In this document: positions 1-64,000 of the stretch, piece by piece
Numbering within the stretch: the first letter of the stretch is position 1
Layout of the letters: every line of letters begins with the position of its first letter
Origin: Tellurirhabdus bombi
GTDB lineage: Bacteria; Bacteroidota; Bacteroidia; Cytophagales; Spirosomataceae
DNA length: 64,000 nucleotides
Assembly: GCF_021484805.1 (NCBI RefSeq)
Contig: NZ_CP090557.1
Span: forward strand, 3,484,001 to 3,548,000
Direction: 5' to 3'
Translations under genes and position numbers: made by a program
The notes under the pieces: generated by a model
Databases searched by the model: none
What the model was told of the DNA's origin: nothing
What the model saw: the letters and a program-made list of their open reading frames with translations, nothing else

Positions 1-247
1 ATAAGGCCACGTAGTATTCCGCCGTAACAGCGTTGAGGTCGTTGGTATTGAGAAGTTTTTTCTTAGAGTTGAGGTATTCGGAAAATTCTTCCCGGGCCGC
101 AGCATAATTATTTTTCTCAAACCACTCCATTCCGTTCCGGTAATGGTAATCAGGCTCGGTATAACTCAATGTCCGTTGCGCCGATACCGTCAACGGTAAG
201 GTGCAACAGGATAGAATAACCGTAAGTCGGGCGACAGACGATTGCAT
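1..247 (-). CDS. N-terminal part of an exported TPR-like protein (runs off the left edge)
   Basis: Reading the minus strand from an ATG at 247 gives an open frame to the window edge. The first ~24 residues form a signal peptide ending in VSAQ. The mature start (LSYTEPDYHYRNGMEWFEKN) followed by an amphipathic stretch with alternating Ala, Glu and Tyr looks like the first helices of a tetratricopeptide-type solenoid. Proteins of this shape in Bacteroidota are periplasmic or outer-membrane associated. Only 82 codons are visible, so the function cannot be named. It is divergent from the M61 peptidase gene, with about 160 bases between the two starts. Confidence 0.65.
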   Translation of the reverse strand, partial: MQSSVARLTVILSCCTLPLTVSAQRTLSYTEPDYHYRNGMEWFEKNNYAAAREEFSEYLNSKKKLLNTNDLNAVTAEYYVAL

Positions 248-319
248 AGGTATGATTTGACAGTGAATGAGTTAAGATATATATGACAAACCGGTGTGCT
301 ACGAATGACGCCAACCATG

Positions 320-351
320 TTTGGTATTCCGTTTGAACATGCCTACTTTAG
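320..351 (+). promoter_or_regulatory. Candidate Bacteroidota promoter for the M61 peptidase gene
   Basis: TTTG at 320-323 and TACTTTAG at 344-351 are separated by 20 bases. This fits the Bacteroidota -33/-7 pattern (TTG, 19-21 bases, TAnnTTTG) with one mismatch in the -7 element. It would give a leader of roughly 50 bases before the ATG at 408. Inferred from pattern only. Confidence 0.35.
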
Positions 352-407
352 TAGCTTAATAAAGTCACATTCGAACACGTTAAAAACGAAAGTACGTGCT
401 TTTCCGT

Positions 408-2252
408 ATGAAAAAAACTTCAGCCCTCTTCTTTTTGTGCTTGATTTGGGTTGTTCCAATTTTAGGCTGGGCTGGAACCGCATTTCCTCCCGGCCCTTCC
501 ATCGACTATACACTTTCCATGCCCCAGCCGCAAACCCACTTTTTCGAAGTGGAGATGCGTTTGTCGGGCATTGATGCCGCCACGAATGTAAAAAAGAATG
601 GATACGTCGATGTAAAAATGCCGGTCTGGACCCCTGGCTCCTACCTGATTCGCGAGTACGCCAAGAATGTGGAAGGGTTTCAGGCTACGGCCAACGGGCA
701 ACCCGTGCGGTCGGAGAAAATTCGCAAGAATACCTGGCGCATCTACACGAATCAGGAAGCTATTTCTATACTCTATAAGGTATACGCTTACGAGCTTTCG
801 GTGCGTACGAGTTTTCTGGATAACTCTCACGGTTACTTAAACGGAGCTAGTATTTTTCTTTATGTCGATCCACTGCGCTCAATTCCCCACCGGGTGACGA
901 TTAATCCGTATCGGGATTGGAAAAACATTGCGACCGGTTTGAAGAAGGTACCTAATCAGGCCAACACCTTCGAAGCCAGCGACTACGATATTTTGGTGGA
1001 TAGTCCCATCGAGATCGGCAACCACCGGACGTTGTCTTTTACCGCCGCGAATGTTCCGCACACGGTGGCTATGTACGGCGAGACTACCTACGACGAAAAG
1101 AAGGTCGCGGCGGACATGAAAAAGGTTTGTGAAACAGCAACGGCCGTATTTGGGGAACATCCTTGTCAGGACTATACGTTCCTGGTTCACCACACACCCA
1201 CGGGCGGCGGTGGCCTTGAGCACCTCAACTCAACGACCCTGCAAGTGCGGCGCGATGCGTACCAAAAAGAAGGAACCTACCGGAATTTTCTGAGCCTGGT
1301 TGCGCACGAATATTTTCACCTCTGGAACGTAAAACGCCTGCGTCCCAAGGCATTAGGACCGTTCGATTACGAGAACGAAAATTACACGACCCAACTTTGG
1401 GTATCTGAAGGAATTACGTCATTTTATCAAAACTACCTGCTTCGTAAAGCAAACTTTATTGAACCAGATACCTACGTTAAAATGGTCGCGCGGGAGATCA
1501 CGGACATCGAAAACCAGCCGGGCATTGCGGTTCAGTCAGTCGCAGAATCAAGCTTCGATGCCTGGATCAAAGGCTATCGTCCCAACGAGAATTCGGTCAA
1601 TAGTACCATCTCCTATTACGACAAAGGATCGGTTTTAGGTAGTTTGTTAAACCTGGAAATCCTAGCCAGCACCAAAGGGCAAAAAAATCTGGATGACCTG
1701 ATGCGGTTTATGTACGATGAGTATTTTAAAAAGCAGAAACGAGGTTTTACCGACAATGAATTTCAGCAGGCGGCCGAGAAAATTGCCGGGCGCAAATTGA
1801 CCGACTTCTTCCAGAAATACGTTTTTAGCACCGCCCCCATCGATTACAATTACTTTTTTAGGCCTGTTGGTTTAGAACTAGCCAACATGAGCGGCGCTAA
1901 AAATGATGCGTATCTGGGTGCCATTACGCCGACGACCCGCCGGGCCGACAACCGGCAGATTATCCTGGCTGTCCGGCGCGACTCCCCCGCCTGGAACGAT
2001 GGACTCAATGTAGGCGACGAGATTCTAAGCATCAATGGCTCACCCGTTGGCAACGATCTCAACGCCCAGATTGCCTCCTTTAAGCCGGGCGATACCATTG
2101 AGGTGGCTGTAAACCGAACCGGATTAAGGCAAACAATCAAGGTGAAATTAAGCAACAACCCGTTGGTTAATTACCAACTGCTCTCTGTCCAAAATCCAAC
2201 TGCTGAACAAAAATCATTGTACGCTAAATGGCTTTATACCGTCGCGAAGTAA
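408..2252 (+). CDS. M61 family glycyl aminopeptidase-like metallopeptidase with PDZ domain
   Basis: Exported zinc peptidase of family M61. The ATG at 408 gives MKKTSALFFLC..., a standard signal peptide; an upstream GTG at 396 would only add four residues. The N-terminal beta domain (about 25-220) precedes the catalytic domain with the HEYFH zinc motif at residues 300-304, followed by the family's typical WNVKRLRP and a WVSEGITSFY segment holding the third ligand. A PDZ domain fills the C-terminal ~120 residues (RRDSPAWNDGLNVGDEILSI). Length, 614 residues, is normal for the family. It probably trims peptides in the periplasm; the natural substrate is unknown. The gene stands alone, convergent with a small conserved gene. 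Confidence 0.9.
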   Translation: MKKTSALFFLCLIWVVPILGWAGTAFPPGPSIDYTLSMPQPQTHFFEVEMRLSGIDAATNVKKNGYVDVKMPVWTPGSYLIREYAKNVEGFQATANGQPVRSEKIRKNTWRIYTNQEAISILYKVYAYELSVRTSFLDNSHGYLNGASIFLYVDPLRSIPHRVTINPYRDWKNIATGLKKVPNQANTFEASDYDILVDSPIEIGNHRTLSFTAANVPHTVAMYGETTYDEKKVAADMKKVCETATAVFGEHPCQDYTFLVHHTPTGGGGLEHLNSTTLQVRRDAYQKEGTYRNFLSLVAHEYFHLWNVKRLRPKALGPFDYENENYTTQLWVSEGITSFYQNYLLRKANFIEPDTYVKMVAREITDIENQPGIAVQSVAESSFDAWIKGYRPNENSVNSTISYYDKGSVLGSLLNLEILASTKGQKNLDDLMRFMYDEYFKKQKRGFTDNEFQQAAEKIAGRKLTDFFQKYVFSTAPIDYNYFFRPVGLELANMSGAKNDAYLGAITPTTRRADNRQIILAVRRDSPAWNDGLNVGDEILSINGSPVGNDLNAQIASFKPGDTIEVAVNRTGLRQTIKVKLSNNPLVNYQLLSVQNPTAEQKSLYAKWLYTVAK

Positions 2253-2281
2253 ATGCGTTTGGCTCTTATGCAGACCCTTTA

Positions 2282-2533
2282 TCAGAAATCCAGGTCGTGG
2301 CGAATCATGCTTTCTGTAAAATCTTCGTGCATTTGCCGAAAGCGATCCGCCACCCGTTTGAGAAAGGGTTCGTCCAGTAAGCTTAGGACGTCTTCTTCCG
2401 AGGTAACATCCATTTCGCTGATTTTATACGTCTGTTCGTACAGACCAGCCTCGATTTTTAGGATGTATTTTCCGTTCCAGACGTACAAACCAATGCGGAA
2501 AATGGGATTGGCAATGTCCTTTATATAGCGCAT
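2282..2533 (-). CDS. Small conserved hypothetical protein (83 aa)
   Basis: Compact soluble protein starting MRYIKDIANPIFRIGLYVWN, with no signal peptide or membrane segment. The composition (beta-rich N-terminus with WNGKYILKIE, then an acidic helix ending FRQMHEDF) looks like a real folded protein. I recognise the pattern as one of the short uncharacterised proteins of Cytophagales, but no function is known to me. The overlapping plus-strand frame has unnatural composition and is rejected. It is divergent from the TPR lipoprotein gene with 85 bases between starts, so the two may share a promoter region. Confidence 0.6.
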   Translation of the reverse strand: MRYIKDIANPIFRIGLYVWNGKYILKIEAGLYEQTYKISEMDVTSEEDVLSLLDEPFLKRVADRFRQMHEDFTESMIRHDLDF

Positions 2534-2618
2534 AAGAGCCGGTTAACAGTGTTAGATGAACAATTATTCGTAATCGGTAACATAGCAAGTTCTGGTAAAA
2601 CTACGTTTCACTAATTGA

Positions 2619-3650
2619 ATGCAAGTTAGAAAAGCCATTGCAATCCTTTTACCGCTTTGGGCATTAATTATTGCCTGCGGCGATGGAAACAAAGACGAAG
2701 CAGCCCGCTTTTTTCAGCGAGCCAACCACATTTATAAGACCAATGAGTTTCGCGAAGCAATTAAATTCTACAGCGAAGCCATCGAAAAGAAACCGGATTT
2801 TGCCGATGCTTATAATAACCGAGGCTTGGCAAAGTACAAAATTTTGGACCGGGACGGGGCCTTATCCGATTATTCCAAAGCCCTGGAATTAGATCCAGAA
2901 TTGTGGCAGGCCTATCTCAACCGCGCGGAAGTGAGAATGGATTTCGCCGACTTACCAGGTGCCCAAAATGACCTGGAAAAATTAAAAACGATCTACCAAG
3001 ACTCGGCTTTCTATCATGTCCGTTTGGGTGATCTTCGGGTTAAACAAGCTAATTTATCGGCGGCCCAGGCGGCCTATGAAAAAGCCCTCCAGTTACAACC
3101 CGCCAACGCCGATGCACTCACTAATCGAGGCGTGCTGTATTTTCAGCAAAAGCAGTATCAGTTGGCCGAGCAGGATTTTAGACAGGCTATTGCCGCTAAT
3201 CCCAAACAGGATTTTGCCTTGAATAACCTTAGTCTGGTGCTCACCCAGCAAAAAAAATATGCCCAAGCGCTACCGCTTCTCGACCAGGCTTTGGCCCTGC
3301 AACCCACGCAACCTTATTACCTAAATAACAAAGGGTATCTGCTCTTGCAGTTGAACCAGCCGACCGAAGCCCTGACTTTCATTCAGAAGTCATTGCGTCT
3401 GGACGAACAAAATGGGTGGGCCCACCGCAACCTGGGTATATATTACCTGAACCAACAGCAACCGGCCAAGGCGCTGGCGGCTTTGCTTCAGGCTGAAAAG
3501 CTGGATTCGTCGGTAGAACAGGTCTATGGCTATTTGGGTCAAGCCTACCAGGCGTCAGGAAATCTGGCTCAAGCTTGCAAAACCTGGGCTCTGGGCCAGA
3601 CAGCCGGCGATGCCTTAGCCCAGGAACTTCGCGCCAAGTTTTGTTTGTAG
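2619..3650 (+). CDS. TPR repeat lipoprotein
   Basis: The 343-residue protein has a short signal peptide with a lipobox ending at Cys20 (ALIIAC), so it should be a lipoprotein. From about residue 28 to the end it is a run of tetratricopeptide repeats, roughly eight, recognisable by units such as PDFADAYNNRGLAKYKILDRDG and ALQPTQPYYLNNKGYLLLQL. TPR arrays mediate protein-protein contacts; no catalytic domain is present. The stop codon lies only 9 bases from the convergent menD stop, with no visible terminator between them. Specific partners cannot be inferred. Confidence 0.85.
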   Translation: MQVRKAIAILLPLWALIIACGDGNKDEAARFFQRANHIYKTNEFREAIKFYSEAIEKKPDFADAYNNRGLAKYKILDRDGALSDYSKALELDPELWQAYLNRAEVRMDFADLPGAQNDLEKLKTIYQDSAFYHVRLGDLRVKQANLSAAQAAYEKALQLQPANADALTNRGVLYFQQKQYQLAEQDFRQAIAANPKQDFALNNLSLVLTQQKKYAQALPLLDQALALQPTQPYYLNNKGYLLLQLNQPTEALTFIQKSLRLDEQNGWAHRNLGIYYLNQQQPAKALAALLQAEKLDSSVEQVYGYLGQAYQASGNLAQACKTWALGQTAGDALAQELRAKFCL

Positions 3651-3659
3651 CCTTTGTCT

Positions 3660-5396
3660 TTAACTGAATACTTGCTTTACCAATTGTTTGTAATGCTGAA
3701 ACTGCTCTGTATTCTGTTTTCGATCGGTTTCGATTTCCAGTAGTTTGCCCGCTTTCGCTGGCTCGAAAAAAGTAGCCAGGCTATCGCGCAAACCAGCGTA
3801 GGAGTTTATCCGTTGGTAGCCTATTCCCGCATCGCGGGCCGTGTTCTCGGCGGTCAACGGCTGGGGCGTTTCGAAGTACAGTTCCAGTTCGGGTTGCCGG
3901 GATGGACCATCAATCATCCGGAAGATATTCCCCCCATGATTATTCAGCAGCACAATGCGCAGATTGGTCGGCACATAGGCATTCCAGAGCGCATTTCGGT
4001 CGTAGAAAAAAGCCATGTCCCCGATCAAGGCCGTAATGAGCTTATTCGGATTGGCCAACGCCGCCCCGACTGCTGTGCTCAAACAGCCATCAATGCCACT
4101 CGTGCCCCGGTTCGCAAACACCTCTACGCGCTGCTGCGCTTCCAGACCGCTAAGGTTCACGTACCGAACCGGCATGCTGTTGGCTACATGCAGTTGACTA
4201 TCAACCGGTAAGGATTCCAATAAACGGTGGACTACTGCCCATTCGTGAAAAATAGATTCGTCGCGGAGAAACTGGGCAACCAGGCGCAGCGACTTTCCTT
4301 CCGCCTGCTGCCAGTTTTGTTGGTAGGTATCATCCATCTCCCCATCATCCCCCTCCCGAAAATGCTGAAAATCGAGATCTTCGAATAGTTTCTCAAAAAA
4401 AGCAGTTGGTTCGTACGGAATTAAGGTGGTTAGCGATTGGAAAGGATCCGCCAGGCGGTCCGACAGCTGAATGTGCCAATGACGCTTGGCCGGATATTGA
4501 CGCAAAAATTGTTTGAAGGATTTTGACAAAAAGGATTGCCCGCAGGTAATGAGCAAGTCTGGTTGTAGTTCCTGCTTCATTTCGTCGGTGAACCCGCCCA
4601 AAAAAACATCTTGCTGAGAGATCACCCGTCCGTTACGGGGCACATTGGAAATGGCATCCGCGATGATGGGCACCGACCACTCTTCACTTATTTTGGTAAC
4701 GATCTGAATAAGATCTTCCTGGTAAGCCCCCTGGCCAATCGCAATCAACTTACGCCCTGCTCCCTCCCACTCCTGCTGCAAGCGATGCCAGGTTTCAGTC
4801 GGTAGAGCCGGGACCGCCGTCAACTGATCGATTACTCGAACAGGACCAAAGCTAAACTGCTCGTCGCTGGTTGGGTAAAGCGGCTCCCGAAGGGGAACAT
4901 TGAGGTGAACCGGTCCGTAGGGAATAGTTCGGCAGTGGTTGATGGCTTCGTTGCCAATCCGCTCCGAAAACCAAGTGGCGTCCGGGTGCACATGATCGGC
5001 GGGTAACTCGAAGCTTTTTTTGACGTGCTTCCCGAAAATATCGGTTTGGTAGATCGTTTGGCCATCCAACTGGTGAATCCATTCTTTGGGTCGGTCTGCG
5101 GTTACGATAAGCAGGGGGATTTCCTGAAAATACGCTTCGGCCACCGCCGGGGCTAAATTGTACACCGCGCTTCCTGAGGTGCAAATCACCAGCACTGGTT
5201 GATGGAGCTGTTGCGCCAGGCCCAGCGCGATAAAACCCGCCGAGCGTTCGTCCGCCACCACGCGGGTCTGCATGTTGGGGTGTCGCGCCACGGCTAAGGT
5301 AAGGGGAGCACTCCGCGAGCCCGGCGAAATAACGGCTTGCCGAATTCCCTTTTGTACACAAAGTTCGACCAGGTTCAGAACGTGTTGGTGTATCAT
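3660..5396 (-). CDS. menD: 2-succinyl-5-enolpyruvyl-6-hydroxy-3-cyclohexene-1-carboxylate synthase
   Basis: MenD is the thiamine-diphosphate enzyme that joins isochorismate and 2-oxoglutarate in menaquinone synthesis. The start at 5396 (MIHQHVLNLVELC) is chosen because the longer frame adds 17 arginine- and phenylalanine-rich residues that lie in a repeat element and match nothing in the family. Visible motifs: SPGSRSAPLTLA near the N-terminus, TSGSAVYNLAPAVAEA, and the cofactor region GTSGIDGCLSTAVG followed by GDMAFFYDRNALW and NNHGGNIFRM. Length, 578 residues, is typical. The rest of the men pathway is not in this window. The gene follows the sigma factor gene on the same strand, separated by 116 bases containing an inverted repeat. 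Confidence 0.95.
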   Translation of the reverse strand: MIHQHVLNLVELCVQKGIRQAVISPGSRSAPLTLAVARHPNMQTRVVADERSAGFIALGLAQQLHQPVLVICTSGSAVYNLAPAVAEAYFQEIPLLIVTADRPKEWIHQLDGQTIYQTDIFGKHVKKSFELPADHVHPDATWFSERIGNEAINHCRTIPYGPVHLNVPLREPLYPTSDEQFSFGPVRVIDQLTAVPALPTETWHRLQQEWEGAGRKLIAIGQGAYQEDLIQIVTKISEEWSVPIIADAISNVPRNGRVISQQDVFLGGFTDEMKQELQPDLLITCGQSFLSKSFKQFLRQYPAKRHWHIQLSDRLADPFQSLTTLIPYEPTAFFEKLFEDLDFQHFREGDDGEMDDTYQQNWQQAEGKSLRLVAQFLRDESIFHEWAVVHRLLESLPVDSQLHVANSMPVRYVNLSGLEAQQRVEVFANRGTSGIDGCLSTAVGAALANPNKLITALIGDMAFFYDRNALWNAYVPTNLRIVLLNNHGGNIFRMIDGPSRQPELELYFETPQPLTAENTARDAGIGYQRINSYAGLRDSLATFFEPAKAGKLLEIETDRKQNTEQFQHYKQLVKQVFS

Positions 5397-5409
5397 GGAG
5401 TCAAAACAA

Positions 5410-5487
5410 AAACCGCAAAACCGCTGAAGAAAACGCGAAGTTCGCAATGTTGCGTGCTTGGCGTCACTCGTAGCGACTTTGCGGTTT
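5410..5487. repeat. Short interspersed inverted-repeat element (AAACCGCAAA...TTTGCGGTTT)
   Basis: Perfect 10-base terminal arms, AAACCGCAAA at 5410-5419 and TTTGCGGTTT at 5478-5487, enclose 58 bases rich in GCG words, including GCGAAGTTCGC. The same style of sequence, built from AACCGCAAAG, GCGAAGTTCGC and CTTGGCGTC words, is scattered between genes in several bacterial groups. It sits between the sigma factor stop and the menD start and contributes the spurious N-terminal extension of menD. Family membership is from memory, not a search. Confidence 0.5.
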
Positions 5488-5512
5488 GGAAAACCTTATA
5501 AATTTAACCGAA

Positions 5513-6376
5513 TTAACCTAAATAAGTTTTCAACGCTTTCGAGCGGGAGGTGTGCCGCAACCGACGGATGGCTTTTTCTTTAATTTGCCGCACCCGTTCC
5601 CGGGTCAGGTTGAACTTCTCGCCAATTTCCTCCAGGGTCATGGCGTGTTCACCGTTCAAACCAAAGTAAAGAGTAATCACATCTGCTTCGCGCTGGGTCA
5701 GGGTCGACAAGGCCCGTTGCACTTCTTTCCGAAGTGAATCGTTGATCAGCCCCGAGTCGGGTTTGTCCTCGCCGTCATTTTCCAGAACGTCCAGTAGACT
5801 ATTTTCTTCCCCCTGCACAAACGGCGCATCCATGGATACATGACGACCCGAGATTTTCAGGGTATCCACTACTTCCGCAGCGGTGATATCCAATACGGCG
5901 GCTAATTCTTCCGGCGAAGGCTCGCGTTCGAATTTCTGCTCTAGATCGGAGAACGTTTTTGAAATTTTATTCAAAGAACCAACCCGGTTCAACGGCAGGC
6001 GAACAATCCGGGATTGCTCGGCCAAAGCCTGAAGAATGGATTGGCGAATCCACCAAACGGCGTACGAAATAAATTTAAAACCCCGGGTTTCGTCAAACCG
6101 CTGAGCTGCTTTAATCAATCCAAGGTTTCCCTCGTTAATCAAGTCACCCAATGACAAACCCTGGTTCTGGTATTGCTTGGCTACCGACACGACGAAACGC
6201 AGGTTAGCCTTGGTTAAACGCTCCAGAGACAATTGGTCTCCTTCGCGAATTTTCTGTGCCAACTGCACCTCCTCATCCGGCGTCAATAAATCCACTTTGC
6301 CAATCTCTTGCAAGTATTTGTCAAGAGATTGGCTTTCGCGGTTGGTAATCTGTTTTGATATTTTTAGCTGTCTCAT
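5513..6376 (-). CDS. rpoD: Primary sigma-70 factor of RNA polymerase, RpoD/SigA type
   Basis: Vegetative sigma factor. The 287-residue length is the short form normal for Bacteroidota. Region 1.2 ([20 protein letters not shown]) is followed by region 2 ([20 protein letters not shown], then WWIRQSI), region 3 and region 4 with the -35-binding helix-turn-helix ([20 protein letters not shown]). The unusually short protein goes with the non-classical TAnnTTTG promoters seen elsewhere in this window. It is transcribed toward menD on the minus strand; pnp ends 85 bases upstream of its start. Confidence 0.96.
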
Positions 6377-6460
6377 GTAGGGATACTGCCGCTTCGGCGG
6401 TTCGCTTTACTACGTGTTAACGAAATCACTTCTTGATTCTGTACACAAACTCGTAACAAC

Positions 6461-8614
6461 TCAAGACGGATTTTTGTTCACCGGCTTGGGAAGCAATACT
6501 TTACGGGATAAGCGGTATTTTCCAGTCTTTTTATCGACATCGATCAGTTTTACCTGAACCTCTTCCCCTACTTCCAGGACGCCTTCCATCGTTTCAAGCC
6601 GTTCCCACTTGATCTCGGAAATATGCAATAAACCATCTTTACCCGGCAGGAACTCGACAAAGGCTCCGAACGGCATAATCGTTTTTACTTTTCCTTCGTA
6701 TACTTCTCCGACTTCCGGTACGGAAACGATGCCTTTCACGCGGGCAACCGCCTTATCCATACCTGTCTGATTGTTAGCGAAAATGCTGACAAAGCCGGCA
6801 TTATCCCGCTCTTCAATAACCACCGTCGTTCCTGATTCTTTCTGAATCTCCTGAACCACTTTACCGCCTGGCCCGATAACCGCACCAATAAACTCGCGGT
6901 CAATTTTAATCGTGACAGCACGAGGTGCGTGCGGTTTCAGATCTTCGCGGGTTGTTTCAAGGGCTTTTTTCATTTCACCCAGAATGTGCAGACGTCCGGC
7001 GCGGGCCTGCTCCAGGGCTTCGGCCAAGACCTCATAGGAAAGGCCTTCCACCTTCATATCCATCTGGCAGGCCGTAATCCCCGCCTCGGTACCCGTCACC
7101 TTAAAGTCCATATCGCCCAGGTGATCTTCATCGCCCAGAATATCGGATAAAACGGCGTATTTAGTTGAACCGCTCTCGGTATCGGTAATCAAACCCATGG
7201 CAATTCCGGCAACCGGCGCCTTGATTTTTACCCCTGCATCCATGAGCGCCAGTGTTCCTGCGCAAACGGTAGCCATAGACGACGACCCGTTCGATTCCAG
7301 AATATCCGAAACGACCCGAATCGTGTACGGATTTTCAGCATCGACCGGCATTACTTTTTTCAAGGCCCGGTGCGCCAGATTTCCGTGACCAATTTCACGG
7401 CGACCAGGTCCCCGGTTCGGTTTTACCTCACCCGTTGAAAAAGCCGGGAAATTATAATGCAGCAGGAATTTAGAATAACCCTGGTACATCGCCTGATCGA
7501 CAATTTGCTCGTCCATCTTGGTACCGAGTGTTACCGTTGTCAGCGATTGGGTTTCTCCCCGGGTAAACACGGCAGATCCGTGGGCCGAGGGCAGGTAATC
7601 CACATCGCAGGTGATCTGACGAATCTGATCTAGTTTACGACCATCCAGGCGGTACCGTTCGTCCAGTACCAGCCGGCGGGATGCCTCCCATTCCAGATCG
7701 TGGAAATATTGCTTCGCCAACGCCAGTTTCGTCGTATCGAATTCCGATCCTTCGAACACCAAGGTTGGTAAAAACGCGTCGAATACCGCCCGGAAACCAT
7801 CGCGACGGGCTTTTTTATTGGGATTGGCCTGACGCGCGACTTCGTAAACTTGGTCGTAGCACTTCTGGCGAACCAATTCACGCAGGCTTTCGTCGTGGGT
7901 TTCGTGACTGTAAAGGCGCTTCTCTGTCTTACCTACTTTCTCACCCAGTTCCCGCAGGGCGGCGCACTGGTTTTTGATGACTTCGTGGGCAATCTTCAGG
8001 GCTTCCACCACTTCGGCTTCCGCACATTCCTTCATTTCGCCTTCCACCATGCAGATGTCGCGTTCCGTCGCCCCAACAATCAGGTCAAGGCTTGCATTTT
8101 CCAGCTCGGAGGTCAGCGGGTTAATTTTATATTCACCGTCGATTTTCGCTACGCGCACTTCGGAAATCGGTCCGTTGAACGGAATATCCGATACGGCCAG
8201 GGCAGCAGCAGCGGCCAGAGCGGCAAGCGCATCGGGCAACACCTCATTATCGGCAGAAATCAGCGTAATCATAACCTGGGTATCGGCATGATAATCTTCC
8301 GGAAAAATCGGGCGCAACGCCCGGTCAACCAGACGACTGATCAAAACTTCATGGTCGGAGAGTTTGCCTTCCCGGCGCTGGAAGCTACCTGGAATACGGC
8401 CAGCCGAAGCAAATTTCTCCTGATAGTCAACCGACAACGGAAGAAAATCAATGCCTTCTTTGGCATCCTTGCTCGATACGACTGTGGCTAATAACATCGT
8501 ATCGCCCAGGCGAACCACAACGGCCCCGTCAGCCTGGCGAGCCAGTTTGCCGGTTTCAATTGAAATAGTACGTCCGTCTGGAAGTGAAATGGTTTGGGTG
8601 ATGATTTGTGACAT
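6461..8614 (-). CDS. pnp: Polyribonucleotide nucleotidyltransferase (PNPase)
   Basis: PNPase degrades RNA 3' to 5' by phosphorolysis. Two RNase PH domains (about 1-215 and 310-545) flank the helical linker; then come a KH domain ([20 protein letters not shown]) and an S1 domain ([20 protein letters not shown]) ending near the C-terminus. The 717-residue length fits the family. It lies downstream of rpsO on the same strand, the widely conserved rpsO-pnp arrangement, with a strong RNA hairpin in the 109-base gap. That hairpin may be a processing or autoregulation site. Confidence 0.97.
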
Positions 8615-8675
8615 AAATAATGAAATAAGATACTCCCTACCGCTTTAACCGCTTTAATTTACTGGCACTATACAC

Positions 8676-8711
8676 GAAATCAGGGAACCTGTTTGCAGAT
8701 TCCCTGATTTC
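8676..8711 (-). promoter_or_regulatory. RNA hairpin between rpsO and pnp
   Basis: A perfect 12-base-pair stem (GAAATCAGGGAA at 8676-8687 with TTCCCTGATTTC at 8700-8711) and a 12-base loop lie 12 bases after the rpsO stop codon. In the minus-strand transcript no U-run follows, so it is not a standard intrinsic terminator. In Escherichia coli a stem in the same position is cut by RNase III and lets PNPase control its own messenger. The same role here is inference. Confidence 0.55.
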
Positions 8712-8723
8712 AGATTCGCTACC

Positions 8724-8999
8724 TTATTTCCGCAGATTCAGGTCTGCAATAATAGCCCGGTAGCGGCTAATATCTTTTTGTTGCAGGTAGTTCAGCAGGC
8801 GTCTCCGCTTTCCTACTAGTTTCAGCAAGCCCAGGCGGGTGCTATAATCGTGCTTATGGGCTTTCAGGTGCTCTGTCAGGTGACTAATCCGGTACGTAAA
8901 CAGAGCAATCTGAGATTCTGCCGAACCAGTGTCACCCGGATTCTTTTGGAAGCCCTGGTTAGCAAAGATTTCTTGCTTTTTTTCGGTCGATAAATACAT
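8724..8999 (-). CDS. rpsO: 30S ribosomal protein S15
   Basis: S15 binds the central domain of 16S rRNA early in 30S assembly. The 91-residue protein matches the family throughout, with the conserved [20 protein letters not shown] segment, [23 protein letters not shown] and the terminal [16 protein letters not shown]. The next gene on the strand is pnp, as in most bacteria. The 5' side borders the LptF/G-type permease gene, which ends at 9060; that 60-base gap is AT-rich and may hold the rpsO promoter. Confidence 0.98.
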
Positions 9000-9059
9000 C
9001 GTCAGACAGCTTAAATAAAGTATATAAAAAATAAAAACAGCTGCAAAGATAGCACTTTT

Positions 9060-10562
9060 TCAGGCTAATTCCTCAACAGAGGCCGCTTTTTCAGGTAATT
9101 TTTTATTTTTCTTAAAATATCGTTTTTTGGTCTTTTCCCACCATATGGTATATACGTCCTTATCAAACAGGCGCGAATCATTGCGGGCCTTCTGAAGCAG
9201 GTAAAGCCCTATCGGCAACAAGCAGGCATTGGCCGCCCAGGCACCAATGGGCACCCACACGAGGCCTTCTTTAGCGTATTTATCCCCCGTCAGGGTCAAT
9301 ACATAAAGCAGAATGAAGAATAAAATAGACACCAGCACCGGCACCCCAAAGCCGCCCTTCTTAATAATGGCCCCCAAAGGCGCGCCGATTAAGAACATAA
9401 TAAAGCAGGAAATGGCCTGGGTAAATTTGTGGTGACTCTCCAGTTCGTAGCGAAACAGCGTTTTTTTCTTTTCCCGCAGATAAACCTGGTTTGACTCGGC
9501 GTAAGAAAGGACATTTTTCGCCTGAGAAAGCGCCAAACCCGGAATTTCCTGCTGCACACTCGCCGCTACCGGCCGTGCCAGCAAGGAGTCAATCCATTTA
9601 CCGGCTTTTACCGGCTTGACGTTGGCAATGGCTAAATCCGGCTTAAACTGATAGGTATAATATTGTTTCGAGGTGGCCGCCACACTGGCCTGCGACGCTT
9701 TCACCTCTTTATTGAGCGAGTCGGTCAGGATGGCCAGCTCGTTGAGGTTCTTCATGTATTCGTGGTACTGAAACTGCTGCTCATCGGTTCGTTTTAGCCC
9801 AAACGACTCCAGGCTGATGACCAGTTTATAATGCTTAAAGGAGTTGCGCATGAACTGGGCCATCTGATTGGAGCTCGTATACCGTGAGTTGTCCGAATAC
9901 TCGGTGTAGTCATTGCCGTTGAACAACTCGAAGATCAGGTATTGTTTGTCCGCCGTGGTAAACATGCGCCCGGAATCGGCCAGAATAATCTCCCGGTTCC
10001 CCGTTTCCATGCCACTGTCCTGGTGCTTGTAGATCACCATGCGTTTCAGCGTATTTCCGTCCTTGGATTTTTCGTCGGCCTTGATGCTGTACCCCGGTAA
10101 GTCGTTGTAGAAAATGCCTTCTTTGAGGTTCAGCGTGGCTTTAGCCGATTTGATGTCCCACAGCAGGCTGTATCCTTTCAGGTTGGCCCACGGCGCTACT
10201 TTGTTGTTAAACCAAAAGGAAAAAACGCTAATTCCAAGGGCGACAACCAGCATGGGCCGCAGAATACGGGTCATGGAGATCCCGGCGCTTTTTAAGGCCG
10301 TTAATTCGAAGAACTCGCCCAGATTCCCAAACGTCATCAGCGATGACAGCAAGACCGCCAGGGGAAGCGCAATGGGAACGGTGTTGAGGCTGAAAAAGAA
10401 AATAACCTTGCCAAACGTGAGCAGATCGATGTCTTTGGAGACGAACTCGTCCACGTAAAACATCATCAACCGCATCAGGAAGATGAAAATAACTACACAA
10501 AGGGTCAGCACAAAAGGTCCCCAAAAGGACTTGAGCACCAGTTTATCGATTTTCTTCAGCAC
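9060..10562 (-). CDS. LptF/LptG family lipopolysaccharide export permease (YjgP/YjgQ)
   Basis: Inner-membrane permease of the LPS transport complex (LptB2FG). The N-terminal half holds three transmembrane helices (around 12-34, 55-85 and 100-122); a periplasmic beta-jellyroll-type region covers about 130-390; three more helices follow (around 385-470) with SCFIMFLIGAPLGAIIKKGG, a family hallmark. The charged cytoplasmic tail (KKRYFKKNKKLPEKAASVEE) is typical of Bacteroidota members. Whether it acts as LptF or LptG cannot be told from one sequence, and no partner is in the window. The preceding gene, a START-like protein, ends only 10 bases upstream, so they are likely cotranscribed. Confidence 0.85.
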   Translation of the reverse strand: MLKKIDKLVLKSFWGPFVLTLCVVIFIFLMRLMMFYVDEFVSKDIDLLTFGKVIFFFSLNTVPIALPLAVLLSSLMTFGNLGEFFELTALKSAGISMTRILRPMLVVALGISVFSFWFNNKVAPWANLKGYSLLWDIKSAKATLNLKEGIFYNDLPGYSIKADEKSKDGNTLKRMVIYKHQDSGMETGNREIILADSGRMFTTADKQYLIFELFNGNDYTEYSDNSRYTSSNQMAQFMRNSFKHYKLVISLESFGLKRTDEQQFQYHEYMKNLNELAILTDSLNKEVKASQASVAATSKQYYTYQFKPDLAIANVKPVKAGKWIDSLLARPVAASVQQEIPGLALSQAKNVLSYAESNQVYLREKKKTLFRYELESHHKFTQAISCFIMFLIGAPLGAIIKKGGFGVPVLVSILFFILLYVLTLTGDKYAKEGLVWVPIGAWAANACLLPIGLYLLQKARNDSRLFDKDVYTIWWEKTKKRYFKKNKKLPEKAASVEELA

Positions 10563-10572
10563 ACCCGGTTTC

Positions 10573-10962
10573 TTAACTACCTACGATCTCTTTTAGCTTA
10601 TCCATTAAACCGTTCCAAAGCGATTTAAGTTCGTCAATATCAGCGTTGGATGAGTAGTCGGTTACCCGCAGGAAGGTAGATTGCGTCAACTCACTTACAT
10701 CAACCCGAAAATCGATGTAATTATTGTCTGACCGCTCCGTACCGTTTAAAAATTCAAAGCGAACACTTTTGTTCTGCCGCAGCGACACCTGGCGGGCGGG
10801 GTGACTTTCGCCATCCCAGTAGAAGTCATAGACGTGATCGGGCATCACATTCACTTTCGTCGCAAACCACTGCGAAAGGCCGGAAGCCGTACTGATATAA
10901 GGAAACAATACCTTAGGCGATGCCCTCAATTCGTATTCGGTAATGAATTTAAATTTTTCCAT
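10573..10962 (-). CDS. START-like (AHSA1/SRPBCC) domain protein
   Basis: A single 129-residue domain of the START-like/SRPBCC superfamily: FITEYELRASPKVLFPYIST, then GLSQWFATKVNV and a C-terminal helix (ELKSLWNGLMDKLKEIVGS). These domains form a cleft that binds small hydrophobic ligands or a client protein; the ligand is unknown. Close relatives are conserved in nearly all Bacteroidota upstream of an LptF/G-type permease, as here, which suggests a link to the cell envelope, but this is inferred from position only. The start is firm because the intergenic region to tRNA-Met carries the tRNA promoter. Confidence 0.75.
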   Translation of the reverse strand: MEKFKFITEYELRASPKVLFPYISTASGLSQWFATKVNVMPDHVYDFYWDGESHPARQVSLRQNKSVRFEFLNGTERSDNNYIDFRVDVSELTQSTFLRVTDYSSNADIDELKSLWNGLMDKLKEIVGS

Positions 10963-11064
10963 AGTCTTGCCGTAATTGATTGCTGCACCGATGAGAAACG
11001 GTCAGAAAACAAAGGTAGCAGAATTTTGAAATGGTCAAAATTCTGTTCCAAATCAAAATTTTTG

Positions 11065-11094
11065 TTGCACGAACCTATTTTTTTCCTACTTTTG
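11065..11094 (+). promoter_or_regulatory. Promoter of tRNA-Met
   Basis: TTG at 11065-11067 and TACTTTTG at 11087-11094 are separated by 19 bases, an exact match to the Bacteroidota -33/-7 consensus. The tRNA begins 15 bases after the -7 element, leaving a leader of about eight bases. The same TACTTTTGCATC string occurs in front of the tRNA-Lys pair. Confidence 0.75.
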
Positions 11095-11109
11095 CATCAC
11101 CAAAATCAA

Positions 11110-11183
11110 GGCGGGGTAGCTCAGATGGTTAGAGCGCAGGATTCATAACCCTGAGGTCACGGGTTCGATTCCCGTCCCCGCTA
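11110..11183 (+). tRNA. tRNA-Met (CAU)
   Basis: A full cloverleaf is visible: acceptor GGCGGGG paired with CCCCGCU (G1-U72 wobble), D arm GCUCAGAUGGUUAGAGC, anticodon loop UUCAUAA with anticodon CAU, and T arm ACGGG-UUCGAUU-CCCGU, with discriminator A. No CCA is encoded. The G1-U72 wobble pair and the anticodon stem lacking three G-C pairs argue against the initiator, so it is most likely the elongator; a CAU-reading tRNA-Ile cannot be excluded by eye. Confidence 0.9.
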
Positions 11184-11189
11184 CAACGA

Positions 11190-11224
11190 AAAAGCCACTC
11201 TTAAGAGTGGCTTTTCTTTTTTTT
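11190..11224 (+). terminator. Intrinsic terminator after tRNA-Met
   Basis: An 11-bp stem AAAAGCCACTC / GAGTGGCTTTT with a TTAA loop is followed by C and a run of T. It lies between the tRNA and the convergent holA stop at 11227, and its A-rich left flank lets it work in both directions. Confidence 0.85.
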
Positions 11225-11226
11225 AG

Positions 11227-12246
11227 TCAATGCAAGACATTGAAAACCAATTCTTTCAAAATTTCACCTTCGTTGATTGTCGGCGCATTGATTCCCTTAC
11301 ACAGGCCATCGGCCTGCCGGATGGCGTGAATGATGGCCGCCACTTTCCACAACGGATAGGCCCGTGCCGCCAGCATATAATCTTTGACAAAGTAGGGATT
11401 CACGCCCAATAAGGAAGCCAATCCTTTCTCCGATTGGTCCCGGGAAGCCTGCACCATCAACACTTTCGCAAAAAACTGGTACAATAAAATCAGCATTGGC
11501 GGTAGCGGATTGTCTTTGGGATTTCGGCTGAAATAATCGACAATCCGGTTGGACTTGACCACATCGCGTTGCGTCAGCGCTTTCTGCAACTCAAAAACAT
11601 TGTATTCTTTGCTAATTCCGACCAACCGCTCCACCGTTTCGGCACTGATCTCCTCCCCCGGTTTCAAGTTAATCAATACTTTGTCAATCTCTCCGGCCAG
11701 TCGTTTCAGGTCATTCCCAATGTAATCGAACAGCATCTGGATGGCCTTCAGACTTACCTTGGCGTTCTGCTGCCGACAGTAATCGCCAATCCAGTTGGGC
11801 ACTTTATCGTCGTAGAGGCGCTTCGACTGCAACAAAACGCCTTTCTGGGCAAAAGCCTTGGGCAACGACTTTCGCTCATCGAAAGCGCCTTTGTGGCACA
11901 GCACCAGTACCGTCGACGGCAAGGGCTTCAACACGTAATCTTCCAGCAGGTTTTGCGACGCTTTGTCTTTAAACCCACCAATATCCTGCGCCTCCTTGAC
12001 CAAAACCAGTTGTCGGTCGCCCATAAAAGGGTACCGCCTGGCCATGTTTAACACCGCCCCGACATCGGTATCTTTTCCAAAAGCGATCAATTGATTAAAC
12101 CCTTTTTCCGCTTCCGGCACAACCGCTTTTTCTAACTCATCCGCTATTTTATCAATATAATACGATTCATCGCCGTGCAGCAAATACACCGCAGCAAACT
12201 GTTTCTTTTTAATGTCTTTCAATAATTGGTCAATAGCGGGTGTCAT
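11227..12246 (-). CDS. holA: DNA polymerase III delta subunit
   Basis: HolA opens the sliding clamp inside the clamp loader. The 339-residue protein has the family layout: an N-terminal P-loop-like domain without a working Walker A (QFAAVYLLHGDESYYIDKIAD), the segment MARRYPFMGDRQLVLVKEAQ, the lid region FDYIGNDLKRLAGEIDKVLI, and a helical C-terminal collar domain (ending NEGEILKELVFNVLH). Overall identity is low in this family, but the motif order is clear. The gene stands alone, and its stop shares the bidirectional terminator with tRNA-Met. A GGTAAC...GTTACC inverted repeat at 12286-12306 lies upstream of the start. Confidence 0.92.
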   Translation of the reverse strand: MTPAIDQLLKDIKKKQFAAVYLLHGDESYYIDKIADELEKAVVPEAEKGFNQLIAFGKDTDVGAVLNMARRYPFMGDRQLVLVKEAQDIGGFKDKASQNLLEDYVLKPLPSTVLVLCHKGAFDERKSLPKAFAQKGVLLQSKRLYDDKVPNWIGDYCRQQNAKVSLKAIQMLFDYIGNDLKRLAGEIDKVLINLKPGEEISAETVERLVGISKEYNVFELQKALTQRDVVKSNRIVDYFSRNPKDNPLPPMLILLYQFFAKVLMVQASRDQSEKGLASLLGVNPYFVKDYMLAARAYPLWKVAAIIHAIRQADGLCKGINAPTINEGEILKELVFNVLH

Positions 12247-12325
12247 TCCAGAAGTATGCTTGAAAATATTCAGTTTCGTTAAAACGGTAACCCACAGTTT
12301 GTTACCAAAAATCTAGCACTGTTAA

Positions 12326-12919
12326 CTAATTGTCTACTAGCCACTGCCGAACCGCGGCCTTCAATTGCGGAAAGAACAACGCAAAACCCGATTCAAATGC
12401 CGCGTAATGCTGCCGCAAATCGTCGACGGCGGTATCCAGGTTAGAGGGGAAAGCCGTGCGGCGCGACATGCCCTTTAGCGACCGGTCAATGCCTTCCAGC
12501 GTGCGGTAGGCCGTCAGCCAATCCTGCTGAATCATGTAATCGGCCATGCGGTGGGCGGCCACCGGCAAGCTTTCCTGCCTCCGGCGAATTACCCCGTAGA
12601 AGTTCTGGACAAACCCTTCCAGTGGCTCATCCGCAAGCTGCGAAAACCGATTGGCCAGAAAATAATCGAAGAAAACATCAATGGCGGCCCCGGCATACTT
12701 CCGGCAGCGCGGCCTGACAATTATCCGTAATTCTTCAACAAGAGAGTGCGTATCCGTGAAGGAATCAATCTGCCGGTGCAGCCGAACACCCCGCTGTACC
12801 TCCACGGACAGTCCATGGCGCGGGTGGCCCGGGTCGCCTTTGATAAAGTCGGCGATGAAATTGCCAATCAGCAGATGTTCATCCCCTCCCGATAAAAAAG
12901 CGTGTGCTAAAATATTCAT
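12326..12919 (-). CDS. Acyl carrier protein phosphodiesterase family protein
   Basis: The 197-residue protein belongs to the AcpH/ACPD family, which removes the 4'-phosphopantetheine arm from acyl carrier protein. Seen: MNILAHAFLSGGDEHLLIGNFIADF, then GVRLHRQIDSFTDTH with its metal-binding His/Asp cluster (HD-like), and a conserved DVFFDYFLA. These metal-dependent helical proteins need Mn or Mg. The gene begins 9 bases after the dCMP deaminase stop, so the two are probably one operon. Actual activity on ACP is family knowledge and not proven for the Bacteroidota branch. Confidence 0.82.
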   Translation of the reverse strand: MNILAHAFLSGGDEHLLIGNFIADFIKGDPGHPRHGLSVEVQRGVRLHRQIDSFTDTHSLVEELRIIVRPRCRKYAGAAIDVFFDYFLANRFSQLADEPLEGFVQNFYGVIRRRQESLPVAAHRMADYMIQQDWLTAYRTLEGIDRSLKGMSRRTAFPSNLDTAVDDLRQHYAAFESGFALFFPQLKAAVRQWLVDN

Positions 12920-12928
12920 AATCGTTCC

Positions 12929-13462
12929 CTACAGATGCGGGTCGCCCGCGCGGCGGACCGGCTGCACAAAAGTCGCTTCGAAACCTTCCGAAGGACGGTA
13001 CGCCTCTACTTCTACGCCAAATTTCCGCAGGAATTCAACGCCTTCATCCAGGGGAATTCCTTTGTAACGGGCGTAAGAATGCAGAAAAATCACTTTGGCA
13101 ATTTTCATGCTGTAAATAATCCGGGCGCAGGAGATACAAGGCGAGAGCGTTACGTAGATCGTAGCCCCCTCTATGTCGGCTCCGTTCTTGGCCGCGTACA
13201 AGATCGCATTTTGCTCCGCGTGCAAAGCCAGGGAGCAGCTTCCTTTCGAATCGCGGGGGCAACCGACACCGGGAAATTCCTCGTCGCAGTTATGGGTTCC
13301 TGCGGGAGGTCCGTTATACCCAATCGAGATAATCCGGGTTTCTTTGGTCAATACGGCTCCAACCTGCGCTTTAATGCAGTGCGAACGCCGTGAGAGGTTT
13401 ACGGCCAGTTCCATGAAAATATCATCAAAACGGGGCCGGGCATGAGTAGTTTCGGTGGTCAT
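12929..13462 (-). CDS. Deoxycytidylate (dCMP) deaminase
   Basis: Zinc-dependent cytidine/deoxycytidylate deaminase. The zinc site is plain: HAEQNAIL (His ligand and catalytic Glu) and PCISC (two Cys ligands). The Cys- and His-containing insert THNCDEEFPGVGCPRDSKGS is typical of the dCMP deaminase/ComEB group, distinguishing it from tRNA or free cytidine deaminases. It would turn dCMP into dUMP for thymidylate synthesis. Length, 177 residues, is normal. The gene heads a two-gene unit with the ACP phosphodiesterase-like gene. A strong hairpin separates it from the UbiB-like gene upstream. Confidence 0.92.
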   Translation of the reverse strand: MTTETTHARPRFDDIFMELAVNLSRRSHCIKAQVGAVLTKETRIISIGYNGPPAGTHNCDEEFPGVGCPRDSKGSCSLALHAEQNAILYAAKNGADIEGATIYVTLSPCISCARIIYSMKIAKVIFLHSYARYKGIPLDEGVEFLRKFGVEVEAYRPSEGFEATFVQPVRRAGDPHL

Positions 13463-13485
13463 TAATTCAATCTACAGACGGTTTG

Positions 13486-13518
13486 CTTCTGGCCTTGCCT
13501 TTAAAAGCAGGCCAGAAG
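13486..13518 (-). terminator. Hairpin between the UbiB-like and dCMP deaminase genes
   Basis: CTTCTGGCCT (13486-13495) pairs perfectly with AGGCCAGAAG (13509-13518) around a 13-base loop. It lies downstream of the minus-strand UbiB-like gene and just upstream of the deaminase gene. No T-run follows in either direction, so it could be an RNA 3' stabiliser or weak terminator. Confidence 0.4.
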
Positions 13519-13543
13519 TCAAAGGTCAGCCTTAATCTTTGAA

Positions 13544-14878
13544 TCAGTGCAATTCAGGCTCAAGATTTTTTGGTTTCAGCCAATCCGGGCGCTTCGTCAC
13601 AATCCGGGCTTTCAATTCATTCAGCATGGAATAAAGCCCAAAATAGGTACGATTAATGTACAACCCGTGTTGCGAACCCCGCGCTACTTTCGAGTTTTTC
13701 AGCTCGTCTACCTTCGACAGGCTGTCGGCAAACGCATACACCCGATCAAAATAAGCATCGTCGCCAAAATCAAAAGTGGCGGCGTTGAAGGGTTCGCCCA
13801 GCATGGCGGTCATTTGCTTGAACAGATCGGTAAAGAATGCCTGCTCGCGGGGACTATCTTCCGATACGATAAACTCCAGGTTATGGAAAATTTCTCGCGT
13901 CAGCGCCTCATCCTCAAGTGTATCGCTATTGATGAGCCGGAAATAATTGTCGTAAAAAAACTCCGGAATCTCTTTAACGCAGCCAAAGTCAATTACGCCC
14001 AGGGTACCATCGGCCCGCATCAGAAAATTTCCCGGATGCGGATCGGCGTGCACCTGCCGCAAGTGGTGAATCTGAAAATCGTAGAAATCCCACAGCAATT
14101 GCCCCAGCTGATCGCGCACTTCCTGGGAGGGATTCGTTTTCAGAAAATCCCGCAAATGCAAGCCTTCCAGCCAGTCCATCGTCAGGATTCGTTTGCTGGA
14201 CAATTCGGGGTAATAAACCGGAAAAACCAACCCCTCGATATGGGCGCAGGCTTCCGAGATGTGCACCGACCGGCGCAGTTCCAGTTCGTAATCCGTTTCC
14301 TCCAGCAATTTCGATTCCACTTCGCCCATGTACCGGTCAATGTCCCGCTCGTTGAGGCCCAGCAGCGAAATGGCCAGTGGTTTGGCAATCCGCAGGTCCG
14401 AACTCACCGAATCGGCCACGCCCGGATACTGCACCTTTACGGCCAGCTTCCTGCCTTCCTTCCAGGCCTGGTGTACCTGACCGATGGAAGCCGCATTGAC
14501 CGAATTCATCTCGAACTGCTCAAAAAGCTGCTGGGGCGTCTTGCCGAAAGCCGTTTTGAAGGTTTTCACCACCAGGGGCCCCGACAGCGGCGGAGCCGAG
14601 TACTGCGACATGGTAAATTTATCGACGTAGGCACGCGGCAGAATGTTCCGGTCCATGCTCAACATCTGCGCCATCTTTAACGCGCTCCCCTTCAGTTCAC
14701 TGAGGGCGTCGTAAATATCGGCGGCATTGTCTTTATGCAATTCATCCCTCGGCAAATCGGGCTGAACCAGCTTTTTGCTGTAATGCTTTATGTAGTTTCC
14801 ACCGACTTTTATCCCGGCTTTCACAAACTGACTGGCCCGCGCAACCTTCGTCGTCGGAATATGATTTTGCGTCTTCAT
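13544..14878 (-). CDS. ABC1/UbiB-family atypical protein kinase-like protein
   Basis: The start is set at 14878 (MKTQNHIPTTKVARASQ); the longer open frame adds 41 residues encoded by a repeat element and is not credible. The UbiB/ABC1 signature is complete: the KxGQ-like helix ELKSGALKMAQMLS (here LKGSALKMAQML), the nucleotide-binding lysine in KLAVKVQYPGV, HADPHPGNFL as catalytic loop and IDFGCVKE as the metal-binding DFG. These proteins support lipid or quinone metabolism as ATPases or kinases. Since this organism makes menaquinone (menD is present), ubiquinone synthesis itself is unlikely. It follows a TetR regulator gene on the same strand, a pairing I have seen in other Bacteroidota. Confidence 0.85.
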   Translation of the reverse strand: MKTQNHIPTTKVARASQFVKAGIKVGGNYIKHYSKKLVQPDLPRDELHKDNAADIYDALSELKGSALKMAQMLSMDRNILPRAYVDKFTMSQYSAPPLSGPLVVKTFKTAFGKTPQQLFEQFEMNSVNAASIGQVHQAWKEGRKLAVKVQYPGVADSVSSDLRIAKPLAISLLGLNERDIDRYMGEVESKLLEETDYELELRRSVHISEACAHIEGLVFPVYYPELSSKRILTMDWLEGLHLRDFLKTNPSQEVRDQLGQLLWDFYDFQIHHLRQVHADPHPGNFLMRADGTLGVIDFGCVKEIPEFFYDNYFRLINSDTLEDEALTREIFHNLEFIVSEDSPREQAFFTDLFKQMTAMLGEPFNAATFDFGDDAYFDRVYAFADSLSKVDELKNSKVARGSQHGLYINRTYFGLYSMLNELKARIVTKRPDWLKPKNLEPELH

Positions 14879-14890
14879 AGCGGATAAAAT

Positions 14891-15022
14891 AAAGAGTGAA
14901 AGCGATAAAGGGTGAAAGAGCGAAGCTAGTCCACGCCTTTTCGCTTTTGTTCTTGGACAAAGACTGAATGCGATATAGGGGGAAAAGCGAAGCCAATTCA
15001 CTCTTTATCACTTTCACTCTTT
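14891..15022. repeat. MITE-like inverted-repeat element between the TetR and UbiB-like genes
   Basis: Arms of 26 bases at 14891-14916 and 14997-15022 are reverse complements at 24 of 26 positions. They are built from the words AAAGAGTGAAAG and GATAAAG. The 80-base centre holds a second, weaker inverted repeat (CTTTTCGCTT and AAAAGCGAAG). The element fills nearly the whole gap between the TetR stop (15030) and the UbiB-like start (14878). No transposase is encoded. Confidence 0.65.
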
Positions 15023-15029
15023 CGCTCTT

Positions 15030-15704
15030 TTACCTGTTTTGGTACATGAATTTGGCCAGGTCAAAAAGCGAGTCCAGCGGCGAACGGCCAATAAGATCGA
15101 AAGCGGTATTCACGGATTTTTCGATGGCCGTGTCGGTTTTCTCGAAGCCTTTGCTAACGTCGTTGATCCAGAAATCGAGCAGAAGAAGCGTCTGGGTCCA
15201 AAGTCCATCGGCGTACCGATTGGACAGAAAAGGACGCGGCTCTACCTCTTTGCTTTCGCGCCCTTCGGCCAGCAAATCCCGGGAAAAGTCGTAGAAGGCT
15301 TCTTTGAATGGTTTCCAGACGGACGAGGCCATCCAGCGTTGCCCCAGCCGCCCCGCTAACGGAGATCCCCGCTGGGCACTCGTTTCCCGGATTCGTCCGT
15401 AGCTAAAGACAAAGAAGCTGCGCTGTCCTTTGAGGACTTCAATCCAGGTGTAATAAAAGGCGAGTAGTTTTTCCCGTACCGAATACGTCTGGTACACGTC
15501 GTCTCCTTCTACCGTCTGCCGGGCTTGCGTAAAAGCCGCCAGCCAAATGTCGGCTTCAATGGCTTCGAAGGACGGATAGTGTTCGTAGAACTCTCCTTCA
15601 GTGATTTTCTGTTTTTTTGCAAACTGGTATACGGACGGCGGAGGGGTGCCGTGTTCCAGCACGTATTCTGTATAGGCTTTACGGATTTTTTCCAGTTTTT
15701 CCAT
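15030..15704 (-). CDS. TetR family transcriptional regulator
   Basis: The 224-residue protein has an N-terminal TetR helix-turn-helix: EKIRKAYTEYVLEHG, then SVYQFAKKQKITEGEFYEHYPSFEAIEADIW, the standard tri-helical DNA-binding unit. The C-terminal ~150 residues form the helical ligand-binding domain, ending FDLAKFMYQNR. The ligand is unknown. The UbiB-like gene lies directly downstream, separated by an inverted-repeat element. The pairing suggests that the regulator and kinase belong to one membrane- or lipid-stress unit, but this is inference from neighbourhood. Confidence 0.85.
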   Translation of the reverse strand: MEKLEKIRKAYTEYVLEHGTPPPSVYQFAKKQKITEGEFYEHYPSFEAIEADIWLAAFTQARQTVEGDDVYQTYSVREKLLAFYYTWIEVLKGQRSFFVFSYGRIRETSAQRGSPLAGRLGQRWMASSVWKPFKEAFYDFSRDLLAEGRESKEVEPRPFLSNRYADGLWTQTLLLLDFWINDVSKGFEKTDTAIEKSVNTAFDLIGRSPLDSLFDLAKFMYQNR

Positions 15705-15735
15705 ATAAGGAAAACGTACCGTTTCACTAAAAAGT

Positions 15736-16227
15736 TTAGCTTTTCATGTTGACAAATTGCAGCGGAACTTCTTCTACCGAACGACGCAACAGCGCAATGA
15801 CCGCTTGCAGCTCATCGATTTTTTTACTGCTGACCCGAACCTGGTCCTCCATCGCCTGAGCCGTTACTTTAGGATACTGGTCTTTAATGATTTTCAGTAC
15901 TTTACGCTGCTGGTCTTTGTCCAATCCCTGCCGTACTTTCAGGTCTTTACGCAGCCGGCTGCCCGCAGGCGTTGCGTCCACGCTAAAATCCAGACAGCGA
16001 CCATCCAGCCCTTGTTTCACAATTCGGGTCAATAAAATATCCTCGATCGATTTCAGATTCATTTCGTTATCCGTCTCAATCCGGATGTTTGGCGCTTTTT
16101 TGTCCAGTTCAACCGTGGTTTTGCTGCTGCGCAAATCGTATCGGGTCCCGATTTCTTTGACGGCGACGTTTACCGCATTGTCTAACGTTTGCAGATCTAC
16201 TTTACTGACGATATCAAATGATGCCAT
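15736..16227 (-). CDS. yajQ: YajQ family nucleotide-binding protein
   Basis: Small two-ferredoxin-fold protein of the YajQ family. The match is end to end: MASFDIVSKVDLQTLDNAVN, TRYDLRSSKTTVELDKK, RIETDNEMNLKSIEDIL, KVLKIIKDQYPKVTAQAMED and the final VRVSSKKIDELQAVIALLRR. In Xanthomonas a relative binds cyclic di-GMP and works with a LysR regulator; in other bacteria the ligand is unsettled. Length 163 is typical. It sits 15 bases downstream of the comEC stop and so may be cotranscribed with it. Confidence 0.95.
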   Translation of the reverse strand: MASFDIVSKVDLQTLDNAVNVAVKEIGTRYDLRSSKTTVELDKKAPNIRIETDNEMNLKSIEDILLTRIVKQGLDGRCLDFSVDATPAGSRLRKDLKVRQGLDKDQQRKVLKIIKDQYPKVTAQAMEDQVRVSSKKIDELQAVIALLRRSVEEVPLQFVNMKS

Positions 16228-16242
16228 ACTTAACTAGCAGAA

Positions 16243-18045
16243 TTAATGGGACGGCAAAGATAAACGGATAAATGTAATGGCCTCCACCGGAACGCCCAAG
16301 CTATCGTACGTTCCCTGAAGATTAAACGAAAATTCTTTACTCCCAACGGTCAACGGCTTTTCGGAGAAAATTGTTGCCGACCGTCCCCGCACCTGCGCCA
16401 CCACCGTATTGCGGGGCACGGCGTGCACGATGGTCAGCCGCTGCCGGTTCTGCGCCTGGTGGGTCCAGCTAACCGATGCCATCAGGAAACTACCACAGCC
16501 CAAAGCTCCCCATAACCACGCCTTCTTTCGCTCCGTAAGCAGAACGATAAGCGACAGCAGCAAAGCCGACAACAACGCAAGCTCCAGCGGCGTCAGCACC
16601 AGACCCTTCAGAACGGAATAAGGCAGTTTTTCGGTCAGTAAAATGCTTTGGTTTAGCGCCCACATAGCCGCGTAAACCCCCATGCCGAGCAACATGGAAA
16701 GAAGCGGAATCCAGCTAACTGCCAGCAAAGCCATCGCCAGGATTAAAACCAGCGACGAAAGCGGAATCACCAGCGGGTTGGCCAGCCAGAAATACGTAGG
16801 AAACTGGTGAAAATAATAGACGCTCAGCGGAAACGTGGCCAACTGCGCTACCAAAGCCACGGAGGTTATTTTCCACAGCGAGTCGACCCAGTAGTTTTCA
16901 AATCTTAACGACTGGTACAGGGGCCGCTGCCACAAGGTTAGCCCACCTACCGCCAGGTAAGACAGTTGAAAACCCGCCGTTGTAATGGCGAATGGATCAA
17001 TCAACAAAATGAGAAACGCCGATGCCGCCAGCGTGTTGATCATGGTGTGCTTTCGGTTCAATACCTGGCCCAGCAATATGAGGCTGAACATAAACGCCGA
17101 ACGCAGCACGGGGGCCGAAAAACCCGTCATCAGCGCATAAAACCAAAGCAGGCCAAGCATCAGGGCAAAAAAGACGTATCGTCCTTTGTCGTGGTTTTTC
17201 AGAAACCCAAGCAGAAACGTCAGGGCAGCAAAAAGTACCCCCACATGCAGACCCGATACCGAAAGAACATGCACGGCCCCGGCGGCGGAATACGCCTGCT
17301 GCAACTCTGGATCGATGGAATCACGAACGCCCAGAATCATGGCTTTCACGATGGCAAACTCCTGGCCTGTTCCCACATGGTGCGTAAATACACTGTCCGC
17401 CCAGGCATTCACCGTAAACGCCAGCGCAGTCAGGCGAGAAGCGGGCGCGTAGCCGATCACCTGCCGGTCGGCGGGCCGCACGTACTGCTGGTGATAAATC
17501 TGCCGATGCGCCAGAAAGCGTTTGTAATTAAACTGACCGGGATTTCGAGGCGGGTCCACCGCTTTGGGACTTCCTCTAATCAGCCAGACATCGCCGTAGC
17601 GCGGTTTCTGGGCGACGTTTTTATCCAGATACACCAATACCGTTCCGCTCGCGGTCTGCCAGGAACTGTCGGTACGCACCCGCCGCACCGATACTTCCAG
17701 CCGAAAGGTTTTTTCCCGCTGTTCAGCCTGCGTATTGACCACCCCTTCGTAGGCCCGAATCGGTTGCTGGCTGTGCGTCAAATTGGTTGGATCGTTGGAA
17801 GCGGTATGCCGATAGGTCACTAACCAGCCTAATCCAGCCAGAAAAATCAACCCACTCAGTCCGCTCACCAGCCGCCCAAAGCTCCCCTTTCGCTGGAACA
17901 AGGCAGTCACTAGGAAGCTGCCGCCACTTACGCCCGTCAGAATCAACGCAAGCGAGAAATTGTCTTTTTTGTACAAGCATACTATAATACCTATACTTAA
18001 AGCGGTAACATACCGCACAAACGGATAAGCAGACCACCGATGCAT
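16243..18045 (-). CDS. comEC: ComEC/Rec2 family competence protein
   Basis: Channel protein for DNA uptake across the inner membrane. The first ~90 residues have several hydrophobic helices; an OB-like soluble domain follows (YEGVVNTQAEQREKTFRLEV to PRNPGQFNYKRFLAHRQIYHQ). The competence domain with about seven helices covers ~220-510, including YSAAGAVHVLSVSGLHVGVL and LMTGFSAPVLRSAFMFSLIL, both hallmarks. The 600-residue form ends after a short beta region and lacks the metallo-beta-lactamase-like nuclease domain of Bacillus ComEC; this shorter form is, to my knowledge, common in Bacteroidota. The GNAT gene ends two bases upstream of the start. Confidence 0.9.
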   Translation of the reverse strand: MHRWSAYPFVRYVTALSIGIIVCLYKKDNFSLALILTGVSGGSFLVTALFQRKGSFGRLVSGLSGLIFLAGLGWLVTYRHTASNDPTNLTHSQQPIRAYEGVVNTQAEQREKTFRLEVSVRRVRTDSSWQTASGTVLVYLDKNVAQKPRYGDVWLIRGSPKAVDPPRNPGQFNYKRFLAHRQIYHQQYVRPADRQVIGYAPASRLTALAFTVNAWADSVFTHHVGTGQEFAIVKAMILGVRDSIDPELQQAYSAAGAVHVLSVSGLHVGVLFAALTFLLGFLKNHDKGRYVFFALMLGLLWFYALMTGFSAPVLRSAFMFSLILLGQVLNRKHTMINTLAASAFLILLIDPFAITTAGFQLSYLAVGGLTLWQRPLYQSLRFENYWVDSLWKITSVALVAQLATFPLSVYYFHQFPTYFWLANPLVIPLSSLVLILAMALLAVSWIPLLSMLLGMGVYAAMWALNQSILLTEKLPYSVLKGLVLTPLELALLSALLLSLIVLLTERKKAWLWGALGCGSFLMASVSWTHQAQNRQRLTIVHAVPRNTVVAQVRGRSATIFSEKPLTVGSKEFSFNLQGTYDSLGVPVEAITFIRLSLPSH

Positions 18046-18047
18046 GT

Positions 18048-18497
18048 TTAGATGGGATAAGCCGAGGAAGGTAATACCATTTTATAGTGCTGGATGCCAC
18101 ACTCGTCGAATTGCTCGCCCACGGCCTTGAAGCCAAAAGACGCGTAGAGGGGCATGGCCGTAATTTGGGCGTGCAGGTAAATTTTTTCGATGGGTTCCGG
18201 TTGCAGGCTAAATACATCGTCCAGTACGGCTTTGACCAGGGCCCGGCCTACGCCTTTGCCCCTGAATGCACGCAGAACTGCGAAACGCTCCAGTTTAATG
18301 CCGTTGGAAGTGGAACGCCAGCGGGCCGTTCCGCAGGGTTCTCCCTCGCACCAGGCCATAAAGTGACGGCTGCTGTTCTCGTATTCATCGTATTCGTCTT
18401 CCGCCGCAACCTGCTGTTCATTAACAAAAACAGCCTCCCGAATGGCAAAGACCTTTTTTAAATCATCGGGCTGGGTAACCTGAGTAACTGCAATCAT
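18048..18497 (-). CDS. GNAT family N-acetyltransferase
   Basis: A single GNAT domain of 149 residues. Seen: the N-terminal FAIREAVFVNEQQVAAEDEYDEYE segment characteristic of ElaA-type members, the acetyl-CoA loop RFAVLRAFRGKGVGRALVKA (R/Q-x-x-G-x-G/A), and a C-terminal MPLYASFGFKAVG. It would move an acetyl group from acetyl-CoA to an amine, but the acceptor cannot be predicted. The gene is tightly packed between the M43 protease (ends 13 bases upstream of its start) and comEC (2 bases after its stop), suggesting cotranscription with comEC. Confidence 0.9.
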   Translation of the reverse strand: MIAVTQVTQPDDLKKVFAIREAVFVNEQQVAAEDEYDEYENSSRHFMAWCEGEPCGTARWRSTSNGIKLERFAVLRAFRGKGVGRALVKAVLDDVFSLQPEPIEKIYLHAQITAMPLYASFGFKAVGEQFDECGIQHYKMVLPSSAYPI

Positions 18498-18510
18498 ACC
18501 GCTAAATGGT

Positions 18511-19839
18511 TCAATGGATCAGCAATCGCCGCGTAATTGTTTCCTTGCCCTTTGTTACTTTAACCAGATAAACGCCATTCTTAAACGTATGTAACGGCAA
18601 ATCAATGGCTGAGCTGGGGGAATCGGTGTATTGCTGCGCACTAACTTGTCGCCCCAGAAGATCAAAAATGCCGACCGTGAAGGTGCTCAGGCCCGAAAAC
18701 AAAACTTCCAGCGTTGTCTTCTCGTTTTTCGAATTGGGATTGGGCGACAGATTCACCGTCAACTGCTCGGGTTGGGGCAAAACCGTCACCGACCGGATCA
18801 GCCGGGCCCGCCGGGGGCTCGCTTCCAGGACGGCGCGCATCCGTTCGGCCTGGTTTTTGGTAAACAGGTTCATGCAGCCGTCCGGTGAATAGTCCAGGTA
18901 ATTCTCGATCTGATTCCGGGTCCGCACGCCGTTGCAGGTCGAAAACCGTTCGGTACATTGGGTAGTTTGGTTCGGGCTCTCCGTGGGAGGCGTGTCTTCG
19001 CAATAATCCTCCCCACAATATGCATCGCCCCAGGTGTGCAGCAAGCCCAGCCAGTGGCCTATTTCGTGCGTTGCCGTTCGCCCGTAGAGATATGTGGGAT
19101 TGGTTACGGTCCCGGTTGCATTTCCAAAGTTCTTGTAATCGATGATAACGCCATCGGTCAGTTCATTGCGTTCGCCGCTTATGCCCGGAATGGCCGGAGC
19201 CGTCGGAAACTGGGAATAGCCCAAATAATCGTTTCGCAGCGGGGCAACCCAAAGATTCAGGTAACGGTCGCTGGGCCAGTAGGCAATCTGCGACAGCAAC
19301 AAATCGTCCTGGTAAATATCAAACGTACTTTGCTGGGGGTAATAATGCCGGGTAATGCCCGTCGAGGTGTTCCCACTGGGATCGAGCTTCGCCAGCACAA
19401 ACTCAATGCCGGTATCCGCTCCCACCGGGTTGGTGTTAAAGCCACGGGTTCCTTCCCGTCGGCGGTAATCGTCGTTCAGTACCTGAATCTGGGAAATGAT
19501 CTGCTCATCCGAAATGTTGGGATTATTGGCACCGCCTACCGTTCCAGCCGCGTTGTTGTGGACCACGTGCACCACCACCGGAATCCGGTACGTTACTTCG
19601 CCTACCCGCGCCCCTGATTTAGTGGCCGCTTTCTGGCGAAGCACGCCCTGAATCAGTTCATTCAATCGCTTTTGATCGGCCACCCGGTGGGGGTCACGCT
19701 GGCGAAGAAGCTGTTCATAAATGGCGGTCCCGCAACGCTGCGGGACCGCCTCCGTAGACAAAGACTGCGCCCTGGCCGTCAGAATTGACAACGCAAAGCA
19801 CAGTCCTGTCCAAAATGCACTATTTTTCGGAGCGTTCAT
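18511..19839 (-). CDS. Secreted M43 family zinc metalloprotease with type IX secretion signal
   Basis: Exported protease of the pappalysin/cytophagalysin family (M43). A signal peptide (FWTGLCFALSILTARAQ) precedes a propeptide-like region; the catalytic domain carries HEIGHWLGLLH around residues 258-268, the HExxHxxGxxH zinc motif, followed by cysteine-rich DAYCGEDYCEDTPP and a Met-turn (DGCMNLFT). The C-terminal ~75 residues (LSPNPNSKNEKTTLEVLF ... YLVKVTKGKETITRRLLIH) are a type A sorting domain for type IX secretion. It should therefore reach the surface or medium. The start overlaps the phoH stop by 20 bases. Confidence 0.92.
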   Translation of the reverse strand: MNAPKNSAFWTGLCFALSILTARAQSLSTEAVPQRCGTAIYEQLLRQRDPHRVADQKRLNELIQGVLRQKAATKSGARVGEVTYRIPVVVHVVHNNAAGTVGGANNPNISDEQIISQIQVLNDDYRRREGTRGFNTNPVGADTGIEFVLAKLDPSGNTSTGITRHYYPQQSTFDIYQDDLLLSQIAYWPSDRYLNLWVAPLRNDYLGYSQFPTAPAIPGISGERNELTDGVIIDYKNFGNATGTVTNPTYLYGRTATHEIGHWLGLLHTWGDAYCGEDYCEDTPPTESPNQTTQCTERFSTCNGVRTRNQIENYLDYSPDGCMNLFTKNQAERMRAVLEASPRRARLIRSVTVLPQPEQLTVNLSPNPNSKNEKTTLEVLFSGLSTFTVGIFDLLGRQVSAQQYTDSPSSAIDLPLHTFKNGVYLVKVTKGKETITRRLLIH

Positions 19840-20767
19840 ACGCTGAGATGATCTCTTTCACGAGCCGGTGCCGAACCACGTCGCGTCCGTCGAGCTCCAC
19901 AAAGGCTATACCGTTGATGTCTTTCAAAATTTCAACCGCTTCAATGAGACCAGAACGCTGGTTTTTTGGTAAGTCAACCTGCGAGCGGTCACCCGTTATG
20001 ATGGCTTTCGAGGTAGGACCCATCCGCGTCAAAAACATTTTCATCTGCATCGGCGTCGTATTCTGCGCCTCATCGAGTAAGATAAATGCGTGATTGAGCG
20101 TTCGTCCGCGCATGTAAGCCAGCGGCGCAATTTCGATAATCCGGTTCTCAATGTAAAATTTGAGTTTTTCCGCCGGGATCATGTCATCAAGCGCGTCATA
20201 AATCGGCCGCAGATACGGATCGATTTTCTCTTTCAGATCACCCGGCAAAAAACCAAGGTTTTCGCCCGCTTCAACGGCTGGCCGGGTAATGATGATTTTC
20301 CGAACCTCTTTGTTTTTCAAAGCCCGGACCGCCAGCGCAACGGCCGTGTACGTTTTCCCCGTCCCCGCCGGTCCAACCGCAAAAACAAGGTCATACTTGG
20401 CCGCCGTATCGACTAATTTCTGCTGATTAGCCGTTTTGGCCCGCACAATAACTCCTTTGGTTCCATACACCAGCACGTCATCGTCGGTTGGCTCCGTTGG
20501 GGCCGAAGCCGCGTCAGGCCGATTCAGGAAACTGCGCACATGCTCATTCGTCAGTTTGCCATAGCGCAGGTAATGCTCCAGCAACGAGTCCAGGATGTCC
20601 GTAATGCGGGTAATTTCGGGGGTTGTTCCTTTGATTCGGATTTCGTTTCCCCGCGAAATAATTTTACTCATCGGAAAGGCCGCCGCCACTTCCTTGATGT
20701 TGTTATTCTCGACACCTAGAAAGTCTATCAGTGACACATTGTCGAGTGTAATTACTTTTTCAACCAA
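19820..20767 (-). CDS. PhoH family ATPase
   Basis: PhoH-like P-loop ATPase of 315 residues, related to RNA helicase-type domains. An N-terminal KH-like region (SKIISRGNEIRIKGTTPEI) precedes the ATPase domain with Walker A GPAGTGKT, Walker B ILLDEAQNT and the conserved MFLTRMGPTSKAIITGD and RHRLVKEIISAYE. The start is TTG at 20767: an in-frame TGA lies nine bases upstream and the protein from this codon (VEKVITLDNVSLIDFLG) matches family N-termini, so no ATG is available. The role is probably in RNA metabolism. Its last 20 bases overlap the M43 protease gene. Confidence 0.92.
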   Translation of the reverse strand: MVEKVITLDNVSLIDFLGVENNNIKEVAAAFPMSKIISRGNEIRIKGTTPEITRITDILDSLLEHYLRYGKLTNEHVRSFLNRPDAASAPTEPTDDDVLVYGTKGVIVRAKTANQQKLVDTAAKYDLVFAVGPAGTGKTYTAVALAVRALKNKEVRKIIITRPAVEAGENLGFLPGDLKEKIDPYLRPIYDALDDMIPAEKLKFYIENRIIEIAPLAYMRGRTLNHAFILLDEAQNTTPMQMKMFLTRMGPTSKAIITGDRSQVDLPKNQRSGLIEAVEILKDINGIAFVELDGRDVVRHRLVKEIISAYERSEK

Positions 20768-21130
20768 ATCGGTTCAATAGGTTTGAGGTGATACAAATGT
20801 TTTTGCCGGATCAAATTCCGGTAATTCCTTTAAGTATACAACAATTTTTCCAATAAATTATTTCCACGTCGTAGCGCAAATTGCAACTAATTTCGCACCG
20901 GGGACACGCTGAACCACGCCGGCTGGTTTTCTCTTTTCGCGGACGAAGCCATTTAATAAAAGTACTTGGGTATTTCTCAAAAAATAGCCGGCTGCGCGCA
21001 AATATTTTGCTAAAAATATAGTTTGTTTACATACAGACAGTTAGCGTTGTTGCTCGTCCAAGAGAATTGAATCCGGGGCACAATGGCATTTCTATTTCTT
21101 GCCCTTAATGGTTATACTTGCACTAACCTT
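20768..21130. other. Intergenic region between phoH and dnaB
   Basis: 363 bases separate the divergent phoH and dnaB starts. It is AT-rich next to both genes and contains no credible ORF or tRNA. TATACTTG at 21112-21119 resembles a -7 element but would leave almost no leader before dnaB. No other clear structure was seen. Confidence 0.5.
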
Positions 21131-22747
21131 ATGGAAAACGGACGTCCCAATAACTCCCCTTACCGAAAGACTCCCGGCTCAATTCGCGACCGCCGAATGT
21201 CCGACGGAACCAATCAATACCTGGCCCCAACCGGATTCGGCAAGCTACCTCCACAGGCGCTGGATCTGGAAGAAGCGGTGCTGGGCGCGTTGATGATTGA
21301 AAAAGATGCGCTCTCCGCAGTCGTTGATATTCTGAAACCCGATAGTTTTTATAAAGAAGCACACCAGCGGATTTATAATGCCATTCTGACCCTTTTTGGA
21401 AACTCAGAACCAGTTGACCTGCTGACGGTGAAAACCCAGCTGGCCAAAAGTGGTGATCTGGAGATCGCGGGCGGGGCGGGCTACATCGTTGAGCTGACGG
21501 GCAAAATTGCGTCGGCGGCCAACATCGAATACCACGCCCGGGTCATTGCCGAAGCAGCCATCAAACGGGCGCTGATTTCGGCGGCTACCGAAATTCTGCG
21601 GGACGCGTACGAAGACTCCCAGGATGTCTTTAACCTCCTCGACCGGGTTGAACAAGAGCTTTTCCGGATTTCCGAGTCCAACATCCGGAAGAACTACGCC
21701 GACATGGGCAGCATCATGCGGATGGCCTTGGACGAACTGGAACAAAAGAAAAACAACCGCGACGGCTTAACGGGCGTTCCTTCTGGATTCAGCGCCCTCG
21801 ACCGCGTCACGGCGGGCTGGCAACGCTCCGAACTCATCATCCTGGCTGCCCGGCCTGGTATGGGTAAAACCGCCTTTGTGGTCAGTGCCCTGCGCAACGC
21901 CGCCGTTGACTTTGGCCAGCCCGTTGCCATTTTCTCCCTAGAGATGTCGTCGGTGCAGCTCGTCAATCGGTTGATTTCGGCGGAAGCGGAAATTGACAGT
22001 GAAAAAATCAAAAAAGGCAATTTGGCCCCGCACGAATGGGCGCAGTTGCACCATAAAATTCAGCGCCTCACGGAAGCGCCCATTTTCATTGACGACACCC
22101 CAGCCCTGTCCATTCTGGAGCTACGGGCCAAGTGCCGCCGTCTGAAAGCCCAGCACGACATTCAAATGGTGGTTATTGACTACCTGCAGCTCATGTCGGG
22201 CGATTCGAGTAAGGGAACTGGCAACCGGGAGCAGGAAATCGCCTCGATTTCGCGGGCGCTCAAAAACCTGGCGAAGGAACTAAACGTGCCTGTCATTGCC
22301 CTGTCGCAGTTGAGCCGGGCCGTGGAAACGCGGGGTGGCGACAAGAAACCTCAACTTTCTGACCTTCGGGAATCGGGGTCTATTGAGCAGGATGCCGATA
22401 TGGTTATCTTCTTATACCGTCCTGAATACTATGGAATTACGGCCGATGAAGCAGGTAACCCAACCACCAGCATGGGCGAAGTCATTATGGCTAAAAACCG
22501 GAGTGGTTCGCTGGATACAGTGCAGCTGCGGTTTATCGGTAAATACACCAAATTTGCGGACATGGATGGGTATTTCATGCCGCCGACCAACCCCGCCAGT
22601 CCTTTCGGGCCATCTGGCGGCTTTGACAACAACACGTCCGGTTTGAGTAATTTTGAGAGCGGTGGCGGCGGCATTATCAAAAGCAAGGCCAATAATCTTT
22701 CCGGTGGCTTTGGCAACATCGACCCGAACCAGCCGACTCCGTTTTAA
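21131..22747 (+). CDS. dnaB: Replicative DNA helicase
   Basis: DnaB is the hexameric helicase that unwinds DNA at the replication fork. The start at 21131 (MENGRPNNSPY) is preferred over 21083, which would add a hydrophobic, cysteine-containing stretch not seen in the family. The N-terminal domain (LPPQALDLEEAVLGALMIEKDAL) is followed by a RecA-like domain with Walker A ARPGMGKTAF, Walker B VVIDYLQLMS and the motif QLSRAVETRGGDKKPQLSDL. The C-terminus is a glycine/serine-rich tail (about 50 residues), usual in Cytophagales. The 538 residues are slightly longer than in E. coli. Confidence 0.96.
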   Translation: MENGRPNNSPYRKTPGSIRDRRMSDGTNQYLAPTGFGKLPPQALDLEEAVLGALMIEKDALSAVVDILKPDSFYKEAHQRIYNAILTLFGNSEPVDLLTVKTQLAKSGDLEIAGGAGYIVELTGKIASAANIEYHARVIAEAAIKRALISAATEILRDAYEDSQDVFNLLDRVEQELFRISESNIRKNYADMGSIMRMALDELEQKKNNRDGLTGVPSGFSALDRVTAGWQRSELIILAARPGMGKTAFVVSALRNAAVDFGQPVAIFSLEMSSVQLVNRLISAEAEIDSEKIKKGNLAPHEWAQLHHKIQRLTEAPIFIDDTPALSILELRAKCRRLKAQHDIQMVVIDYLQLMSGDSSKGTGNREQEIASISRALKNLAKELNVPVIALSQLSRAVETRGGDKKPQLSDLRESGSIEQDADMVIFLYRPEYYGITADEAGNPTTSMGEVIMAKNRSGSLDTVQLRFIGKYTKFADMDGYFMPPTNPASPFGPSGGFDNNTSGLSNFESGGGGIIKSKANNLSGGFGNIDPNQPTPF

Positions 22748-22761
22748 GGAAGAATAGCCCT

Positions 22762-22810
22762 AAAAAAAAGCGTGACGAACTTTATAATCAGTTCGTCACG
22801 CTTTTTTGTT
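22762..22810. terminator. Bidirectional terminator between dnaB and rlmD
   Basis: A near-perfect stem (AAAAAAGCGTGACGAACT at 22764-22781 with AGTTCGTCACGCTTTTTT at 22790-22807) and short loop end in T-runs on both strands. It serves the convergent dnaB and rlmD genes. Confidence 0.9.
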
Positions 22811-22819
22811 TTTAAGCCT

Positions 22820-24274
22820 TTAGCTTCGTTTCTCCAGCACGGCAATGTTTTCTACGTGGTGCGTGTGGGGGAACATATCCACCGGTTGCACGTCTTTTAC
22901 CTGATACAACTCGTCCAGAATCGCCAAATCACGGGCCTGCGTAGCCGAGTTGCAGCTTACGTACACAATCCGTTGCGGCGCAGCCACCAACAGGTTACGC
23001 GTTACCGCTTCGTCCATGCCCGCACGCGGCGGATCGGTAATCACCACGTCCGGGCGTCCGTATTTGCCGAATAATTCCGGCGTGAGTAGTTTTTGCATGT
23101 CCCCCGCCAGAAACTCCGCGTTGGTGATGTTGTTCACCTGGGCGTTGATCCGGGCATCTTCCACGGCGGCCTCGACGTATTCGATGCCCAGCACCCGTTT
23201 GGCCTGACGCGCCACGAACAGCGCAATGGTACCGGTACCGGTATACAAGTCATACACCAACTCATTGCCCGTCAGGCCCGCCCATTCCCGCGTAACGGCG
23301 TACAGGCGATTGGCCTGCTCGGTATTGGTCTGGTAGAACGACTTGGGGCCAATGCGGAACGTCAGCGGTTGCCCGCTGCTGTCTTCCATCTGCTCCTCCA
23401 TGTAGGGCTTTCCGTGAGCCGTAATGACCTGCTGGTCCTGATAGGAGTCATTTTTTTTGGTATTGATGATGTAATTCAGCGATGTAATGGTCGGAAAAGA
23501 CCGGATCAAAAACGCCAGAATGCCGTCGAGCCATTCGGGTTTATCATACGCCACCTGCACCGTTACCATCAATTGCCCGTTGGAGGCCGTTCGGATAATC
23601 AGCGTCCGCAGATACCCTTCGTGCGTTTTGAGGTTATACATCGTCAAGTCGTTCCGAATGGCGTAATCAGCCACGGCCAGACGGATGGCGTTGGACGGAT
23701 CCGGTTGCAGATAGCAATGCTCGATGGGCAATACTTTATCAAACCGCTTCGGCACGTGGAAACCGACGACGCGCTTCTCCAACTGCACGCCTGAGCGAAT
23801 GTCGGCATCGGTCAGCCAACGGCCTTCGGTGCACGTAAATTCAAGTTTGTTGCGGTAATACGTGGTCGATTGAGACGGCATGGTGGGCCGGATTTCCGGC
23901 AATTCGACTTTACCAATGCGCGTCAGGTGATCAACCACCTGCTGGCGCTTGAAACGCAGTTGCTCGTCGTATTGAATATGCTGCCATTTACAGCCCCCAC
24001 ACAAGCCAAAGTGCGGACAAAACGGTTCTGCCCGAATCTCCGAATAATTATGTATCCGCTCGACAATGGCTTCCCGGTATTGCTTTTTCTTATTGACAAC
24101 CAGCAGGTCTACCACATCGCCGGGGGCAGCCACGGGTCCGCCCGGACGGGTCTCAACAAAAATAACCCCTTCGGGCGTCCGCACCAGGCATTTCCCTTCT
24201 GCGGCTACATCATCTATTTGAACTCCTGTTAGTCGCTCTTCTGTTTTATTGTGTTTCCTACGCATACTCCTCAA
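22820..24274 (-). CDS. rlmD: 23S rRNA (uracil-5-)-methyltransferase of the RlmD/RumA family
   Basis: SAM-dependent 5-methyluridine methyltransferase. A TRAM/OB-like domain (KTEERLTGVQIDDVAAEGKC) leads; the iron-sulfur cysteines CPHFGLCGGCKWQH lie near residue 90. The methyltransferase domain has VYDLYTGTGTIALFVA and ITDPPRAGMDEAV; the catalytic Cys is in YVSCNSATQARDLAIL. This is RlmD-type by overall layout, though TrmA-like or RlmC-like specificity cannot be separated by eye. A second ATG at 24265 could be the true start. The gene is divergent from the large surface protein with 53 bases between starts. Confidence 0.9.
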   Translation of the reverse strand: MRSMRRKHNKTEERLTGVQIDDVAAEGKCLVRTPEGVIFVETRPGGPVAAPGDVVDLLVVNKKKQYREAIVERIHNYSEIRAEPFCPHFGLCGGCKWQHIQYDEQLRFKRQQVVDHLTRIGKVELPEIRPTMPSQSTTYYRNKLEFTCTEGRWLTDADIRSGVQLEKRVVGFHVPKRFDKVLPIEHCYLQPDPSNAIRLAVADYAIRNDLTMYNLKTHEGYLRTLIIRTASNGQLMVTVQVAYDKPEWLDGILAFLIRSFPTITSLNYIINTKKNDSYQDQQVITAHGKPYMEEQMEDSSGQPLTFRIGPKSFYQTNTEQANRLYAVTREWAGLTGNELVYDLYTGTGTIALFVARQAKRVLGIEYVEAAVEDARINAQVNNITNAEFLAGDMQKLLTPELFGKYGRPDVVITDPPRAGMDEAVTRNLLVAAPQRIVYVSCNSATQARDLAILDELYQVKDVQPVDMFPHTHHVENIAVLEKRS

Positions 24275-24327
24275 AAATTCCGTAAATTAAGCACGCCTTA
24301 GCCGCAACTCCAATTATTACCATTTGC

Positions 24328-26577
24328 ATGAAACACAATTACCACTTTCTTTCTTTTTCTCTGCTCTGTTTGTTTCTCCTGCTCGGGCTTTCTGAGCGGG
24401 TGCAGGCAACGCACATTGTCGGGGGCGAACTGGAATTACAATACCTTCGAAACCAAGGTTCTGCCAATTACCGAATCAATCTAAATTTATATTTTGACGA
24501 GCTAAACGGGAATCCCGGTGCCGAAGACCCAACGACCAATGTTTACGTCTTTCGCAAGTCGGATAATCGCCTGATGGGCATTGTTACTTTGCCCCTGGTG
24601 AACCGGCAAGCCGTTTCTTATTCGAATCCGGATTGCTCGATTTCTTCGCTCAGTACCCGGCTAATTCGTTACTCCTCGGACGTTTCGATCAATACGGGCG
24701 CTTTTAATGATCCACAGGGCTACTACATGGTTTGGGAACGCTGCTGCCGCAACGGAACCATCAACAACATCCAGAATCCGGGCGCGGCAGGTTCCGTCTT
24801 TTACCTGGAATTCCCGGCGCTGGTGCAAAACAACAACTTGTTTGTTAATTCCTCCCCTGTTTTTCGCCCGTTAAAAGGCGATTACATCTGCATTAACAAG
24901 CCGTTTACCTTTGATTTTGGCGCTGCTGATCCAGACGGCGACAGCCTTTCCTATAAATTGGTTACGCCTTACAATGGCTACAGTACGTCCCAACTTCCCA
25001 GCCCACCCGCTACGGCTAGCTCCGCTTACCCCGAAGTGCGCTGGGCGTCTGGCATCAACCTCACACAGGTTATTCCGGGTCCCCGACCACTCCGGGTTGA
25101 TGCCCAGTCCGGTTTGCTGACGGTCACGGCCAGCCAGACTGGTTTGTATGTATTCAGCGTGGAGGTGAGCGAACACCGCAAGATCAACGGCAGGTACCAA
25201 CGCATTGGCCTGGTTCGGCGGGATTTTCAGTTCAAGGTGATTGACTGTCCGGTAAACAATCCACCGAAGTTGATGATGCGTCAGAAAGGCGCAAACAGCT
25301 TTTATACGGAGGGATCGTTGGTGACGCTCTCTAAAACAGACAGCAAATGTGTGGATTTGTTTATCACCGACCGCGATGCCAACCAGCGCGTGCGGATTCT
25401 CCCTTTAACGGGAAATAATCAGAATATGGTCATTACGCCCCAGGAAGTGCTTATCCGCAACCCCGGCGATACCGTAAAGGCGCAGATTTGTTTTGAGCCC
25501 TGTGCGGCCCCCAATGGCCGTACGGTAACGATCAGCCTCCTGGCCGTTGACGAAGGGTGTCCCCAAGGCTTAGAAGATACACTCCGCATTCGGCTGCAAA
25601 TGGAAGCCGATCCGAATCTGCCTCCCGACGTACAAACCGATTTGCCCGATAACAAAGCCACCGTTAAAGTCGGGCAGGCGCTGGCCTTCAACGTGACCGG
25701 CACGGACCCCGAGAAGGGCTTTGTTAGCCTGGAAGCCGTAGGCCGGGGCTTTACGCTGGCCCAGGCGGGCATGACCTTCGCGCCGGTTTCGGGCACGGCG
25801 ACCGTCACCCAGAAGTTTCAGTGGACACCCCAGTGTAGCCAGGTCCGCAATCAGGAATACGTCATTGATTTTATTGTAACCGATACCTACTGCGATTTAA
25901 AACAACGCGATACGGTTACGGTCCGGCTAACGGCCATTCCTGAGACCAACAACAAACCAAGCGTCCGAACGACCCTGACCAATCCGCTGATTGAAATGGT
26001 GCTTTCGGTCGATGGGCAGCAAACACCGCTGGTTGAATTTGACGCCATTGCCTCCGATACCGACCCTGACCTGCTGAAACTGGCTTTGCAGGGCCTTGGC
26101 TTCGACTGGAAAGCAATGGGAATGCAGTTTGAGGATAAATCAGGACGCGGGCCGCTGACCTCGCCGTTTAGCTGGAAACCGGGCTGCGCGGTGCTCAATG
26201 GACAGCCTGAAGCAACCTTCGTGCTTGATTTTCTGACCGAAGATAACAGTTGCCTCCCCGACCGCTACGATACAACGCGCGTTACGCTGGTGGTTAAAGA
26301 TAGTCCGGCGAATTACGACATCGCCATCCCGAATGTATTTACGCCCAACAACGACGGTAAAAACGACGTTTTCTCGATACCTGCGCTACCAGCCGATAAT
26401 TGTGCCGAACAATTCAGGAAGATAGAAATCTACAACCGCTGGGGCCGGGTGGTTTATTCTTCGACTAACCGCGATTTTGTCTGGGATGGTACCGGCTACT
26501 CCTCCGGCCAGTATTTTTACCTGATCGACTATTCGAAGCGACAGTATAAAGGGCAGATCACCTTGATCAGGCAGTAA
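24328..26577 (+). CDS. Large surface protein with gliding-motility type (type B) C-terminal domain
   Basis: A signal peptide (LLLGLSERVQATHIVGGELE) starts a 749-residue exported protein. The body consists of repeated beta-sandwich units of about 120-140 residues with FDFGAADPDGDSLSYKLV- and FNVTGTDPEKG-type motifs (Ig/cadherin-like, calcium-binding Asp). The C-terminal ~85 residues contain VFTPNNDGKNDVF, EIYNRWGRVVYSS and SGQYFYLIDYS, the type B type IX secretion signal common in gliding-associated proteins. It probably ends on the cell surface as an adhesin or structural protein. No catalytic domain is seen. Confidence 0.88.
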   Translation: MKHNYHFLSFSLLCLFLLLGLSERVQATHIVGGELELQYLRNQGSANYRINLNLYFDELNGNPGAEDPTTNVYVFRKSDNRLMGIVTLPLVNRQAVSYSNPDCSISSLSTRLIRYSSDVSINTGAFNDPQGYYMVWERCCRNGTINNIQNPGAAGSVFYLEFPALVQNNNLFVNSSPVFRPLKGDYICINKPFTFDFGAADPDGDSLSYKLVTPYNGYSTSQLPSPPATASSAYPEVRWASGINLTQVIPGPRPLRVDAQSGLLTVTASQTGLYVFSVEVSEHRKINGRYQRIGLVRRDFQFKVIDCPVNNPPKLMMRQKGANSFYTEGSLVTLSKTDSKCVDLFITDRDANQRVRILPLTGNNQNMVITPQEVLIRNPGDTVKAQICFEPCAAPNGRTVTISLLAVDEGCPQGLEDTLRIRLQMEADPNLPPDVQTDLPDNKATVKVGQALAFNVTGTDPEKGFVSLEAVGRGFTLAQAGMTFAPVSGTATVTQKFQWTPQCSQVRNQEYVIDFIVTDTYCDLKQRDTVTVRLTAIPETNNKPSVRTTLTNPLIEMVLSVDGQQTPLVEFDAIASDTDPDLLKLALQGLGFDWKAMGMQFEDKSGRGPLTSPFSWKPGCAVLNGQPEATFVLDFLTEDNSCLPDRYDTTRVTLVVKDSPANYDIAIPNVFTPNNDGKNDVFSIPALPADNCAEQFRKIEIYNRWGRVVYSSTNRDFVWDGTGYSSGQYFYLIDYSKRQYKGQITLIRQ

Positions 26578-26578
26578 C

Positions 26579-26610
26579 AAAAAAAGGACCTCCGCTAGAG
26601 GTCCTTTTTT
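26579..26610. terminator. Bidirectional terminator after the large surface protein
   Basis: GGACCTC-CGCTA-GAGGTCC flanked by A-rich and T-rich runs forms a classic hairpin, shared by the convergent surface-protein and CHRD lipoprotein genes. Confidence 0.9.
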
Positions 26611-26627
26611 CATGCAAAGGTGAAAGC

Positions 26628-27089
26628 TTAGTATGTTTTCGCCCGAATATTACCCCGGATAGCCCCCGTGGGTGCATTTTCTGGACCCGTCGTAAGATTC
26701 ACGTACATCTGGTTGTCAAACAGGTAATTTTCCTGCTGTTGCGACAATCGTACCGTTCCCTGAATTGGTGAAGTTGCTACCGTGTTGAACGGAACTTGTC
26801 TAGGTCCAACCTGAGTAGTCAGATCAGCCATGCTATATAGCCCACCTCTGGCAGGAGTTAAACCCGAATACGTCACCGTATACGTTAAGGTCTTCGAGTT
26901 TTTGTTATAAGAGCCGGCAAACGTTCCTGTTCCAGGGGTAGTTGTCCGCGGAATGGTCTGGCTGCTATTGATCGTAGCTTCAAACTCCACGTTTTCGCGT
27001 TTATCAGGTGCATCATCATTGGTGCAAGAACTTAGCATCAACGTAGAGGCCAATAAAGCAGGTAGAAAGAACGCAAATCTTTTTTTCAT
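26628..27089 (-). CDS. CHRD domain lipoprotein
   Basis: 153-residue exported protein: signal peptide with lipobox at Cys22 (MLSSC), then a CHRD domain (FEATINSSQTIPRTTTPGTG, TLTYTVTYSGL, and the C-terminal YVNLTTGPENAPTGAIRGNI). CHRD domains were named after chordin and in bacteria occur in envelope proteins of unknown role. The TNDD following the lipid cysteine is acidic and is compatible with surface export in Bacteroidota. It stands alone between a bidirectional terminator and a 180-base gap with no further gene. Confidence 0.88.
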   Translation of the reverse strand: MKKRFAFFLPALLASTLMLSSCTNDDAPDKRENVEFEATINSSQTIPRTTTPGTGTFAGSYNKNSKTLTYTVTYSGLTPARGGLYSMADLTTQVGPRQVPFNTVATSPIQGTVRLSQQQENYLFDNQMYVNLTTGPENAPTGAIRGNIRAKTY

Positions 27090-27272
27090 AATGGGTGATA
27101 GTTGTGAAATTTCAATGATCGCAGCGCAATAATACTAACTTTAGGTAAATTCAGAAATGCTTAATTGAGCTGTATTTTCATAAATAACTGATTTGCCGAC
27201 AAATGTTCCTAACTTTATTTCTTATTTTATTCTTAGGTTTCTTCGATTTGCCGTTCAATGGAGTCCATTGAT

Positions 27273-28007
27273 TCAAATTTCCCATACGGTATCCCGGCGC
27301 ACGTAGTACAAGCCATCATTCCAGTAAATCCGCAGCCAGATATCCTGACTACCCAGAATATTTACTTTATGCCCTTTGCCAATAATGGACGCTACGGGCG
27401 CGGCGGCGGAAGGTTGTTGCCGCAGAAAGACATGATCCCGGTTGACAATGCCTGATTGATACCGCTCAGTTAGATTTACCAGTAAGAGCAGACTCAACAG
27501 GTAAAGCAAGACTACCCATTTGTGCTGGCGCCGGATCGACTCCTGCTTGTGGTGCTTCATCCAAAAAATGCCAAATACATAAGCGCCCATGACGAGCAAG
27601 CCCATGATGGCGTACAAACCGTACTGCTTGTAGAACAGGTAAAAATAGTTCAGATCGTCCGTTTCGTAACCCATCAGGTTGTGTTCGCTGGCTACTTCGT
27701 GCATTTTTTTCAGAACCGCTTCGTCGGGGCGACGGTCAAAATAGCGTTGCAGGTAGTATAACAAGCGCGCTACGTTTCCTTCTTTTTCCTGCACGTAGGC
27801 TAATTTCAGCAATAAGGGATCCGTGACCGGCTGGTCTTGCTGCTCATAAAGGGTATAAAGTTTGCCAGCCGCCGCGTATTGACCCGTTGCAAACAAAGAA
27901 TCTGCTTTTCGTAATAATGTGATTGGTGGTTGAGCAACAGCCAGTTGTGCCACCAGCATTAAAATAAATGAAAAAAAAGCGAATTTTTTCAAAATGAGAA
28001 CTTGCAT
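27273..28007 (-). CDS. TPR and SH3-like membrane protein (BatE-like)
   Basis: The 244-residue protein has a signal peptide, a short TPR region (LLRKADSLFATGQYAAAGKLYTLYEQ), two transmembrane helices (YAIMGLLVMGAYVFGIFW and VVLLYLLSLLLLVNL) and a C-terminal SH3-like domain (DHVFLRQQPSAAAPVASIIGKGHKVNILG). This order resembles the BatE protein of Bacteroidota Bat/von Willebrand aerotolerance clusters, but no other bat gene is near. The start is uncertain: ATG at 28007 gives MQVLILKKFAF, while TTG at 27992 gives MKKFAFFSFIL, a more typical signal peptide. The ATG lies on the opposite strand over the tRNA-Lys promoter. Confidence 0.7.
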   Translation of the reverse strand: MQVLILKKFAFFSFILMLVAQLAVAQPPITLLRKADSLFATGQYAAAGKLYTLYEQQDQPVTDPLLLKLAYVQEKEGNVARLLYYLQRYFDRRPDEAVLKKMHEVASEHNLMGYETDDLNYFYLFYKQYGLYAIMGLLVMGAYVFGIFWMKHHKQESIRRQHKWVVLLYLLSLLLLVNLTERYQSGIVNRDHVFLRQQPSAAAPVASIIGKGHKVNILGSQDIWLRIYWNDGLYYVRRDTVWEI

Positions 28008-28032
28008 AAACAGTCATAAAATCCTACTTTTG
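28002..28032 (+). promoter_or_regulatory. Promoter of the tRNA-Lys pair
   Basis: TTG at 28002-28004 and TACTTTTG at 28025-28032 with 20 bases between them match the Bacteroidota consensus. No second promoter was found before the downstream copy, so one transcript probably carries both tRNAs. It overlaps the 5' end of the convergently read TPR/SH3 gene on the other strand. Confidence 0.7.
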
Positions 28033-28083
28033 CATCGCAATTCAGGGAAGGAAACGCACCCAAACTGAAACGCAAATATAGTC

Positions 28084-28159
28084 GATCTGGTAGCTCAGCT
28101 GGTAGAGCAATACACTTTTAATGTATGGGTCCTGGGTTCGAATCCCAGCCGGATCACCA
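28084..28159 (+). tRNA. tRNA-Lys (UUU), copy 1
   Basis: Acceptor GATCTGG pairs with CCGGATC; D arm GCUCAGCUGGUAGAGC; anticodon stem ATACA/TGTAT with loop CUUUUAA (anticodon UUU); T arm CTGGG-TTCGAAT-CCCAG; discriminator A. Unlike the tRNA-Met here, the 3' CCA is encoded (28157-28159). Sequence is identical to the second copy 175 bases downstream. Confidence 0.95.
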
Positions 28160-28258
28160 AAAAAGTTAAAAAAGTAAAGTTAAGATTGCCCGTTGAGAGT
28201 GACAAATTAATTGCTGGTTTCAGTAGTTCATTCCTCTTCAAACTTCTTAACAAAAACC

Positions 28259-28334
28259 GATCTGGTAGCTCAGCTGGTAGAGCAATACACTTTTAATGTA
28301 TGGGTCCTGGGTTCGAATCCCAGCCGGATCACCA
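28259..28334 (+). tRNA. tRNA-Lys (UUU), copy 2
   Basis: All 76 bases are identical to copy 1, including the encoded CCA (28332-28334). The 99-base spacer between copies has no promoter or ORF that I can see. A terminator follows about 40 bases downstream. Confidence 0.95.
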
Positions 28335-28375
28335 AAAAATAATATTTTATCTCGGTATTATTATAATCTACTAAA

Positions 28376-28409
28376 GCTGCCCAACTCCATCCGGAAGTGG
28401 GCTTTTTTA
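28376..28409 (+). terminator. Intrinsic terminator after the tRNA-Lys pair
   Basis: GCCCA (28379-28383) pairs with TGGGC (28398-28402), extended by CT/AG around a bulged base, and TTTTTT follows directly. It would end the tRNA-Lys transcript. Confidence 0.7.
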
Positions 28410-28560
28410 TTGGCCTTTTCAGCCGATTCGTGCACTTCTTCACTTCAGTTTTCTCGGCAACGCCCGCTCAGGAATTATTATTTCTTTTTTCAGGTTATCC
28501 GATTCCCATTGGCTTAAACCTAAATACCATTTTGCCCAGGTGTTTTCGTTATTTAGAAAC

Positions 28561-28845
28561 ATGAGAAAAAAACAACCGCTCCTACCACCGACCGAAGAAG
28601 AACTGGCTGAACAACGGCGACAGATTGAAGCTCTATTTCTACCGGATAGTGATCCCGTTATGACCCGTGAGGAAATTATCGTAGCTGTCTTTGGCTCCAT
28701 CGACGAATTCAACAAGTATCGGCAGTTGCCCGCACTTTACCAGAACGCCGACGTACTCATCGATCGGCTTCAGGTAGAACTCCAGGCAGGTCAGATTAGC
28801 CGGGAGTATATTCAAAATTTTCGCCAGTCGGTTCGAAAGCCCTGA
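28561..28845 (+). CDS. Small soluble hypothetical protein (94 aa)
   Basis: From ATG 28561 the protein is MRKKQPLLPPTEEELAEQ, highly charged and helical, with no signal peptide or membrane helix. An upstream GTG at 28540 would only prepend MFSLFRN. It has acidic helices (EEELAEQRRQIEALFLPDSD) and a C-terminal amphipathic segment (QVELQAGQISREYIQNFRQS). I do not recognise a family. The codon use resembles the neighbours and it lies in a gap after the tRNA terminator, so it is probably a real gene. The opposite-strand frame is unnatural. Confidence 0.5.
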   Translation: MRKKQPLLPPTEEELAEQRRQIEALFLPDSDPVMTREEIIVAVFGSIDEFNKYRQLPALYQNADVLIDRLQVELQAGQISREYIQNFRQSVRKP

Positions 28846-29021
28846 CTAGATACTAGTGGCACCAGCAACAGCCTAAAAACTACTTATTTTTTACCAATAG
28901 TGTCCTACTTTTAAACGCATCACAGTCACAAGTTTAGGCTTCACAACTTAGTTATCGGCATAAATATTTTCCTAAAAATTCTTTAAATTTACCAAATACA
29001 TCGGTAGACACTTAGTTATGC

Positions 29022-29225
29022 ATGAAATCAGTTTTTGCTTACAAGGTTGGCGTTAGCTTCCTAGCGACAACTGCTCTTTATCTATTTATCGCGCTTCTGG
29101 AATGGAGTTTGAACCCAATGAACTGGCACCTCATCAGTCGCTTTGTTTTTTTGGTTTTAGCCGGAGTCTGGCTTTGGATGATCAGTACGAGCGAAATGGA
29201 AGATCCTGGCTCGCCAAACGCTTGA
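29022..29225 (+). CDS. Small two-helix membrane protein (67 aa)
   Basis: MKSVFAYKVGVSFLATTALYL begins one hydrophobic helix; after a short loop (SLNPMNWHLISR) comes a second (FVFLVLAGVWLWMI). The tail STSEMEDPGSPNA is polar and acidic. No family is recognised; the fold is a simple hairpin in the inner membrane. A strong bidirectional terminator 25 bases downstream supports it as a transcribed unit. AT-rich sequence upstream contains TACTTTTA, near the -7 consensus, about 110 bases before the ATG. Confidence 0.5.
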   Translation: MKSVFAYKVGVSFLATTALYLFIALLEWSLNPMNWHLISRFVFLVLAGVWLWMISTSEMEDPGSPNA

Positions 29226-29250
29226 AACTTGATTCTTTTTGCCAGAACAT

Positions 29251-29290
29251 ACAACAAAAAAGCCGACTGTAGAGTCGGCTTTTTTGTTGT
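29251..29290. terminator. Strong bidirectional terminator
   Basis: An 18-bp perfect stem (arms 29251-29268 and 29273-29290, core AAGCCGACT/AGTCGGCTT) with loop GTAG and A/T tracts on both sides. It separates the small membrane protein from the convergent PVC-type cytochrome gene. Confidence 0.93.
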
Positions 29291-29315
29291 CAGAAACTGA
29301 ATTCGGCTCTTTCGC

Positions 29316-31982
29316 TTACTTTTTCTGCTGCGAGAGGAACGTGATCAATGAAGCAAACTCTTCGTAGGACAAAGCGTTGGCCAGTCCGTCGGGCATCATG
29401 GATGTTTCCATTTCCTTCCGGCTGACAATATCGCTGGTTTTAATGGTCGATACTTCGCCCGCGATGTTCCGCATCACCAACTTATCGGCAGACTCCTGCG
29501 TAATGAAGCCCATGTAACTTTTGTTGCCTTTAGCGGTAACGAGCACCGTCGCAAAGCCCTGCGAGATGGAGGCATTGGGTTTAAGAATAGATTCCGCAAT
29601 CTGTTCCCGCGTCATGATAGATCCAATCTGTCCCATAAAAGGTCCTTTCATGGTCTCTCCTTTTGCCAGGCTATGGCAGGCAATGCAACCCTGCTGAACA
29701 AAAAGAGCTTTTCCTTTCACCGGATCGCCTTGAATCTTCGCCATCGCCAGCATTACATCTTCGATGGACGCTTTACCAATCTGGCCCTTCTGGTTCCGAA
29801 TTTTCTCCAGATCGACCTTGATTTCCTCTTTGGCTGCTACGACCTCTTCGCCGCCGAATTCGGTGATGTCCAGCCGAAGGCGATTGTTGAGATCAGCATA
29901 AAAGGTCTTTCCGGCCTCGTTGGTTTTGTTCCACTCCTGCATCAAGACCTCTTTGATCGCGGGAGACGATTCCCAAACCACTGCTTTGTAGTACGGACCG
30001 TGCGTATCAGGACGCGTGCTCCACCACCACGAACCATCGTAAACGGCTTCTTTTTTGTACAACCGGGCCAGCGTGTTTACAATGTCTTTCTTGAGCTTCT
30101 CGTCGCTCGACTTTGTATAGGCCGCAATCAAGCCATTTACCGCCTTGGAATCGTGCATGTACCGCAAGGCCCAAAGTGCCAGTGCTGAATTTTCGCTACC
30201 GATGGCGTTCACACAGGCGTCTACCGCATTCATGCTGACCAGCGCCCGAACCGCCAGGTGCGGCGGGATAATCGCCGAGTTAGGCGTAGCGTGTGGGCCT
30301 TCAGTTCCTTTTGCCGGTTCAACGAACGACGCAGGTACTTTTACCTCTAGCAGGGCCGGAGCCGCTTCAGCCCGACCCAAACGGCCCAGACCAATGGTTG
30401 CCGCAACCCGTACGCGTTCAGAAGGATCTTTCAAGCCCTGGATAAACGGCTCAAGGGGCACATTCTGAAGGTTATTTTTCCGATCTGCCAGCGCCTTTAA
30501 GGCAAATTCCCGCATGTCGCTTTCCGCAGTCAGTTTGACTAGATTGTCAATTCCGTTGGTTCCTGCTGCCTGCGCGTAGGTAAATAGTCCCGCCACGCGA
30601 ATGTGCAGGGGCAGGCTTTTGTCTTCGGCAATTTTCCAGGATGCTTTCGCGGCATCTTTCGGACGAGTCAGCAATTCCTGCTGGGCGGCCAGCCGGGCTA
30701 CCCCGCTCTCCGACTTAAGAATAGCAACCAGTTGTTTAACCGAGGCTTTTTTCACGTCTGGAAACGCTTTGTACTGCCAGTTTTTGGGAACTGCCCGCAC
30801 CACATATCCTTTGCTAGGGTTCCCCGAATAACCCGCTCCGTCCCAAGCGGCCATATAAACCCGACCAGAGGCGTCTACATCAACGTCCGTGATTTGGGGG
30901 AGCTTGATGAACTCTTCTTCTTTTTGGGTAAAGCTGGCTCCGTCCGGTGTGACGCGGTGAATATAAAGCTGGTTTCTTCCCCAGTCGGCCATCATCGGCA
31001 CGCGGTTGTATTTTTCCGGCCAGGTTGAATCATCCATGAACAGCGAACCGGTTCCAGAACCACCTCCTACGTCAACCAGGGCAGGAATGATTTCATTGGT
31101 AAAATGCTTGAACAACACCGGATAGCCGTATTCCCCCGACTGAATCTGGTGGCTAAACCGGATGTTCCAGCCGCCCCCGTCGTTGGTGTTATCCCGCGTA
31201 AAAACATTCATGTAGGGATCAATGGCTACGTCGTAGATGTTCCGCATACCGTGGGTGAAAACCTCCATTTCGGTTCCGTCCGGACGCACACGTACAATTC
31301 CACCGCCCAGTTGGGTCAATTTCTTACCAGTCCGATCGACGGCGTCGTGGAAACCAAAGTCACCGACGGCAATGTAAATCCAGCCATCAATACCCATGCG
31401 GATTCCGTTGGTGGCGTGGTCAGTCCCCCGGTTTTGCAGAAACTTAGGCGAGCTTATATTCTGGATCAGTGGTTTGGAGGGGCCATCGGCCACACCATCC
31501 CGGTTCTGATCCTCAAAAACAACCAGATCCATGCCGCTGGCTTTACCGGTTTCTTTCGAGAACGTGGTGTGCAGCACAAAAACCTGATCGCCGTTGGCAA
31601 TAATTCCGCGTGGGTTATCCACCATCGCAAATTTGGTGTGCTGGTCTACTTTACCATCATTATTGCTATCTACCAATTTGATGATGTGTCCTTTTCCCGG
31701 CTCTTTTCCGAGGGAACCCATCATGTCTACGCCCACAAAAACGGCACCGGTTGGTGCCACAGCCAGACAGGATGGACTAGGCGTTAAATCAGGACCGGCA
31801 AAATTGGAAACCACGATTTCCTCCGGCGCGACCGCTTTAAACTGGGGTTTATTGAGAGAAGTATTTACTGGAGTACGCTTCCCAACGGGCGCGCTCTTCT
31901 CTTTTTCAGAGACGCCCAGTTTTTCTAAAATCCCAATTAGAAATAGGAAAACGTAAACCAGACTCAAGAAAACTTTTACCAT
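29316..31982 (-). CDS. PVC-type heme-binding protein: sugar-dehydrogenase-like propeller, HEAT repeats and cytochrome c
   Basis: 888 residues with an N-terminal hydrophobic anchor (VFLSLVYVFLFLIGILEKLG). Residues ~50-395 form a glucose/sorbosone dehydrogenase-like beta-propeller (GIRMGIDGWIYIAVGDFG, GGGIVRVRPDGTEMEVFTHG). HEAT-like helices cover ~400-640 (PSERVRVAATIGLGRLGRAEAAPALLE). The C-terminal region holds a single c-type heme site CIACH around residue 765 and then the conserved KPNASISQGFATVLV and DIVSRKEMETSMMPDGL typical of 'PVC-type' heme-binding proteins. It likely feeds electrons from a periplasmic substrate, probably a sugar, to the respiratory chain. The substrate is unknown. 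Confidence 0.9.
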   Translation of the reverse strand: MVKVFLSLVYVFLFLIGILEKLGVSEKEKSAPVGKRTPVNTSLNKPQFKAVAPEEIVVSNFAGPDLTPSPSCLAVAPTGAVFVGVDMMGSLGKEPGKGHIIKLVDSNNDGKVDQHTKFAMVDNPRGIIANGDQVFVLHTTFSKETGKASGMDLVVFEDQNRDGVADGPSKPLIQNISSPKFLQNRGTDHATNGIRMGIDGWIYIAVGDFGFHDAVDRTGKKLTQLGGGIVRVRPDGTEMEVFTHGMRNIYDVAIDPYMNVFTRDNTNDGGGWNIRFSHQIQSGEYGYPVLFKHFTNEIIPALVDVGGGSGTGSLFMDDSTWPEKYNRVPMMADWGRNQLYIHRVTPDGASFTQKEEEFIKLPQITDVDVDASGRVYMAAWDGAGYSGNPSKGYVVRAVPKNWQYKAFPDVKKASVKQLVAILKSESGVARLAAQQELLTRPKDAAKASWKIAEDKSLPLHIRVAGLFTYAQAAGTNGIDNLVKLTAESDMREFALKALADRKNNLQNVPLEPFIQGLKDPSERVRVAATIGLGRLGRAEAAPALLEVKVPASFVEPAKGTEGPHATPNSAIIPPHLAVRALVSMNAVDACVNAIGSENSALALWALRYMHDSKAVNGLIAAYTKSSDEKLKKDIVNTLARLYKKEAVYDGSWWWSTRPDTHGPYYKAVVWESSPAIKEVLMQEWNKTNEAGKTFYADLNNRLRLDITEFGGEEVVAAKEEIKVDLEKIRNQKGQIGKASIEDVMLAMAKIQGDPVKGKALFVQQGCIACHSLAKGETMKGPFMGQIGSIMTREQIAESILKPNASISQGFATVLVTAKGNKSYMGFITQESADKLVMRNIAGEVSTIKTSDIVSRKEMETSMMPDGLANALSYEEFASLITFLSQQKK

Positions 31983-32358
31983 ACTAACAAATTTAAAGGT
32001 TACTGTTTCAAAAAATCCGGTACGAATTACGTTTACTTTGTCGATAAATTATAACAAAAACGATAGTTTAGTATTAATTTCTTTAGACGCTTTTGCGCTG
32101 TACATCCATGTCGCTGGAAACCTACTCCAAAACTCTTGCCGCATCCATTCCCACTTACCGGACGCCTTATTCTGCCCTTTCCGAAAACAGTGTGATTGCC
32201 ACTCAGATGTTACCTGCGATGTAACGTTAAAGATATAGGGCATATTTGATTCTTGGAAGCACCAGAAACTTGTAGACTTTTCTACCCCCCTTTTTTGCTT
32301 AGAATACCCCCTCTCCGCCCTCGAGTCAACTATTAATATTGTAATAAATTTTTGACTA
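31983..32358. other. 376-base gap between the PVC-type gene and the small membrane peptide
   Basis: Holds the divergent upstream regions of the minus-strand PVC gene and the plus-strand peptide at 32359. The left half is AT-rich without a recognisable gene; open frames at 32038 (+) and 32049 (-) have unnatural composition (Cys, His and Trp scattered). The right half contains the shared ACCCCCC promoter box at 32284. Confidence 0.6.
32284..32341 (+). promoter_or_regulatory. PUL-type promoter box C, in front of the 41-aa membrane peptide
   Basis: ACCCCCC at 32284-32290, TTTTTTG, then GAATA and a second CCCCC at 32307-32311 form the same box as in front of susC. TAATATTG at 32334-32341 matches the -7 consensus with one mismatch and starts 50 bases after the box, the spacing seen in the two PUL promoters (49 and 51). 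Confidence 0.6.
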
Positions 32359-32484
32359 ATGAACAAAGACCTTAAAAAGGTTCCTAAACCAGAAGCGAAA
32401 CGATTTAAATTTCACCGGTTCGTTATTATCGGCATCGAACTTCTAATTGCCGGACTCATCATCTTTTTTATTCACTCGTACTGA
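32359..32484 (+). CDS. Small single-helix membrane peptide (41 aa)
   Basis: ATG at 32359 opens 41 codons to TGA at 32482-32484. A basic cytosolic N-terminus (NKDLKKVPKPEAKRFKFHR) is followed by one strong transmembrane helix (FVIIGIELLIAGLIIFFIHS) and a tyrosine end. The positive-inside orientation is clear. It lies about 10 bases after the predicted transcription start of the box C promoter, convergent with the regulator gene. I know no family for it. It resembles the small membrane peptides that modulate larger membrane proteins, so a link with SusC/SusD or the sensor kinase is possible but unproven. Confidence 0.6.
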   Translation: MNKDLKKVPKPEAKRFKFHRFVIIGIELLIAGLIIFFIHSY

Positions 32485-32521
32485 TCAAATCTACCTTTAC
32501 CCTTACCCGGCCAATAGCGGC

Positions 32522-35500
32522 TTAGCTCTCGTATTCCAGCGGGCTTTCTTTCTCGGTTTTCCGGTGTTGCCGGGCGTATTCCGACGGCGATTGATTAAAG
32601 GTCTTCTGAAAGGACTGGCGGAAATGCTTAATGTCTTCAACGCCTACCTGCAAGGCAATTTCAGACACGCGCTGCGTGGTACTGGAAAGCAGTTGGGCAG
32701 CTCGCTTCATTCGAACATCCCGAATGAATTCGACGACTGTTTGTCCGGTAATGCTCTTGATTCGGCGGTAGAAGGCTGACTGGCTCATGCCCATCTCCTG
32801 CACTAGCGACTGAACACTAAACGCGGGCTCATGCAATCGGTTCTCGACTACTTTCATGGCCTTTTCCAGAATCTGCTTATCCTCGTCCGGAATGACAATT
32901 TCCGTCGGTTTCAGCAAAATCTGACGCTGGTAATACGTTCGGAGCTTAAACCGATTCTGGAGCATTGCCATGGTTTTGGCATGCAGAATCTTGGGATTAA
33001 AGGGTTTAGTGATGTAATCGTCGGCCCCAGTCTCCAAGCCTTCCAATTCGTGAATGGCCGACGCCCGCGCCGTCAGCAGTATGACCGGAATGTGCAGCGT
33101 TTTAGGGTGTAATTTCAACCGTTTGCACAGCTCCAGTCCATCGCTCCGGGGCATCATAATGTCGCTAATGACCAGATCCGGGCACAGTTCCAGGGCCTTT
33201 TCCCAGCCTTCCTGCCCATCTACGGCCAGATGCACCTCAAATTCCGCCTCAAACTGGTGCAGCAGGTATTGCCGAACCTCGTCATTGTCCTCCACAACCA
33301 AAATGCGCGTTGAACCGGGCAACGACACGGGTAGCTCTTCTTCCGGTACGGGCTCTAAAAAGTTATCCGTTTCCGGCACTTTATACTCTTTTTCTCCCGG
33401 CGATGAATCTTCGTAAAGATCCATGGGCGAAATGTGTTCCCGGCCAAATGGCAGACGAATGGTAAAAGTCGTCCCAAAACCAACTTCGCTCTGAACCAGA
33501 ATCTCGCCCGCGTGGCGCTCCACAAGCTGTTTTACCAGCGATAAGCCAATCCCCGTCCCCATCATCCGCAGGGTTTCGGTATGCGATGCCTGGTAATAGG
33601 GATCAAAAATATTCGCCAAATCCTCGGCTTTCATGCCCATCCCCCAATCCCGCACCCGAACTTCCAGGTAGTTGTCCTGAAGCTTTCCGTTCGTTAGGGT
33701 TGCGGGCTGGTCCGGACGGCCTACCGCCTCCGCCGAAATGCGAATTTTACCGCCCGGCGGCGTATATTTAAAGGCGTTAGACAGCAGATTGGTCAGAATC
33801 ACCTCTAGTTTGCTGCGGTCAAAGTAAAGGGGAACCGCTTCGGATGGCACCTCCACGGCGTAGTCCAACTGAAGCTCCTCGGCTTTTAATTTAAAAATTA
33901 AAAAGATTTCGGTTAGGAACAGATTGATATCCTGCTGGCTAACCCGCAACGCAACGTGCCCCGTTTCTACCTTCCGAAAATCCAGCAACTGATTCACCAG
34001 ATCCAGGAGCTTACGCGTCTGGGTGTGCATCAGCAATACTTTGTTTTTCAGGCTACCCAACTGCCCCGCCGAGGCAACGAGTTCTTCCATCGGCCCTAAA
34101 ATCAAGGTCAGAGGCGTCCGAAGCTCGTGGGAGACATTCGTAAAGAAGCGCAGTTTTAGATCGGTAACCTCTTTTTCTTTTTCGTTCTGGAATTTTTCAA
34201 AAGCCAGATTATTCTTCAATTCCTGCTGCTTGAGCGCCGTTCGTCGGTAGAGCACCATCGCGCTAATAATGCCTAGTGCGTAGAGCAGGTAAGCCCACCA
34301 GGTTTTCCACCAGGGCGGTAAAATCGTAAAGTCAACCGAAGCCGGTTTGCTGGACCACAACCCATCGCCATTGCTTCCCTTCACCAAAAAAGTGTAGTTC
34401 CCGGCGGGCAGGTTGGTAAAGCTGGCCGTGCGCTGGCCGGGATTCGGGTAAACCCACTCATCGTTAAACCCAACCAACTGGTAGGCGTATTGGTGTTTTT
34501 GGGGATTGTTGTAATTGATACCGACAAACTCAATCAAGATATCATTTTCCGACGCCTTGATGCGTATGTCCTGCGGGGTAGCAAACGGTTTGGTCAGCAT
34601 AACCCGCCCGTTGATGGTATCACCGACGCCAACGGGCTGGTTCATGATGCGCAGCCCCGTAATCTGCATCAGCGGTGGGAATGGATTGGATCGGATGGCC
34701 TTCGGGTGAAAATAGGTGATCCCGTTTGTTCCGCCAAAGAACAGGGTTCCGTCGGCACTCTGAAAGGCAGATCCAATCTTAAAGGAATTGCTTTGCAAGC
34801 CATCGGTTACATCGTAATGCAACAATCGTTTGGTATCCGGATTGAACTGGTATAGCCCCGCCCCTCCGATCCAGATATTTCCCGCCTCATCCGATAACAA
34901 GCTTTCGATATCCGTTTCAGGCACCCACTGGCTGTACCGTTCAATCACTTCTTTTCCCTCTTTGTTCTTCACCAGGCGATGCAAACCACCGCCGATGGTG
35001 CCAATCCACAGCGTACCCCGGCGGTCTTTCAACAGCGGCCAGGCGTAATTGACGCGCAGGCTGTTCGGGTTGTTGGGTTCGTGCCGGAACTGGTTTAATA
35101 GCGACAGCTTATTCGCCTCAAGACGCAGCTTGATTACCCCTTCGCCCCGGGTACTTACCCAAAGGACATTCTCATCCCCCGCATACAACAGGGTTGTCGC
35201 TTCGTCAATGGGCAATCCACTGTTTGCCCGGTTGTGGGTTTTCAGGAATTTGCCCTGGCGATCAAACTGAAGCAGTCCGGCGTTAAAGGTAGCCACCCAG
35301 ATATTGCCGAATCGGTCTTCCACAATATCTTCAATACTGGCCTGCTGCCAACTGTCAATGGTCGGCAACGGGGGCAAAGGTGTCAAGGTGTTCTGGCCCG
35401 TCAGCAGGTAAATTCCGTTGTGGCGGGTACCCACCCAAAGCGTTCCATTGCTGGCCTGAAAGAAGGTCGATACATCCACCCCATTCACATTTCCCGACAA

Positions 35501-36802
35501 GGCGCGATTGAGGTAGTTTTGGTATTTTCCCTGCGTAAAATCGTAGCTGGCAAATCCGTTCCGGCTTCCAATCCACAAGCGGTTGCTGTTGCGGTCTTTA
35601 TACATCGCGTTGATGTAATTGTTGGCGGGCGTAGCCTGGCCGAAAAGCTGACGCCGCAACTGTTGGAACGGTTTGGTATTTAGCTTTACCTGATTCAACC
35701 CTCCCGCCGAGGTCGCAAACCACAGGTTGTGAAAGCGGTCTTCCAGGATCTGGTGCACCCGCACGGAATTGATGCTGTACGGATCGGTATCCAGCGGCAA
35801 AAAAGTATGCGTTTGCGCCTCGTCTACCGGCGGTGCCAGGGCCGTCACCGGGCCAGGCTTCATCAACAACAGCCCAAAACTGGTACCAATCCACAACCGA
35901 TGGAAGGAATCCAGGTAGAGGCTTTCAATATCTCCGAAGGTTCGGCGCAGCGGTTGGGGCCGAAAATCCTGGCTCCGGGTGAGGGCCTGGCTGCCCACCC
36001 AAAAGACCTGGCTATTGGTTCCGATCCACAAATCGCCCCGGCGGTCAAGCAGCAGCGCCCGAACGCTTGATACCGAATACGAGGCAACCCGGGATGCGTG
36101 CAGCGAGGCGTTTTTTTGCTGAAGATTATTTCCCTGAAAAAGCCAAAGCCCCTTCTCGTAGGTTCCAATCCAAAGATTATTCTGTTTATCGAGGACAATG
36201 CGACTTATGGCATGATCGTGGTTCGAAGGCGTTTTTTCCCCCGGCTCTTTTACATGAATCTGACGCATGGCAGACAGGTTTCCCTGCTCGTCCATACGGA
36301 ACACAAAGATACCGTACCACTGCGTACCTACCCAGACCTGCCCCTGGTTGTCGGAAGTAATGGCCGAAATGGTGGATTCGGTGAGGAGTTGAACCAGTTT
36401 CTGGTAGTTTGAAGGCACCCGGCAATCCCGCATGCTGACGAAGCGATCTTTCGTGACATCGTACCAGAAAAGACCTGCCCGCTCGGCACCCGCCCACAAG
36501 CTTCCGGCTGGCGTGACATGCAAAGCCCGAATCCGGTTGCTGGTAGCCCCTTTCTGGTCGTTGATGGGGAGGTCGTATTTTTTTAATTCAAAGCCGTCGT
36601 AGCGATTGATCCCTTTGTTAGTGCCCACCCAGATAAAACCCTGTTTATCCTGATCCACAACCATGGCATCGCTGTGGGCAAGACCCTCATTGACGGTAAT
36701 GTGCTCAAACCTAAATCGATCCGATTCAGACTGTGATAACCCGGGAGTAAATAAGCAGCAGGCTATCCATAAACTCAAACAACAGTTAATTAACCACTTC
36801 AT
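32522..36802 (-). CDS. Hybrid two-component system regulator (HTCS) of the polysaccharide locus
   Basis: One-protein sensor and activator, 1426 residues. A signal peptide precedes a sensor of two seven-bladed two-component-regulator propellers (repeats such as QGFIWVGTNKGINRYDG; about 30-740) and a Y_Y_Y domain (about 750-830). A transmembrane helix (WWAYLLYALGIISAMVLYR) leads to a histidine kinase with NVSHELRTPLTLILGP (His near residue 890) and ATPase lobe, a receiver (VVEDNDEVRQYLL; DIMMP near 1216) and a C-terminal AraC helix-turn-helix (~1340-1415). Such proteins bind periplasmic oligosaccharides and switch on the neighbouring PUL. It is divergent from the GH43-GH105 gene with the shared promoter box between them. 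Confidence 0.96.
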   Translation of the reverse strand: MKWLINCCLSLWIACCLFTPGLSQSESDRFRFEHITVNEGLAHSDAMVVDQDKQGFIWVGTNKGINRYDGFELKKYDLPINDQKGATSNRIRALHVTPAGSLWAGAERAGLFWYDVTKDRFVSMRDCRVPSNYQKLVQLLTESTISAITSDNQGQVWVGTQWYGIFVFRMDEQGNLSAMRQIHVKEPGEKTPSNHDHAISRIVLDKQNNLWIGTYEKGLWLFQGNNLQQKNASLHASRVASYSVSSVRALLLDRRGDLWIGTNSQVFWVGSQALTRSQDFRPQPLRRTFGDIESLYLDSFHRLWIGTSFGLLLMKPGPVTALAPPVDEAQTHTFLPLDTDPYSINSVRVHQILEDRFHNLWFATSAGGLNQVKLNTKPFQQLRRQLFGQATPANNYINAMYKDRNSNRLWIGSRNGFASYDFTQGKYQNYLNRALSGNVNGVDVSTFFQASNGTLWVGTRHNGIYLLTGQNTLTPLPPLPTIDSWQQASIEDIVEDRFGNIWVATFNAGLLQFDRQGKFLKTHNRANSGLPIDEATTLLYAGDENVLWVSTRGEGVIKLRLEANKLSLLNQFRHEPNNPNSLRVNYAWPLLKDRRGTLWIGTIGGGLHRLVKNKEGKEVIERYSQWVPETDIESLLSDEAGNIWIGGAGLYQFNPDTKRLLHYDVTDGLQSNSFKIGSAFQSADGTLFFGGTNGITYFHPKAIRSNPFPPLMQITGLRIMNQPVGVGDTINGRVMLTKPFATPQDIRIKASENDILIEFVGINYNNPQKHQYAYQLVGFNDEWVYPNPGQRTASFTNLPAGNYTFLVKGSNGDGLWSSKPASVDFTILPPWWKTWWAYLLYALGIISAMVLYRRTALKQQELKNNLAFEKFQNEKEKEVTDLKLRFFTNVSHELRTPLTLILGPMEELVASAGQLGSLKNKVLLMHTQTRKLLDLVNQLLDFRKVETGHVALRVSQQDINLFLTEIFLIFKLKAEELQLDYAVEVPSEAVPLYFDRSKLEVILTNLLSNAFKYTPPGGKIRISAEAVGRPDQPATLTNGKLQDNYLEVRVRDWGMGMKAEDLANIFDPYYQASHTETLRMMGTGIGLSLVKQLVERHAGEILVQSEVGFGTTFTIRLPFGREHISPMDLYEDSSPGEKEYKVPETDNFLEPVPEEELPVSLPGSTRILVVEDNDEVRQYLLHQFEAEFEVHLAVDGQEGWEKALELCPDLVISDIMMPRSDGLELCKRLKLHPKTLHIPVILLTARASAIHELEGLETGADDYITKPFNPKILHAKTMAMLQNRFKLRTYYQRQILLKPTEIVIPDEDKQILEKAMKVVENRLHEPAFSVQSLVQEMGMSQSAFYRRIKSITGQTVVEFIRDVRMKRAAQLLSSTTQRVSEIALQVGVEDIKHFRQSFQKTFNQSPSEYARQHRKTEKESPLEYES

Positions 36803-36818
36803 ATGCTATGACTAATTT

Positions 36819-36890
36819 ACCCCCTTTTTTTGACGAAAACTAACCTTTATCATCGGACAGGTAACATTATTTTTGCATTATTCAAATGAT
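36819..36890 (+). promoter_or_regulatory. PUL-type promoter box A, in front of the GH43-GH105 gene
   Basis: ACCCCC at 36819-36824 and TTTTTTTGACGA directly after it, then TATTTTTG (-7) at 36868-36875, 49 bases from the box start, and ATTCAAATGAT at 36880-36890 near the likely start of transcription. The layout and two of the words are the same as at box B before susC. Confidence 0.65.
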
Positions 36891-36982
36891 AGATTGAAGG
36901 CTTCTGAACGCCTGTAACCTTTCATGATACCGATGGGCTTTAGATTTGGCCGCTGTATCCACTGCTTAACTCTTCAACTTCC

Positions 36983-39112
36983 ATGTTCATTTCGTTTGTA
37001 AAAAAGGCCACGGCTAGCCTCTTGCTGACGGGCCTGCTTGCCGCTCTAGTAGCCGCCAAATCCGTTGACCCACCCCGGCGAAAAACAGTCGCCCCGCCAG
37101 GTGATACGCCATCCAAACAGACAGTTTTCAAGCCCGGCCAACGCTGGTACGACACCAAAGGCGAACTCATCAACGCTCACGGCGGCGGGTTGCTCTACAT
37201 CAATAAGACCTATTACTGGTTTGGTGAAAAACGCGGAAAACAGGCGTCTGAAGGCGTCAATGTCTATTCCTCGAAAGATTTATACAACTGGAAATTTGAA
37301 GGACTGGCTCTGGCTAAATCAAGCGATCCCAAAAGTGAGATTGCCCACGGTGGCCTGATGGAACGTCCGAAAGTCATTTATAACCCGAAAACGAAAAAAT
37401 TTGTCATGTGGTTTCACCTGGAACTGCCGGGCCAGGGTTATAATGCCGCCCGCGCCGGGGTAGCCATCAGTGATAAAGTAACCGGTCCGTATCAGTACGT
37501 CAGCAGCTTTCGACCTAACGGCCACATGTCCAGGGACATGACCCTTTTCGTGGATGACGATGGCTCCGCGTATCACATCTACTCGGCCCGCGATAATTAC
37601 GACCTTCGCATAACGAAACTAGCCGACGATTATTTGACCGCTACCAAACAGGACACGCTGTTGCTCAGCAAACACCGCGAAGCACCCGCCGTATTTAAAC
37701 ACCAAGGCATGTACTACATGATCACCAGCGGCTGCACCGGCTGGGACCCCAACCAGGCTACGCTACACGCCGCCAAGTCGCTGTTTGGCCCCTGGGAGTT
37801 TCTCGGCGACCCCATGAGAGGCAAGCTGGCGGCGAAGACGTTTGGTGGACAGTCTACGTATATCCTCCCGGTTCAGGGCAAAAAAGATGCTTTCATTTTT
37901 GTGGCCGATCAGTGGAAGCCCCGCGATCTGATCGACAGCCGCTATCTGTGGCTTCCGATTACGTTTGAGAACAACAAGCCGGTAATCGAGTGGAAAGACG
38001 AATGGAGCCTTAAGACGGGCTGGACGGAGCAACCCGCGCAGAAAGAAGTAAAAGCAACGATTCAGAAAGTAAATGACTACTGGCAATCGGCCAATCTGAC
38101 CCACGGCAGGGCATTCTGGGACAATGCCGCCTACCATACCGGCAACATGGAAGCGTACTTTCTGACGGGAAACGAAGCCTACCGGCGCTATTCGGAGGCC
38201 TGGGCCGAACAAAACCAGTGGAAAGGAGCCAAATCGGACGACAAACAAGCCTGGAAATACAGCTACGGCGAAACCGACGACTATGTGCTCTTTGGCGACT
38301 GGCAGATCTGTTTCCAGACGTACATTGATCTGTATAACATCCAGCCGGGCCGAAGCGAAGCCGCGACCCGGAAAATTGCCCGCGCGCGGGAAGTCATGGA
38401 ATACCAGATGAGTACGCCTAAATCCGACTACTGGTGGTGGGCCGATGGCTTATACATGGTGATGCCGGTGATGACGAAACTGTATAACGTAACGGGCAAT
38501 AAGCAATACCTGGAAAAGCTGCACGAATACTTTACGTACGCCAACAGCATCATGTACGACGAGTCGGAAAAACTCTACTACCGCGATGCCAAGTACGTAT
38601 ACCCCAAACACAAGAGCGTCAATGGCAAAAAAGACTTCTGGGCGCGGGGCGATGGCTGGGTTTTTGCCGCCCTGGCGAAAGTACTGAAAGACCTCCCCGC
38701 CGATGCTCCCCACCGGGACGAATACCTCACTAAATATAAAAACATGGCAGAAGCGATTCTAAAATCCCAGCAGGCAGAAGGGTACTGGACGCGCAGCATG
38801 CTCGACGCCGAACACGCTCCCGGCCCCGAAACCAGCGGAACCGCCTTTTTCACGTATGGGTTGCTTTGGGGCATTAACAACGGGCATCTGGCCGAGAAAA
38901 CCTACCTACCTGCCGCTCAAAAAGGCTGGAAATACCTCACAACGGTTGCCCTGCAACCAACGGGTAAAATCGGTTACGTCCAGCCCATCGGCGAAAAAGC
39001 CATTCCCGGTCAGGTCGTTAATGCCAATTCGACGTCCAATTTCGGGGTGGGTGCTTTTCTGCTGGCTGGTTGTGAAATGTACCGACACTTGGAGAAAAAA
39101 GCCGCCAATTAA
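36983..39112 (+). CDS. GH43 (subfamily 24-like)-GH105 fusion glycosidase
   Basis: Exported 709-residue enzyme with signal peptide (LLLTGLLAALVAAKS). Residues ~48-345 are a five-bladed GH43 domain of the exo-beta-1,3-galactanase type: INAHGGGLLY replaces the usual catalytic-base Asp motif, MERPK (Glu127), RDMTLFVDDDG (Asp185), REAPAVF (Glu233, likely acid) and FGGQST (Gln290), as in subfamily 24. Residues ~360-709 are a GH105 (alpha/alpha) barrel with GDWQICFQTYIDLY and WARGDGWVFAAL (Asp557), expected to cleave unsaturated glucuronyl or galacturonyl residues. Joining the two is unusual. Both activities fit arabinogalactan-protein side chains and backbone. DUF2264 and susCD follow downstream. 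Confidence 0.87.
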   Translation: MFISFVKKATASLLLTGLLAALVAAKSVDPPRRKTVAPPGDTPSKQTVFKPGQRWYDTKGELINAHGGGLLYINKTYYWFGEKRGKQASEGVNVYSSKDLYNWKFEGLALAKSSDPKSEIAHGGLMERPKVIYNPKTKKFVMWFHLELPGQGYNAARAGVAISDKVTGPYQYVSSFRPNGHMSRDMTLFVDDDGSAYHIYSARDNYDLRITKLADDYLTATKQDTLLLSKHREAPAVFKHQGMYYMITSGCTGWDPNQATLHAAKSLFGPWEFLGDPMRGKLAAKTFGGQSTYILPVQGKKDAFIFVADQWKPRDLIDSRYLWLPITFENNKPVIEWKDEWSLKTGWTEQPAQKEVKATIQKVNDYWQSANLTHGRAFWDNAAYHTGNMEAYFLTGNEAYRRYSEAWAEQNQWKGAKSDDKQAWKYSYGETDDYVLFGDWQICFQTYIDLYNIQPGRSEAATRKIARAREVMEYQMSTPKSDYWWWADGLYMVMPVMTKLYNVTGNKQYLEKLHEYFTYANSIMYDESEKLYYRDAKYVYPKHKSVNGKKDFWARGDGWVFAALAKVLKDLPADAPHRDEYLTKYKNMAEAILKSQQAEGYWTRSMLDAEHAPGPETSGTAFFTYGLLWGINNGHLAEKTYLPAAQKGWKYLTTVALQPTGKIGYVQPIGEKAIPGQVVNANSTSNFGVGAFLLAGCEMYRHLEKKAAN

Positions 39113-39247
39113 CCCGCGTCACCCAAGTACCCCTAGTCCCTTAAAGAAGTACTTACGCAAAACTAATCTAGGCTATTCAAAGGGTCAATGTGCTGAAAAT
39201 CGGCTAGTTATTTACTCATTCGCTCATTGCTTTACTAGTACGCATTC

Positions 39248-40498
39248 ATGAAAAAAATCGGTCAACTTTTATTGGCATTTGCCGTGGTCGTGCTGACGCT
39301 CAGTTCAAGTTATGCACAAAAAAAACGGGCGGCTAAACCAGCCCCCGTACCCAGTGACCGTAGCGTTTGGCTGCGGGAAATGGACAAAATGGTCAAGCCC
39401 GTACTTTACAATCTGGCTCAGGATAGTCTGCGCATTGCCATGCCTAAAATCACGTCCAATCGCGTAGACAACAAAGCCCACCGCATCGAAGTCCAGTACG
39501 TTGAAGTGCTGGGGCGGGTGCTCAGTGGCGTGGCCCCCTGGTTGCAGCTCGAAGGCGGTAGCGCCGAAGAAGTCGCGCTGCGGAACCAGTACCGGCAATG
39601 GGCGCTCCAGGGCATTTCCAACGCGTTAGACTCCTCAGCGAAGGACTTTATGCGTTTCGACCTTGGCGGGCAGCAGTTGGTGGATGCGTCCTTCATTGCT
39701 TATGCCTTCGTGCGGGCGCCCTGGCTGTGGGAGCATTTGAGTGCGACGGACAAAAACCGCATGATTACCGCCCTGAAATCGACACGTCGGTTCAAGCCGG
39801 TATTCTCTAACTGGCTGCTTTTTTCGGCCATGACGGAAGCCTTTTTCTGCAAGTATGGTTACGAGTGGGATCCCATGCGGGTCGATTACGCCCTGATGCA
39901 AATGGAGCAGTGGTACGTTGGCGATGGGATGTATTCCGATGGGGTTAGCTATGCTTTTGATTACTATAACAGCTACGTGATTCATCCCTTTCTGGCAACC
40001 ATCACGGAGGTGATCGGTCAGAAAACCAACGGCTATAAGGACATGATCGCGAAAATTAAAAAGCGGAATGAGCGTTACGCCGTTATCCAGGAGCGCCTGA
40101 TCAACACGGACGGAACCTACCCCGCTACGGGTCGCTCGCTGGTTTACCGGGGGGCCGCCTTTCAGCACCTGGCCGACATGGCCTGGCGGAAAGCCTTACC
40201 CAAAGAGCTAAGCCCTGCCCAGGTACGCTGCGCCCTGACCGCCGTGATCAAGAAAACACTGGAAAGCCCTACAACCTACGACAAAGGCTGGCTGACCCTT
40301 GGTTTGTACGGCTCGCAACCCGACATGGCCGACTTTTACAACAACCAGGGAAGCCTCTATATCTGTACCAACATCTTCCTGCCGCTTGGCCTGCCTGAAA
40401 CCGATCCCTTCTGGGCCGATGCCCCAGCGAAATGGAGTGCCCAACGAATCTGGAGCGGTGAAGATTTTCCGCATGATCACAGTGTTAATTTAAAGTAA
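39248..40498 (+). CDS. DUF2264 (probable GH154 beta-glucuronidase-type) protein
   Basis: Signal peptide (LLLAFAVVVLTLSSSYAQ) and 395-residue mature part with the DUF2264 pattern: EVLGRVLSGVAPWLQLEGG, FVRAPWLWEHL, GDGMYSDGVSYAFDYYNSYVIHPF, INTDGTYPATGRSLVYRGAAFQHL and KGWLTLGLYGSQPDMADFYNNQGSLYICT. The (alpha/alpha) barrel fold is inferred. I recall that DUF2264 includes the beta-glucuronidases now called GH154, one of them from an arabinogalactan locus of Bacteroides thetaiotaomicron; this placement is from memory. The gene lies 135 bases after the fusion enzyme without a terminator between, so both may be on one transcript. Confidence 0.85.
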   Translation: MKKIGQLLLAFAVVVLTLSSSYAQKKRAAKPAPVPSDRSVWLREMDKMVKPVLYNLAQDSLRIAMPKITSNRVDNKAHRIEVQYVEVLGRVLSGVAPWLQLEGGSAEEVALRNQYRQWALQGISNALDSSAKDFMRFDLGGQQLVDASFIAYAFVRAPWLWEHLSATDKNRMITALKSTRRFKPVFSNWLLFSAMTEAFFCKYGYEWDPMRVDYALMQMEQWYVGDGMYSDGVSYAFDYYNSYVIHPFLATITEVIGQKTNGYKDMIAKIKKRNERYAVIQERLINTDGTYPATGRSLVYRGAAFQHLADMAWRKALPKELSPAQVRCALTAVIKKTLESPTTYDKGWLTLGLYGSQPDMADFYNNQGSLYICTNIFLPLGLPETDPFWADAPAKWSAQRIWSGEDFPHDHSVNLK

Positions 40499-40625
40499 AA
40501 TTTTTCTGCCGGAGTCTTCCCGAATAATTACTATTTATCCTTCAATGCGTTCATAAACTGGTTTTTACCGGGAAGGTTCCTGCTTTTTGGCAGGAGTCTT
40601 CCCAAATGCCCTTCTAAGCTTAATT

Positions 40626-40699
40626 ACCCCCCTCTTTTTGACGAGAATCCCCCTTTTGTATCGAGGACGCCCTCGTTAGCTTTGTACTATTCAAATGAT
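40626..40699 (+). promoter_or_regulatory. PUL-type promoter box B, in front of susC
   Basis: ACCCCCC (40626-40632), TCTTTTTGACGAGAAT, CCCCC (40649-40653), TTTG -33 element at 40655-40658, TAGCTTTG -7 element at 40677-40684, and ATTCAAATGAT at 40689-40699. The doubled C-box ends right against the -33 element, the usual place for an activator. The likely activator is the HTCS. Confidence 0.75.
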
Positions 40700-40764
40700 T
40701 TGTTTCAGTATATACTGGAGCTTGTCAATAACGTGTTTGATTTCCAAAATGGGAATAACGATCT

Positions 40765-43700
40765 ATGAAAATTAAATGGTTATTTGTTCTCGGTGCACTG
40801 GTTACCTACAAGGGAGCTTTTGCCCAATTACCCACCTCTAAAAAAGGCGGCTTGATTGCATCCATCAACCGGCCTGTATCCCGCGATAAAGCGTTTGCTG
40901 ACGTGACGGTTACAGGGACTATCACGGATGAGAAAGGCGAAGGCCTGCCGGGTGCTACGGTTACCATCAAGGGAACCACACTAGGCACCAACACCGATGC
41001 CGACGGTAAATTCACCCTCCGCATTCCGGATGGCACCAGCACGCCGACACTCGTTGTTTCTTACATCGGTTACCTTCCTCAGGAAGTAGCCATCGGAAAC
41101 CAGACCGTTCTCAATATTCAGCTTAAGGGCGATGCCAAATCGCTGAACGAAGTGGTCGTTGTGGGTTACGGTACGCAGAAACGGTCGGACATCACGGGGT
41201 CGGTTGCTTCGGTTCCGAAAGAGCGCTTATCACAACTACCGGTTACGAACGTGCTTCAGGCGGTACAAGGATCGGTGGCCGGGGTGAACATCACCCAGTC
41301 GTCGTCCGTTCCGGGGGCGGAACCGTCAACCATTATTCGGGGTCAGAACTCGATCAACGCTAACTCAGGTCCGTTTGTGGTCGTCGATGGTATTCCGCTG
41401 AGCAAAACCGGCGGGTCGCTCAACGACATCAACCCGAACGATATTGAGTCTATGGAAATCCTGAAAGATGCCTCGGCGGTGGCCATTTACGGGACCAACG
41501 GCGCGAACGGGGTTATCCTGATCACGACGAAACGCGGAACAACGGGCAAGCCGGTTATTCGGTACAACGCCTACGCCGGGGTTGAAAATTTTTCGCATAT
41601 CCTGAAGCCCCGAAACGGGGCAGAATACGTGCAGAAATACAAGGACTGGTTGTCACAAACGGGCCAGACCATGGTCAACCCAGTGCCTAACTTCGATGAG
41701 TTGGCTAACTACAACGCAGGTATCACCACCGACTGGATCAAGGAAGCCACCCAAACGGGTATCTTACAGGATCATAACCTGAGCATTTCCGGCGGAACTC
41801 AAAACGTGAAATACTTCGTTTCAGGAGAAATTCTGGATCAGAAAGGACTTGTAAGAGGGTTCAATTACAAACGTGCCAGCTTCCGGTCGAACCTGGACGT
41901 TGATGTGACCAACTTCCTGAAAGTGGGAACGTCTTTGTTCATGGCCAATAACAACCGGGATGGTGGTCGTACAAACCTGCTGAATGCTTCGGCCATGAGT
42001 CCGTACGGGCAAATGTACAATCCCAATGGAACGTACAAAATTTTCCCGATGTTTCCCGAGCAGCTGTACACCAACCCAATGCTTGGTCTGACGACACAAC
42101 GCGAAGACAGAAGCACTAACCTGAACGGAAATGCGTACGCTGAAGTCAATTTTGACGGTCTGGTTAAAGGACTAAAATACCGTCTGAACGTGGGTTACTC
42201 CTACCTGCCCGCCCGCCGGGGATCGTACGTGGGACGTAGTGCCAATGACCTGAACGGAACGGCAACTACCTTCGCTTCGGAAACCAACAGCTACACCATC
42301 GAAAACATTCTGACCTATGGTCGGGATTGGGGAAAACACCACTTCGATTTTACGGGTCTTTACAGCGCCCAGCAACGGAAATACGTTCAGTCGGAAGGTC
42401 GGGCCGTTGGTTTTGTCAACGATGAGCTAGGCTTCTTCAACCTGGGTGCCGGGGCAACGCAGTCGAGCTTCTCATATGCGGATCGGTACGCGCTGAATTC
42501 GCAGATGGGACGGGTTAACTATTCGTACGATAGCCGCTACCTGTTTACGGTAACAGCCCGCCGCGATGGGTCGTCGGTATTCGGGGCCAACACCAGCAAA
42601 TACGGTTTGTTCCCTTCGGTAGCCCTGGGCTGGAACATCACCAACGAAGACTTCATGAAAAACCTGAATGCGATCAATAACCTGAAGCTTCGGTTATCGT
42701 ATGGTAAGTCAGGAAACGAAGCCATCAGTGTTTACCGCACCATTACAACCAGCAACACGGGACGTTCGCCGTTCAACGGGGTGAGCACCATCGGCGCGTG
42801 GCCCAGCAATCTAGGAAATGGCGACCTGCTTTGGGAAAATACACTTAGCCGCAACCTGGGGATAGACTTTGGTTTCCTGGCCAACCGGATTTCGGGTAGC
42901 CTTGAATTGTACCAGAACAACACAACGGGTCTGCTCCTGCAACGAAGCCTGCCGATTATTACGGGTTACGGCAACGTGTTTGACAACATGGGCGAGACCC
43001 GGAACCGGGGTATCGAGCTAACCGTTAATAGCCGTAATGTGACCAAAGGTGATTTCAAATGGGAATCGACGGTCGTTTTTGCCGCCAACAAAAACCAGAT
43101 TCTGGATTTGTACGGGGATAAAAAAGATGACCTTGGAAACCGTTGGTTCATTGGTCAGCCAATCAGCGTCATTTATGACTACAAATTAGCGGGTGTATGG
43201 CAGCAAGGTGAAGATGCTTCTTCGCAGGATCCGGGTGCTGTGGCGGGTGATTTGAAATTTGCCGACTTAAATGGCGATGGAAAAATCACGCCGGATGGCG
43301 ACCGCATGATTCTGGGCCAAACAGCCCCGAAATGGACCGGTGGTCTGACCAACGCGTTCCACTATAAAAACTTCCACCTGAATGTGTTCATTCAGACCGT
43401 GCAAGGACTTACGCGCAATAATGCCGATTTGACGTATGCCGATGAGACCGGCAAGCGGAACACGCCGGTTGACGTAGGTTATTGGACGCCCGAAAACCGG
43501 AGCAATGACCGTCCGTCCCTGGCTTACAAAAACCCACGCGGCTACGGTTACGCATCAGATGCTAGCTTTACCCGGATTAAAGACGTAACGCTGAGCTATG
43601 TCTTTGGTGCGAAAACGCTGGAAAAAGTGAAACTGGGTAGCGCAACGGTGTATCTAAGCGGCCGGAACCTGTACACGTTCACGAATTGGATTGGCTGGGA

Positions 43701-43812
43701 TCCAGAAGCCGTACAATACGGACGTGGAATTAGCAATTCCGCTGGAAGCTGGGAGACTAACTATCCCGTAACTCGCTCGTTTGTATTGGGCCTGAACGTA
43801 TCGCTTCGCTAA
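40765..43812 (+). CDS. SusC/RagA family TonB-linked outer membrane transporter
   Basis: The 1015-residue transporter imports oligosaccharides across the outer membrane with its SusD partner. A signal peptide ends at GAFAQ. Residues ~45-120 are a carboxypeptidase-regulatory-like domain (TGTITDEKGEGLPGATVTIK), followed by the SusC signature LNEVVVVGYGTQKRSDITG, the plug (NVLQAVQGSVAGVNITQ, ILKDASAVAIYG) and a 22-strand barrel ending NYPVTRSFVLGLNVSLR with terminal aromatic/basic pattern. It follows the box B promoter with a leader of about 75 bases; susD starts 28 bases after its stop. The substrate is taken from the neighbouring enzymes: probably arabinogalactan oligosaccharides. Confidence 0.95.
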   Translation: MKIKWLFVLGALVTYKGAFAQLPTSKKGGLIASINRPVSRDKAFADVTVTGTITDEKGEGLPGATVTIKGTTLGTNTDADGKFTLRIPDGTSTPTLVVSYIGYLPQEVAIGNQTVLNIQLKGDAKSLNEVVVVGYGTQKRSDITGSVASVPKERLSQLPVTNVLQAVQGSVAGVNITQSSSVPGAEPSTIIRGQNSINANSGPFVVVDGIPLSKTGGSLNDINPNDIESMEILKDASAVAIYGTNGANGVILITTKRGTTGKPVIRYNAYAGVENFSHILKPRNGAEYVQKYKDWLSQTGQTMVNPVPNFDELANYNAGITTDWIKEATQTGILQDHNLSISGGTQNVKYFVSGEILDQKGLVRGFNYKRASFRSNLDVDVTNFLKVGTSLFMANNNRDGGRTNLLNASAMSPYGQMYNPNGTYKIFPMFPEQLYTNPMLGLTTQREDRSTNLNGNAYAEVNFDGLVKGLKYRLNVGYSYLPARRGSYVGRSANDLNGTATTFASETNSYTIENILTYGRDWGKHHFDFTGLYSAQQRKYVQSEGRAVGFVNDELGFFNLGAGATQSSFSYADRYALNSQMGRVNYSYDSRYLFTVTARRDGSSVFGANTSKYGLFPSVALGWNITNEDFMKNLNAINNLKLRLSYGKSGNEAISVYRTITTSNTGRSPFNGVSTIGAWPSNLGNGDLLWENTLSRNLGIDFGFLANRISGSLELYQNNTTGLLLQRSLPIITGYGNVFDNMGETRNRGIELTVNSRNVTKGDFKWESTVVFAANKNQILDLYGDKKDDLGNRWFIGQPISVIYDYKLAGVWQQGEDASSQDPGAVAGDLKFADLNGDGKITPDGDRMILGQTAPKWTGGLTNAFHYKNFHLNVFIQTVQGLTRNNADLTYADETGKRNTPVDVGYWTPENRSNDRPSLAYKNPRGYGYASDASFTRIKDVTLSYVFGAKTLEKVKLGSATVYLSGRNLYTFTNWIGWDPEAVQYGRGISNSAGSWETNYPVTRSFVLGLNVSLR

Positions 43813-43839
43813 CTGGCAGACTAAAAAGAAGAAGACAAA

Positions 43840-45468
43840 ATGAAAAAATACATAACCATACTGGCTTTGTCGGCCACCGTGCTGGCAACCTCCTGCAAGG
43901 AGGACTTCCTGGATGAAAAGCCTTATTCCGCTTACACGCCGATTACTTTAACGGATTCACTGGGTTTTCAAGCCTCGCTGATCGGCTTATACAACCATAC
44001 CAGTACGTATTTCTCCTGGTCTGATCGGCAGGGATGGCCAAGCGTATGGCAGGTAGGTACGGATATCGCCAATGCCACCGCTAACCAGGAAGGTATCGAA
44101 ATACCTTATTACAACTATGCGTTGTTGACGCCAACCGACGCCGCCGCCAACCGTACCTGGAACCGCAATTACGTCATGATCAACATGACCAATACCATTA
44201 TCAGCAGCATTGAATCGCCGTCCCTGACGGTAATCAGCGCGGTTGGTAAGGCCCGGATCAGTGCGGAAGCGAAATTTTTCCGGGGGTATGCCTACAACAA
44301 CCTGGCAACCTTCTTTGGCGGTGTTCCCTTGTTGACGCAACCGCTGACCGCCCCGAAAACGGATTTCGTGCGGGCTCCGCTGGAAGAAATCAACAACCAG
44401 GTTATTAGTGATCTTACTTTCGCGGCGCAGAACCTACCCGATATCGAAAGCGTCCCGTCGAACACCAAAGGCCGGTTATATGGCCGCGCGAACAAGTTTA
44501 TGGCCATGCAATTGCTAGCCGAAGCATATTTGCGCATTGGTAAGCCCGAACTGGCTGAAGAACAACTGAAAGCCATCATCAGCAGCAACCGGTTCAAACT
44601 GATCAAAGCGCGGTACGGCACCAAAGCGAGCCTTCCCGGTGATTATTACTCGGATATGTTCGCCTACGGAAACCAACGCCGCGTTCAGGGAAATACGGAA
44701 GCCATCTGGGTACTGGAGCAGGAAAACCCCGCAACAGTCGTTGGTGGAATTACCGACAACCCGCAACAGCGGCGGGTATGGGGAGCCGCTTACCACAACG
44801 TCAGTGGTATGGCTTTGTCTGATTCAACGGGAGGCCGGGCGCTGGGTCGTCTGCGGCTGAGCAACTGGGTTATCTATAGCCTGTACAAGCCGGGTGATAT
44901 TCGGAATTCGCATTATAATTTCCGGAGACGGTATACGTACAATGATCCGACTAAACCAGCTACGTATGGCAAACCCGTTCCCTACGCTGGGCCGGACACC
45001 TTATTCCACCTGGCTCCGCACACGACCAAGTGGTACCAGTTTGACCCGAACGATACATTTGGATACGCCATGGTTAAAGATTTTATCCTGATGCGTTTGG
45101 GCGAAACATACCTGTTGCTGGCCGAAGCGCAATTCAAACAGGGCAAACTCGAAGACGCGGCGGCAAGCATCAACGTCCTGCGCGAACGGGCTTTCCCGGG
45201 CTATCCAGCCGTTGGTAAGGTAGCTGCTTCGGACATCACGTTGGACTTTATTCTGGACGAGCGGGTTCGCGAGTTGCTGGGTGAAGAAAACCGCCGGATG
45301 ACCCTCATGCGGACTAAAACGCTGGTACAACGGGCCACTCGCCTGAACCGCAACAACGCCTTTAACCCCATCGTTGGCATCAACGAAAACAACCTCTTGC
45401 TGCCAATTCCGCTGAACGAAATTCAGTTGAACAAAGACGCGGTGCTGACTCAAAATCCGGGTTACTAA
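43840..45468 (+). CDS. SusD/RagB family surface glycan-binding lipoprotein
   Basis: Surface lipoprotein that forms the lid of the SusC transporter. A signal peptide with lipobox ends at Cys19 (LATSC) and is followed by KEDF, which fits the acidic surface-export signal of Bacteroidota lipoproteins. The protein is helical with the RagB/SusD layout: an N-terminal helical repeat region, SAEAKFFRGYAYNNLATFFGG, and the C-terminal DFILMRLGETYLLLAEAQFKQG, LDFILDERVRELLGEENRR. Length, 542 residues, is typical. It ends the operon, with a clear terminator 27 bases downstream. Confidence 0.95.
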   Translation: MKKYITILALSATVLATSCKEDFLDEKPYSAYTPITLTDSLGFQASLIGLYNHTSTYFSWSDRQGWPSVWQVGTDIANATANQEGIEIPYYNYALLTPTDAAANRTWNRNYVMINMTNTIISSIESPSLTVISAVGKARISAEAKFFRGYAYNNLATFFGGVPLLTQPLTAPKTDFVRAPLEEINNQVISDLTFAAQNLPDIESVPSNTKGRLYGRANKFMAMQLLAEAYLRIGKPELAEEQLKAIISSNRFKLIKARYGTKASLPGDYYSDMFAYGNQRRVQGNTEAIWVLEQENPATVVGGITDNPQQRRVWGAAYHNVSGMALSDSTGGRALGRLRLSNWVIYSLYKPGDIRNSHYNFRRRYTYNDPTKPATYGKPVPYAGPDTLFHLAPHTTKWYQFDPNDTFGYAMVKDFILMRLGETYLLLAEAQFKQGKLEDAAASINVLRERAFPGYPAVGKVAASDITLDFILDERVRELLGEENRRMTLMRTKTLVQRATRLNRNNAFNPIVGINENNLLLPIPLNEIQLNKDAVLTQNPGY

Positions 45469-45494
45469 GCCGTTTTTTTTTAATAATTGTTTCT

Positions 45495-45532
45495 GGCCGG
45501 ATGGAGTTACGAACTCTATCCGGCTTTTTTTT
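45495..45532 (+). terminator. Intrinsic terminator of the PUL operon
   Basis: GCCGGATGGAGTT (45496-45508) pairs with AACTCTATCCGGC (45512-45524) apart from one G-U pair, loop ACG, followed by eight T. It closes the susCD transcript. Confidence 0.92.
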
Positions 45533-45622
45533 GGCTATTCCTAAACCGTTTTCTAGTTAGCTACGTTATTTTATTGGAATACTGCCATTTGGCAGCTACC
45601 TTAGTGACAATATTCATATACG

Positions 45623-46027
45623 ATGGACTTACTACTCACAACCGAATCAAACGATAGCAGCTTTGGCCTCGTGGAGCAAGCCCGGCAGGGCGTCAACCGC
45701 GCCAAGGTGGATGAGGTGGCCCAATCGATCAGCCTGACCGACAAGGACATGGCGCGCATCCTGAACCTCTCCGAACGAACGCTCCACCGACTGCGACCCG
45801 AGGCCCGACTGGACAGCAATGCTTCCGAGCGGCTGTTGCTCCTGGAAAACCTGCTGACCCACGGCCTAGGTGTTTTCGACGGGCGGGCGGCGGTGCTGGG
45901 GCGCTGGTTGCGCGTTCCATTGGCTGAGTTGCGTCGCCAGACTCCACTGGACCTGCTCGACACGGCCACCGGCTTTGCGCTGGTTCATACCGTACTGGGG
46001 CGGATTGAGCACGGTATTTACGCTTAA
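45623..46027 (+). CDS. Xre/ParS-type antitoxin of a RES toxin-antitoxin pair
   Basis: 134-residue DUF2384-type protein. An Xre-like helix-turn-helix lies at ~35-60 (SISLTDKDMARILNLSERTLHRLRP), and the C-terminal ParS/MbcA toxin-binding domain (ERLLLLENLLTHGLGVFDGR, VPLAELRRQTPLDLLDTATG) is plain. It would neutralise the RES toxin encoded 8 bases downstream and repress its own promoter. The pair lies after the PUL terminator. Confidence 0.88.
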   Translation: MDLLLTTESNDSSFGLVEQARQGVNRAKVDEVAQSISLTDKDMARILNLSERTLHRLRPEARLDSNASERLLLLENLLTHGLGVFDGRAAVLGRWLRVPLAELRRQTPLDLLDTATGFALVHTVLGRIEHGIYA

Positions 46028-46035
46028 GCTCCGCT

Positions 46036-46524
46036 ATGGCCGACGTTTTGCCCACTTTACAACTGTACCGCCTGGTTAAAGAACGCTTCGTCAATACACC
46101 TTTATCCACGGAAGGCGCCCGCCTCTACAGTGGCCGCTGGCATCCGGCGGGACGAGGCATTCTCTATACATCATCCACCCCCGAACTTACGCTGCTTGAG
46201 CAGTTGGTTCACTTACCAACGCTGCCTTACGAAGACCTTCCCCGGCTCTTTCTGCTAACGCTATCGGTGCCTGACAACCGGCGAATCATCCCCGCCGACG
46301 AACTGCCTGCTGGCTGGCGGGACGAAGCAACGTTCACCCAAAATCACCAGTTTCTGGCTCCCTGGCTATCGGCTCCGGACGTATTGGCCGTGGGCGTCCC
46401 CTCAGCGGTTGTGTCTGAATCGCTCAATTACTTATTGCACCCGGCTCATCCCCTATTCGCCCAGATTACGGTCGAGAGCGCCAAGCCTTTCCCCGTTGAT
46501 CCCCGCTTGTGGCGGAAAAGCTAG
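46036..46524 (+). CDS. RES domain toxin (NAD+-degrading)
   Basis: 162-residue RES domain protein. Residues characteristic of the name and active site are visible: Arg in ARLYSGRWHPAGRGILYTS, Glu in TPELTLLEQLVH and Ser in SAVVSESLNYLLHP. RES toxins degrade NAD+ and stop growth until neutralised by the antitoxin. It starts 8 bases after the antitoxin stop, the normal order. The 226 bases downstream contain no other gene. Confidence 0.88.
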   Translation: MADVLPTLQLYRLVKERFVNTPLSTEGARLYSGRWHPAGRGILYTSSTPELTLLEQLVHLPTLPYEDLPRLFLLTLSVPDNRRIIPADELPAGWRDEATFTQNHQFLAPWLSAPDVLAVGVPSAVVSESLNYLLHPAHPLFAQITVESAKPFPVDPRLWRKS

Positions 46525-46601
46525 GTTATCGTAGGTAGTCTTCTCACTATTCCGAGTTGTTTACATGCGTTTGACCGGAGCAAAACACGTATTTATACCT
46601 G

Positions 46602-46632
46602 TTTACTTATTCATTTATAACAGATACATTTG
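46602..46632 (+). promoter_or_regulatory. Candidate promoter for the PQQ-like lipoprotein gene
   Basis: TTTA at 46602-46605 and TACATTTG (an exact TAnnTTTG) at 46625-46632 with 19 bases between. The leader to the ATG at 46751 would be about 110 bases. No other element is clear in this gap. Confidence 0.4.
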
Positions 46633-46750
46633 ACCTCTCTGGTGGCCATCCGTGTTCATCTATCTAGCCAGTATTTGCTCTACTAGTACCGAATAAGCTG
46701 AAAGCCGCCTTTGAAAGTGCTTTCGGGAGCGCCTTTAGAACTGATCAACG

Positions 46751-48043
46751 ATGAATATAAACAGGCTTATAGCCCTTCTACCTGTACTTCTTCTGTTCTC
46801 CTGCAATCCTGACAAGATTGAGAATAAGATCGATTCACAGGGGGTAACCATCCAGTTATCCCCTGTGTGGCGAAGTTCGATCTCGGAGCAGACTAAGTAC
46901 ATTGCCGGCGGGATTGGGCAAGCATTCATGACCGAAAGAGGCATTTTGTTTCCCAAAGCAACCGCTCTCCCCCGTGACCCGCAACATGCTCGGTCTTACC
47001 TGGTCTTAAAAGATAAAGATACCGGCCAAGACATCTGGGCCTGGAATGATTATCTGACTAATTTCGAGCAGCTTGATATGGACAAAAACCGCCAGGAAGA
47101 TGTCAACGGCACTTTGCTTTACACCAGCGGCAACCGGGGGTACGGCATTGACATGCAAACGGGAAAAACCATCTGGAAGACTACGTACACAGATCAGTGG
47201 GCCAGAGTAGCTACGGCCACTGGATCAGATACGTTTTATCTGACCCTCAACCCCATTGAATCCTACAATCAGAGTGCCTTCAAGCCTCAAATCAATCAGG
47301 GCGTGTTGAGTAACGGCAGTATCACTCGGCTATTGCCTTTAGTATTCGGGGCAGACAAGGGAAAAGAAGGGGGCGGGTATAAGGAATCCTTTGGGCAGGT
47401 GAATGGCATGAGGCTCCTGAAAATCAATGGAGAAGAGCATCTTCTGTTCAATTATTATGATTCCACGCCTCCCACTGCACACTGGTACACCCCCCGCCTA
47501 TCGCTTTACAACCTGGCCCAAAAGAAGTTCGTCTACGAAGGACTACCCATGAAAGAAGCCGGTTATTTACTAGCGGTCAATGGGCGTTTGCAGGTCAACA
47601 ACGGCAAGGTCTATGACTCCATGTTGCGCTACACGGTTTGTCATGATCTGTTGACGGGCAAGCAACTCTGGGAACGCGTCTTTGGCTCGCTCTGCGATTA
47701 CCAGCTAGCCACCGAGGACAAGCTACTGAGCTACATCAGCGATGGGAATTTATACTGCCTGGATGCCAACACGGGGCAAACGCGCTGGCAACAGGAGTGC
47801 GTAGTGACCAGCAACCTGGTGCAGCTCAACGGGGTGGTCTACTACACGGCCAGCCAAAAGTTGTGCGCCTCGGAACTGCAAACGGGCAAGTTGCTGTGGA
47901 AAATCGATTCGCCGGATTCGCGCCAGAACTCTGAGGCTCGTTTCCGGGGCTTTGTGGCGGTGGTGCCGGGCAAGAACGGCCAAAAAGGGCGGGTGTACGC
48001 CCACACGGGCCTAAATGCCTATTGTTACGAAGCCATTCGGTAA
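46751..48043 (+). CDS. PQQ-like beta-propeller lipoprotein
   Basis: 430-residue exported lipoprotein; the lipobox ends at Cys18 (LLFSC). The mature protein has repeated motifs such as LKDKDTGQDIWAWNDYLTN, GYGIDMQTGKTIWKTTYTD, YCLDANTGQTRWQQECV and ASELQTGKLLWKIDSPDSR, which are PQQ/quinoprotein-type beta-propeller blades ending in a Trp-containing strand. There are about 7-8 blades. PQQ-binding residues were not checked; many such proteins bind no cofactor and serve as scaffolds. It is convergent with the DUF1593 gene with only 17 bases between stops. Confidence 0.8.
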   Translation: MNINRLIALLPVLLLFSCNPDKIENKIDSQGVTIQLSPVWRSSISEQTKYIAGGIGQAFMTERGILFPKATALPRDPQHARSYLVLKDKDTGQDIWAWNDYLTNFEQLDMDKNRQEDVNGTLLYTSGNRGYGIDMQTGKTIWKTTYTDQWARVATATGSDTFYLTLNPIESYNQSAFKPQINQGVLSNGSITRLLPLVFGADKGKEGGGYKESFGQVNGMRLLKINGEEHLLFNYYDSTPPTAHWYTPRLSLYNLAQKKFVYEGLPMKEAGYLLAVNGRLQVNNGKVYDSMLRYTVCHDLLTGKQLWERVFGSLCDYQLATEDKLLSYISDGNLYCLDANTGQTRWQQECVVTSNLVQLNGVVYYTASQKLCASELQTGKLLWKIDSPDSRQNSEARFRGFVAVVPGKNGQKGRVYAHTGLNAYCYEAIR

Positions 48044-48060
48044 CGAAAGTTAGCCGAGGC

Positions 48061-49572
48061 TCAATCTACCGTAGCAATCACGCGTTGGTAGCGCGTCAAT
48101 GAGGGCGTTTTGGTATCGGAGACTTCCAGAATCAGGTGAATGGTTTGCCCCGTAGCGGCGTCTTTGGGCACCGTGAAGAATGCTTTGGCCTCGTTGGCTT
48201 TTTGAAGGGTTATTTTTCCTTTGTATGTATCCACTTCCTCATAGTGCCACCAACGATAGCGCAACGCGTCGCCATCCGGGTCTTTAGCCGACCCGCTGAG
48301 TGCAACGGTCTGCCCCGGTTTCACCCGCAGGTCGCGCGGGTGATCAAGTTTAACGACCGGCGGATGGTTGGCCTCTTTGTAGGATTTAACGCACCAGTCG
48401 GCACGGGCAGCAAAATCATTCTGCAAAACCGGCACCCAACGCGTCTGCGGATACGCCGCATCCTGCTTTTGGGTATAGGGATTATAATCCGTTACGTGCT
48501 TGCCATCCTCCCAGCGGTAGGGATTTGCCGGAGACGGCACCATGCGGCCACCCCAGCCACCATAAGCCACATTTTCGTCGCTCCGTAGGCCTACGTCAAT
48601 CAGGTAGAAAAACGCGGGCGAATCCCCTTCCGAAATAAAGTCATACTGGTTGCGACCATATTTTTGGGCTTCTTTCAAATCGCCGTGCGTGTGTTCCGGG
48701 TCGCCGGGCAACTGCTTCCCATCACCCCACAGGTAATAGTCCTCCAGAAGCGGACCGTGCTTAAACCGGATATTTTCGGTAAACCATTTCCCACCCAGAT
48801 ACGATTGCAATTCCGTGGGGACAACCCGGGGCCATAAATAAGCGAAACTCCAGAACTGATCTGAATTGTAAAGCACTTTGATCTGCGGCCAGTTGGGTGC
48901 AATGTATTTCTGGTAAGTAGCGTCCTGGTCGAGTACGGCGTAAATAATGGCTTTATCGGATACTTTTTTCCTGATTTCCGGCCAATTGGGCTTTCCTTTA
49001 TTCTCTTCTTCAATCGACTTAAGGGCCCGGGCGACGGTATTGGTTCCGCCCCAGATTTGCAGGTAAACAGGCTGGGAATTATTGTCGAGCAGCACTTTCT
49101 TGATCCAGTCGGACCCTTCGGTATTTCGGCTCATTTCACCCTCAAAATCAATGTTACCCACCCTCACTAGCCCCCGCAAATAGTCTGGTGTCGGGAACCC
49201 CGTCGCGTGCTTTGAAAGGTTGGGATAAACTTGGGCATATTTGTCAATATATGCCTGCATCCAGGTTGTGCCGGGCCACCTTAATTCGGTTCGCTCCCCG
49301 TACCGTTTGGCGGTATTTTCCATCTCCGAGGTAAACTTGGTCCCTTTCCCGTCGCCTTTGTAGTGCCACTGCGAGCTACTGTATACCAGGCCTTCAATAG
49401 CAAATTCATTGCTGTAGAGCAACATACGGACAAAAGTATCCACGTCGTCCACCTCGCCGTCGGTGGTGATAATGGTTCGGGGTTTAGCTGACCGGGATTG
49501 CGCGTATGCCGAAAAGCGGCCCTCCCACAACAACACGACAGCAAGAAGCGCAAGTAAAACCACTTTTTTCAT
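48061..49572 (-). CDS. DUF1593 family secreted protein (nucleoside-hydrolase-like)
   Basis: Signal peptide followed by a DUF1593 domain of about 300 residues: KPRTIITTDGEVDDVDTFVRMLLYSNEFAIEGLVYSSSQWHY is close to the metal-binding DxDxxxDD motif of nucleoside hydrolases, and WGGTNTVARALK and AIIYAVLDQDATYQKYIAP support this fold. The last ~110 residues are a separate beta-sandwich (SGSAKDPDGDALRYRWWHYEEVDTYKGK), part of the known cellulose-associated DUF1593/Sde182 group. It would cleave a glycosidic bond; the substrate is unknown. Isolated gene, convergent with the propeller lipoprotein. Confidence 0.82.
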   Translation of the reverse strand: MKKVVLLALLAVVLLWEGRFSAYAQSRSAKPRTIITTDGEVDDVDTFVRMLLYSNEFAIEGLVYSSSQWHYKGDGKGTKFTSEMENTAKRYGERTELRWPGTTWMQAYIDKYAQVYPNLSKHATGFPTPDYLRGLVRVGNIDFEGEMSRNTEGSDWIKKVLLDNNSQPVYLQIWGGTNTVARALKSIEEENKGKPNWPEIRKKVSDKAIIYAVLDQDATYQKYIAPNWPQIKVLYNSDQFWSFAYLWPRVVPTELQSYLGGKWFTENIRFKHGPLLEDYYLWGDGKQLPGDPEHTHGDLKEAQKYGRNQYDFISEGDSPAFFYLIDVGLRSDENVAYGGWGGRMVPSPANPYRWEDGKHVTDYNPYTQKQDAAYPQTRWVPVLQNDFAARADWCVKSYKEANHPPVVKLDHPRDLRVKPGQTVALSGSAKDPDGDALRYRWWHYEEVDTYKGKITLQKANEAKAFFTVPKDAATGQTIHLILEVSDTKTPSLTRYQRVIATVD

Positions 49573-49801
49573 GAGACAGGATTAAAGGTTGGGCGTTCAT
49601 GGCTGAGCGTGGATAACCCGAATTACTTCGTACCAAGCCCAACCAGAAAACAGGGAACAAGATCCGTAAAGGTAGCGATCGCCCGTTGATGAGCAATAGG
49701 CACCTTCAGTCTGAGCGTTTCAACAAAGTCACTTTGAGCTTTACAGCAAAGTAGCTCGTAAAATTCTGGCCGAACTTTGTCGAAACTTAAAAGAAATGAC
49801 C

Positions 49802-50686
49802 ATGACAAAAGTTTGGTTTATAACCGGTAGCGCCCGTGGATTGGGCCGCAGCCTGACCGAAGCCGTGTTGGCAACAGGCGACCTGGTGGCGGCTACCGCC
49901 CGCCACCCCGAACAATTGAAAGAGCTGACCGCTCAATACACGAATCAGATTTTATCGCTTTCGCTGGATGTGACGGATCAAGAGCAAATTCATGCGGCGG
50001 TTGAAAAAGCCCTATCGCATTTCGGGCGCATCGACGTCTTGGTGAACAACGCCGGTTTTGGCATCACGGGGGCTGCCGAAGCCTTCACCGACGAGCAGGT
50101 ACGCTCTCAGTTGGAAACGAACTTGTACGCCCCCATCGAGATCACGCGCGCCGTGTTGCCCCAGATGCGAAAGCAGCGTTCCGGTCGAATTTTGCAAATC
50201 AGCTCTATCGGCGGTCGGGTCGGTAACCCCGGCGTTTCCATCTACCAGGCGGCGAAATTTGGCCTGAGTGGGTTCAGCGAGGCCCTCGCCAAAGAAGTAG
50301 AACCATTGGGAATTTACGTCACCTCCGTCGAACCGGGCGGTTTTCGCACCGATTGGGCGGGGTCTTCCATGACGTATGCCCCCAGTCTGGAAGGCTACGA
50401 AACCACCGTTGACATACGAGCCAATTTCATTAAAAGCGGCACTTATGTACCCGTGGGCGACCCCGACAAAGCCGCCAAGATCATGATCGACCTTGTAAAT
50501 CACCCCGAGCCGCCCGTGCATTTGGTGCTGGGAAGCGAAGCCATCGGGATTTTGCAAAGCGCGGATGCCGCCCGCTCCGCCGAACAGGAAAAATGGTTGC
50601 CCGTCAGCCTTTCCACTGACCACGATGATGCCATCGACTTTCTGGCTACTAAAGAAGGCCAGTGGTATACCCGACAAAAGAAATAA
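49802..50686 (+). CDS. SDR family oxidoreductase
   Basis: Classical short-chain dehydrogenase of 294 residues: TGSARGLGR cofactor loop at the N-terminus, DVTD, NNAGFGITGA, catalytic SSIGG...YQAAK (Ser, Tyr, Lys), and ETNLYAPIEITRAVLPQMRK. It probably uses NADP(H). The substrate is unknown. MTKVWFITGS at 49802 is chosen over the ATG two codons upstream, because homologs begin like this. The AraC gene begins 83 bases after its stop on the same strand and may control it. Confidence 0.92.
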   Translation: MTKVWFITGSARGLGRSLTEAVLATGDLVAATARHPEQLKELTAQYTNQILSLSLDVTDQEQIHAAVEKALSHFGRIDVLVNNAGFGITGAAEAFTDEQVRSQLETNLYAPIEITRAVLPQMRKQRSGRILQISSIGGRVGNPGVSIYQAAKFGLSGFSEALAKEVEPLGIYVTSVEPGGFRTDWAGSSMTYAPSLEGYETTVDIRANFIKSGTYVPVGDPDKAAKIMIDLVNHPEPPVHLVLGSEAIGILQSADAARSAEQEKWLPVSLSTDHDDAIDFLATKEGQWYTRQKK

Positions 50687-50769
50687 TAAACTGTCGAGCA
50701 AATTGAGGGAATCTGGAACCGGAATTGTTTTGGAACGATTCCGGTTTCGCTATACAAAGCCCGATTCAG

Positions 50770-51579
50770 ATGGAACTTGTTGAGCCTAAAAGCCTGCCCC
50801 AAATCCTGTACTCCTGCTACGTGGCCCGCAGCCGGGAAGGTGAACAGTTTGTGCCCGAACACATTCTCAGCTACCAGATTGCGGGGGAAATCGCTGTCAA
50901 CGACGGCACAAAAGAACAAACCTTTAGGGCCGGCGATTTCCGGTTTCATAAGCGCAACCAGCTCGTTAAATTCGTTAAATACCCGCCCGAAAACGACGAA
51001 TTTAAGGCGTTATCGATTTATCTGGATCAGGAAACCCTGCGCAGCTTCAGCATGGAGTACGGGTATAAAGCCGAAAAACCATCAGAAGGAGAAGCCGTTT
51101 TAAGGTTAAAGCCGCACCCGTTGTTGAAAAGCTACCTGGAATCACTGGCCCCTTACCAGCAGCTAAACCCACCCACCGACAAAAACCTGCTTGCCTTGAA
51201 GTTGCGGGAAGCAATTCTGGTCTTGTTGCAAGCGGCTCCGGAATTGAAGGAAGTACTGTTTGATTTCACGGACCCCGGCAAAATCGATCTGGAAGCGTTC
51301 ATGAACAAAAATTTCCACTTCAACGTGGAATTGAAGCGCTTTGCCTATTTGACGGGTCGCAGCCTGGCGACGTTCAAGCGGGATTTTGAGAAGCAATTTC
51401 ACCTATCGCCTGGCCGCTGGTTGCAGCAGCGCCGGTTGCAGGAAGCACACTACCGCATTAAAGAAAAAGGAGCCATGCCGTCGGACGTTTACCTGGATCT
51501 CGGCTTCGAAGACCTGTCGCACTTTTCGTTTGCGTTTAAAAAAATGTACGGCGTCGCTCCTTCTAAATTACAATCCTAA
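50770..51579 (+). CDS. AraC family transcriptional regulator
   Basis: 269 residues from ATG 50770 (MELVEPKSLPQIL); the longer frame has 15 poorly folded residues. The N-terminal region is a cupin-like sensor (ILSYQIAGEIAVNDGTKEQTF, RAGDFRFHKRNQ). The C-terminal ~100 residues carry two helix-turn-helix motifs (ELKRFAYLTGRSLATFKRDF, VYLDLGFEDLSHFSFAFKKM) and end in the family's GVAPSKLQS. It lies just after the SDR gene and is likely to regulate it. Confidence 0.9.
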   Translation: MELVEPKSLPQILYSCYVARSREGEQFVPEHILSYQIAGEIAVNDGTKEQTFRAGDFRFHKRNQLVKFVKYPPENDEFKALSIYLDQETLRSFSMEYGYKAEKPSEGEAVLRLKPHPLLKSYLESLAPYQQLNPPTDKNLLALKLREAILVLLQAAPELKEVLFDFTDPGKIDLEAFMNKNFHFNVELKRFAYLTGRSLATFKRDFEKQFHLSPGRWLQQRRLQEAHYRIKEKGAMPSDVYLDLGFEDLSHFSFAFKKMYGVAPSKLQS

Positions 51580-51961
51580 ACCCCGTTAATTGCTTATCCT
51601 TGTGGCCACGATCAACCACGCACGATAGTCGCTTGGTTTTTTTTACTCATACCCACTGGCCGAGCCATTTGCCTATCTCCCATTGATTTTGAACCTGTTG
51701 AACGAAGTTCTGAGAGGCCCGCAAGCGTTGTACATCTTCTTCTATCGCTGAAATTAACGCCATCTGAAAAAATGATTTAGCGAGCCCACTGGCTCTTATT
51801 TTGGGGGAGCGAAATAGGATATTTACTCAATTCTGCTTTTTTTTAGATTCAATTAAAGCAAAGTGCTTGAGCACCTTACTCTTAAAAGGTTCGCCCAAAG
51901 CCTACTCTCTGATAGCTAGACCCGAACAAAGGAATTTTCAAAACGCCAAGTAACGAGTTAA
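51580..51961. other. 382-base gap between the AraC and double-kinase genes
   Basis: No gene in the track. It contains a possible small reading frame on the minus strand (51647-51763, annotated separately) and a palindrome GTGCTTGAGCAC at 51863-51874 that could be an operator. The rest is AT-rich upstream sequence of the kinase gene. Confidence 0.5.
51647..51763 (-). CDS. Possible small protein or C-terminal gene remnant (38 aa)
   Basis: From ATG 51763 the minus strand reads MALISAIEEDVQRLRASQ, then NFVQQVQNQWEIGKWLGQWV and stop. The frame continues upstream of the ATG for about 22 more sensible codons (RSPKIRASGLAKSFFQ) before a TGA. The amphipathic helix and regular composition look coding, but length is small and no family is recognised. 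It may be the tail of a decayed gene. Confidence 0.22.
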   Translation of the reverse strand: MALISAIEEDVQRLRASQNFVQQVQNQWEIGKWLGQWV

Positions 51962-54900
51962 ATGATCCTACTGAATGAGACAGAATCGACGGAGCAATTT
52001 CTGGCCGGTGGCGGCGAAATGGGGAAATTGATCCGGTCGATGGACTGGTCGCAAACCCCGCTGGGGCCCGTTTCTTCCTGGCCCCAAAGCCTACGCACCT
52101 CCGTTAGTCTATGTCTCTCCTCCACGTTTCCCATCCTGATTGCCTGGGGTCCGGAAACAATCCAGATTTATAATGATAGCTACCGGCCCATTTGCGGCGC
52201 CAAACACCCCGAATCCATGGGGCAAAACTTTAGGATTTGCTGGGAAACGGCGCTACCCGTTGTAGGCGATGCCTTTACCCGTGGGCAGGAAGGCGAAGGA
52301 ACCTACATCAAGGACCAGCGCATGTTTCTGGACCGATACGGCTATCTGGAAGAGGCCTTTATGACGTTTTCCTTCGCTCCGATTCGGGATGAATCGGGCA
52401 ATGTCGGGGGTATTTTTCACCCCATTACCGAAACGACGGATAAGATGTTGAGTGCCCGCCGAACCCAAGTGCTGCGCGATGTGGCCGCACTGACCGGGCA
52501 GGCCAAAACCAATGCCGATATTTATACCAGCTTCGCCGAATCAACCACTGATTTTTCGCTGGATATTCCTTTCCTGCTATTTTATGAACTTCAGGATGAG
52601 GGGCACTATGCCCGGCTTGTTCAGACAACCGGCCTTACGGAGGAGTACCCTGTCGCCCCTGATTATCAAACGCTTGAAGTCACTAAAACCCCGTGGCTGG
52701 CGGATCTGTCGCAATCGACCATTTTAAAAGAGCTGAACCAGACGCTGGGCGTACTGCCGGGCGGTGCTTACCCGGAGCCCGCTAATCAGGGCGTGTTGTT
52801 ACCCATCCATATTTCGAATAAAAAGCAGCCTTTTGGTTTTCTGATTGCGGGCGTGAGTCCCCGGCGGGAGCTTGATATGGATTATCTGAACTTCTACGCT
52901 TTGCTGGGAAATACGTTCAATACCGCCTTCTCGAATGTCTACGCCTACCAGGAAGAGCAAAAAAGAGCCGAAGCGCTAGCGGCCATCGACCGCGCCAAAA
53001 CAACTTTTTTTAGTAACATCAGCCACGAATTCCGTACTCCGTTAACTCTGATGCTAGGGCCACTGGAAGAGTTGCTGCGGGATAGAAACTTACCGGCCTC
53101 GGGCTTTCAGGAACCCATTGAGACAACCCACCGCAATGCGTTACGGCTGCTCAAGCTGGTAAATAACCTGCTGGATTTCAGTCGCATTGAAGCGGGGCGC
53201 GTGCAGGCGCTCTATCGCCCGACTGACCTGGTCAAGCTCACAATTGATCTGGCCAGCAGCTTCCGTTCGCTGATTGAAAAGGCGGGGCTGGCCTTTGTGG
53301 TTGACTGCCATCTGTTGAATGCTACGGTATACGTCGATGCCAGCATGTGGGAGAAAATAGTCCTTAATCTTATTTCTAACGCGTTTAAATACACCCTGGA
53401 AGGCCGTATTCACGTTCAGCTAACGCCCGAAGAGGGAATGGCGGTGCTGCGGGTTTCGGATACCGGCGTGGGCATTCCGGAATCGGAGCTTCCCCACATG
53501 TTTGAGCGCTTTCACCGGGTAGAAAATGCCGGGGGCCGGACCCACGAAGGCACGGGCATTGGGCTTTCGCTGGTCAATGAGCTGGTTCTGCTCCACCACG
53601 GCACCATTGACGTAACCAGCGTGGAAGGCGCAGGAAGCACATTTACCGTCCGCATTCCGCTGGGGAATAGCCATTTACCGACCAACCAGATTCTGGAAGA
53701 CGAAGCCAACGACGGCATTACCAGCCTTGCTGACGCCTTTTTGAAAGAGGCTGGCACCATGCTTTCGGGCGATATAGAGGCTAATCAGGACACACCCACG
53801 CTCAGTGATGGCGAAGCTGATAAATCGACCCGTATCCTGATTGTGGACGATAATGCCGACATGCGCACCTATCTAAATCGGCTGCTGGAGCCTTACTTTA
53901 CCATCCAAACGGCTGCCAACGGTGCTGACGCGCTCCAGCAAGTAGCCATTCATAAACCCCAACTCATCCTAAGCGATATGATGATGCCGGTGATGGATGG
54001 CAAAGAGTTGCTTCACCGGATTAAAATGAATCCGACAACGGCCCATATTCCACTTATTTTTTTATCGGCTAGAGCTGGTCAGGAAGCCCGCATTGATGGA
54101 CTGGAAGCCGGTGCTGACGATTATTTGGTGAAGCCATTTTCGGGAGCGGAATTATTATCGAAAGTGCGCGGGCAAGTCAATCTGGCGCAAACCCGTCGCC
54201 AGGCCGAAACACGTCTGCGAAATCTGGTGAAGCAGGCTCCGGTAGCCATGCTGCTGGTGAAGGGGGATAATCTGCTCATTGAATTGGCCAACCAGGCCCT
54301 GTTGGACCTGCTGTCTCACGACGAACGCATTATTGGCCAACCACTTGAAACAGCCATGCCAGAACTTTTGGGCAATCCGCTGCTGGAGCGCTCCCGGCAA
54401 GTTTTCAAGACCGGAGAAGCTTATTATGGCTGGGGCGAAGAAGTGCCAACGAGCCGCTCGGGGCGTCAGGAAATTGGGTATTTTAACGTAACGTTTACGC
54501 CTTATTACGAGGGCGAAACCATCACTGGGGTCATGCAAATGATTACCGAAGTAACCGAACAGGTGAAAGCCGCTCGCCAGATTAAAGAAAGTGAAGCACG
54601 TTACCGGCAATTGGCCGAAAAACTGGACATACGCGTTCAGGAGCGTACGCAGGAACTGGAAGACGCCAACACCGACCTGCGCCGCTCCAACGAGAACTTG
54701 CAGCAGTTTGCTTACATTGCCTCCCACGACTTGCAGGAGCCCCTGCGTAAAATTCAGTCATTTGGCGATTTGTTGAAGAGACACTACGCCGACCAGTTAG
54801 GCGAAGGAGCGGAACACCTGGAACGCATGCAGACCGCCGCAAGCCGTATGTCCACCCTCATCCGCGATCTGCTTCTCTTTTCGCGCATTGCTACCCGGCA

Positions 54901-55399
54901 GGATGTCCGGACAACGGTGCCGCTGATCCACATCATCAATACCGTTTTGCTGGATCTGGAACTAACGATTCAGGAAACGGGGGCAATCATCGAAATCGAC
55001 CCTTTGCCAACTGTGCTGGGCGATCGATCGCAGTTGGGCCAGTTGTTTCAAAATCTTTTAAGTAATTCGCTGAAATTCAGACAATCTAACCTAACACCCC
55101 GGATTCAAATTCGCTGGGAAATCCTGGCAGCTTCGGACTTACCGCCCACGGTAAAGCCAACTCGGCAGGCCGGAACGTACCACCGCCTGGAAGTAATCGA
55201 CAATGGGATTGGTTTTGAGGAGCAGTACGCCGACCGCATCTTTCAGGTTTTCCAGCGCCTGCACGGAAAGAGCCAGTATGCCGGAACAGGAATTGGCCTG
55301 GCGATTTGTAACAAAGTAGTTGCCAACCACGGCGGGGCGATCACCGCCCGCAGCCAGCCGGGACAGGGTGCCACGTTCAGCGTCTACTTGCCCTCCTAG
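51962..55399 (+). CDS. Soluble sensor histidine kinase with two kinase modules and a receiver
   Basis: 1145 residues, no transmembrane helix. Order: N-terminal PAS-type domain (~20-165: MDWSQTPLGPVSSWPQSLRT), a GAF-like region (~175-325), histidine kinase 1 with NISHEFRTPLTLMLGP (His ~354) and ATPase, a receiver with LIVDDNADMRTYLN (~625-740, DMMMP), a second PAS (~750-870), and histidine kinase 2 with IASHDLQEPLRKIQSF (His ~922) and ATPase (to the end). The two kinases carry different H-box types. The signal is cytosolic and unknown, possibly light, redox or a small molecule. No response regulator gene is adjacent. Confidence 0.9.
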   Translation: MILLNETESTEQFLAGGGEMGKLIRSMDWSQTPLGPVSSWPQSLRTSVSLCLSSTFPILIAWGPETIQIYNDSYRPICGAKHPESMGQNFRICWETALPVVGDAFTRGQEGEGTYIKDQRMFLDRYGYLEEAFMTFSFAPIRDESGNVGGIFHPITETTDKMLSARRTQVLRDVAALTGQAKTNADIYTSFAESTTDFSLDIPFLLFYELQDEGHYARLVQTTGLTEEYPVAPDYQTLEVTKTPWLADLSQSTILKELNQTLGVLPGGAYPEPANQGVLLPIHISNKKQPFGFLIAGVSPRRELDMDYLNFYALLGNTFNTAFSNVYAYQEEQKRAEALAAIDRAKTTFFSNISHEFRTPLTLMLGPLEELLRDRNLPASGFQEPIETTHRNALRLLKLVNNLLDFSRIEAGRVQALYRPTDLVKLTIDLASSFRSLIEKAGLAFVVDCHLLNATVYVDASMWEKIVLNLISNAFKYTLEGRIHVQLTPEEGMAVLRVSDTGVGIPESELPHMFERFHRVENAGGRTHEGTGIGLSLVNELVLLHHGTIDVTSVEGAGSTFTVRIPLGNSHLPTNQILEDEANDGITSLADAFLKEAGTMLSGDIEANQDTPTLSDGEADKSTRILIVDDNADMRTYLNRLLEPYFTIQTAANGADALQQVAIHKPQLILSDMMMPVMDGKELLHRIKMNPTTAHIPLIFLSARAGQEARIDGLEAGADDYLVKPFSGAELLSKVRGQVNLAQTRRQAETRLRNLVKQAPVAMLLVKGDNLLIELANQALLDLLSHDERIIGQPLETAMPELLGNPLLERSRQVFKTGEAYYGWGEEVPTSRSGRQEIGYFNVTFTPYYEGETITGVMQMITEVTEQVKAARQIKESEARYRQLAEKLDIRVQERTQELEDANTDLRRSNENLQQFAYIASHDLQEPLRKIQSFGDLLKRHYADQLGEGAEHLERMQTAASRMSTLIRDLLLFSRIATRQDVRTTVPLIHIINTVLLDLELTIQETGAIIEIDPLPTVLGDRSQLGQLFQNLLSNSLKFRQSNLTPRIQIRWEILAASDLPPTVKPTRQAGTYHRLEVIDNGIGFEEQYADRIFQVFQRLHGKSQYAGTGIGLAICNKVVANHGGAITARSQPGQGATFSVYLPS

Positions 55400-55401
55400 G
55401 C

Positions 55402-56553
55402 TTATTTCGAAAGACGTAAAAACTTTCCCATAAACGACCAGGGCGTGTGTGAGCTCTGGTCGTTTTTAGCTTCTTTCGCCCGGTTCAACGCGCCCAAAAA
55501 AAGGTAATATCCCTGCGCATGCCATTGCTTAAATCGCTCGCTCCCAACGGGGTCATACTGCGGCAGAAAATCAATAAGTCGACTGATATCAAATGAATTA
55601 GCGGCGATTCCCGCCCCAATCCGTTGCCCATCGAGCGCATTGCAGGCTTGCTCAAAATGATTGGGCTGGGGTATCATCAGAACGGGTTTTCCCAGGTAAA
55701 GCGCTTCACAAACGGCCTCAAAACCAGCCGTCGTAATAACGGCCCGAGCGCCTTGCATCGCCTTTAGAAAATGGGTACTGCTAATGGCGTGGTACTTCAG
55801 TGTATCATCCACTTTTTCCGCAACGGCTTTGGCATCCGCATGAAAACAGCGCAAGGAAACATCCGGCCGCTGGTGGTGGGCTTTCACCAATTGCGTCACC
55901 AGCGCCGACTGGCTCACGTAAGTCAGTACGTAATCTCCCGAAACAGGCTTAAGATCAAGCACTTCCTGACGCAAAAGCGGAGGCACTACCCGCAATCGCC
56001 GACGCGGGACATTAAGCTGCCGATCAAAGGAAAGTGCCAGCAATTCGTGCGCTCCCCAGGCCGTTAGTTGGCTATTTAGCCGGAATAACCAGCGGTGCCA
56101 CCGTTTCCCCGCCGGAAACAGAAAAACCGGATGGAAAGACAGGTACTGGTGCGCAATGCAGATCATGGGTGCTGCCGGACGGTAGTAAGCGTAGGTCAGC
56201 CCGCCCAACAACTCGTAAAAATTAATAACTACCTCTGGCTGCTGTTTTTCGATTTCGTCCCGGATGGCCCGCATGCTTTTCCAGAGCGCCGGACTTTGGC
56301 TGAGGCCGCGAAAGAGTGTTTTAACCGGATCCAGGGCATTTGTTACGGAATTATACACCAAGGCCGGACTGGTGAAAGGGATGACCGGGGCATTAAACTT
56401 CTCGGCGAAAAATTGGGGAACGGGTCGGTTTTCTGCCACGCCGACCATTGCGCCCACCACGGTATGGCCCGCCGTTTCCACCAGTTGACAAAGAGCCAGC
56501 GCCTGGGTCAGATGCCCACGACCTTCACCCTGCACTAAAAAAAGAATACGCAT
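55402..56553 (-). CDS. MurG-like glycosyltransferase (GT-B fold)
   Basis: 383 residues from ATG 56553 (MRILFLVQGEGRGHLTQALAL); the upstream ATG adds four residues. The N-terminal loop GEGRGHLTQA and the C-terminal AVITTAGFEAVCEALYLGKPVLMIPQPNHFEQACNA are those of GT28/MurG-like and diglucosyl-type transferases that use a UDP-sugar. The acceptor is unknown. Its stop codon lies 2 bases from the kinase stop, and an intrinsic terminator for the kinase gene lies inside its last ~25 codons. Confidence 0.82.
   Translation of the reverse strand: MRILFLVQGEGRGHLTQALALCQLVETAGHTVVGAMVGVAENRPVPQFFAEKFNAPVIPFTSPALVYNSVTNALDPVKTLFRGLSQSPALWKSMRAIRDEIEKQQPEVVINFYELLGGLTYAYYRPAAPMICIAHQYLSFHPVFLFPAGKRWHRWLFRLNSQLTAWGAHELLALSFDRQLNVPRRRLRVVPPLLRQEVLDLKPVSGDYVLTYVSQSALVTQLVKAHHQRPDVSLRCFHADAKAVAEKVDDTLKYHAISSTHFLKAMQGARAVITTAGFEAVCEALYLGKPVLMIPQPNHFEQACNALDGQRIGAGIAANSFDISRLIDFLPQYDPVGSERFKQWHAQGYYLFLGALNRAKEAKNDQSSHTPWSFMGKFLRLSK
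55432..55467 (+). terminator. Terminator of the double-kinase gene, inside the coding end of the glycosyltransferase gene
   Basis: AAACGACCAG (55432-55441) pairs perfectly with CTGGTCGTTT (55456-55465) and TTT follows. It lies on the plus strand 33 bases after the kinase stop, within the reading frame of the convergent glycosyltransferase. Confidence 0.78.
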
Positions 56554-56635
56554 AATGTTGTTCATCGGCTTGCTTTCAACGCCGGGCGAAACTAGTATTC
56601 TTCTATAAAGTCATGATTACGGGCACGTTACTAAA

Positions 56636-57376
56636 TCACGAACCTTTTTCGGCGTCCGGCTCTTTCTTAAACCGGTACAAATAAGGTGTTTTATGCGGCG
56701 TACCTACCCGGCGTTCCGCGAGCCGTTCTAAAGCCGTTGAGGCCATCATTTTGCGGTAGAAGTTGCGGGAGTCCAGCGAGTGGCCTAAAATGGTTTCGTG
56801 CAACCGTTGCAGTTCGGGAATCGTGAAGGCTTCCGGCAATAAATGGCCCAGCGGTTGTTCACTAAGCTGCTTACGCAATGACCCGAGCGCCACATCAATA
56901 ATCTGGTTGTGGTCGAAAAGTAAGGCGGGTAATTCATCCAGGCTCCACCAGCGGCATTCCTCGGTCAAAAGATCGGGCATAGGAACCACTTTGGAGTGCT
57001 CTACCAGGGCGTAGTAACCCATGGAAATGGTGCGCTCCGACCACTGCACGCCCTGAATCGGTAGGTTTATCTTTCGCCAGGTTTCTTCCTGGTTATAGCG
57101 CTCTATTTGCCCAAAAACGTGAAATTGTCGGAGGTAGAGTGCATACAGACCCGTCCGTTCCTGCATAATCCGCTGGGCTGCGTCATCGACGGATTCTGTT
57201 TTTTTGATAAATCCACCGGGTAAACTCCATTCATTCGTACCCTTCCAGCGCAGCAACAGCACCTTCAGTTGGTTTTGGTGAAAGCCGAAGATCACGCCAT
57301 CAATGGACAAATAATGAATGCACAGCTCGGAGACTTCCTGGTAATAACGAATGACCTTTTGGTTATACTCGATCAT
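56636..57376 (-). CDS. Nudix-related transcriptional regulator (NrtR/AraR-type)
   Basis: 246 residues. The N-terminal Nudix domain (to ~150) has the box at GGFIKKTESVDDAAQRIMQERTG, but the catalytic REx2EE part reads RIMQER, missing the first Glu, so hydrolysis is unlikely. The C-terminal ~90 residues form a winged helix-like domain (FTIPELQRLHETILGHSLDSRNFYRKMM) as in NrtR and AraR regulators, which bind ADP-ribose or a sugar-derived ligand. Divergent from three esterase genes with a palindromic site in between, it probably represses or activates them; in Bacteroides a relative controls arabinose genes. Confidence 0.82.
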   Translation of the reverse strand: MIEYNQKVIRYYQEVSELCIHYLSIDGVIFGFHQNQLKVLLLRWKGTNEWSLPGGFIKKTESVDDAAQRIMQERTGLYALYLRQFHVFGQIERYNQEETWRKINLPIQGVQWSERTISMGYYALVEHSKVVPMPDLLTEECRWWSLDELPALLFDHNQIIDVALGSLRKQLSEQPLGHLLPEAFTIPELQRLHETILGHSLDSRNFYRKMMASTALERLAERRVGTPHKTPYLYRFKKEPDAEKGS

Positions 57377-57419
57377 AAAATTTCACAAAAATGAGAGATA
57401 CCCAACCGATGTATCGCAT

Positions 57420-57442
57420 CTTTACGTAGTTTTGACGTAAAG
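57420..57442. promoter_or_regulatory. Palindromic operator between the Nudix-like regulator and the esterases
   Basis: CTTTACGT and ACGTAAAG form perfect 8-base arms around a 7-base spacer (AGTTTTG). The spacer and the last T of the left arm make TAGTTTTG (57427-57434), an exact -7 consensus for rightward transcription. On the other strand TACCTTTA overlaps it as a weak -7. Binding there would control both genes. Confidence 0.65.
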
Positions 57443-57530
57443 GTACAGATTGTTCCCGCATTTCACTAAATGTGCCTTTTCATCACCCTGAACGATCTGG
57501 CTTTTTATCCTGAAGAAACGTCATTGGCTA

Positions 57531-58409
57531 ATGAAAATAAATCAGTTGTTTGTCTATAGTTGCCTGCTCTTTTTGTCCTTGTCGGCATACGGAGCCCGGG
57601 TCGATACGCTGGAGGTCTCGAGCGCCAGCATGAACCGAACGTTGCGGGCGGGGGTAGTTCTGCCGGAACGGTACCGTAAAGCCAAAAAACAGGCATTTCC
57701 GGTGTTGTATCTGCTCCACGGGGGCACGGGCAGCTTCCGGGACTGGCTTACCAAAACGCCGGATAAAACCCTGTTACAGAACCTGTCTGACCAGTACAAC
57801 CTGATTATCGTCACGCCTGACGGCGACCCGACGAGCTATTATTTTGATAGTCCGCTGGTTAAGAGCAGTCAATTTGAAACCTTTATATCCAGGGAGTTAA
57901 TTGATAAAATTGACAACACCTACCGTACCGTCCGCGACCGAAAAGGCCGCGTCATTGCGGGGCTGTCGATGGGTGGCCACGGTGCGCTGTTTATTTCGTG
58001 TCGTCACCCGGAGCTGTACGCCGCCGCCGGGAGCATGAGCGGCGTGATGAACATTAATACCGCAACCTGGAAAGTAGCCCCGGACTTTGCTAAATCCCGG
58101 TCCGAGAATTTAGCCCGCTTGCTAGGCCCACCGAAAGCCGGCGATGTTCCTTATCCGGGATACACGCTGGTAACACTTGTGGACCAGCTCAAAACCAACA
58201 AGTTACCGCTGATTCTTGACATTGGCGTCGATGATTTTCTCATTGATACGAACCGCGACCTGCACCGCCGCCTGATCGAAAACCAGACTCCCCACGAATA
58301 CACCGAACGCCCCGGCGCTCATACCTGGGAATACTGGGAAAACGCCTTGCCTTACCAGGTCCTGTTTTTTGCCAAAATTCTGAAAGCAAACAAAGTTATT
58401 GTTCCTTAA
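57531..58409 (+). CDS. Secreted esterase of the S-formylglutathione hydrolase/CE1-like type
   Basis: 292-residue alpha/beta hydrolase with signal peptide (LLFLSLSAYG). Oxyanion region YLLHGGTGSFRDWL, nucleophile in GLSMGGHGALFIS, acid Asp in LDIGVDDFLIDT and His in PGAHTWEYWENALPYQ. This family (esterase D-like) includes feruloyl and acetyl esterases on plant polysaccharides. It is first in the operon with two more esterases and divergent from the Nudix-like regulator. Confidence 0.88.
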   Translation: MKINQLFVYSCLLFLSLSAYGARVDTLEVSSASMNRTLRAGVVLPERYRKAKKQAFPVLYLLHGGTGSFRDWLTKTPDKTLLQNLSDQYNLIIVTPDGDPTSYYFDSPLVKSSQFETFISRELIDKIDNTYRTVRDRKGRVIAGLSMGGHGALFISCRHPELYAAAGSMSGVMNINTATWKVAPDFAKSRSENLARLLGPPKAGDVPYPGYTLVTLVDQLKTNKLPLILDIGVDDFLIDTNRDLHRRLIENQTPHEYTERPGAHTWEYWENALPYQVLFFAKILKANKVIVP

Positions 58410-58413
58410 TTCG

Positions 58414-59964
58414 ATGATGAAAGCGTTTATTTCCTTCATGCTGCTGGTGCTCCTGCCCTTTTTAAAGGTCGAAATAAGCAATTTTGAGGCAATCCGGGTC
58501 GAAGGTGGACTGGTATCGGGCGGGCAGAGTCAGGATGGGCAAGTACGCATTTTCAAAGGAATTCCGTTTGCCGCCCCGCCCGTCGGCAACCTGCGCTGGA
58601 AAGCCCCCCAGGCCGTTAAGCCCTGGTCCGGCGTGCGTTCCTGTACGGCTTTCGGTCCTAGCCCGATGCAAGCGTCACCGGCACCGTTTGGCCCCTGGAG
58701 CGCCGAATACCTGATTCCCAAAGAGCCGATCAGCGAGGATTGTCTTTACCTCAATGTGTGGAGCAGTGCAAAATCAGCCAAGGAAAAACAACCCGTTCTG
58801 GTGTGGATTTACGGCGGTGGCTTTACCAGCGGAGGCAGTGCTGCCCCCATTTACGACGGAGAAGCTACGGCCCGAAAAGGCGTCCTTTTCGTCAGTATCA
58901 ACTACCGGGTGGGGCCGTTCGGCTTCTTTGCTCACCCGGAATTAAGTCAGGAATCACCGCAAAAACCCGCTTCCGGCAACTACGGTTTGATGGATCAGAT
59001 TGCCGCCTTGCGGTGGGTGCAAAAAAATATTTCCGCATTCGGTGGCGATCCCAACCAGGTGACCATCGCCGGACAGTCAGCCGGCTCGATGAGCGTCAAC
59101 TGCCTGGTGGCAAGTCCATTGGCGAAGAATCTGTTCAACAAAGCCATCGCCGAAAGCGGTGCCAGCTTTGCCAAGCCACACCCAACTTTGCAACAAGCCG
59201 AGGAAAGCGGCCTGAAGATCGCTCAGGAATTGGGAGCCTCGTCGCTGGTTGAATTAAGGACTAAATCCGCCCAGGAAATTTTGCAAAAAGCCCAGGGATT
59301 ACGCGGGCCCATTCTGGACGGCTATGTCCTGCCGGAGTCGATTGCGGCCCTATTTGCGGCGGAAAAACAAAATAAGGTGACGCTCTTAACCGGCTGGAAT
59401 GAAAACGAAGGACTCCTTTTTGGCCCTCTGAAAAACGCCAGTGACTACCGCCAGCAAATCGAGCAGCAATACGGCGCAGACACTCCCCAATTTTTGACAT
59501 TTTACCCCGCTTCAACCGATACCGAAGCGGCAGACTCGCAGCGCAAAATCTCCCGGGATATGATTTTTGGCGCGCAAAACTACACCTGGGCCAACATCCA
59601 GAGCGACCAGGGTAAGCCGGTTTATGTTTACCGATTCACCCGAAAAGTCCCGGCTACCGGCGAATACGCGCCTTACGGGGCTTTCCACACGGCTGAGGTT
59701 CCTTATGCGTACGACAATCTGAAATTTGTCAATCGCCAGCTTCGTCCGCTGGAACGTGCCGATGCAGAACTGGCCCGGCTGATGTCGGCCTACTGGGTGA
59801 ATTTTGTTAAAACCGGGAATCCAAACGGCAATGAGTTGCCCCGCTGGCCTGTGTATTCAACCAAGAGCAAGCAGGTGATGGAGCTTGGCGATAAAACCCA
59901 GGCCCAGCCTCTACCGGACGGAGCAGCGCTGGATTTTTTGTTTACCCAAATGCGCAAAAAGTAA
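58414..59964 (+). CDS. Carboxylesterase type B
   Basis: 516 residues with a signal peptide (FISFMLLVLLPFL). The full carboxylesterase signature is present: EDCLYLNVW, WIYGGGFTSGGSA (oxyanion loop), GDPNQVTIAGQSAGSMSVN (nucleophile Ser), NENEGLLFG (Glu) and GAFHTAEVPYAYDN (His). It overlaps nothing but begins 5 bases after the previous stop, so cotranscription is near certain. An ATG at 58417 is an equal start candidate. Substrate unknown; family members hydrolyse many esters. Confidence 0.92.
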   Translation: MMKAFISFMLLVLLPFLKVEISNFEAIRVEGGLVSGGQSQDGQVRIFKGIPFAAPPVGNLRWKAPQAVKPWSGVRSCTAFGPSPMQASPAPFGPWSAEYLIPKEPISEDCLYLNVWSSAKSAKEKQPVLVWIYGGGFTSGGSAAPIYDGEATARKGVLFVSINYRVGPFGFFAHPELSQESPQKPASGNYGLMDQIAALRWVQKNISAFGGDPNQVTIAGQSAGSMSVNCLVASPLAKNLFNKAIAESGASFAKPHPTLQQAEESGLKIAQELGASSLVELRTKSAQEILQKAQGLRGPILDGYVLPESIAALFAAEKQNKVTLLTGWNENEGLLFGPLKNASDYRQQIEQQYGADTPQFLTFYPASTDTEAADSQRKISRDMIFGAQNYTWANIQSDQGKPVYVYRFTRKVPATGEYAPYGAFHTAEVPYAYDNLKFVNRQLRPLERADAELARLMSAYWVNFVKTGNPNGNELPRWPVYSTKSKQVMELGDKTQAQPLPDGAALDFLFTQMRKK

Positions 59965-60027
59965 AACACTTTTTGAACTGATCAAGACCCCTTTTTTACA
60001 ATAAACCTTATCTGGAATACCATCAAC

Positions 60028-61107
60028 ATGAAAACCAAAGCCCTTTTGTTGACCTTATCTGTGCTTTCTCTGCCCACCGTAGCCGGAGAACCTGAACCAA
60101 GAAAAGCTATAATACCGGCTCAGAAAACGGTTGTTCAGGCGGAACGCTACACCAAAACCAGTGATATTGTCTGGGCCTCTCCGAAAGGCAAGGACGGTAA
60201 GGCCTTCGACCTGACGCTGGATGTTTATACGCCGAATACCGGAAAAACAAATTACCCGGTGGTGGTTATTTTTCACGGGGGCGGCTGGCTCATCAATAAC
60301 AAAAGCATCATGAACGAAATGAGTGATTACCTGGCCACTCACTCCGAATACGTGGTCTGTAACGTTAATTACCGCCTGCTGCCCGACCAGAACAACACCG
60401 TGGCGATGAATCAAATTGTGGAAGATGTGTTTGGAGCGGTTTTGTGGGTTAAGGATAATATTGCCAAATACAAGGGCAATCCCGGCAAGGTCATTGTGAC
60501 GGGCGACAGCGCGGGTGGTCATCTGGCGACGATGGTTGTTTTGCAGGGAAACAATCTGGAGTCGGACGGCTTTGCTGGCAATACGCTTGGTTTCAATCCG
60601 ACTTACCTCCCCAAAGGCAAAACGGCGGAGCAGGTCGCCAAGGAAAACGGGCTCGCCGTACAGGCAGCCATGATTAGCTACGGCGCGTTCGATCTCTACG
60701 GCAGCGCCTTGGGCAATTTCGAAAAAGAGAGCAATGTTTTCTGGAGCCTGGCCAAGGCCAAACCCAGAGGACTCTTTGGCGACGGAATGAACGCCACCGC
60801 GAATCCGGCTCCTTACAAACAAGTTTCCCCGATCTATACGGTTCCGAAGGCCAGCCAACGCCCGCTTCCGCCCTTGTTTTTTTCGGTGGGTTCCAAAGAC
60901 AACCTGACGACGCCCGCTTCGATTGAAAAATTCATAGCCAAACTAAAAGAGGCGGGTCATACCAACATTGAATACTGGGTACACGAAGGCCGCCCCCACG
61001 CGTTTCTGGATTCAGGCTCCAACGAATTTTTGGGCATCACGTTCCAGAAAGACGCACCAACTGCACTGGATAAAATGATTGCGTTTCTGAATAAAAATTT
61101 CTACTAG
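60028..61107 (+). CDS. Alpha/beta hydrolase, feruloyl/acetyl esterase-like
   Basis: 359-residue exported hydrolase (signal peptide to AGEPEP). Motifs: FHGGGWLINNKS (HGGG oxyanion loop), VTGDSAGGHLATMVV (nucleophile Ser), SVGSKDNLTTP (Asp) and HEGRPHAFLD (His), the order of the BD-FAE group. It follows the carboxylesterase with a 63-base gap and no terminator. Together the three enzymes could de-esterify a decorated glycan. A 16-base palindrome lies at 61123-61138 after it. Confidence 0.88.
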   Translation: MKTKALLLTLSVLSLPTVAGEPEPRKAIIPAQKTVVQAERYTKTSDIVWASPKGKDGKAFDLTLDVYTPNTGKTNYPVVVIFHGGGWLINNKSIMNEMSDYLATHSEYVVCNVNYRLLPDQNNTVAMNQIVEDVFGAVLWVKDNIAKYKGNPGKVIVTGDSAGGHLATMVVLQGNNLESDGFAGNTLGFNPTYLPKGKTAEQVAKENGLAVQAAMISYGAFDLYGSALGNFEKESNVFWSLAKAKPRGLFGDGMNATANPAPYKQVSPIYTVPKASQRPLPPLFFSVGSKDNLTTPASIEKFIAKLKEAGHTNIEYWVHEGRPHAFLDSGSNEFLGITFQKDAPTALDKMIAFLNKNFY

Positions 61108-61125
61108 ACTTTTTCTATCAACCTT

Positions 61126-61521
61126 TTACCGGTAAAAGTAAATAGCAAGCAGATTGAAGATAAGGCAGATTTCGGGAATCTTCTGCTCTAGAAAGTCAAA
61201 CGAGTTTTTAGGAGACGACCTGTAAGACAGCTTCTTGAAAATAGCCAGGGCAATGGCCACCAGACCCGCCATCAGTAAGATGTTGAGCTGGGTCAGCCAC
61301 CAGGTTTGATTGAGGATTAGAAAAAGGGTCTTAATTTGAAGGGTGACAATAAAGTAGTAAGCCAGCAGACCGGACGCCAGTAGGGCAATGAAAACGCCGA
61401 GAAATGGGCTGGTTCTGTTTGGGAGCGAAAAAAGCACTTCCGTCAATTTGGCCAGCAAGCCCCTGAACAGGATGTAAAGAGTCAGGAATACGGCGACGAA
61501 GCTTACTACCTGCGAAAGCAT
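61126..61521 (-). CDS. Small four-helix membrane protein (131 aa)
   Basis: 131 residues with about four hydrophobic segments: VVSFVAVFLTLYILFRGLL, FLGVFIALLASGLLAYYFIV, LNILLMAGLVAIALAIF and a last short helix (ICLIFNLLAIYFYR). The tail of each segment follows the positive-inside rule. I recognise no family. The stop codon is near the palindrome at 61123-61138. It is convergent with the esterase gene and may be its own unit. Confidence 0.5.
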   Translation of the reverse strand: MLSQVVSFVAVFLTLYILFRGLLAKLTEVLFSLPNRTSPFLGVFIALLASGLLAYYFIVTLQIKTLFLILNQTWWLTQLNILLMAGLVAIALAIFKKLSYRSSPKNSFDFLEQKIPEICLIFNLLAIYFYR

Positions 61522-61571
61522 ACGCTATCTTTGATTTGTCTAATTCGAAGCGAGTATAATCAAATTCATTG

Positions 61572-61619
61572 CGTTCCGCAAATTCCAACACTTTTTTGAA
61601 CGCTGGAATTTGCGGAACG
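61572..61619. repeat. Long hairpin with 16-bp stem
   Basis: CGTTCCGCAAATTCCA (61572-61587) and TGGAATTTGCGGAACG (61604-61619) are exact reverse complements around a 16-base loop containing TTTTTT. It lies between the membrane protein start and the downstream end of the small Lys-rich gene. No proper T-run follows on the minus strand. Confidence 0.6.
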
Positions 61620-61624
61620 TGTTT

Positions 61625-61936
61625 TTATGCTTTACTAGCTGCGTTTCGCTTCCGGGTAGCCGCCGCTTTTTTGGCGGAAGCAGAGCGTTCTTCCGGTGTC
61701 CGGGAGGCCGAAGCGGCTCCACCTTTTTTGCCACCTTTCTGGGCGGGCTCTTTGTTTTCGTCATGGCCACGTCCCGAGCCGCTCTTTTTCCCGCCACCCG
61801 ACGTTTTGTTTACCGTTGCCCAGGCCCGGCGTTCTGCTTCGTCATTGGACACCCCGCGATCTTCGTAACTCTCTTCAATGTGTTCGGCTTGTCGTTTTTG
61901 CTTGTCCGTATAAGCCGATTTATCTCCCTGAGGCAT
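61625..61936 (-). CDS. Small Lys/Ala-rich protein, annotated in relatives as 'plasmid stabilization protein'
   Basis: From ATG 61936 (MPQGDKSAYTDKQKRQAEHI) 103 residues; the longer frame adds 11 unlikely residues. The N-terminal half (ESYEDRGVSNDEAERRAWATVNKTSGG) is a conserved short helical unit. The C-terminal half is a low-complexity Lys/Ala/Gly tail (SGGGKKSGSGRG, AKKAAATRKRNAASKA) resembling histone-like tails and able to bind nucleic acid. The traditional name is not backed by function. Stand-alone gene upstream of a large hairpin. Confidence 0.6.
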   Translation of the reverse strand: MPQGDKSAYTDKQKRQAEHIEESYEDRGVSNDEAERRAWATVNKTSGGGKKSGSGRGHDENKEPAQKGGKKGGAASASRTPEERSASAKKAAATRKRNAASKA

Positions 61937-61995
61937 GATTGTAATTGGTTTAAGTTCGACAATTACCATTTTCGGCAGATAAACTATTTCTGATG

Positions 61996-62736
61996 TCAGT
62001 GTGTTTGAACGGAGTGCAAACGGGCCATTTCCTCAGCTTTTGAAAGCGTCTCGGTCGTTCCAATATCGATCCAGTAACCGGCCTTTAACGGGATGGCCGT
62101 GACTTTATATCGCCTGTTTATGGCCAGCTCAATTAACTCCCAACCTTCCGTTCGGCCCTGGGGAGGCAGAAGATTCAGTATCCGCCGGTTAAAGAGATAA
62201 ATTCCGGTATTTACCTGAACCGAATAGCTCGGTTTTTCAATCAATTGGGTAATGGCTCCTTCCGCATTGGTGGTGATTACCCCCCACGGAATTTCAACGG
62301 TATTTTGGTACGTCAAAACGGCCATGTCTACCCTATTGGCAAAAAAGGCCGCTATGAATTCATCGGCTTTGAAGTCCGTGTACAGGTCTCCATTCAGTAC
62401 CAGAAAATCATCATGCTCCCAGTCAGTGGGCAACGCCAACGAGCCAATACTGCCCATCGGTGTGGTTTCGTGAATGTATTTAATTGAAACACCCAGCCCG
62501 CGACCGTCACCCAGGGCCTGATTCACCTGGTCGGACAGGTGGCCTACCGATACGTAAATCGTTGCAAAACCAAAGGAAACTAAATGTTCGATCAGGCGAA
62601 TAATAATTGCCTTTTCCGCTACTTCAATGAGCGGTTTAGGCGTATTTTTCGTTAAAGCTCGCAAGCGCGTTCCCCGCCCACCGGCCATGATAATTACGTT
62701 TACTGGCCAGGCATTTACATAATCTCCATGTGGCAT
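61996..62736 (-). CDS. Nucleotidyltransferase for a sugar-1-phosphate
   Basis: 246-residue NTP transferase. Signature IIMAGGRGTRLRALTKNTPKPLIEVAEK near the N-terminus, LVLNGDLYTDF and the C-terminal GYWIDIGTTETLSKAEEMARL. It would make a nucleotide sugar from NTP and sugar-1-phosphate. Next to a LegC-type aminotransferase, a PtmE-like role (GDP-glucosamine formation for legionaminic acid) is possible, but the CBS pair of PtmE is absent and the specificity is open. The aminotransferase start is upstream on the same strand with 26 bases between. Confidence 0.85.
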   Translation of the reverse strand: MPHGDYVNAWPVNVIIMAGGRGTRLRALTKNTPKPLIEVAEKAIIIRLIEHLVSFGFATIYVSVGHLSDQVNQALGDGRGLGVSIKYIHETTPMGSIGSLALPTDWEHDDFLVLNGDLYTDFKADEFIAAFFANRVDMAVLTYQNTVEIPWGVITTNAEGAITQLIEKPSYSVQVNTGIYLFNRRILNLLPPQGRTEGWELIELAINRRYKVTAIPLKAGYWIDIGTTETLSKAEEMARLHSVQTH

Positions 62737-62762
62737 CGGTTATCATTAATAAAAGCCTAAAA

Positions 62763-63923
62763 TTATTTCGTTAAGAAAGCTATAACCGACTCACAAACCC
62801 TTTCAATTTGTTCGTTTGTCGCGGACGTAGAGCAGGGTAACATTATGCCGCTTTCGGAGACTTTTTTGGCATTATTATTCCGATTTATATAAGCATCGTT
62901 CTTAAAAATGGGCAGTTCATTAATAGGAATCCACAATGGCCTACTTTCTATGTTTTCACTGGCTAAAAATGAAATTAGATCGCTGCGCTTTCTCGTTAAT
63001 AAAGCGCAATGCCAAGCATTCGAAACAGTACCTAAAGTAATTTCCTGAAATTGAACCGGCAGACCTTCCAACGCCCTTTTATAATTATCCGTTATTTGTT
63101 GTTTGATTTGCAAAAACTGAGGCAACAGCTCCATTTGCGCAGTTCCAATGGCGGCCAACGGATTTACCAGTCGATAGTTGTAGCCTAGCGTATCGTGAAA
63201 ATAATCCGTGGCTGAGCTTTTAGCTTGCGTAATTAAATGCTTCGCTTTTTTAGCCACGCTTTCATCGTTTGTTAATATAGCGCCCCCGCCACCTGTTGTA
63301 ATAATTTTATTGCTATTAAAACTTAGCGTTCCTGTTAATCCAAAAGTACCTGAATGCTTTTCTTTTTGAAACGAACCCAACGAACAGGCCGCGTCTTCAA
63401 CAATTGTTAAACCATACTGAATCGCTAACCGATGTAATTGCTGCATGTCGCACATATTCCCAAGCAAATGCACGGGAATGATGGCCTTAATGCGCCGGTT
63501 ATTCTTTTTGTAATAGCACGTTTCATTCTTTACATACGTTTGCTCCGCCAGAAATTCCGCCAGCAGGTTTACATCCATCACCCAGGTTTTCGAATCGATA
63601 TCCATTAAAATCGGATCGGCCTGGACGTATTTTACGGCATTGGCGGTGGCTACAAAAGTTAGGTTTGGCAGAATAACCAAGTCGTTAGGCTCAACACCTG
63701 CCAGAATTAAGGAGATGTGCAGGGCCGTGGTGCCGCTACTGGTTCCAATTACGTAAGAGGCCCCCGTGAAGGCAGCCAGTTTTTTTTCAAATTGATTTAA
63801 ATAAGCGCCTCCGGAAAGCCAGTTGGAGTCGATGGCATCGACAATATATTGCTTTTCATTGCCCCTTAGATTGGGCTCACACAACGGAATAGCCGCTTTT
63901 GTCAGGGTCTTAAACGTTTCCAT
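62763..63923 (-). CDS. LegC-type PLP-dependent sugar aminotransferase (DegT/DnrJ/EryC1/StrS)
   Basis: 386 residues. It matches the DegT family: ISLILAGVEPNDLVILPNLTFVATANAV, PVHLLGNMCDMQQL, EDAACSLGSFQ and the PLP lysine in SFNSNKIITTGGGG. The N-terminus (AAIPLCEPNLRGNEKQYIVDAI) is typical of LegC/PseC-like members that aminate 4-keto sugars. It therefore belongs to a surface sugar pathway (legionaminic acid, pseudaminic acid or similar). Its start overlaps the stop of the upstream gene by 14 bases, marking translational coupling. The rest of the pathway should be beyond the right edge. Confidence 0.88.
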   Translation of the reverse strand: METFKTLTKAAIPLCEPNLRGNEKQYIVDAIDSNWLSGGAYLNQFEKKLAAFTGASYVIGTSSGTTALHISLILAGVEPNDLVILPNLTFVATANAVKYVQADPILMDIDSKTWVMDVNLLAEFLAEQTYVKNETCYYKKNNRRIKAIIPVHLLGNMCDMQQLHRLAIQYGLTIVEDAACSLGSFQKEKHSGTFGLTGTLSFNSNKIITTGGGGAILTNDESVAKKAKHLITQAKSSATDYFHDTLGYNYRLVNPLAAIGTAQMELLPQFLQIKQQITDNYKRALEGLPVQFQEITLGTVSNAWHCALLTRKRSDLISFLASENIESRPLWIPINELPIFKNDAYINRNNNAKKVSESGIMLPCSTSATNEQIERVCESVIAFLTK

Positions 63924-64000
63924 ATTTAACGCTCAAGGGTTCGCTAATGACTTTATTCTGCACGAGAGCGGCTATTTCCCGAATTCCCTGAGGGACCGTT
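63910..64000 (-). CDS. C-terminal end of an upstream gene in the sugar cluster (partial)
   Basis: The minus strand from the right edge reads TVPQGIREIAALVQNKVISE, then PLSVKYGNV and stop at 63910. Thirty codons are visible. The composition is natural and the 14-base overlap with the aminotransferase is typical for cotranscribed sugar-pathway genes. The family cannot be named from this tail; a 4,6-dehydratase is expected by position only. Confidence 0.55.
   Translation of the reverse strand, partial: TVPQGIREIAALVQNKVISEPLSVKYGNV

Follow-up and report, generated by a model that had tools for sequence, protein, structure and literature searches.

The boxes at 36819 and 40626 of the Tellurirhabdus bombi window are very probably operators of the HTCS protein encoded at 32522-36802, through which it would activate its targets; the argument for this is comparative and is drawn from sequence. 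The window is a stretch of 64,000 nucleotides, part of a 4.94 Mb single-contig genome (G000). HTCS proteins are major carbohydrate switches of Bacteroidota. For the T. bombi protein we computed the sites, their spacing, their conservation, their linkage to HTCS relatives and their scarcity elsewhere. An earlier note on this DNA had assigned three boxes, at 36819, 40626 and 32284, to one shared regulator, most simply the HTCS. For the first two this is strongly supported: the box follows HTCS relatives through the family, and the same spacing is found in Xanthocytophaga, Spirosoma and Siphonobacter. The attribution does not extend well to 32284, which has no GACGA core, a poorer -7 element and no conserved gene behind it.

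The locus is a PUL, comprising genes for the HTCS, a GH43+GH88 fusion protein, a DUF2264 protein, SusC and SusD (Table 1). The regulator combines a sensor, HisKA, HATPase_c and Response_reg domains and a C-terminal AraC-type HTH in one protein; susC starts 4 kb from the HTCS start and the susC/susD pair is nearby. A second AraC-family gene is located at 50725-51579, about 14 kb from the HTCS start.

Table 1. Genes and promoter elements of the HTCS locus (window coordinates)
Feature	Position	Strand	Remarks
Weaker operator-like site, ACCCCCC-TTTTTTGCTTAGAATA-CCCCC	32284..32311	+	ACCCCCC 32284-32290, second CCCCC 32307-32311
-7-like TAATATTG (no TAnnTTTG match)	32334..32341	+	50 from box start; commonest spacing, 40
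41-codon frame behind third site, one hydrophobic stretch; doubtful gene	32359..32484	+	
HTCS regulator, 1426 aa	32522..36802	-	Reg_prop propeller, Y_Y_Y, HisKA, HATPase_c, Response_reg, AraC-type HTH_18
Predicted operator 1	36819..36845	+	ACCCCC 36819-36824, TTTTTTTGACGAAAA 36825-36839, weak second half-site CC 36844-36845
-7 element TATTTTTG, divergent promoter	36868..36875	+	49 from box start, 39 from box TTTG
ATTCAAATGAT, probable transcription start	36880..36890	+	
GH43 + GH88 fusion protein	36983..39112	+	predicted target
DUF2264 protein	39248..40498	+	predicted target
Predicted operator 2, ACCCCCC-TCTTTTTGACGAGAAT-CCCCC, upstream of susC	40626..40653	+	ACCCCCC 40626-40632, second CCCCC 40649-40653
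-7 element TAGCTTTG, susC promoter	40677..40684	+	51 from box start, 40 from box TTTG
ATTCAAATGAT, probable transcription start	40689..40699	+	
SusC/RagA-family TonB-dependent transporter	40765..43812	+	predicted target
SusD-family lipoprotein	43840..45468	+	predicted target

All three boxes are on the plus strand at the positions first reported for them, and the -7-like elements do follow 49 (36819), 51 (40626) and 50 (32284) bases after the box start. A second CCCCC is present at 40626 and 32284, as had been claimed; the gap between the tracts is 16 bases at both sites and not 17. Common to the sites at 36819 and 40626 are ACCCCC(C), the core TTTTTGACGA, a second C tract 21 bp on, TAnnTTTG and, four bases behind the latter, ATTCAAATGAT, which the earlier note had rightly picked out as shared. 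At every one of the three sites 21 bp separate the 3' edges of the two C tracts, and the half-sites have the same orientation, with the second half weak at 36819. Operator 1 starts 17 bases from the HTCS start codon and is oriented toward the GH43/GH88 gene.

According to the portions of PMC7366714 available, the Bacteroidota housekeeping promoter consists of a -7 element TAnnTTTG and a -33 element TTTG. The former is present at 36868 and 40677 and absent at 32334. Unlike in the published promoter, a conserved -33 is not seen, and the operator stands in its place: TTTTG lies 18 bases ahead of TAGCTTTG at 40626, and none was seen by eye in the susC promoters of two comparison loci, L003 and L012. 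Given that the -7 element and its spacing are fixed, the shared sequence might be imagined to be a sigma-factor promoter (ECF or other) containing no activator operator. We consider this highly improbable, as TAnnTTTG is the housekeeping -7 (PMC7366714, as far as its accessible text goes), the end of the conserved box is 22-23 bases further upstream, the box forms a direct repeat over two helical turns, and it fits the HTCS motif description in the accessible part of PMC3878776.

The sites are scarce in the T. bombi genome. Exact CCCCCYYTTTTTGAC occurs at two places in 4.94 Mb, both in this locus, with about 0.04 expected under equal base frequencies. With up to two mismatches this genome has 53 matches and the reversed control 42, which makes the loose box by itself largely background. 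The pattern CCCCN{2,5}TTTTGN{34,46}TANNTTTG is found at three distinct places versus one control match, two of the three being 36819 and 40626; TANNTTTGN4ATTCAAAT has two exact matches, both in this locus, and six with one mismatch, versus three control matches. Several other candidates were discarded: 780652, the third of the places with both box and TAnnTTTG, is near an aldo/keto reductase gene, lacks a second C tract and GAC and was taken as background, a one-mismatch box at 513892 is inside an open reading frame, and 27676 and 4929337 contain part of the pattern but no C tract. We also scored the window with a two-block profile built on 32 training sites, all from other genomes, in every one of which the spacing from the box TTTG to the -7 element is 39 or 40; spacings of 38-41 were allowed in scoring. 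Counting each place once, the top scores in the window are the three sites (80.1, 67.4 and 19.2), and the next place scores -3.0. The highest score in 10.2 Mb of random sequence, generated by a first-order Markov model from the window, was 13.8.

To follow the box through the family we collected close HTCS relatives (E <= 1e-300, 45-63% identical), by similarity alone and with at most two candidates scored per genome. They are found in 40 of 200 family genomes, with 52 matches including that of T. bombi; upstream regions of 50 of the 52 were examined, T. bombi included, the remaining two being in G072. By word pattern, the box is located upstream on the divergent strand in 24 of the first 30 HTCS loci and is absent from six (L148, L150, L151, L152, L155 and L156), while nine of the next 20 have some word match, two of them (L202 and L205) lacking a -7 element at the usual distance. 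The profile was applied to the same regions after exclusion of training sites that came from, or were nearly identical to, the region tested. On the divergent strand 49 of 50 regions score above 0, 46 above 14 and 44 above 20, whereas not one of the 50 exceeds 0 on the HTCS strand. Four regions are at or below the chance maximum of 13.8 (L202, L204, L215 and L216). Apart from these exceptions, and others at the GSDH genes discussed below, genomes with a related HTCS carry the box upstream of related targets.

The converse search, with CCCCN{2,4}TTTTGRCGAAA in all 200 family genomes, yielded 59 distinct boxes in 49 genomes. Before overlaps were merged there were 70 matches versus 44 in the reversed control; boxes remote from any HTCS are therefore mostly chance occurrences. 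A close HTCS relative starts no more than 10 kb away from 23 of the 59, versus about 0.05 expected for a mean genome size of 6.2 Mb. Every one of the 23 occupies the strand opposite the HTCS, and 22 are upstream of it and point away; the remaining one, G001:C7:212867, is 3.9 kb beyond the HTCS 3' end and points back. Box-bearing genomes make up 19 of the 40 with the HTCS versus 30 of the 160 without (Fisher p 0.0004). TAnnTTTG is at the right distance in 22 of the 23 HTCS-near boxes (G068:C2 has TAATGTTG instead) versus 2 of the 36 others. Of these 36, 34 have no TAnnTTTG at the right distance, and 28 lie within frames of 200 or more codons; the two that have the element there are L173 (G036), before a relative of a gene discussed below, and L219.

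In several genomes the box is 15-22 bases from the HTCS start, a range that includes the 17 bases seen here, and the HTCS gene's own promoter must therefore overlap or adjoin it. The HTCS may regulate its own gene. As a caution, joint inheritance of neighbours can preserve an element next to a gene even if the gene product does not bind that element.

Which genes accompany the box in other genera was examined in the best 80 loci with relatives of the GH43/GH88 protein. Among these, the Xanthocytophaga locus L003 has the same gene order as T. bombi, and L004 and L011 (both Siphonobacter) and L012 (Spirosoma) have most of the same genes in a different order. NCBI taxonomy places Xanthocytophaga in Rhodocytophagaceae and Siphonobacter in Cytophagaceae. 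L003, L004 and L012 carry the box at both the HTCS-side and the susC promoters, and L011 carries it at susC, its HTCS side being outside the locus. In all four, which share the same susC, TAnnTTTG is at the same distance from the box. Two-mismatch boxes are also present in L004 (13737), L047 (2317) and L064 (10748).

Seven Pedobacter loci (L018, L019, L029, L034, L037, L038 and L042) provide a natural comparison, their SusC being 65-68% identical and their HTCS 28-30% identical to the T. bombi proteins. They have a sister operator built on the same plan with another core, for example ATTTAACCCC-TATTTATTACCGT-ATTACCCC. Like the T. bombi promoters, the Pedobacter promoters have a direct repeat, (A)TTTAACCCC / ATTACCCC, about 21 bp apart and a -7 element at about the same distance; unlike them, they lack TTTTTGACGAAAA, and the HTCS of the locus is the diverged one. 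The specificity of the box would thus appear to go with the HTCS, the core changing where the HTCS differs even though susC is similar.

These comparisons also bear on whether the HTCS is a mere neighbour and the boxes are bound by some other regulator, either the AraC-family protein of 50725-51579 or a distant one. Besides lying close by, the AraC-family gene has relatives (E <= 1e-40) in 96 of the 200 family genomes, including 31 of the 40 with the HTCS. However, the other nine HTCS genomes (G002, G010, G024, G036, G038, G077, G091, G151 and G199) have no such relative, and in all of them but G010 a box scoring above 20 is kept upstream of the HTCS. Moreover, any other regulator has to contend with a box that remains by the HTCS while the adjoining target varies (GH43/GH88, susC or the GSDH gene described below), and with a core that is changed in Pedobacter, where a similar susC is accompanied by another HTCS. 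On this comparative evidence the AraC gene is a poorer candidate than the HTCS, and we regard binding by any regulator other than the HTCS as quite unlikely.

A further strong site, G000:C1:1898675 (-), with a profile total of 64.6, is found far from the PUL, before a gene encoding a glucose/sorbosone dehydrogenase (GSDH) domain. Independent searches for different parts of the signature converged on it, one as a one-mismatch box at 1898661-1898675 (-) and the other as a one-mismatch TANNTTTGN4ATTCAAAT at 1898607-1898626 (-), at the same spacing; it is one of the two matches that the genome has to the one-mismatch CCCCCYYTTTTTGAC box. The 30 best loci include relatives of the GSDH gene product (70-79% identity) from 29 other genomes. 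In G002, G029, G038, G040, G068 and G097 the GSDH gene adjoins the HTCS gene divergently, at the position that GH43/GH88 occupies here. Among the best 30 loci the box is found at the GSDH gene in 8 of 17 genomes with the HTCS versus none of 13 without it (one-sided hypergeometric p 0.004), and is absent there in the other 9 of the 17. Since six of the eight box-bearing GSDH genes are HTCS-adjacent, only G000 and G036 are independent distant cases. The earlier note had held that boxes in front of genes with no PUL would speak against a shared regulator. One such box exists, at the distant GSDH gene, yet it counts in favour of the HTCS, because relatives of that gene adjoin the HTCS in six other genomes.

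The site at 32284 is of a different quality. It has no GACGA core, TAATATTG in place of TAnnTTTG and no ATTCAAAT, and the B block of the profile scores 0.3. With a total of 19.2 versus the random maximum of 13.8 in 10.2 Mb, it is beyond chance, though far less so than the other two. For the 41-codon frame that follows, the other 199 of the 200 family genomes yielded no relative at E <= 0.01, and its one Pfam match (E 0.054), below the cut-off, does not give it a convincing family. One could see 32284 as a full member of the regulon, expressing either a small membrane protein or an antisense RNA that covers the 3' end of the HTCS mRNA: the score exceeds chance, the -7-like element is at the commonest spacing, the C tracts are 21 bp apart, the frame has a hydrophobic stretch, and in G001 a good box is likewise located past the HTCS 3' end (3.9 kb) and faces the HTCS. 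We think this possible but doubtful, given the missing core, -7 and ATTCAAAT matches and the lack of relatives of the frame. In addition, this profile gives 8-13.2 for operators of the Pedobacter loci with another HTCS, 8-13.5 when related loci are included, and 19.3 for one unexplained site in Hymenobacter, so a generic HTCS-type architecture could explain the score of 32284. The site is probably an HTCS-type operator, either degenerate or of another regulator.

For the operators at 36819 and 40626, a mechanism can be proposed in which binding by the HTCS, activation, phosphorylation, the ligand, the operon limits and the transcription starts are all inferred. A dimer of the C-terminal AraC-type domain of the HTCS would occupy two half-sites 21 bp, or two helical turns, apart on one face of the DNA, the first being AATTTACCCCC followed by TTTTTGACGAAAA and the second a weaker C tract; such a dimer fits because the half-sites are on one face of the helix. 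With 22-23 bases between the end of the promoter-proximal half-site and TAnnTTTG, the operator sits where a -33 element would be, and the bound protein therefore most likely recruits the housekeeping-sigma polymerase to a promoter without a good -33, which would be activation at a class II-like position. The signal would be an oligosaccharide at the periplasmic sensor, followed by phosphotransfer to the receiver domain and freeing of the DNA-binding domain. The genes switched on would be the GH43/GH88-DUF2264 operon, the susCD operon and the distant GSDH-domain gene at G000:C1:1898675 (-). PMC11253607, as its accessible text has it, puts forward a model in which the DNA-binding domain of an HTCS is released by phosphorylation. 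The interface motif S/CHIP is LHIP in the T. bombi HTCS, and its first residue varies among the 23 loci (T. bombi included), out of 30, in which the motif could be read, so the release model is to be applied here with care. A more speculative suggestion, which we hold to be unlikely, concerns ATTCAAAT, four bases past the -7 element: PUL and GSDH messages may carry it at their very 5' ends as a second control element specific to the regulon, such as a binding site for a small RNA or an RNA-binding protein, or an early transcribed stretch on which the HTCS-activated promoter depends. If so, these promoters would have a two-part signature of operator plus start-site element.

Switches of this kind have been known since 2013. 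As described in the available portions of PMC3878776 from that year, the one motif study that we came across, direct repeats with centres about 21 bp apart on average were predicted for 16 HTCS regulons of Bacteroides thetaiotaomicron, and a dimer of the AraC-type domain was proposed for the Bacteroides HTCSs. Set against that description, the T. bombi system likewise has an AraC-type hybrid regulator beside susC/susD and a direct repeat of about 21 bp upstream of susCD-type operons, and some of the B. thetaiotaomicron regulons also include a distant gene (BT4675, BT2680). It differs in belonging to Cytophagales, in its core ACCCCC-TTTTTGACGAAAA and in having ATTCAAAT behind the -7 element, as far as the text of that paper shows. 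The view that no such operator was known for Cytophagales HTCS proteins has to be narrowed accordingly: the kind was already predicted for 16 Bacteroides HTCSs (PMC3878776, in its accessible part), and for Cytophagales itself we found none. Nor did we recognise an HTCS operator outside Bacteroides in the open-access literature, judged mostly by titles and the openings of abstracts, or in the accessible parts of PMC12125979 and PMC10766802. As far as the open-access literature shows, what is new is the core sequence, its occurrence in a Cytophagales lineage and the distant GSDH target.

The analysis yields a specific and testable predicted operator for one Cytophagales HTCS lineage. It finds the plan of direct repeats at 21 bp beyond Bacteroides, the core that separates the repeats varying with the regulator, and it predicts that a distant GSDH-domain gene is part of the sugar response.

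The three strong predicted operators of the hybrid two-component regulator (HTCS) in T. bombi all carry ATTC(A/G)AAT 4 bases downstream of the TAnnTTTG -7 element, and ATTC(A/G)A is present at 20 of the 32 profile sites in other genomes. When the T. bombi genome was searched for TAnnTTTG together with this element, allowing at most one mismatch, 8 matches were obtained against 3 in the control; ATTC(A/G)AAT behind TAnnTTTG is not a general promoter feature of this genome. One repeat was seen near the ends of the contig: G000:C1:27676-27725 and 4929337-4929386 are identical stretches on the same strand, one in each end region, and the frames downstream of them are identical over the printed extent. 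They may stem from a circular contig in which about 40 kb of overlap was left untrimmed, or else from a duplication.

Pedobacter and related loci share a conserved sister operator, ATTTAACCCC..TTATTACCGTATTACCCC, with the -7 element at a roughly equal distance, and in seven of these loci a susC of the same family lies downstream (see table). In the Spirosoma arboris locus L012 a gene, which by eye we take to resemble a DUF1080 protein, stands between HTCS and susC at about 1780-2650.

Good boxes with TAnnTTTG are also found past the HTCS 3' end in other genomes, and the one in G001 faces the HTCS, as does the weaker, third box of the window (32284-32311, +). The heme-binding protein gene adjoining this third box has no relatives (E <= 1e-10) in the searched loci around HTCS relatives, nearly all of which reach at least 900 bases past the HTCS; the PVC-type model of its product also weakly matches the predicted distant target, the glucose/sorbosone dehydrogenase-domain gene behind the distant strong site. 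On the susD side, the Xre/MbcA/ParS-type antitoxin and RES-domain genes are probably a toxin-antitoxin pair.

Features in the window, elsewhere in T. bombi (G000) and in loci of other genomes (L numbers)
Feature	Position	Remark
ATTC(A/G)AAT element	36880-36890; 40689-40699; G000:C1:1898607-1898614 (-)	4 bases after TAnnTTTG
Xre/MbcA/ParS-type antitoxin and RES-domain genes	45623-46524	immediately after susD
DUF7133/PVC-type heme-binding protein, HEAT and cytochrome c domains	29316-31982	adjoins third box
Sister operator	L018 11465; L019 13562; L029 13538; L034 13536; L037 13544; L038 13528; L042 13532	before same susC family
Sister operator, further loci	L024; L028; L035; L057	
Box with TAnnTTTG	L153 (G036), 223 bases past HTCS 3' end	HTCS strand
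Box with TAnnTTTG	L235 (G001:C7:212867), 3.9 kb past HTCS 3' end	directed towards HTCS

The HTCS itself (32522-36802) has LHIP where the S/CHIP motif of the interface between receiver and DNA-binding domain is expected. According to PMC11253607, the first motif position is S or C in 84% in Bacteroides. Of 30 loci of the HTCS and its relatives, 23 were readable by script (our own HTCS counted among them); S occupies this position in 5 of these, and L, M, A, G, N or T in the others. The mechanism by which the DNA-binding domain is inhibited in this HTCS may differ.
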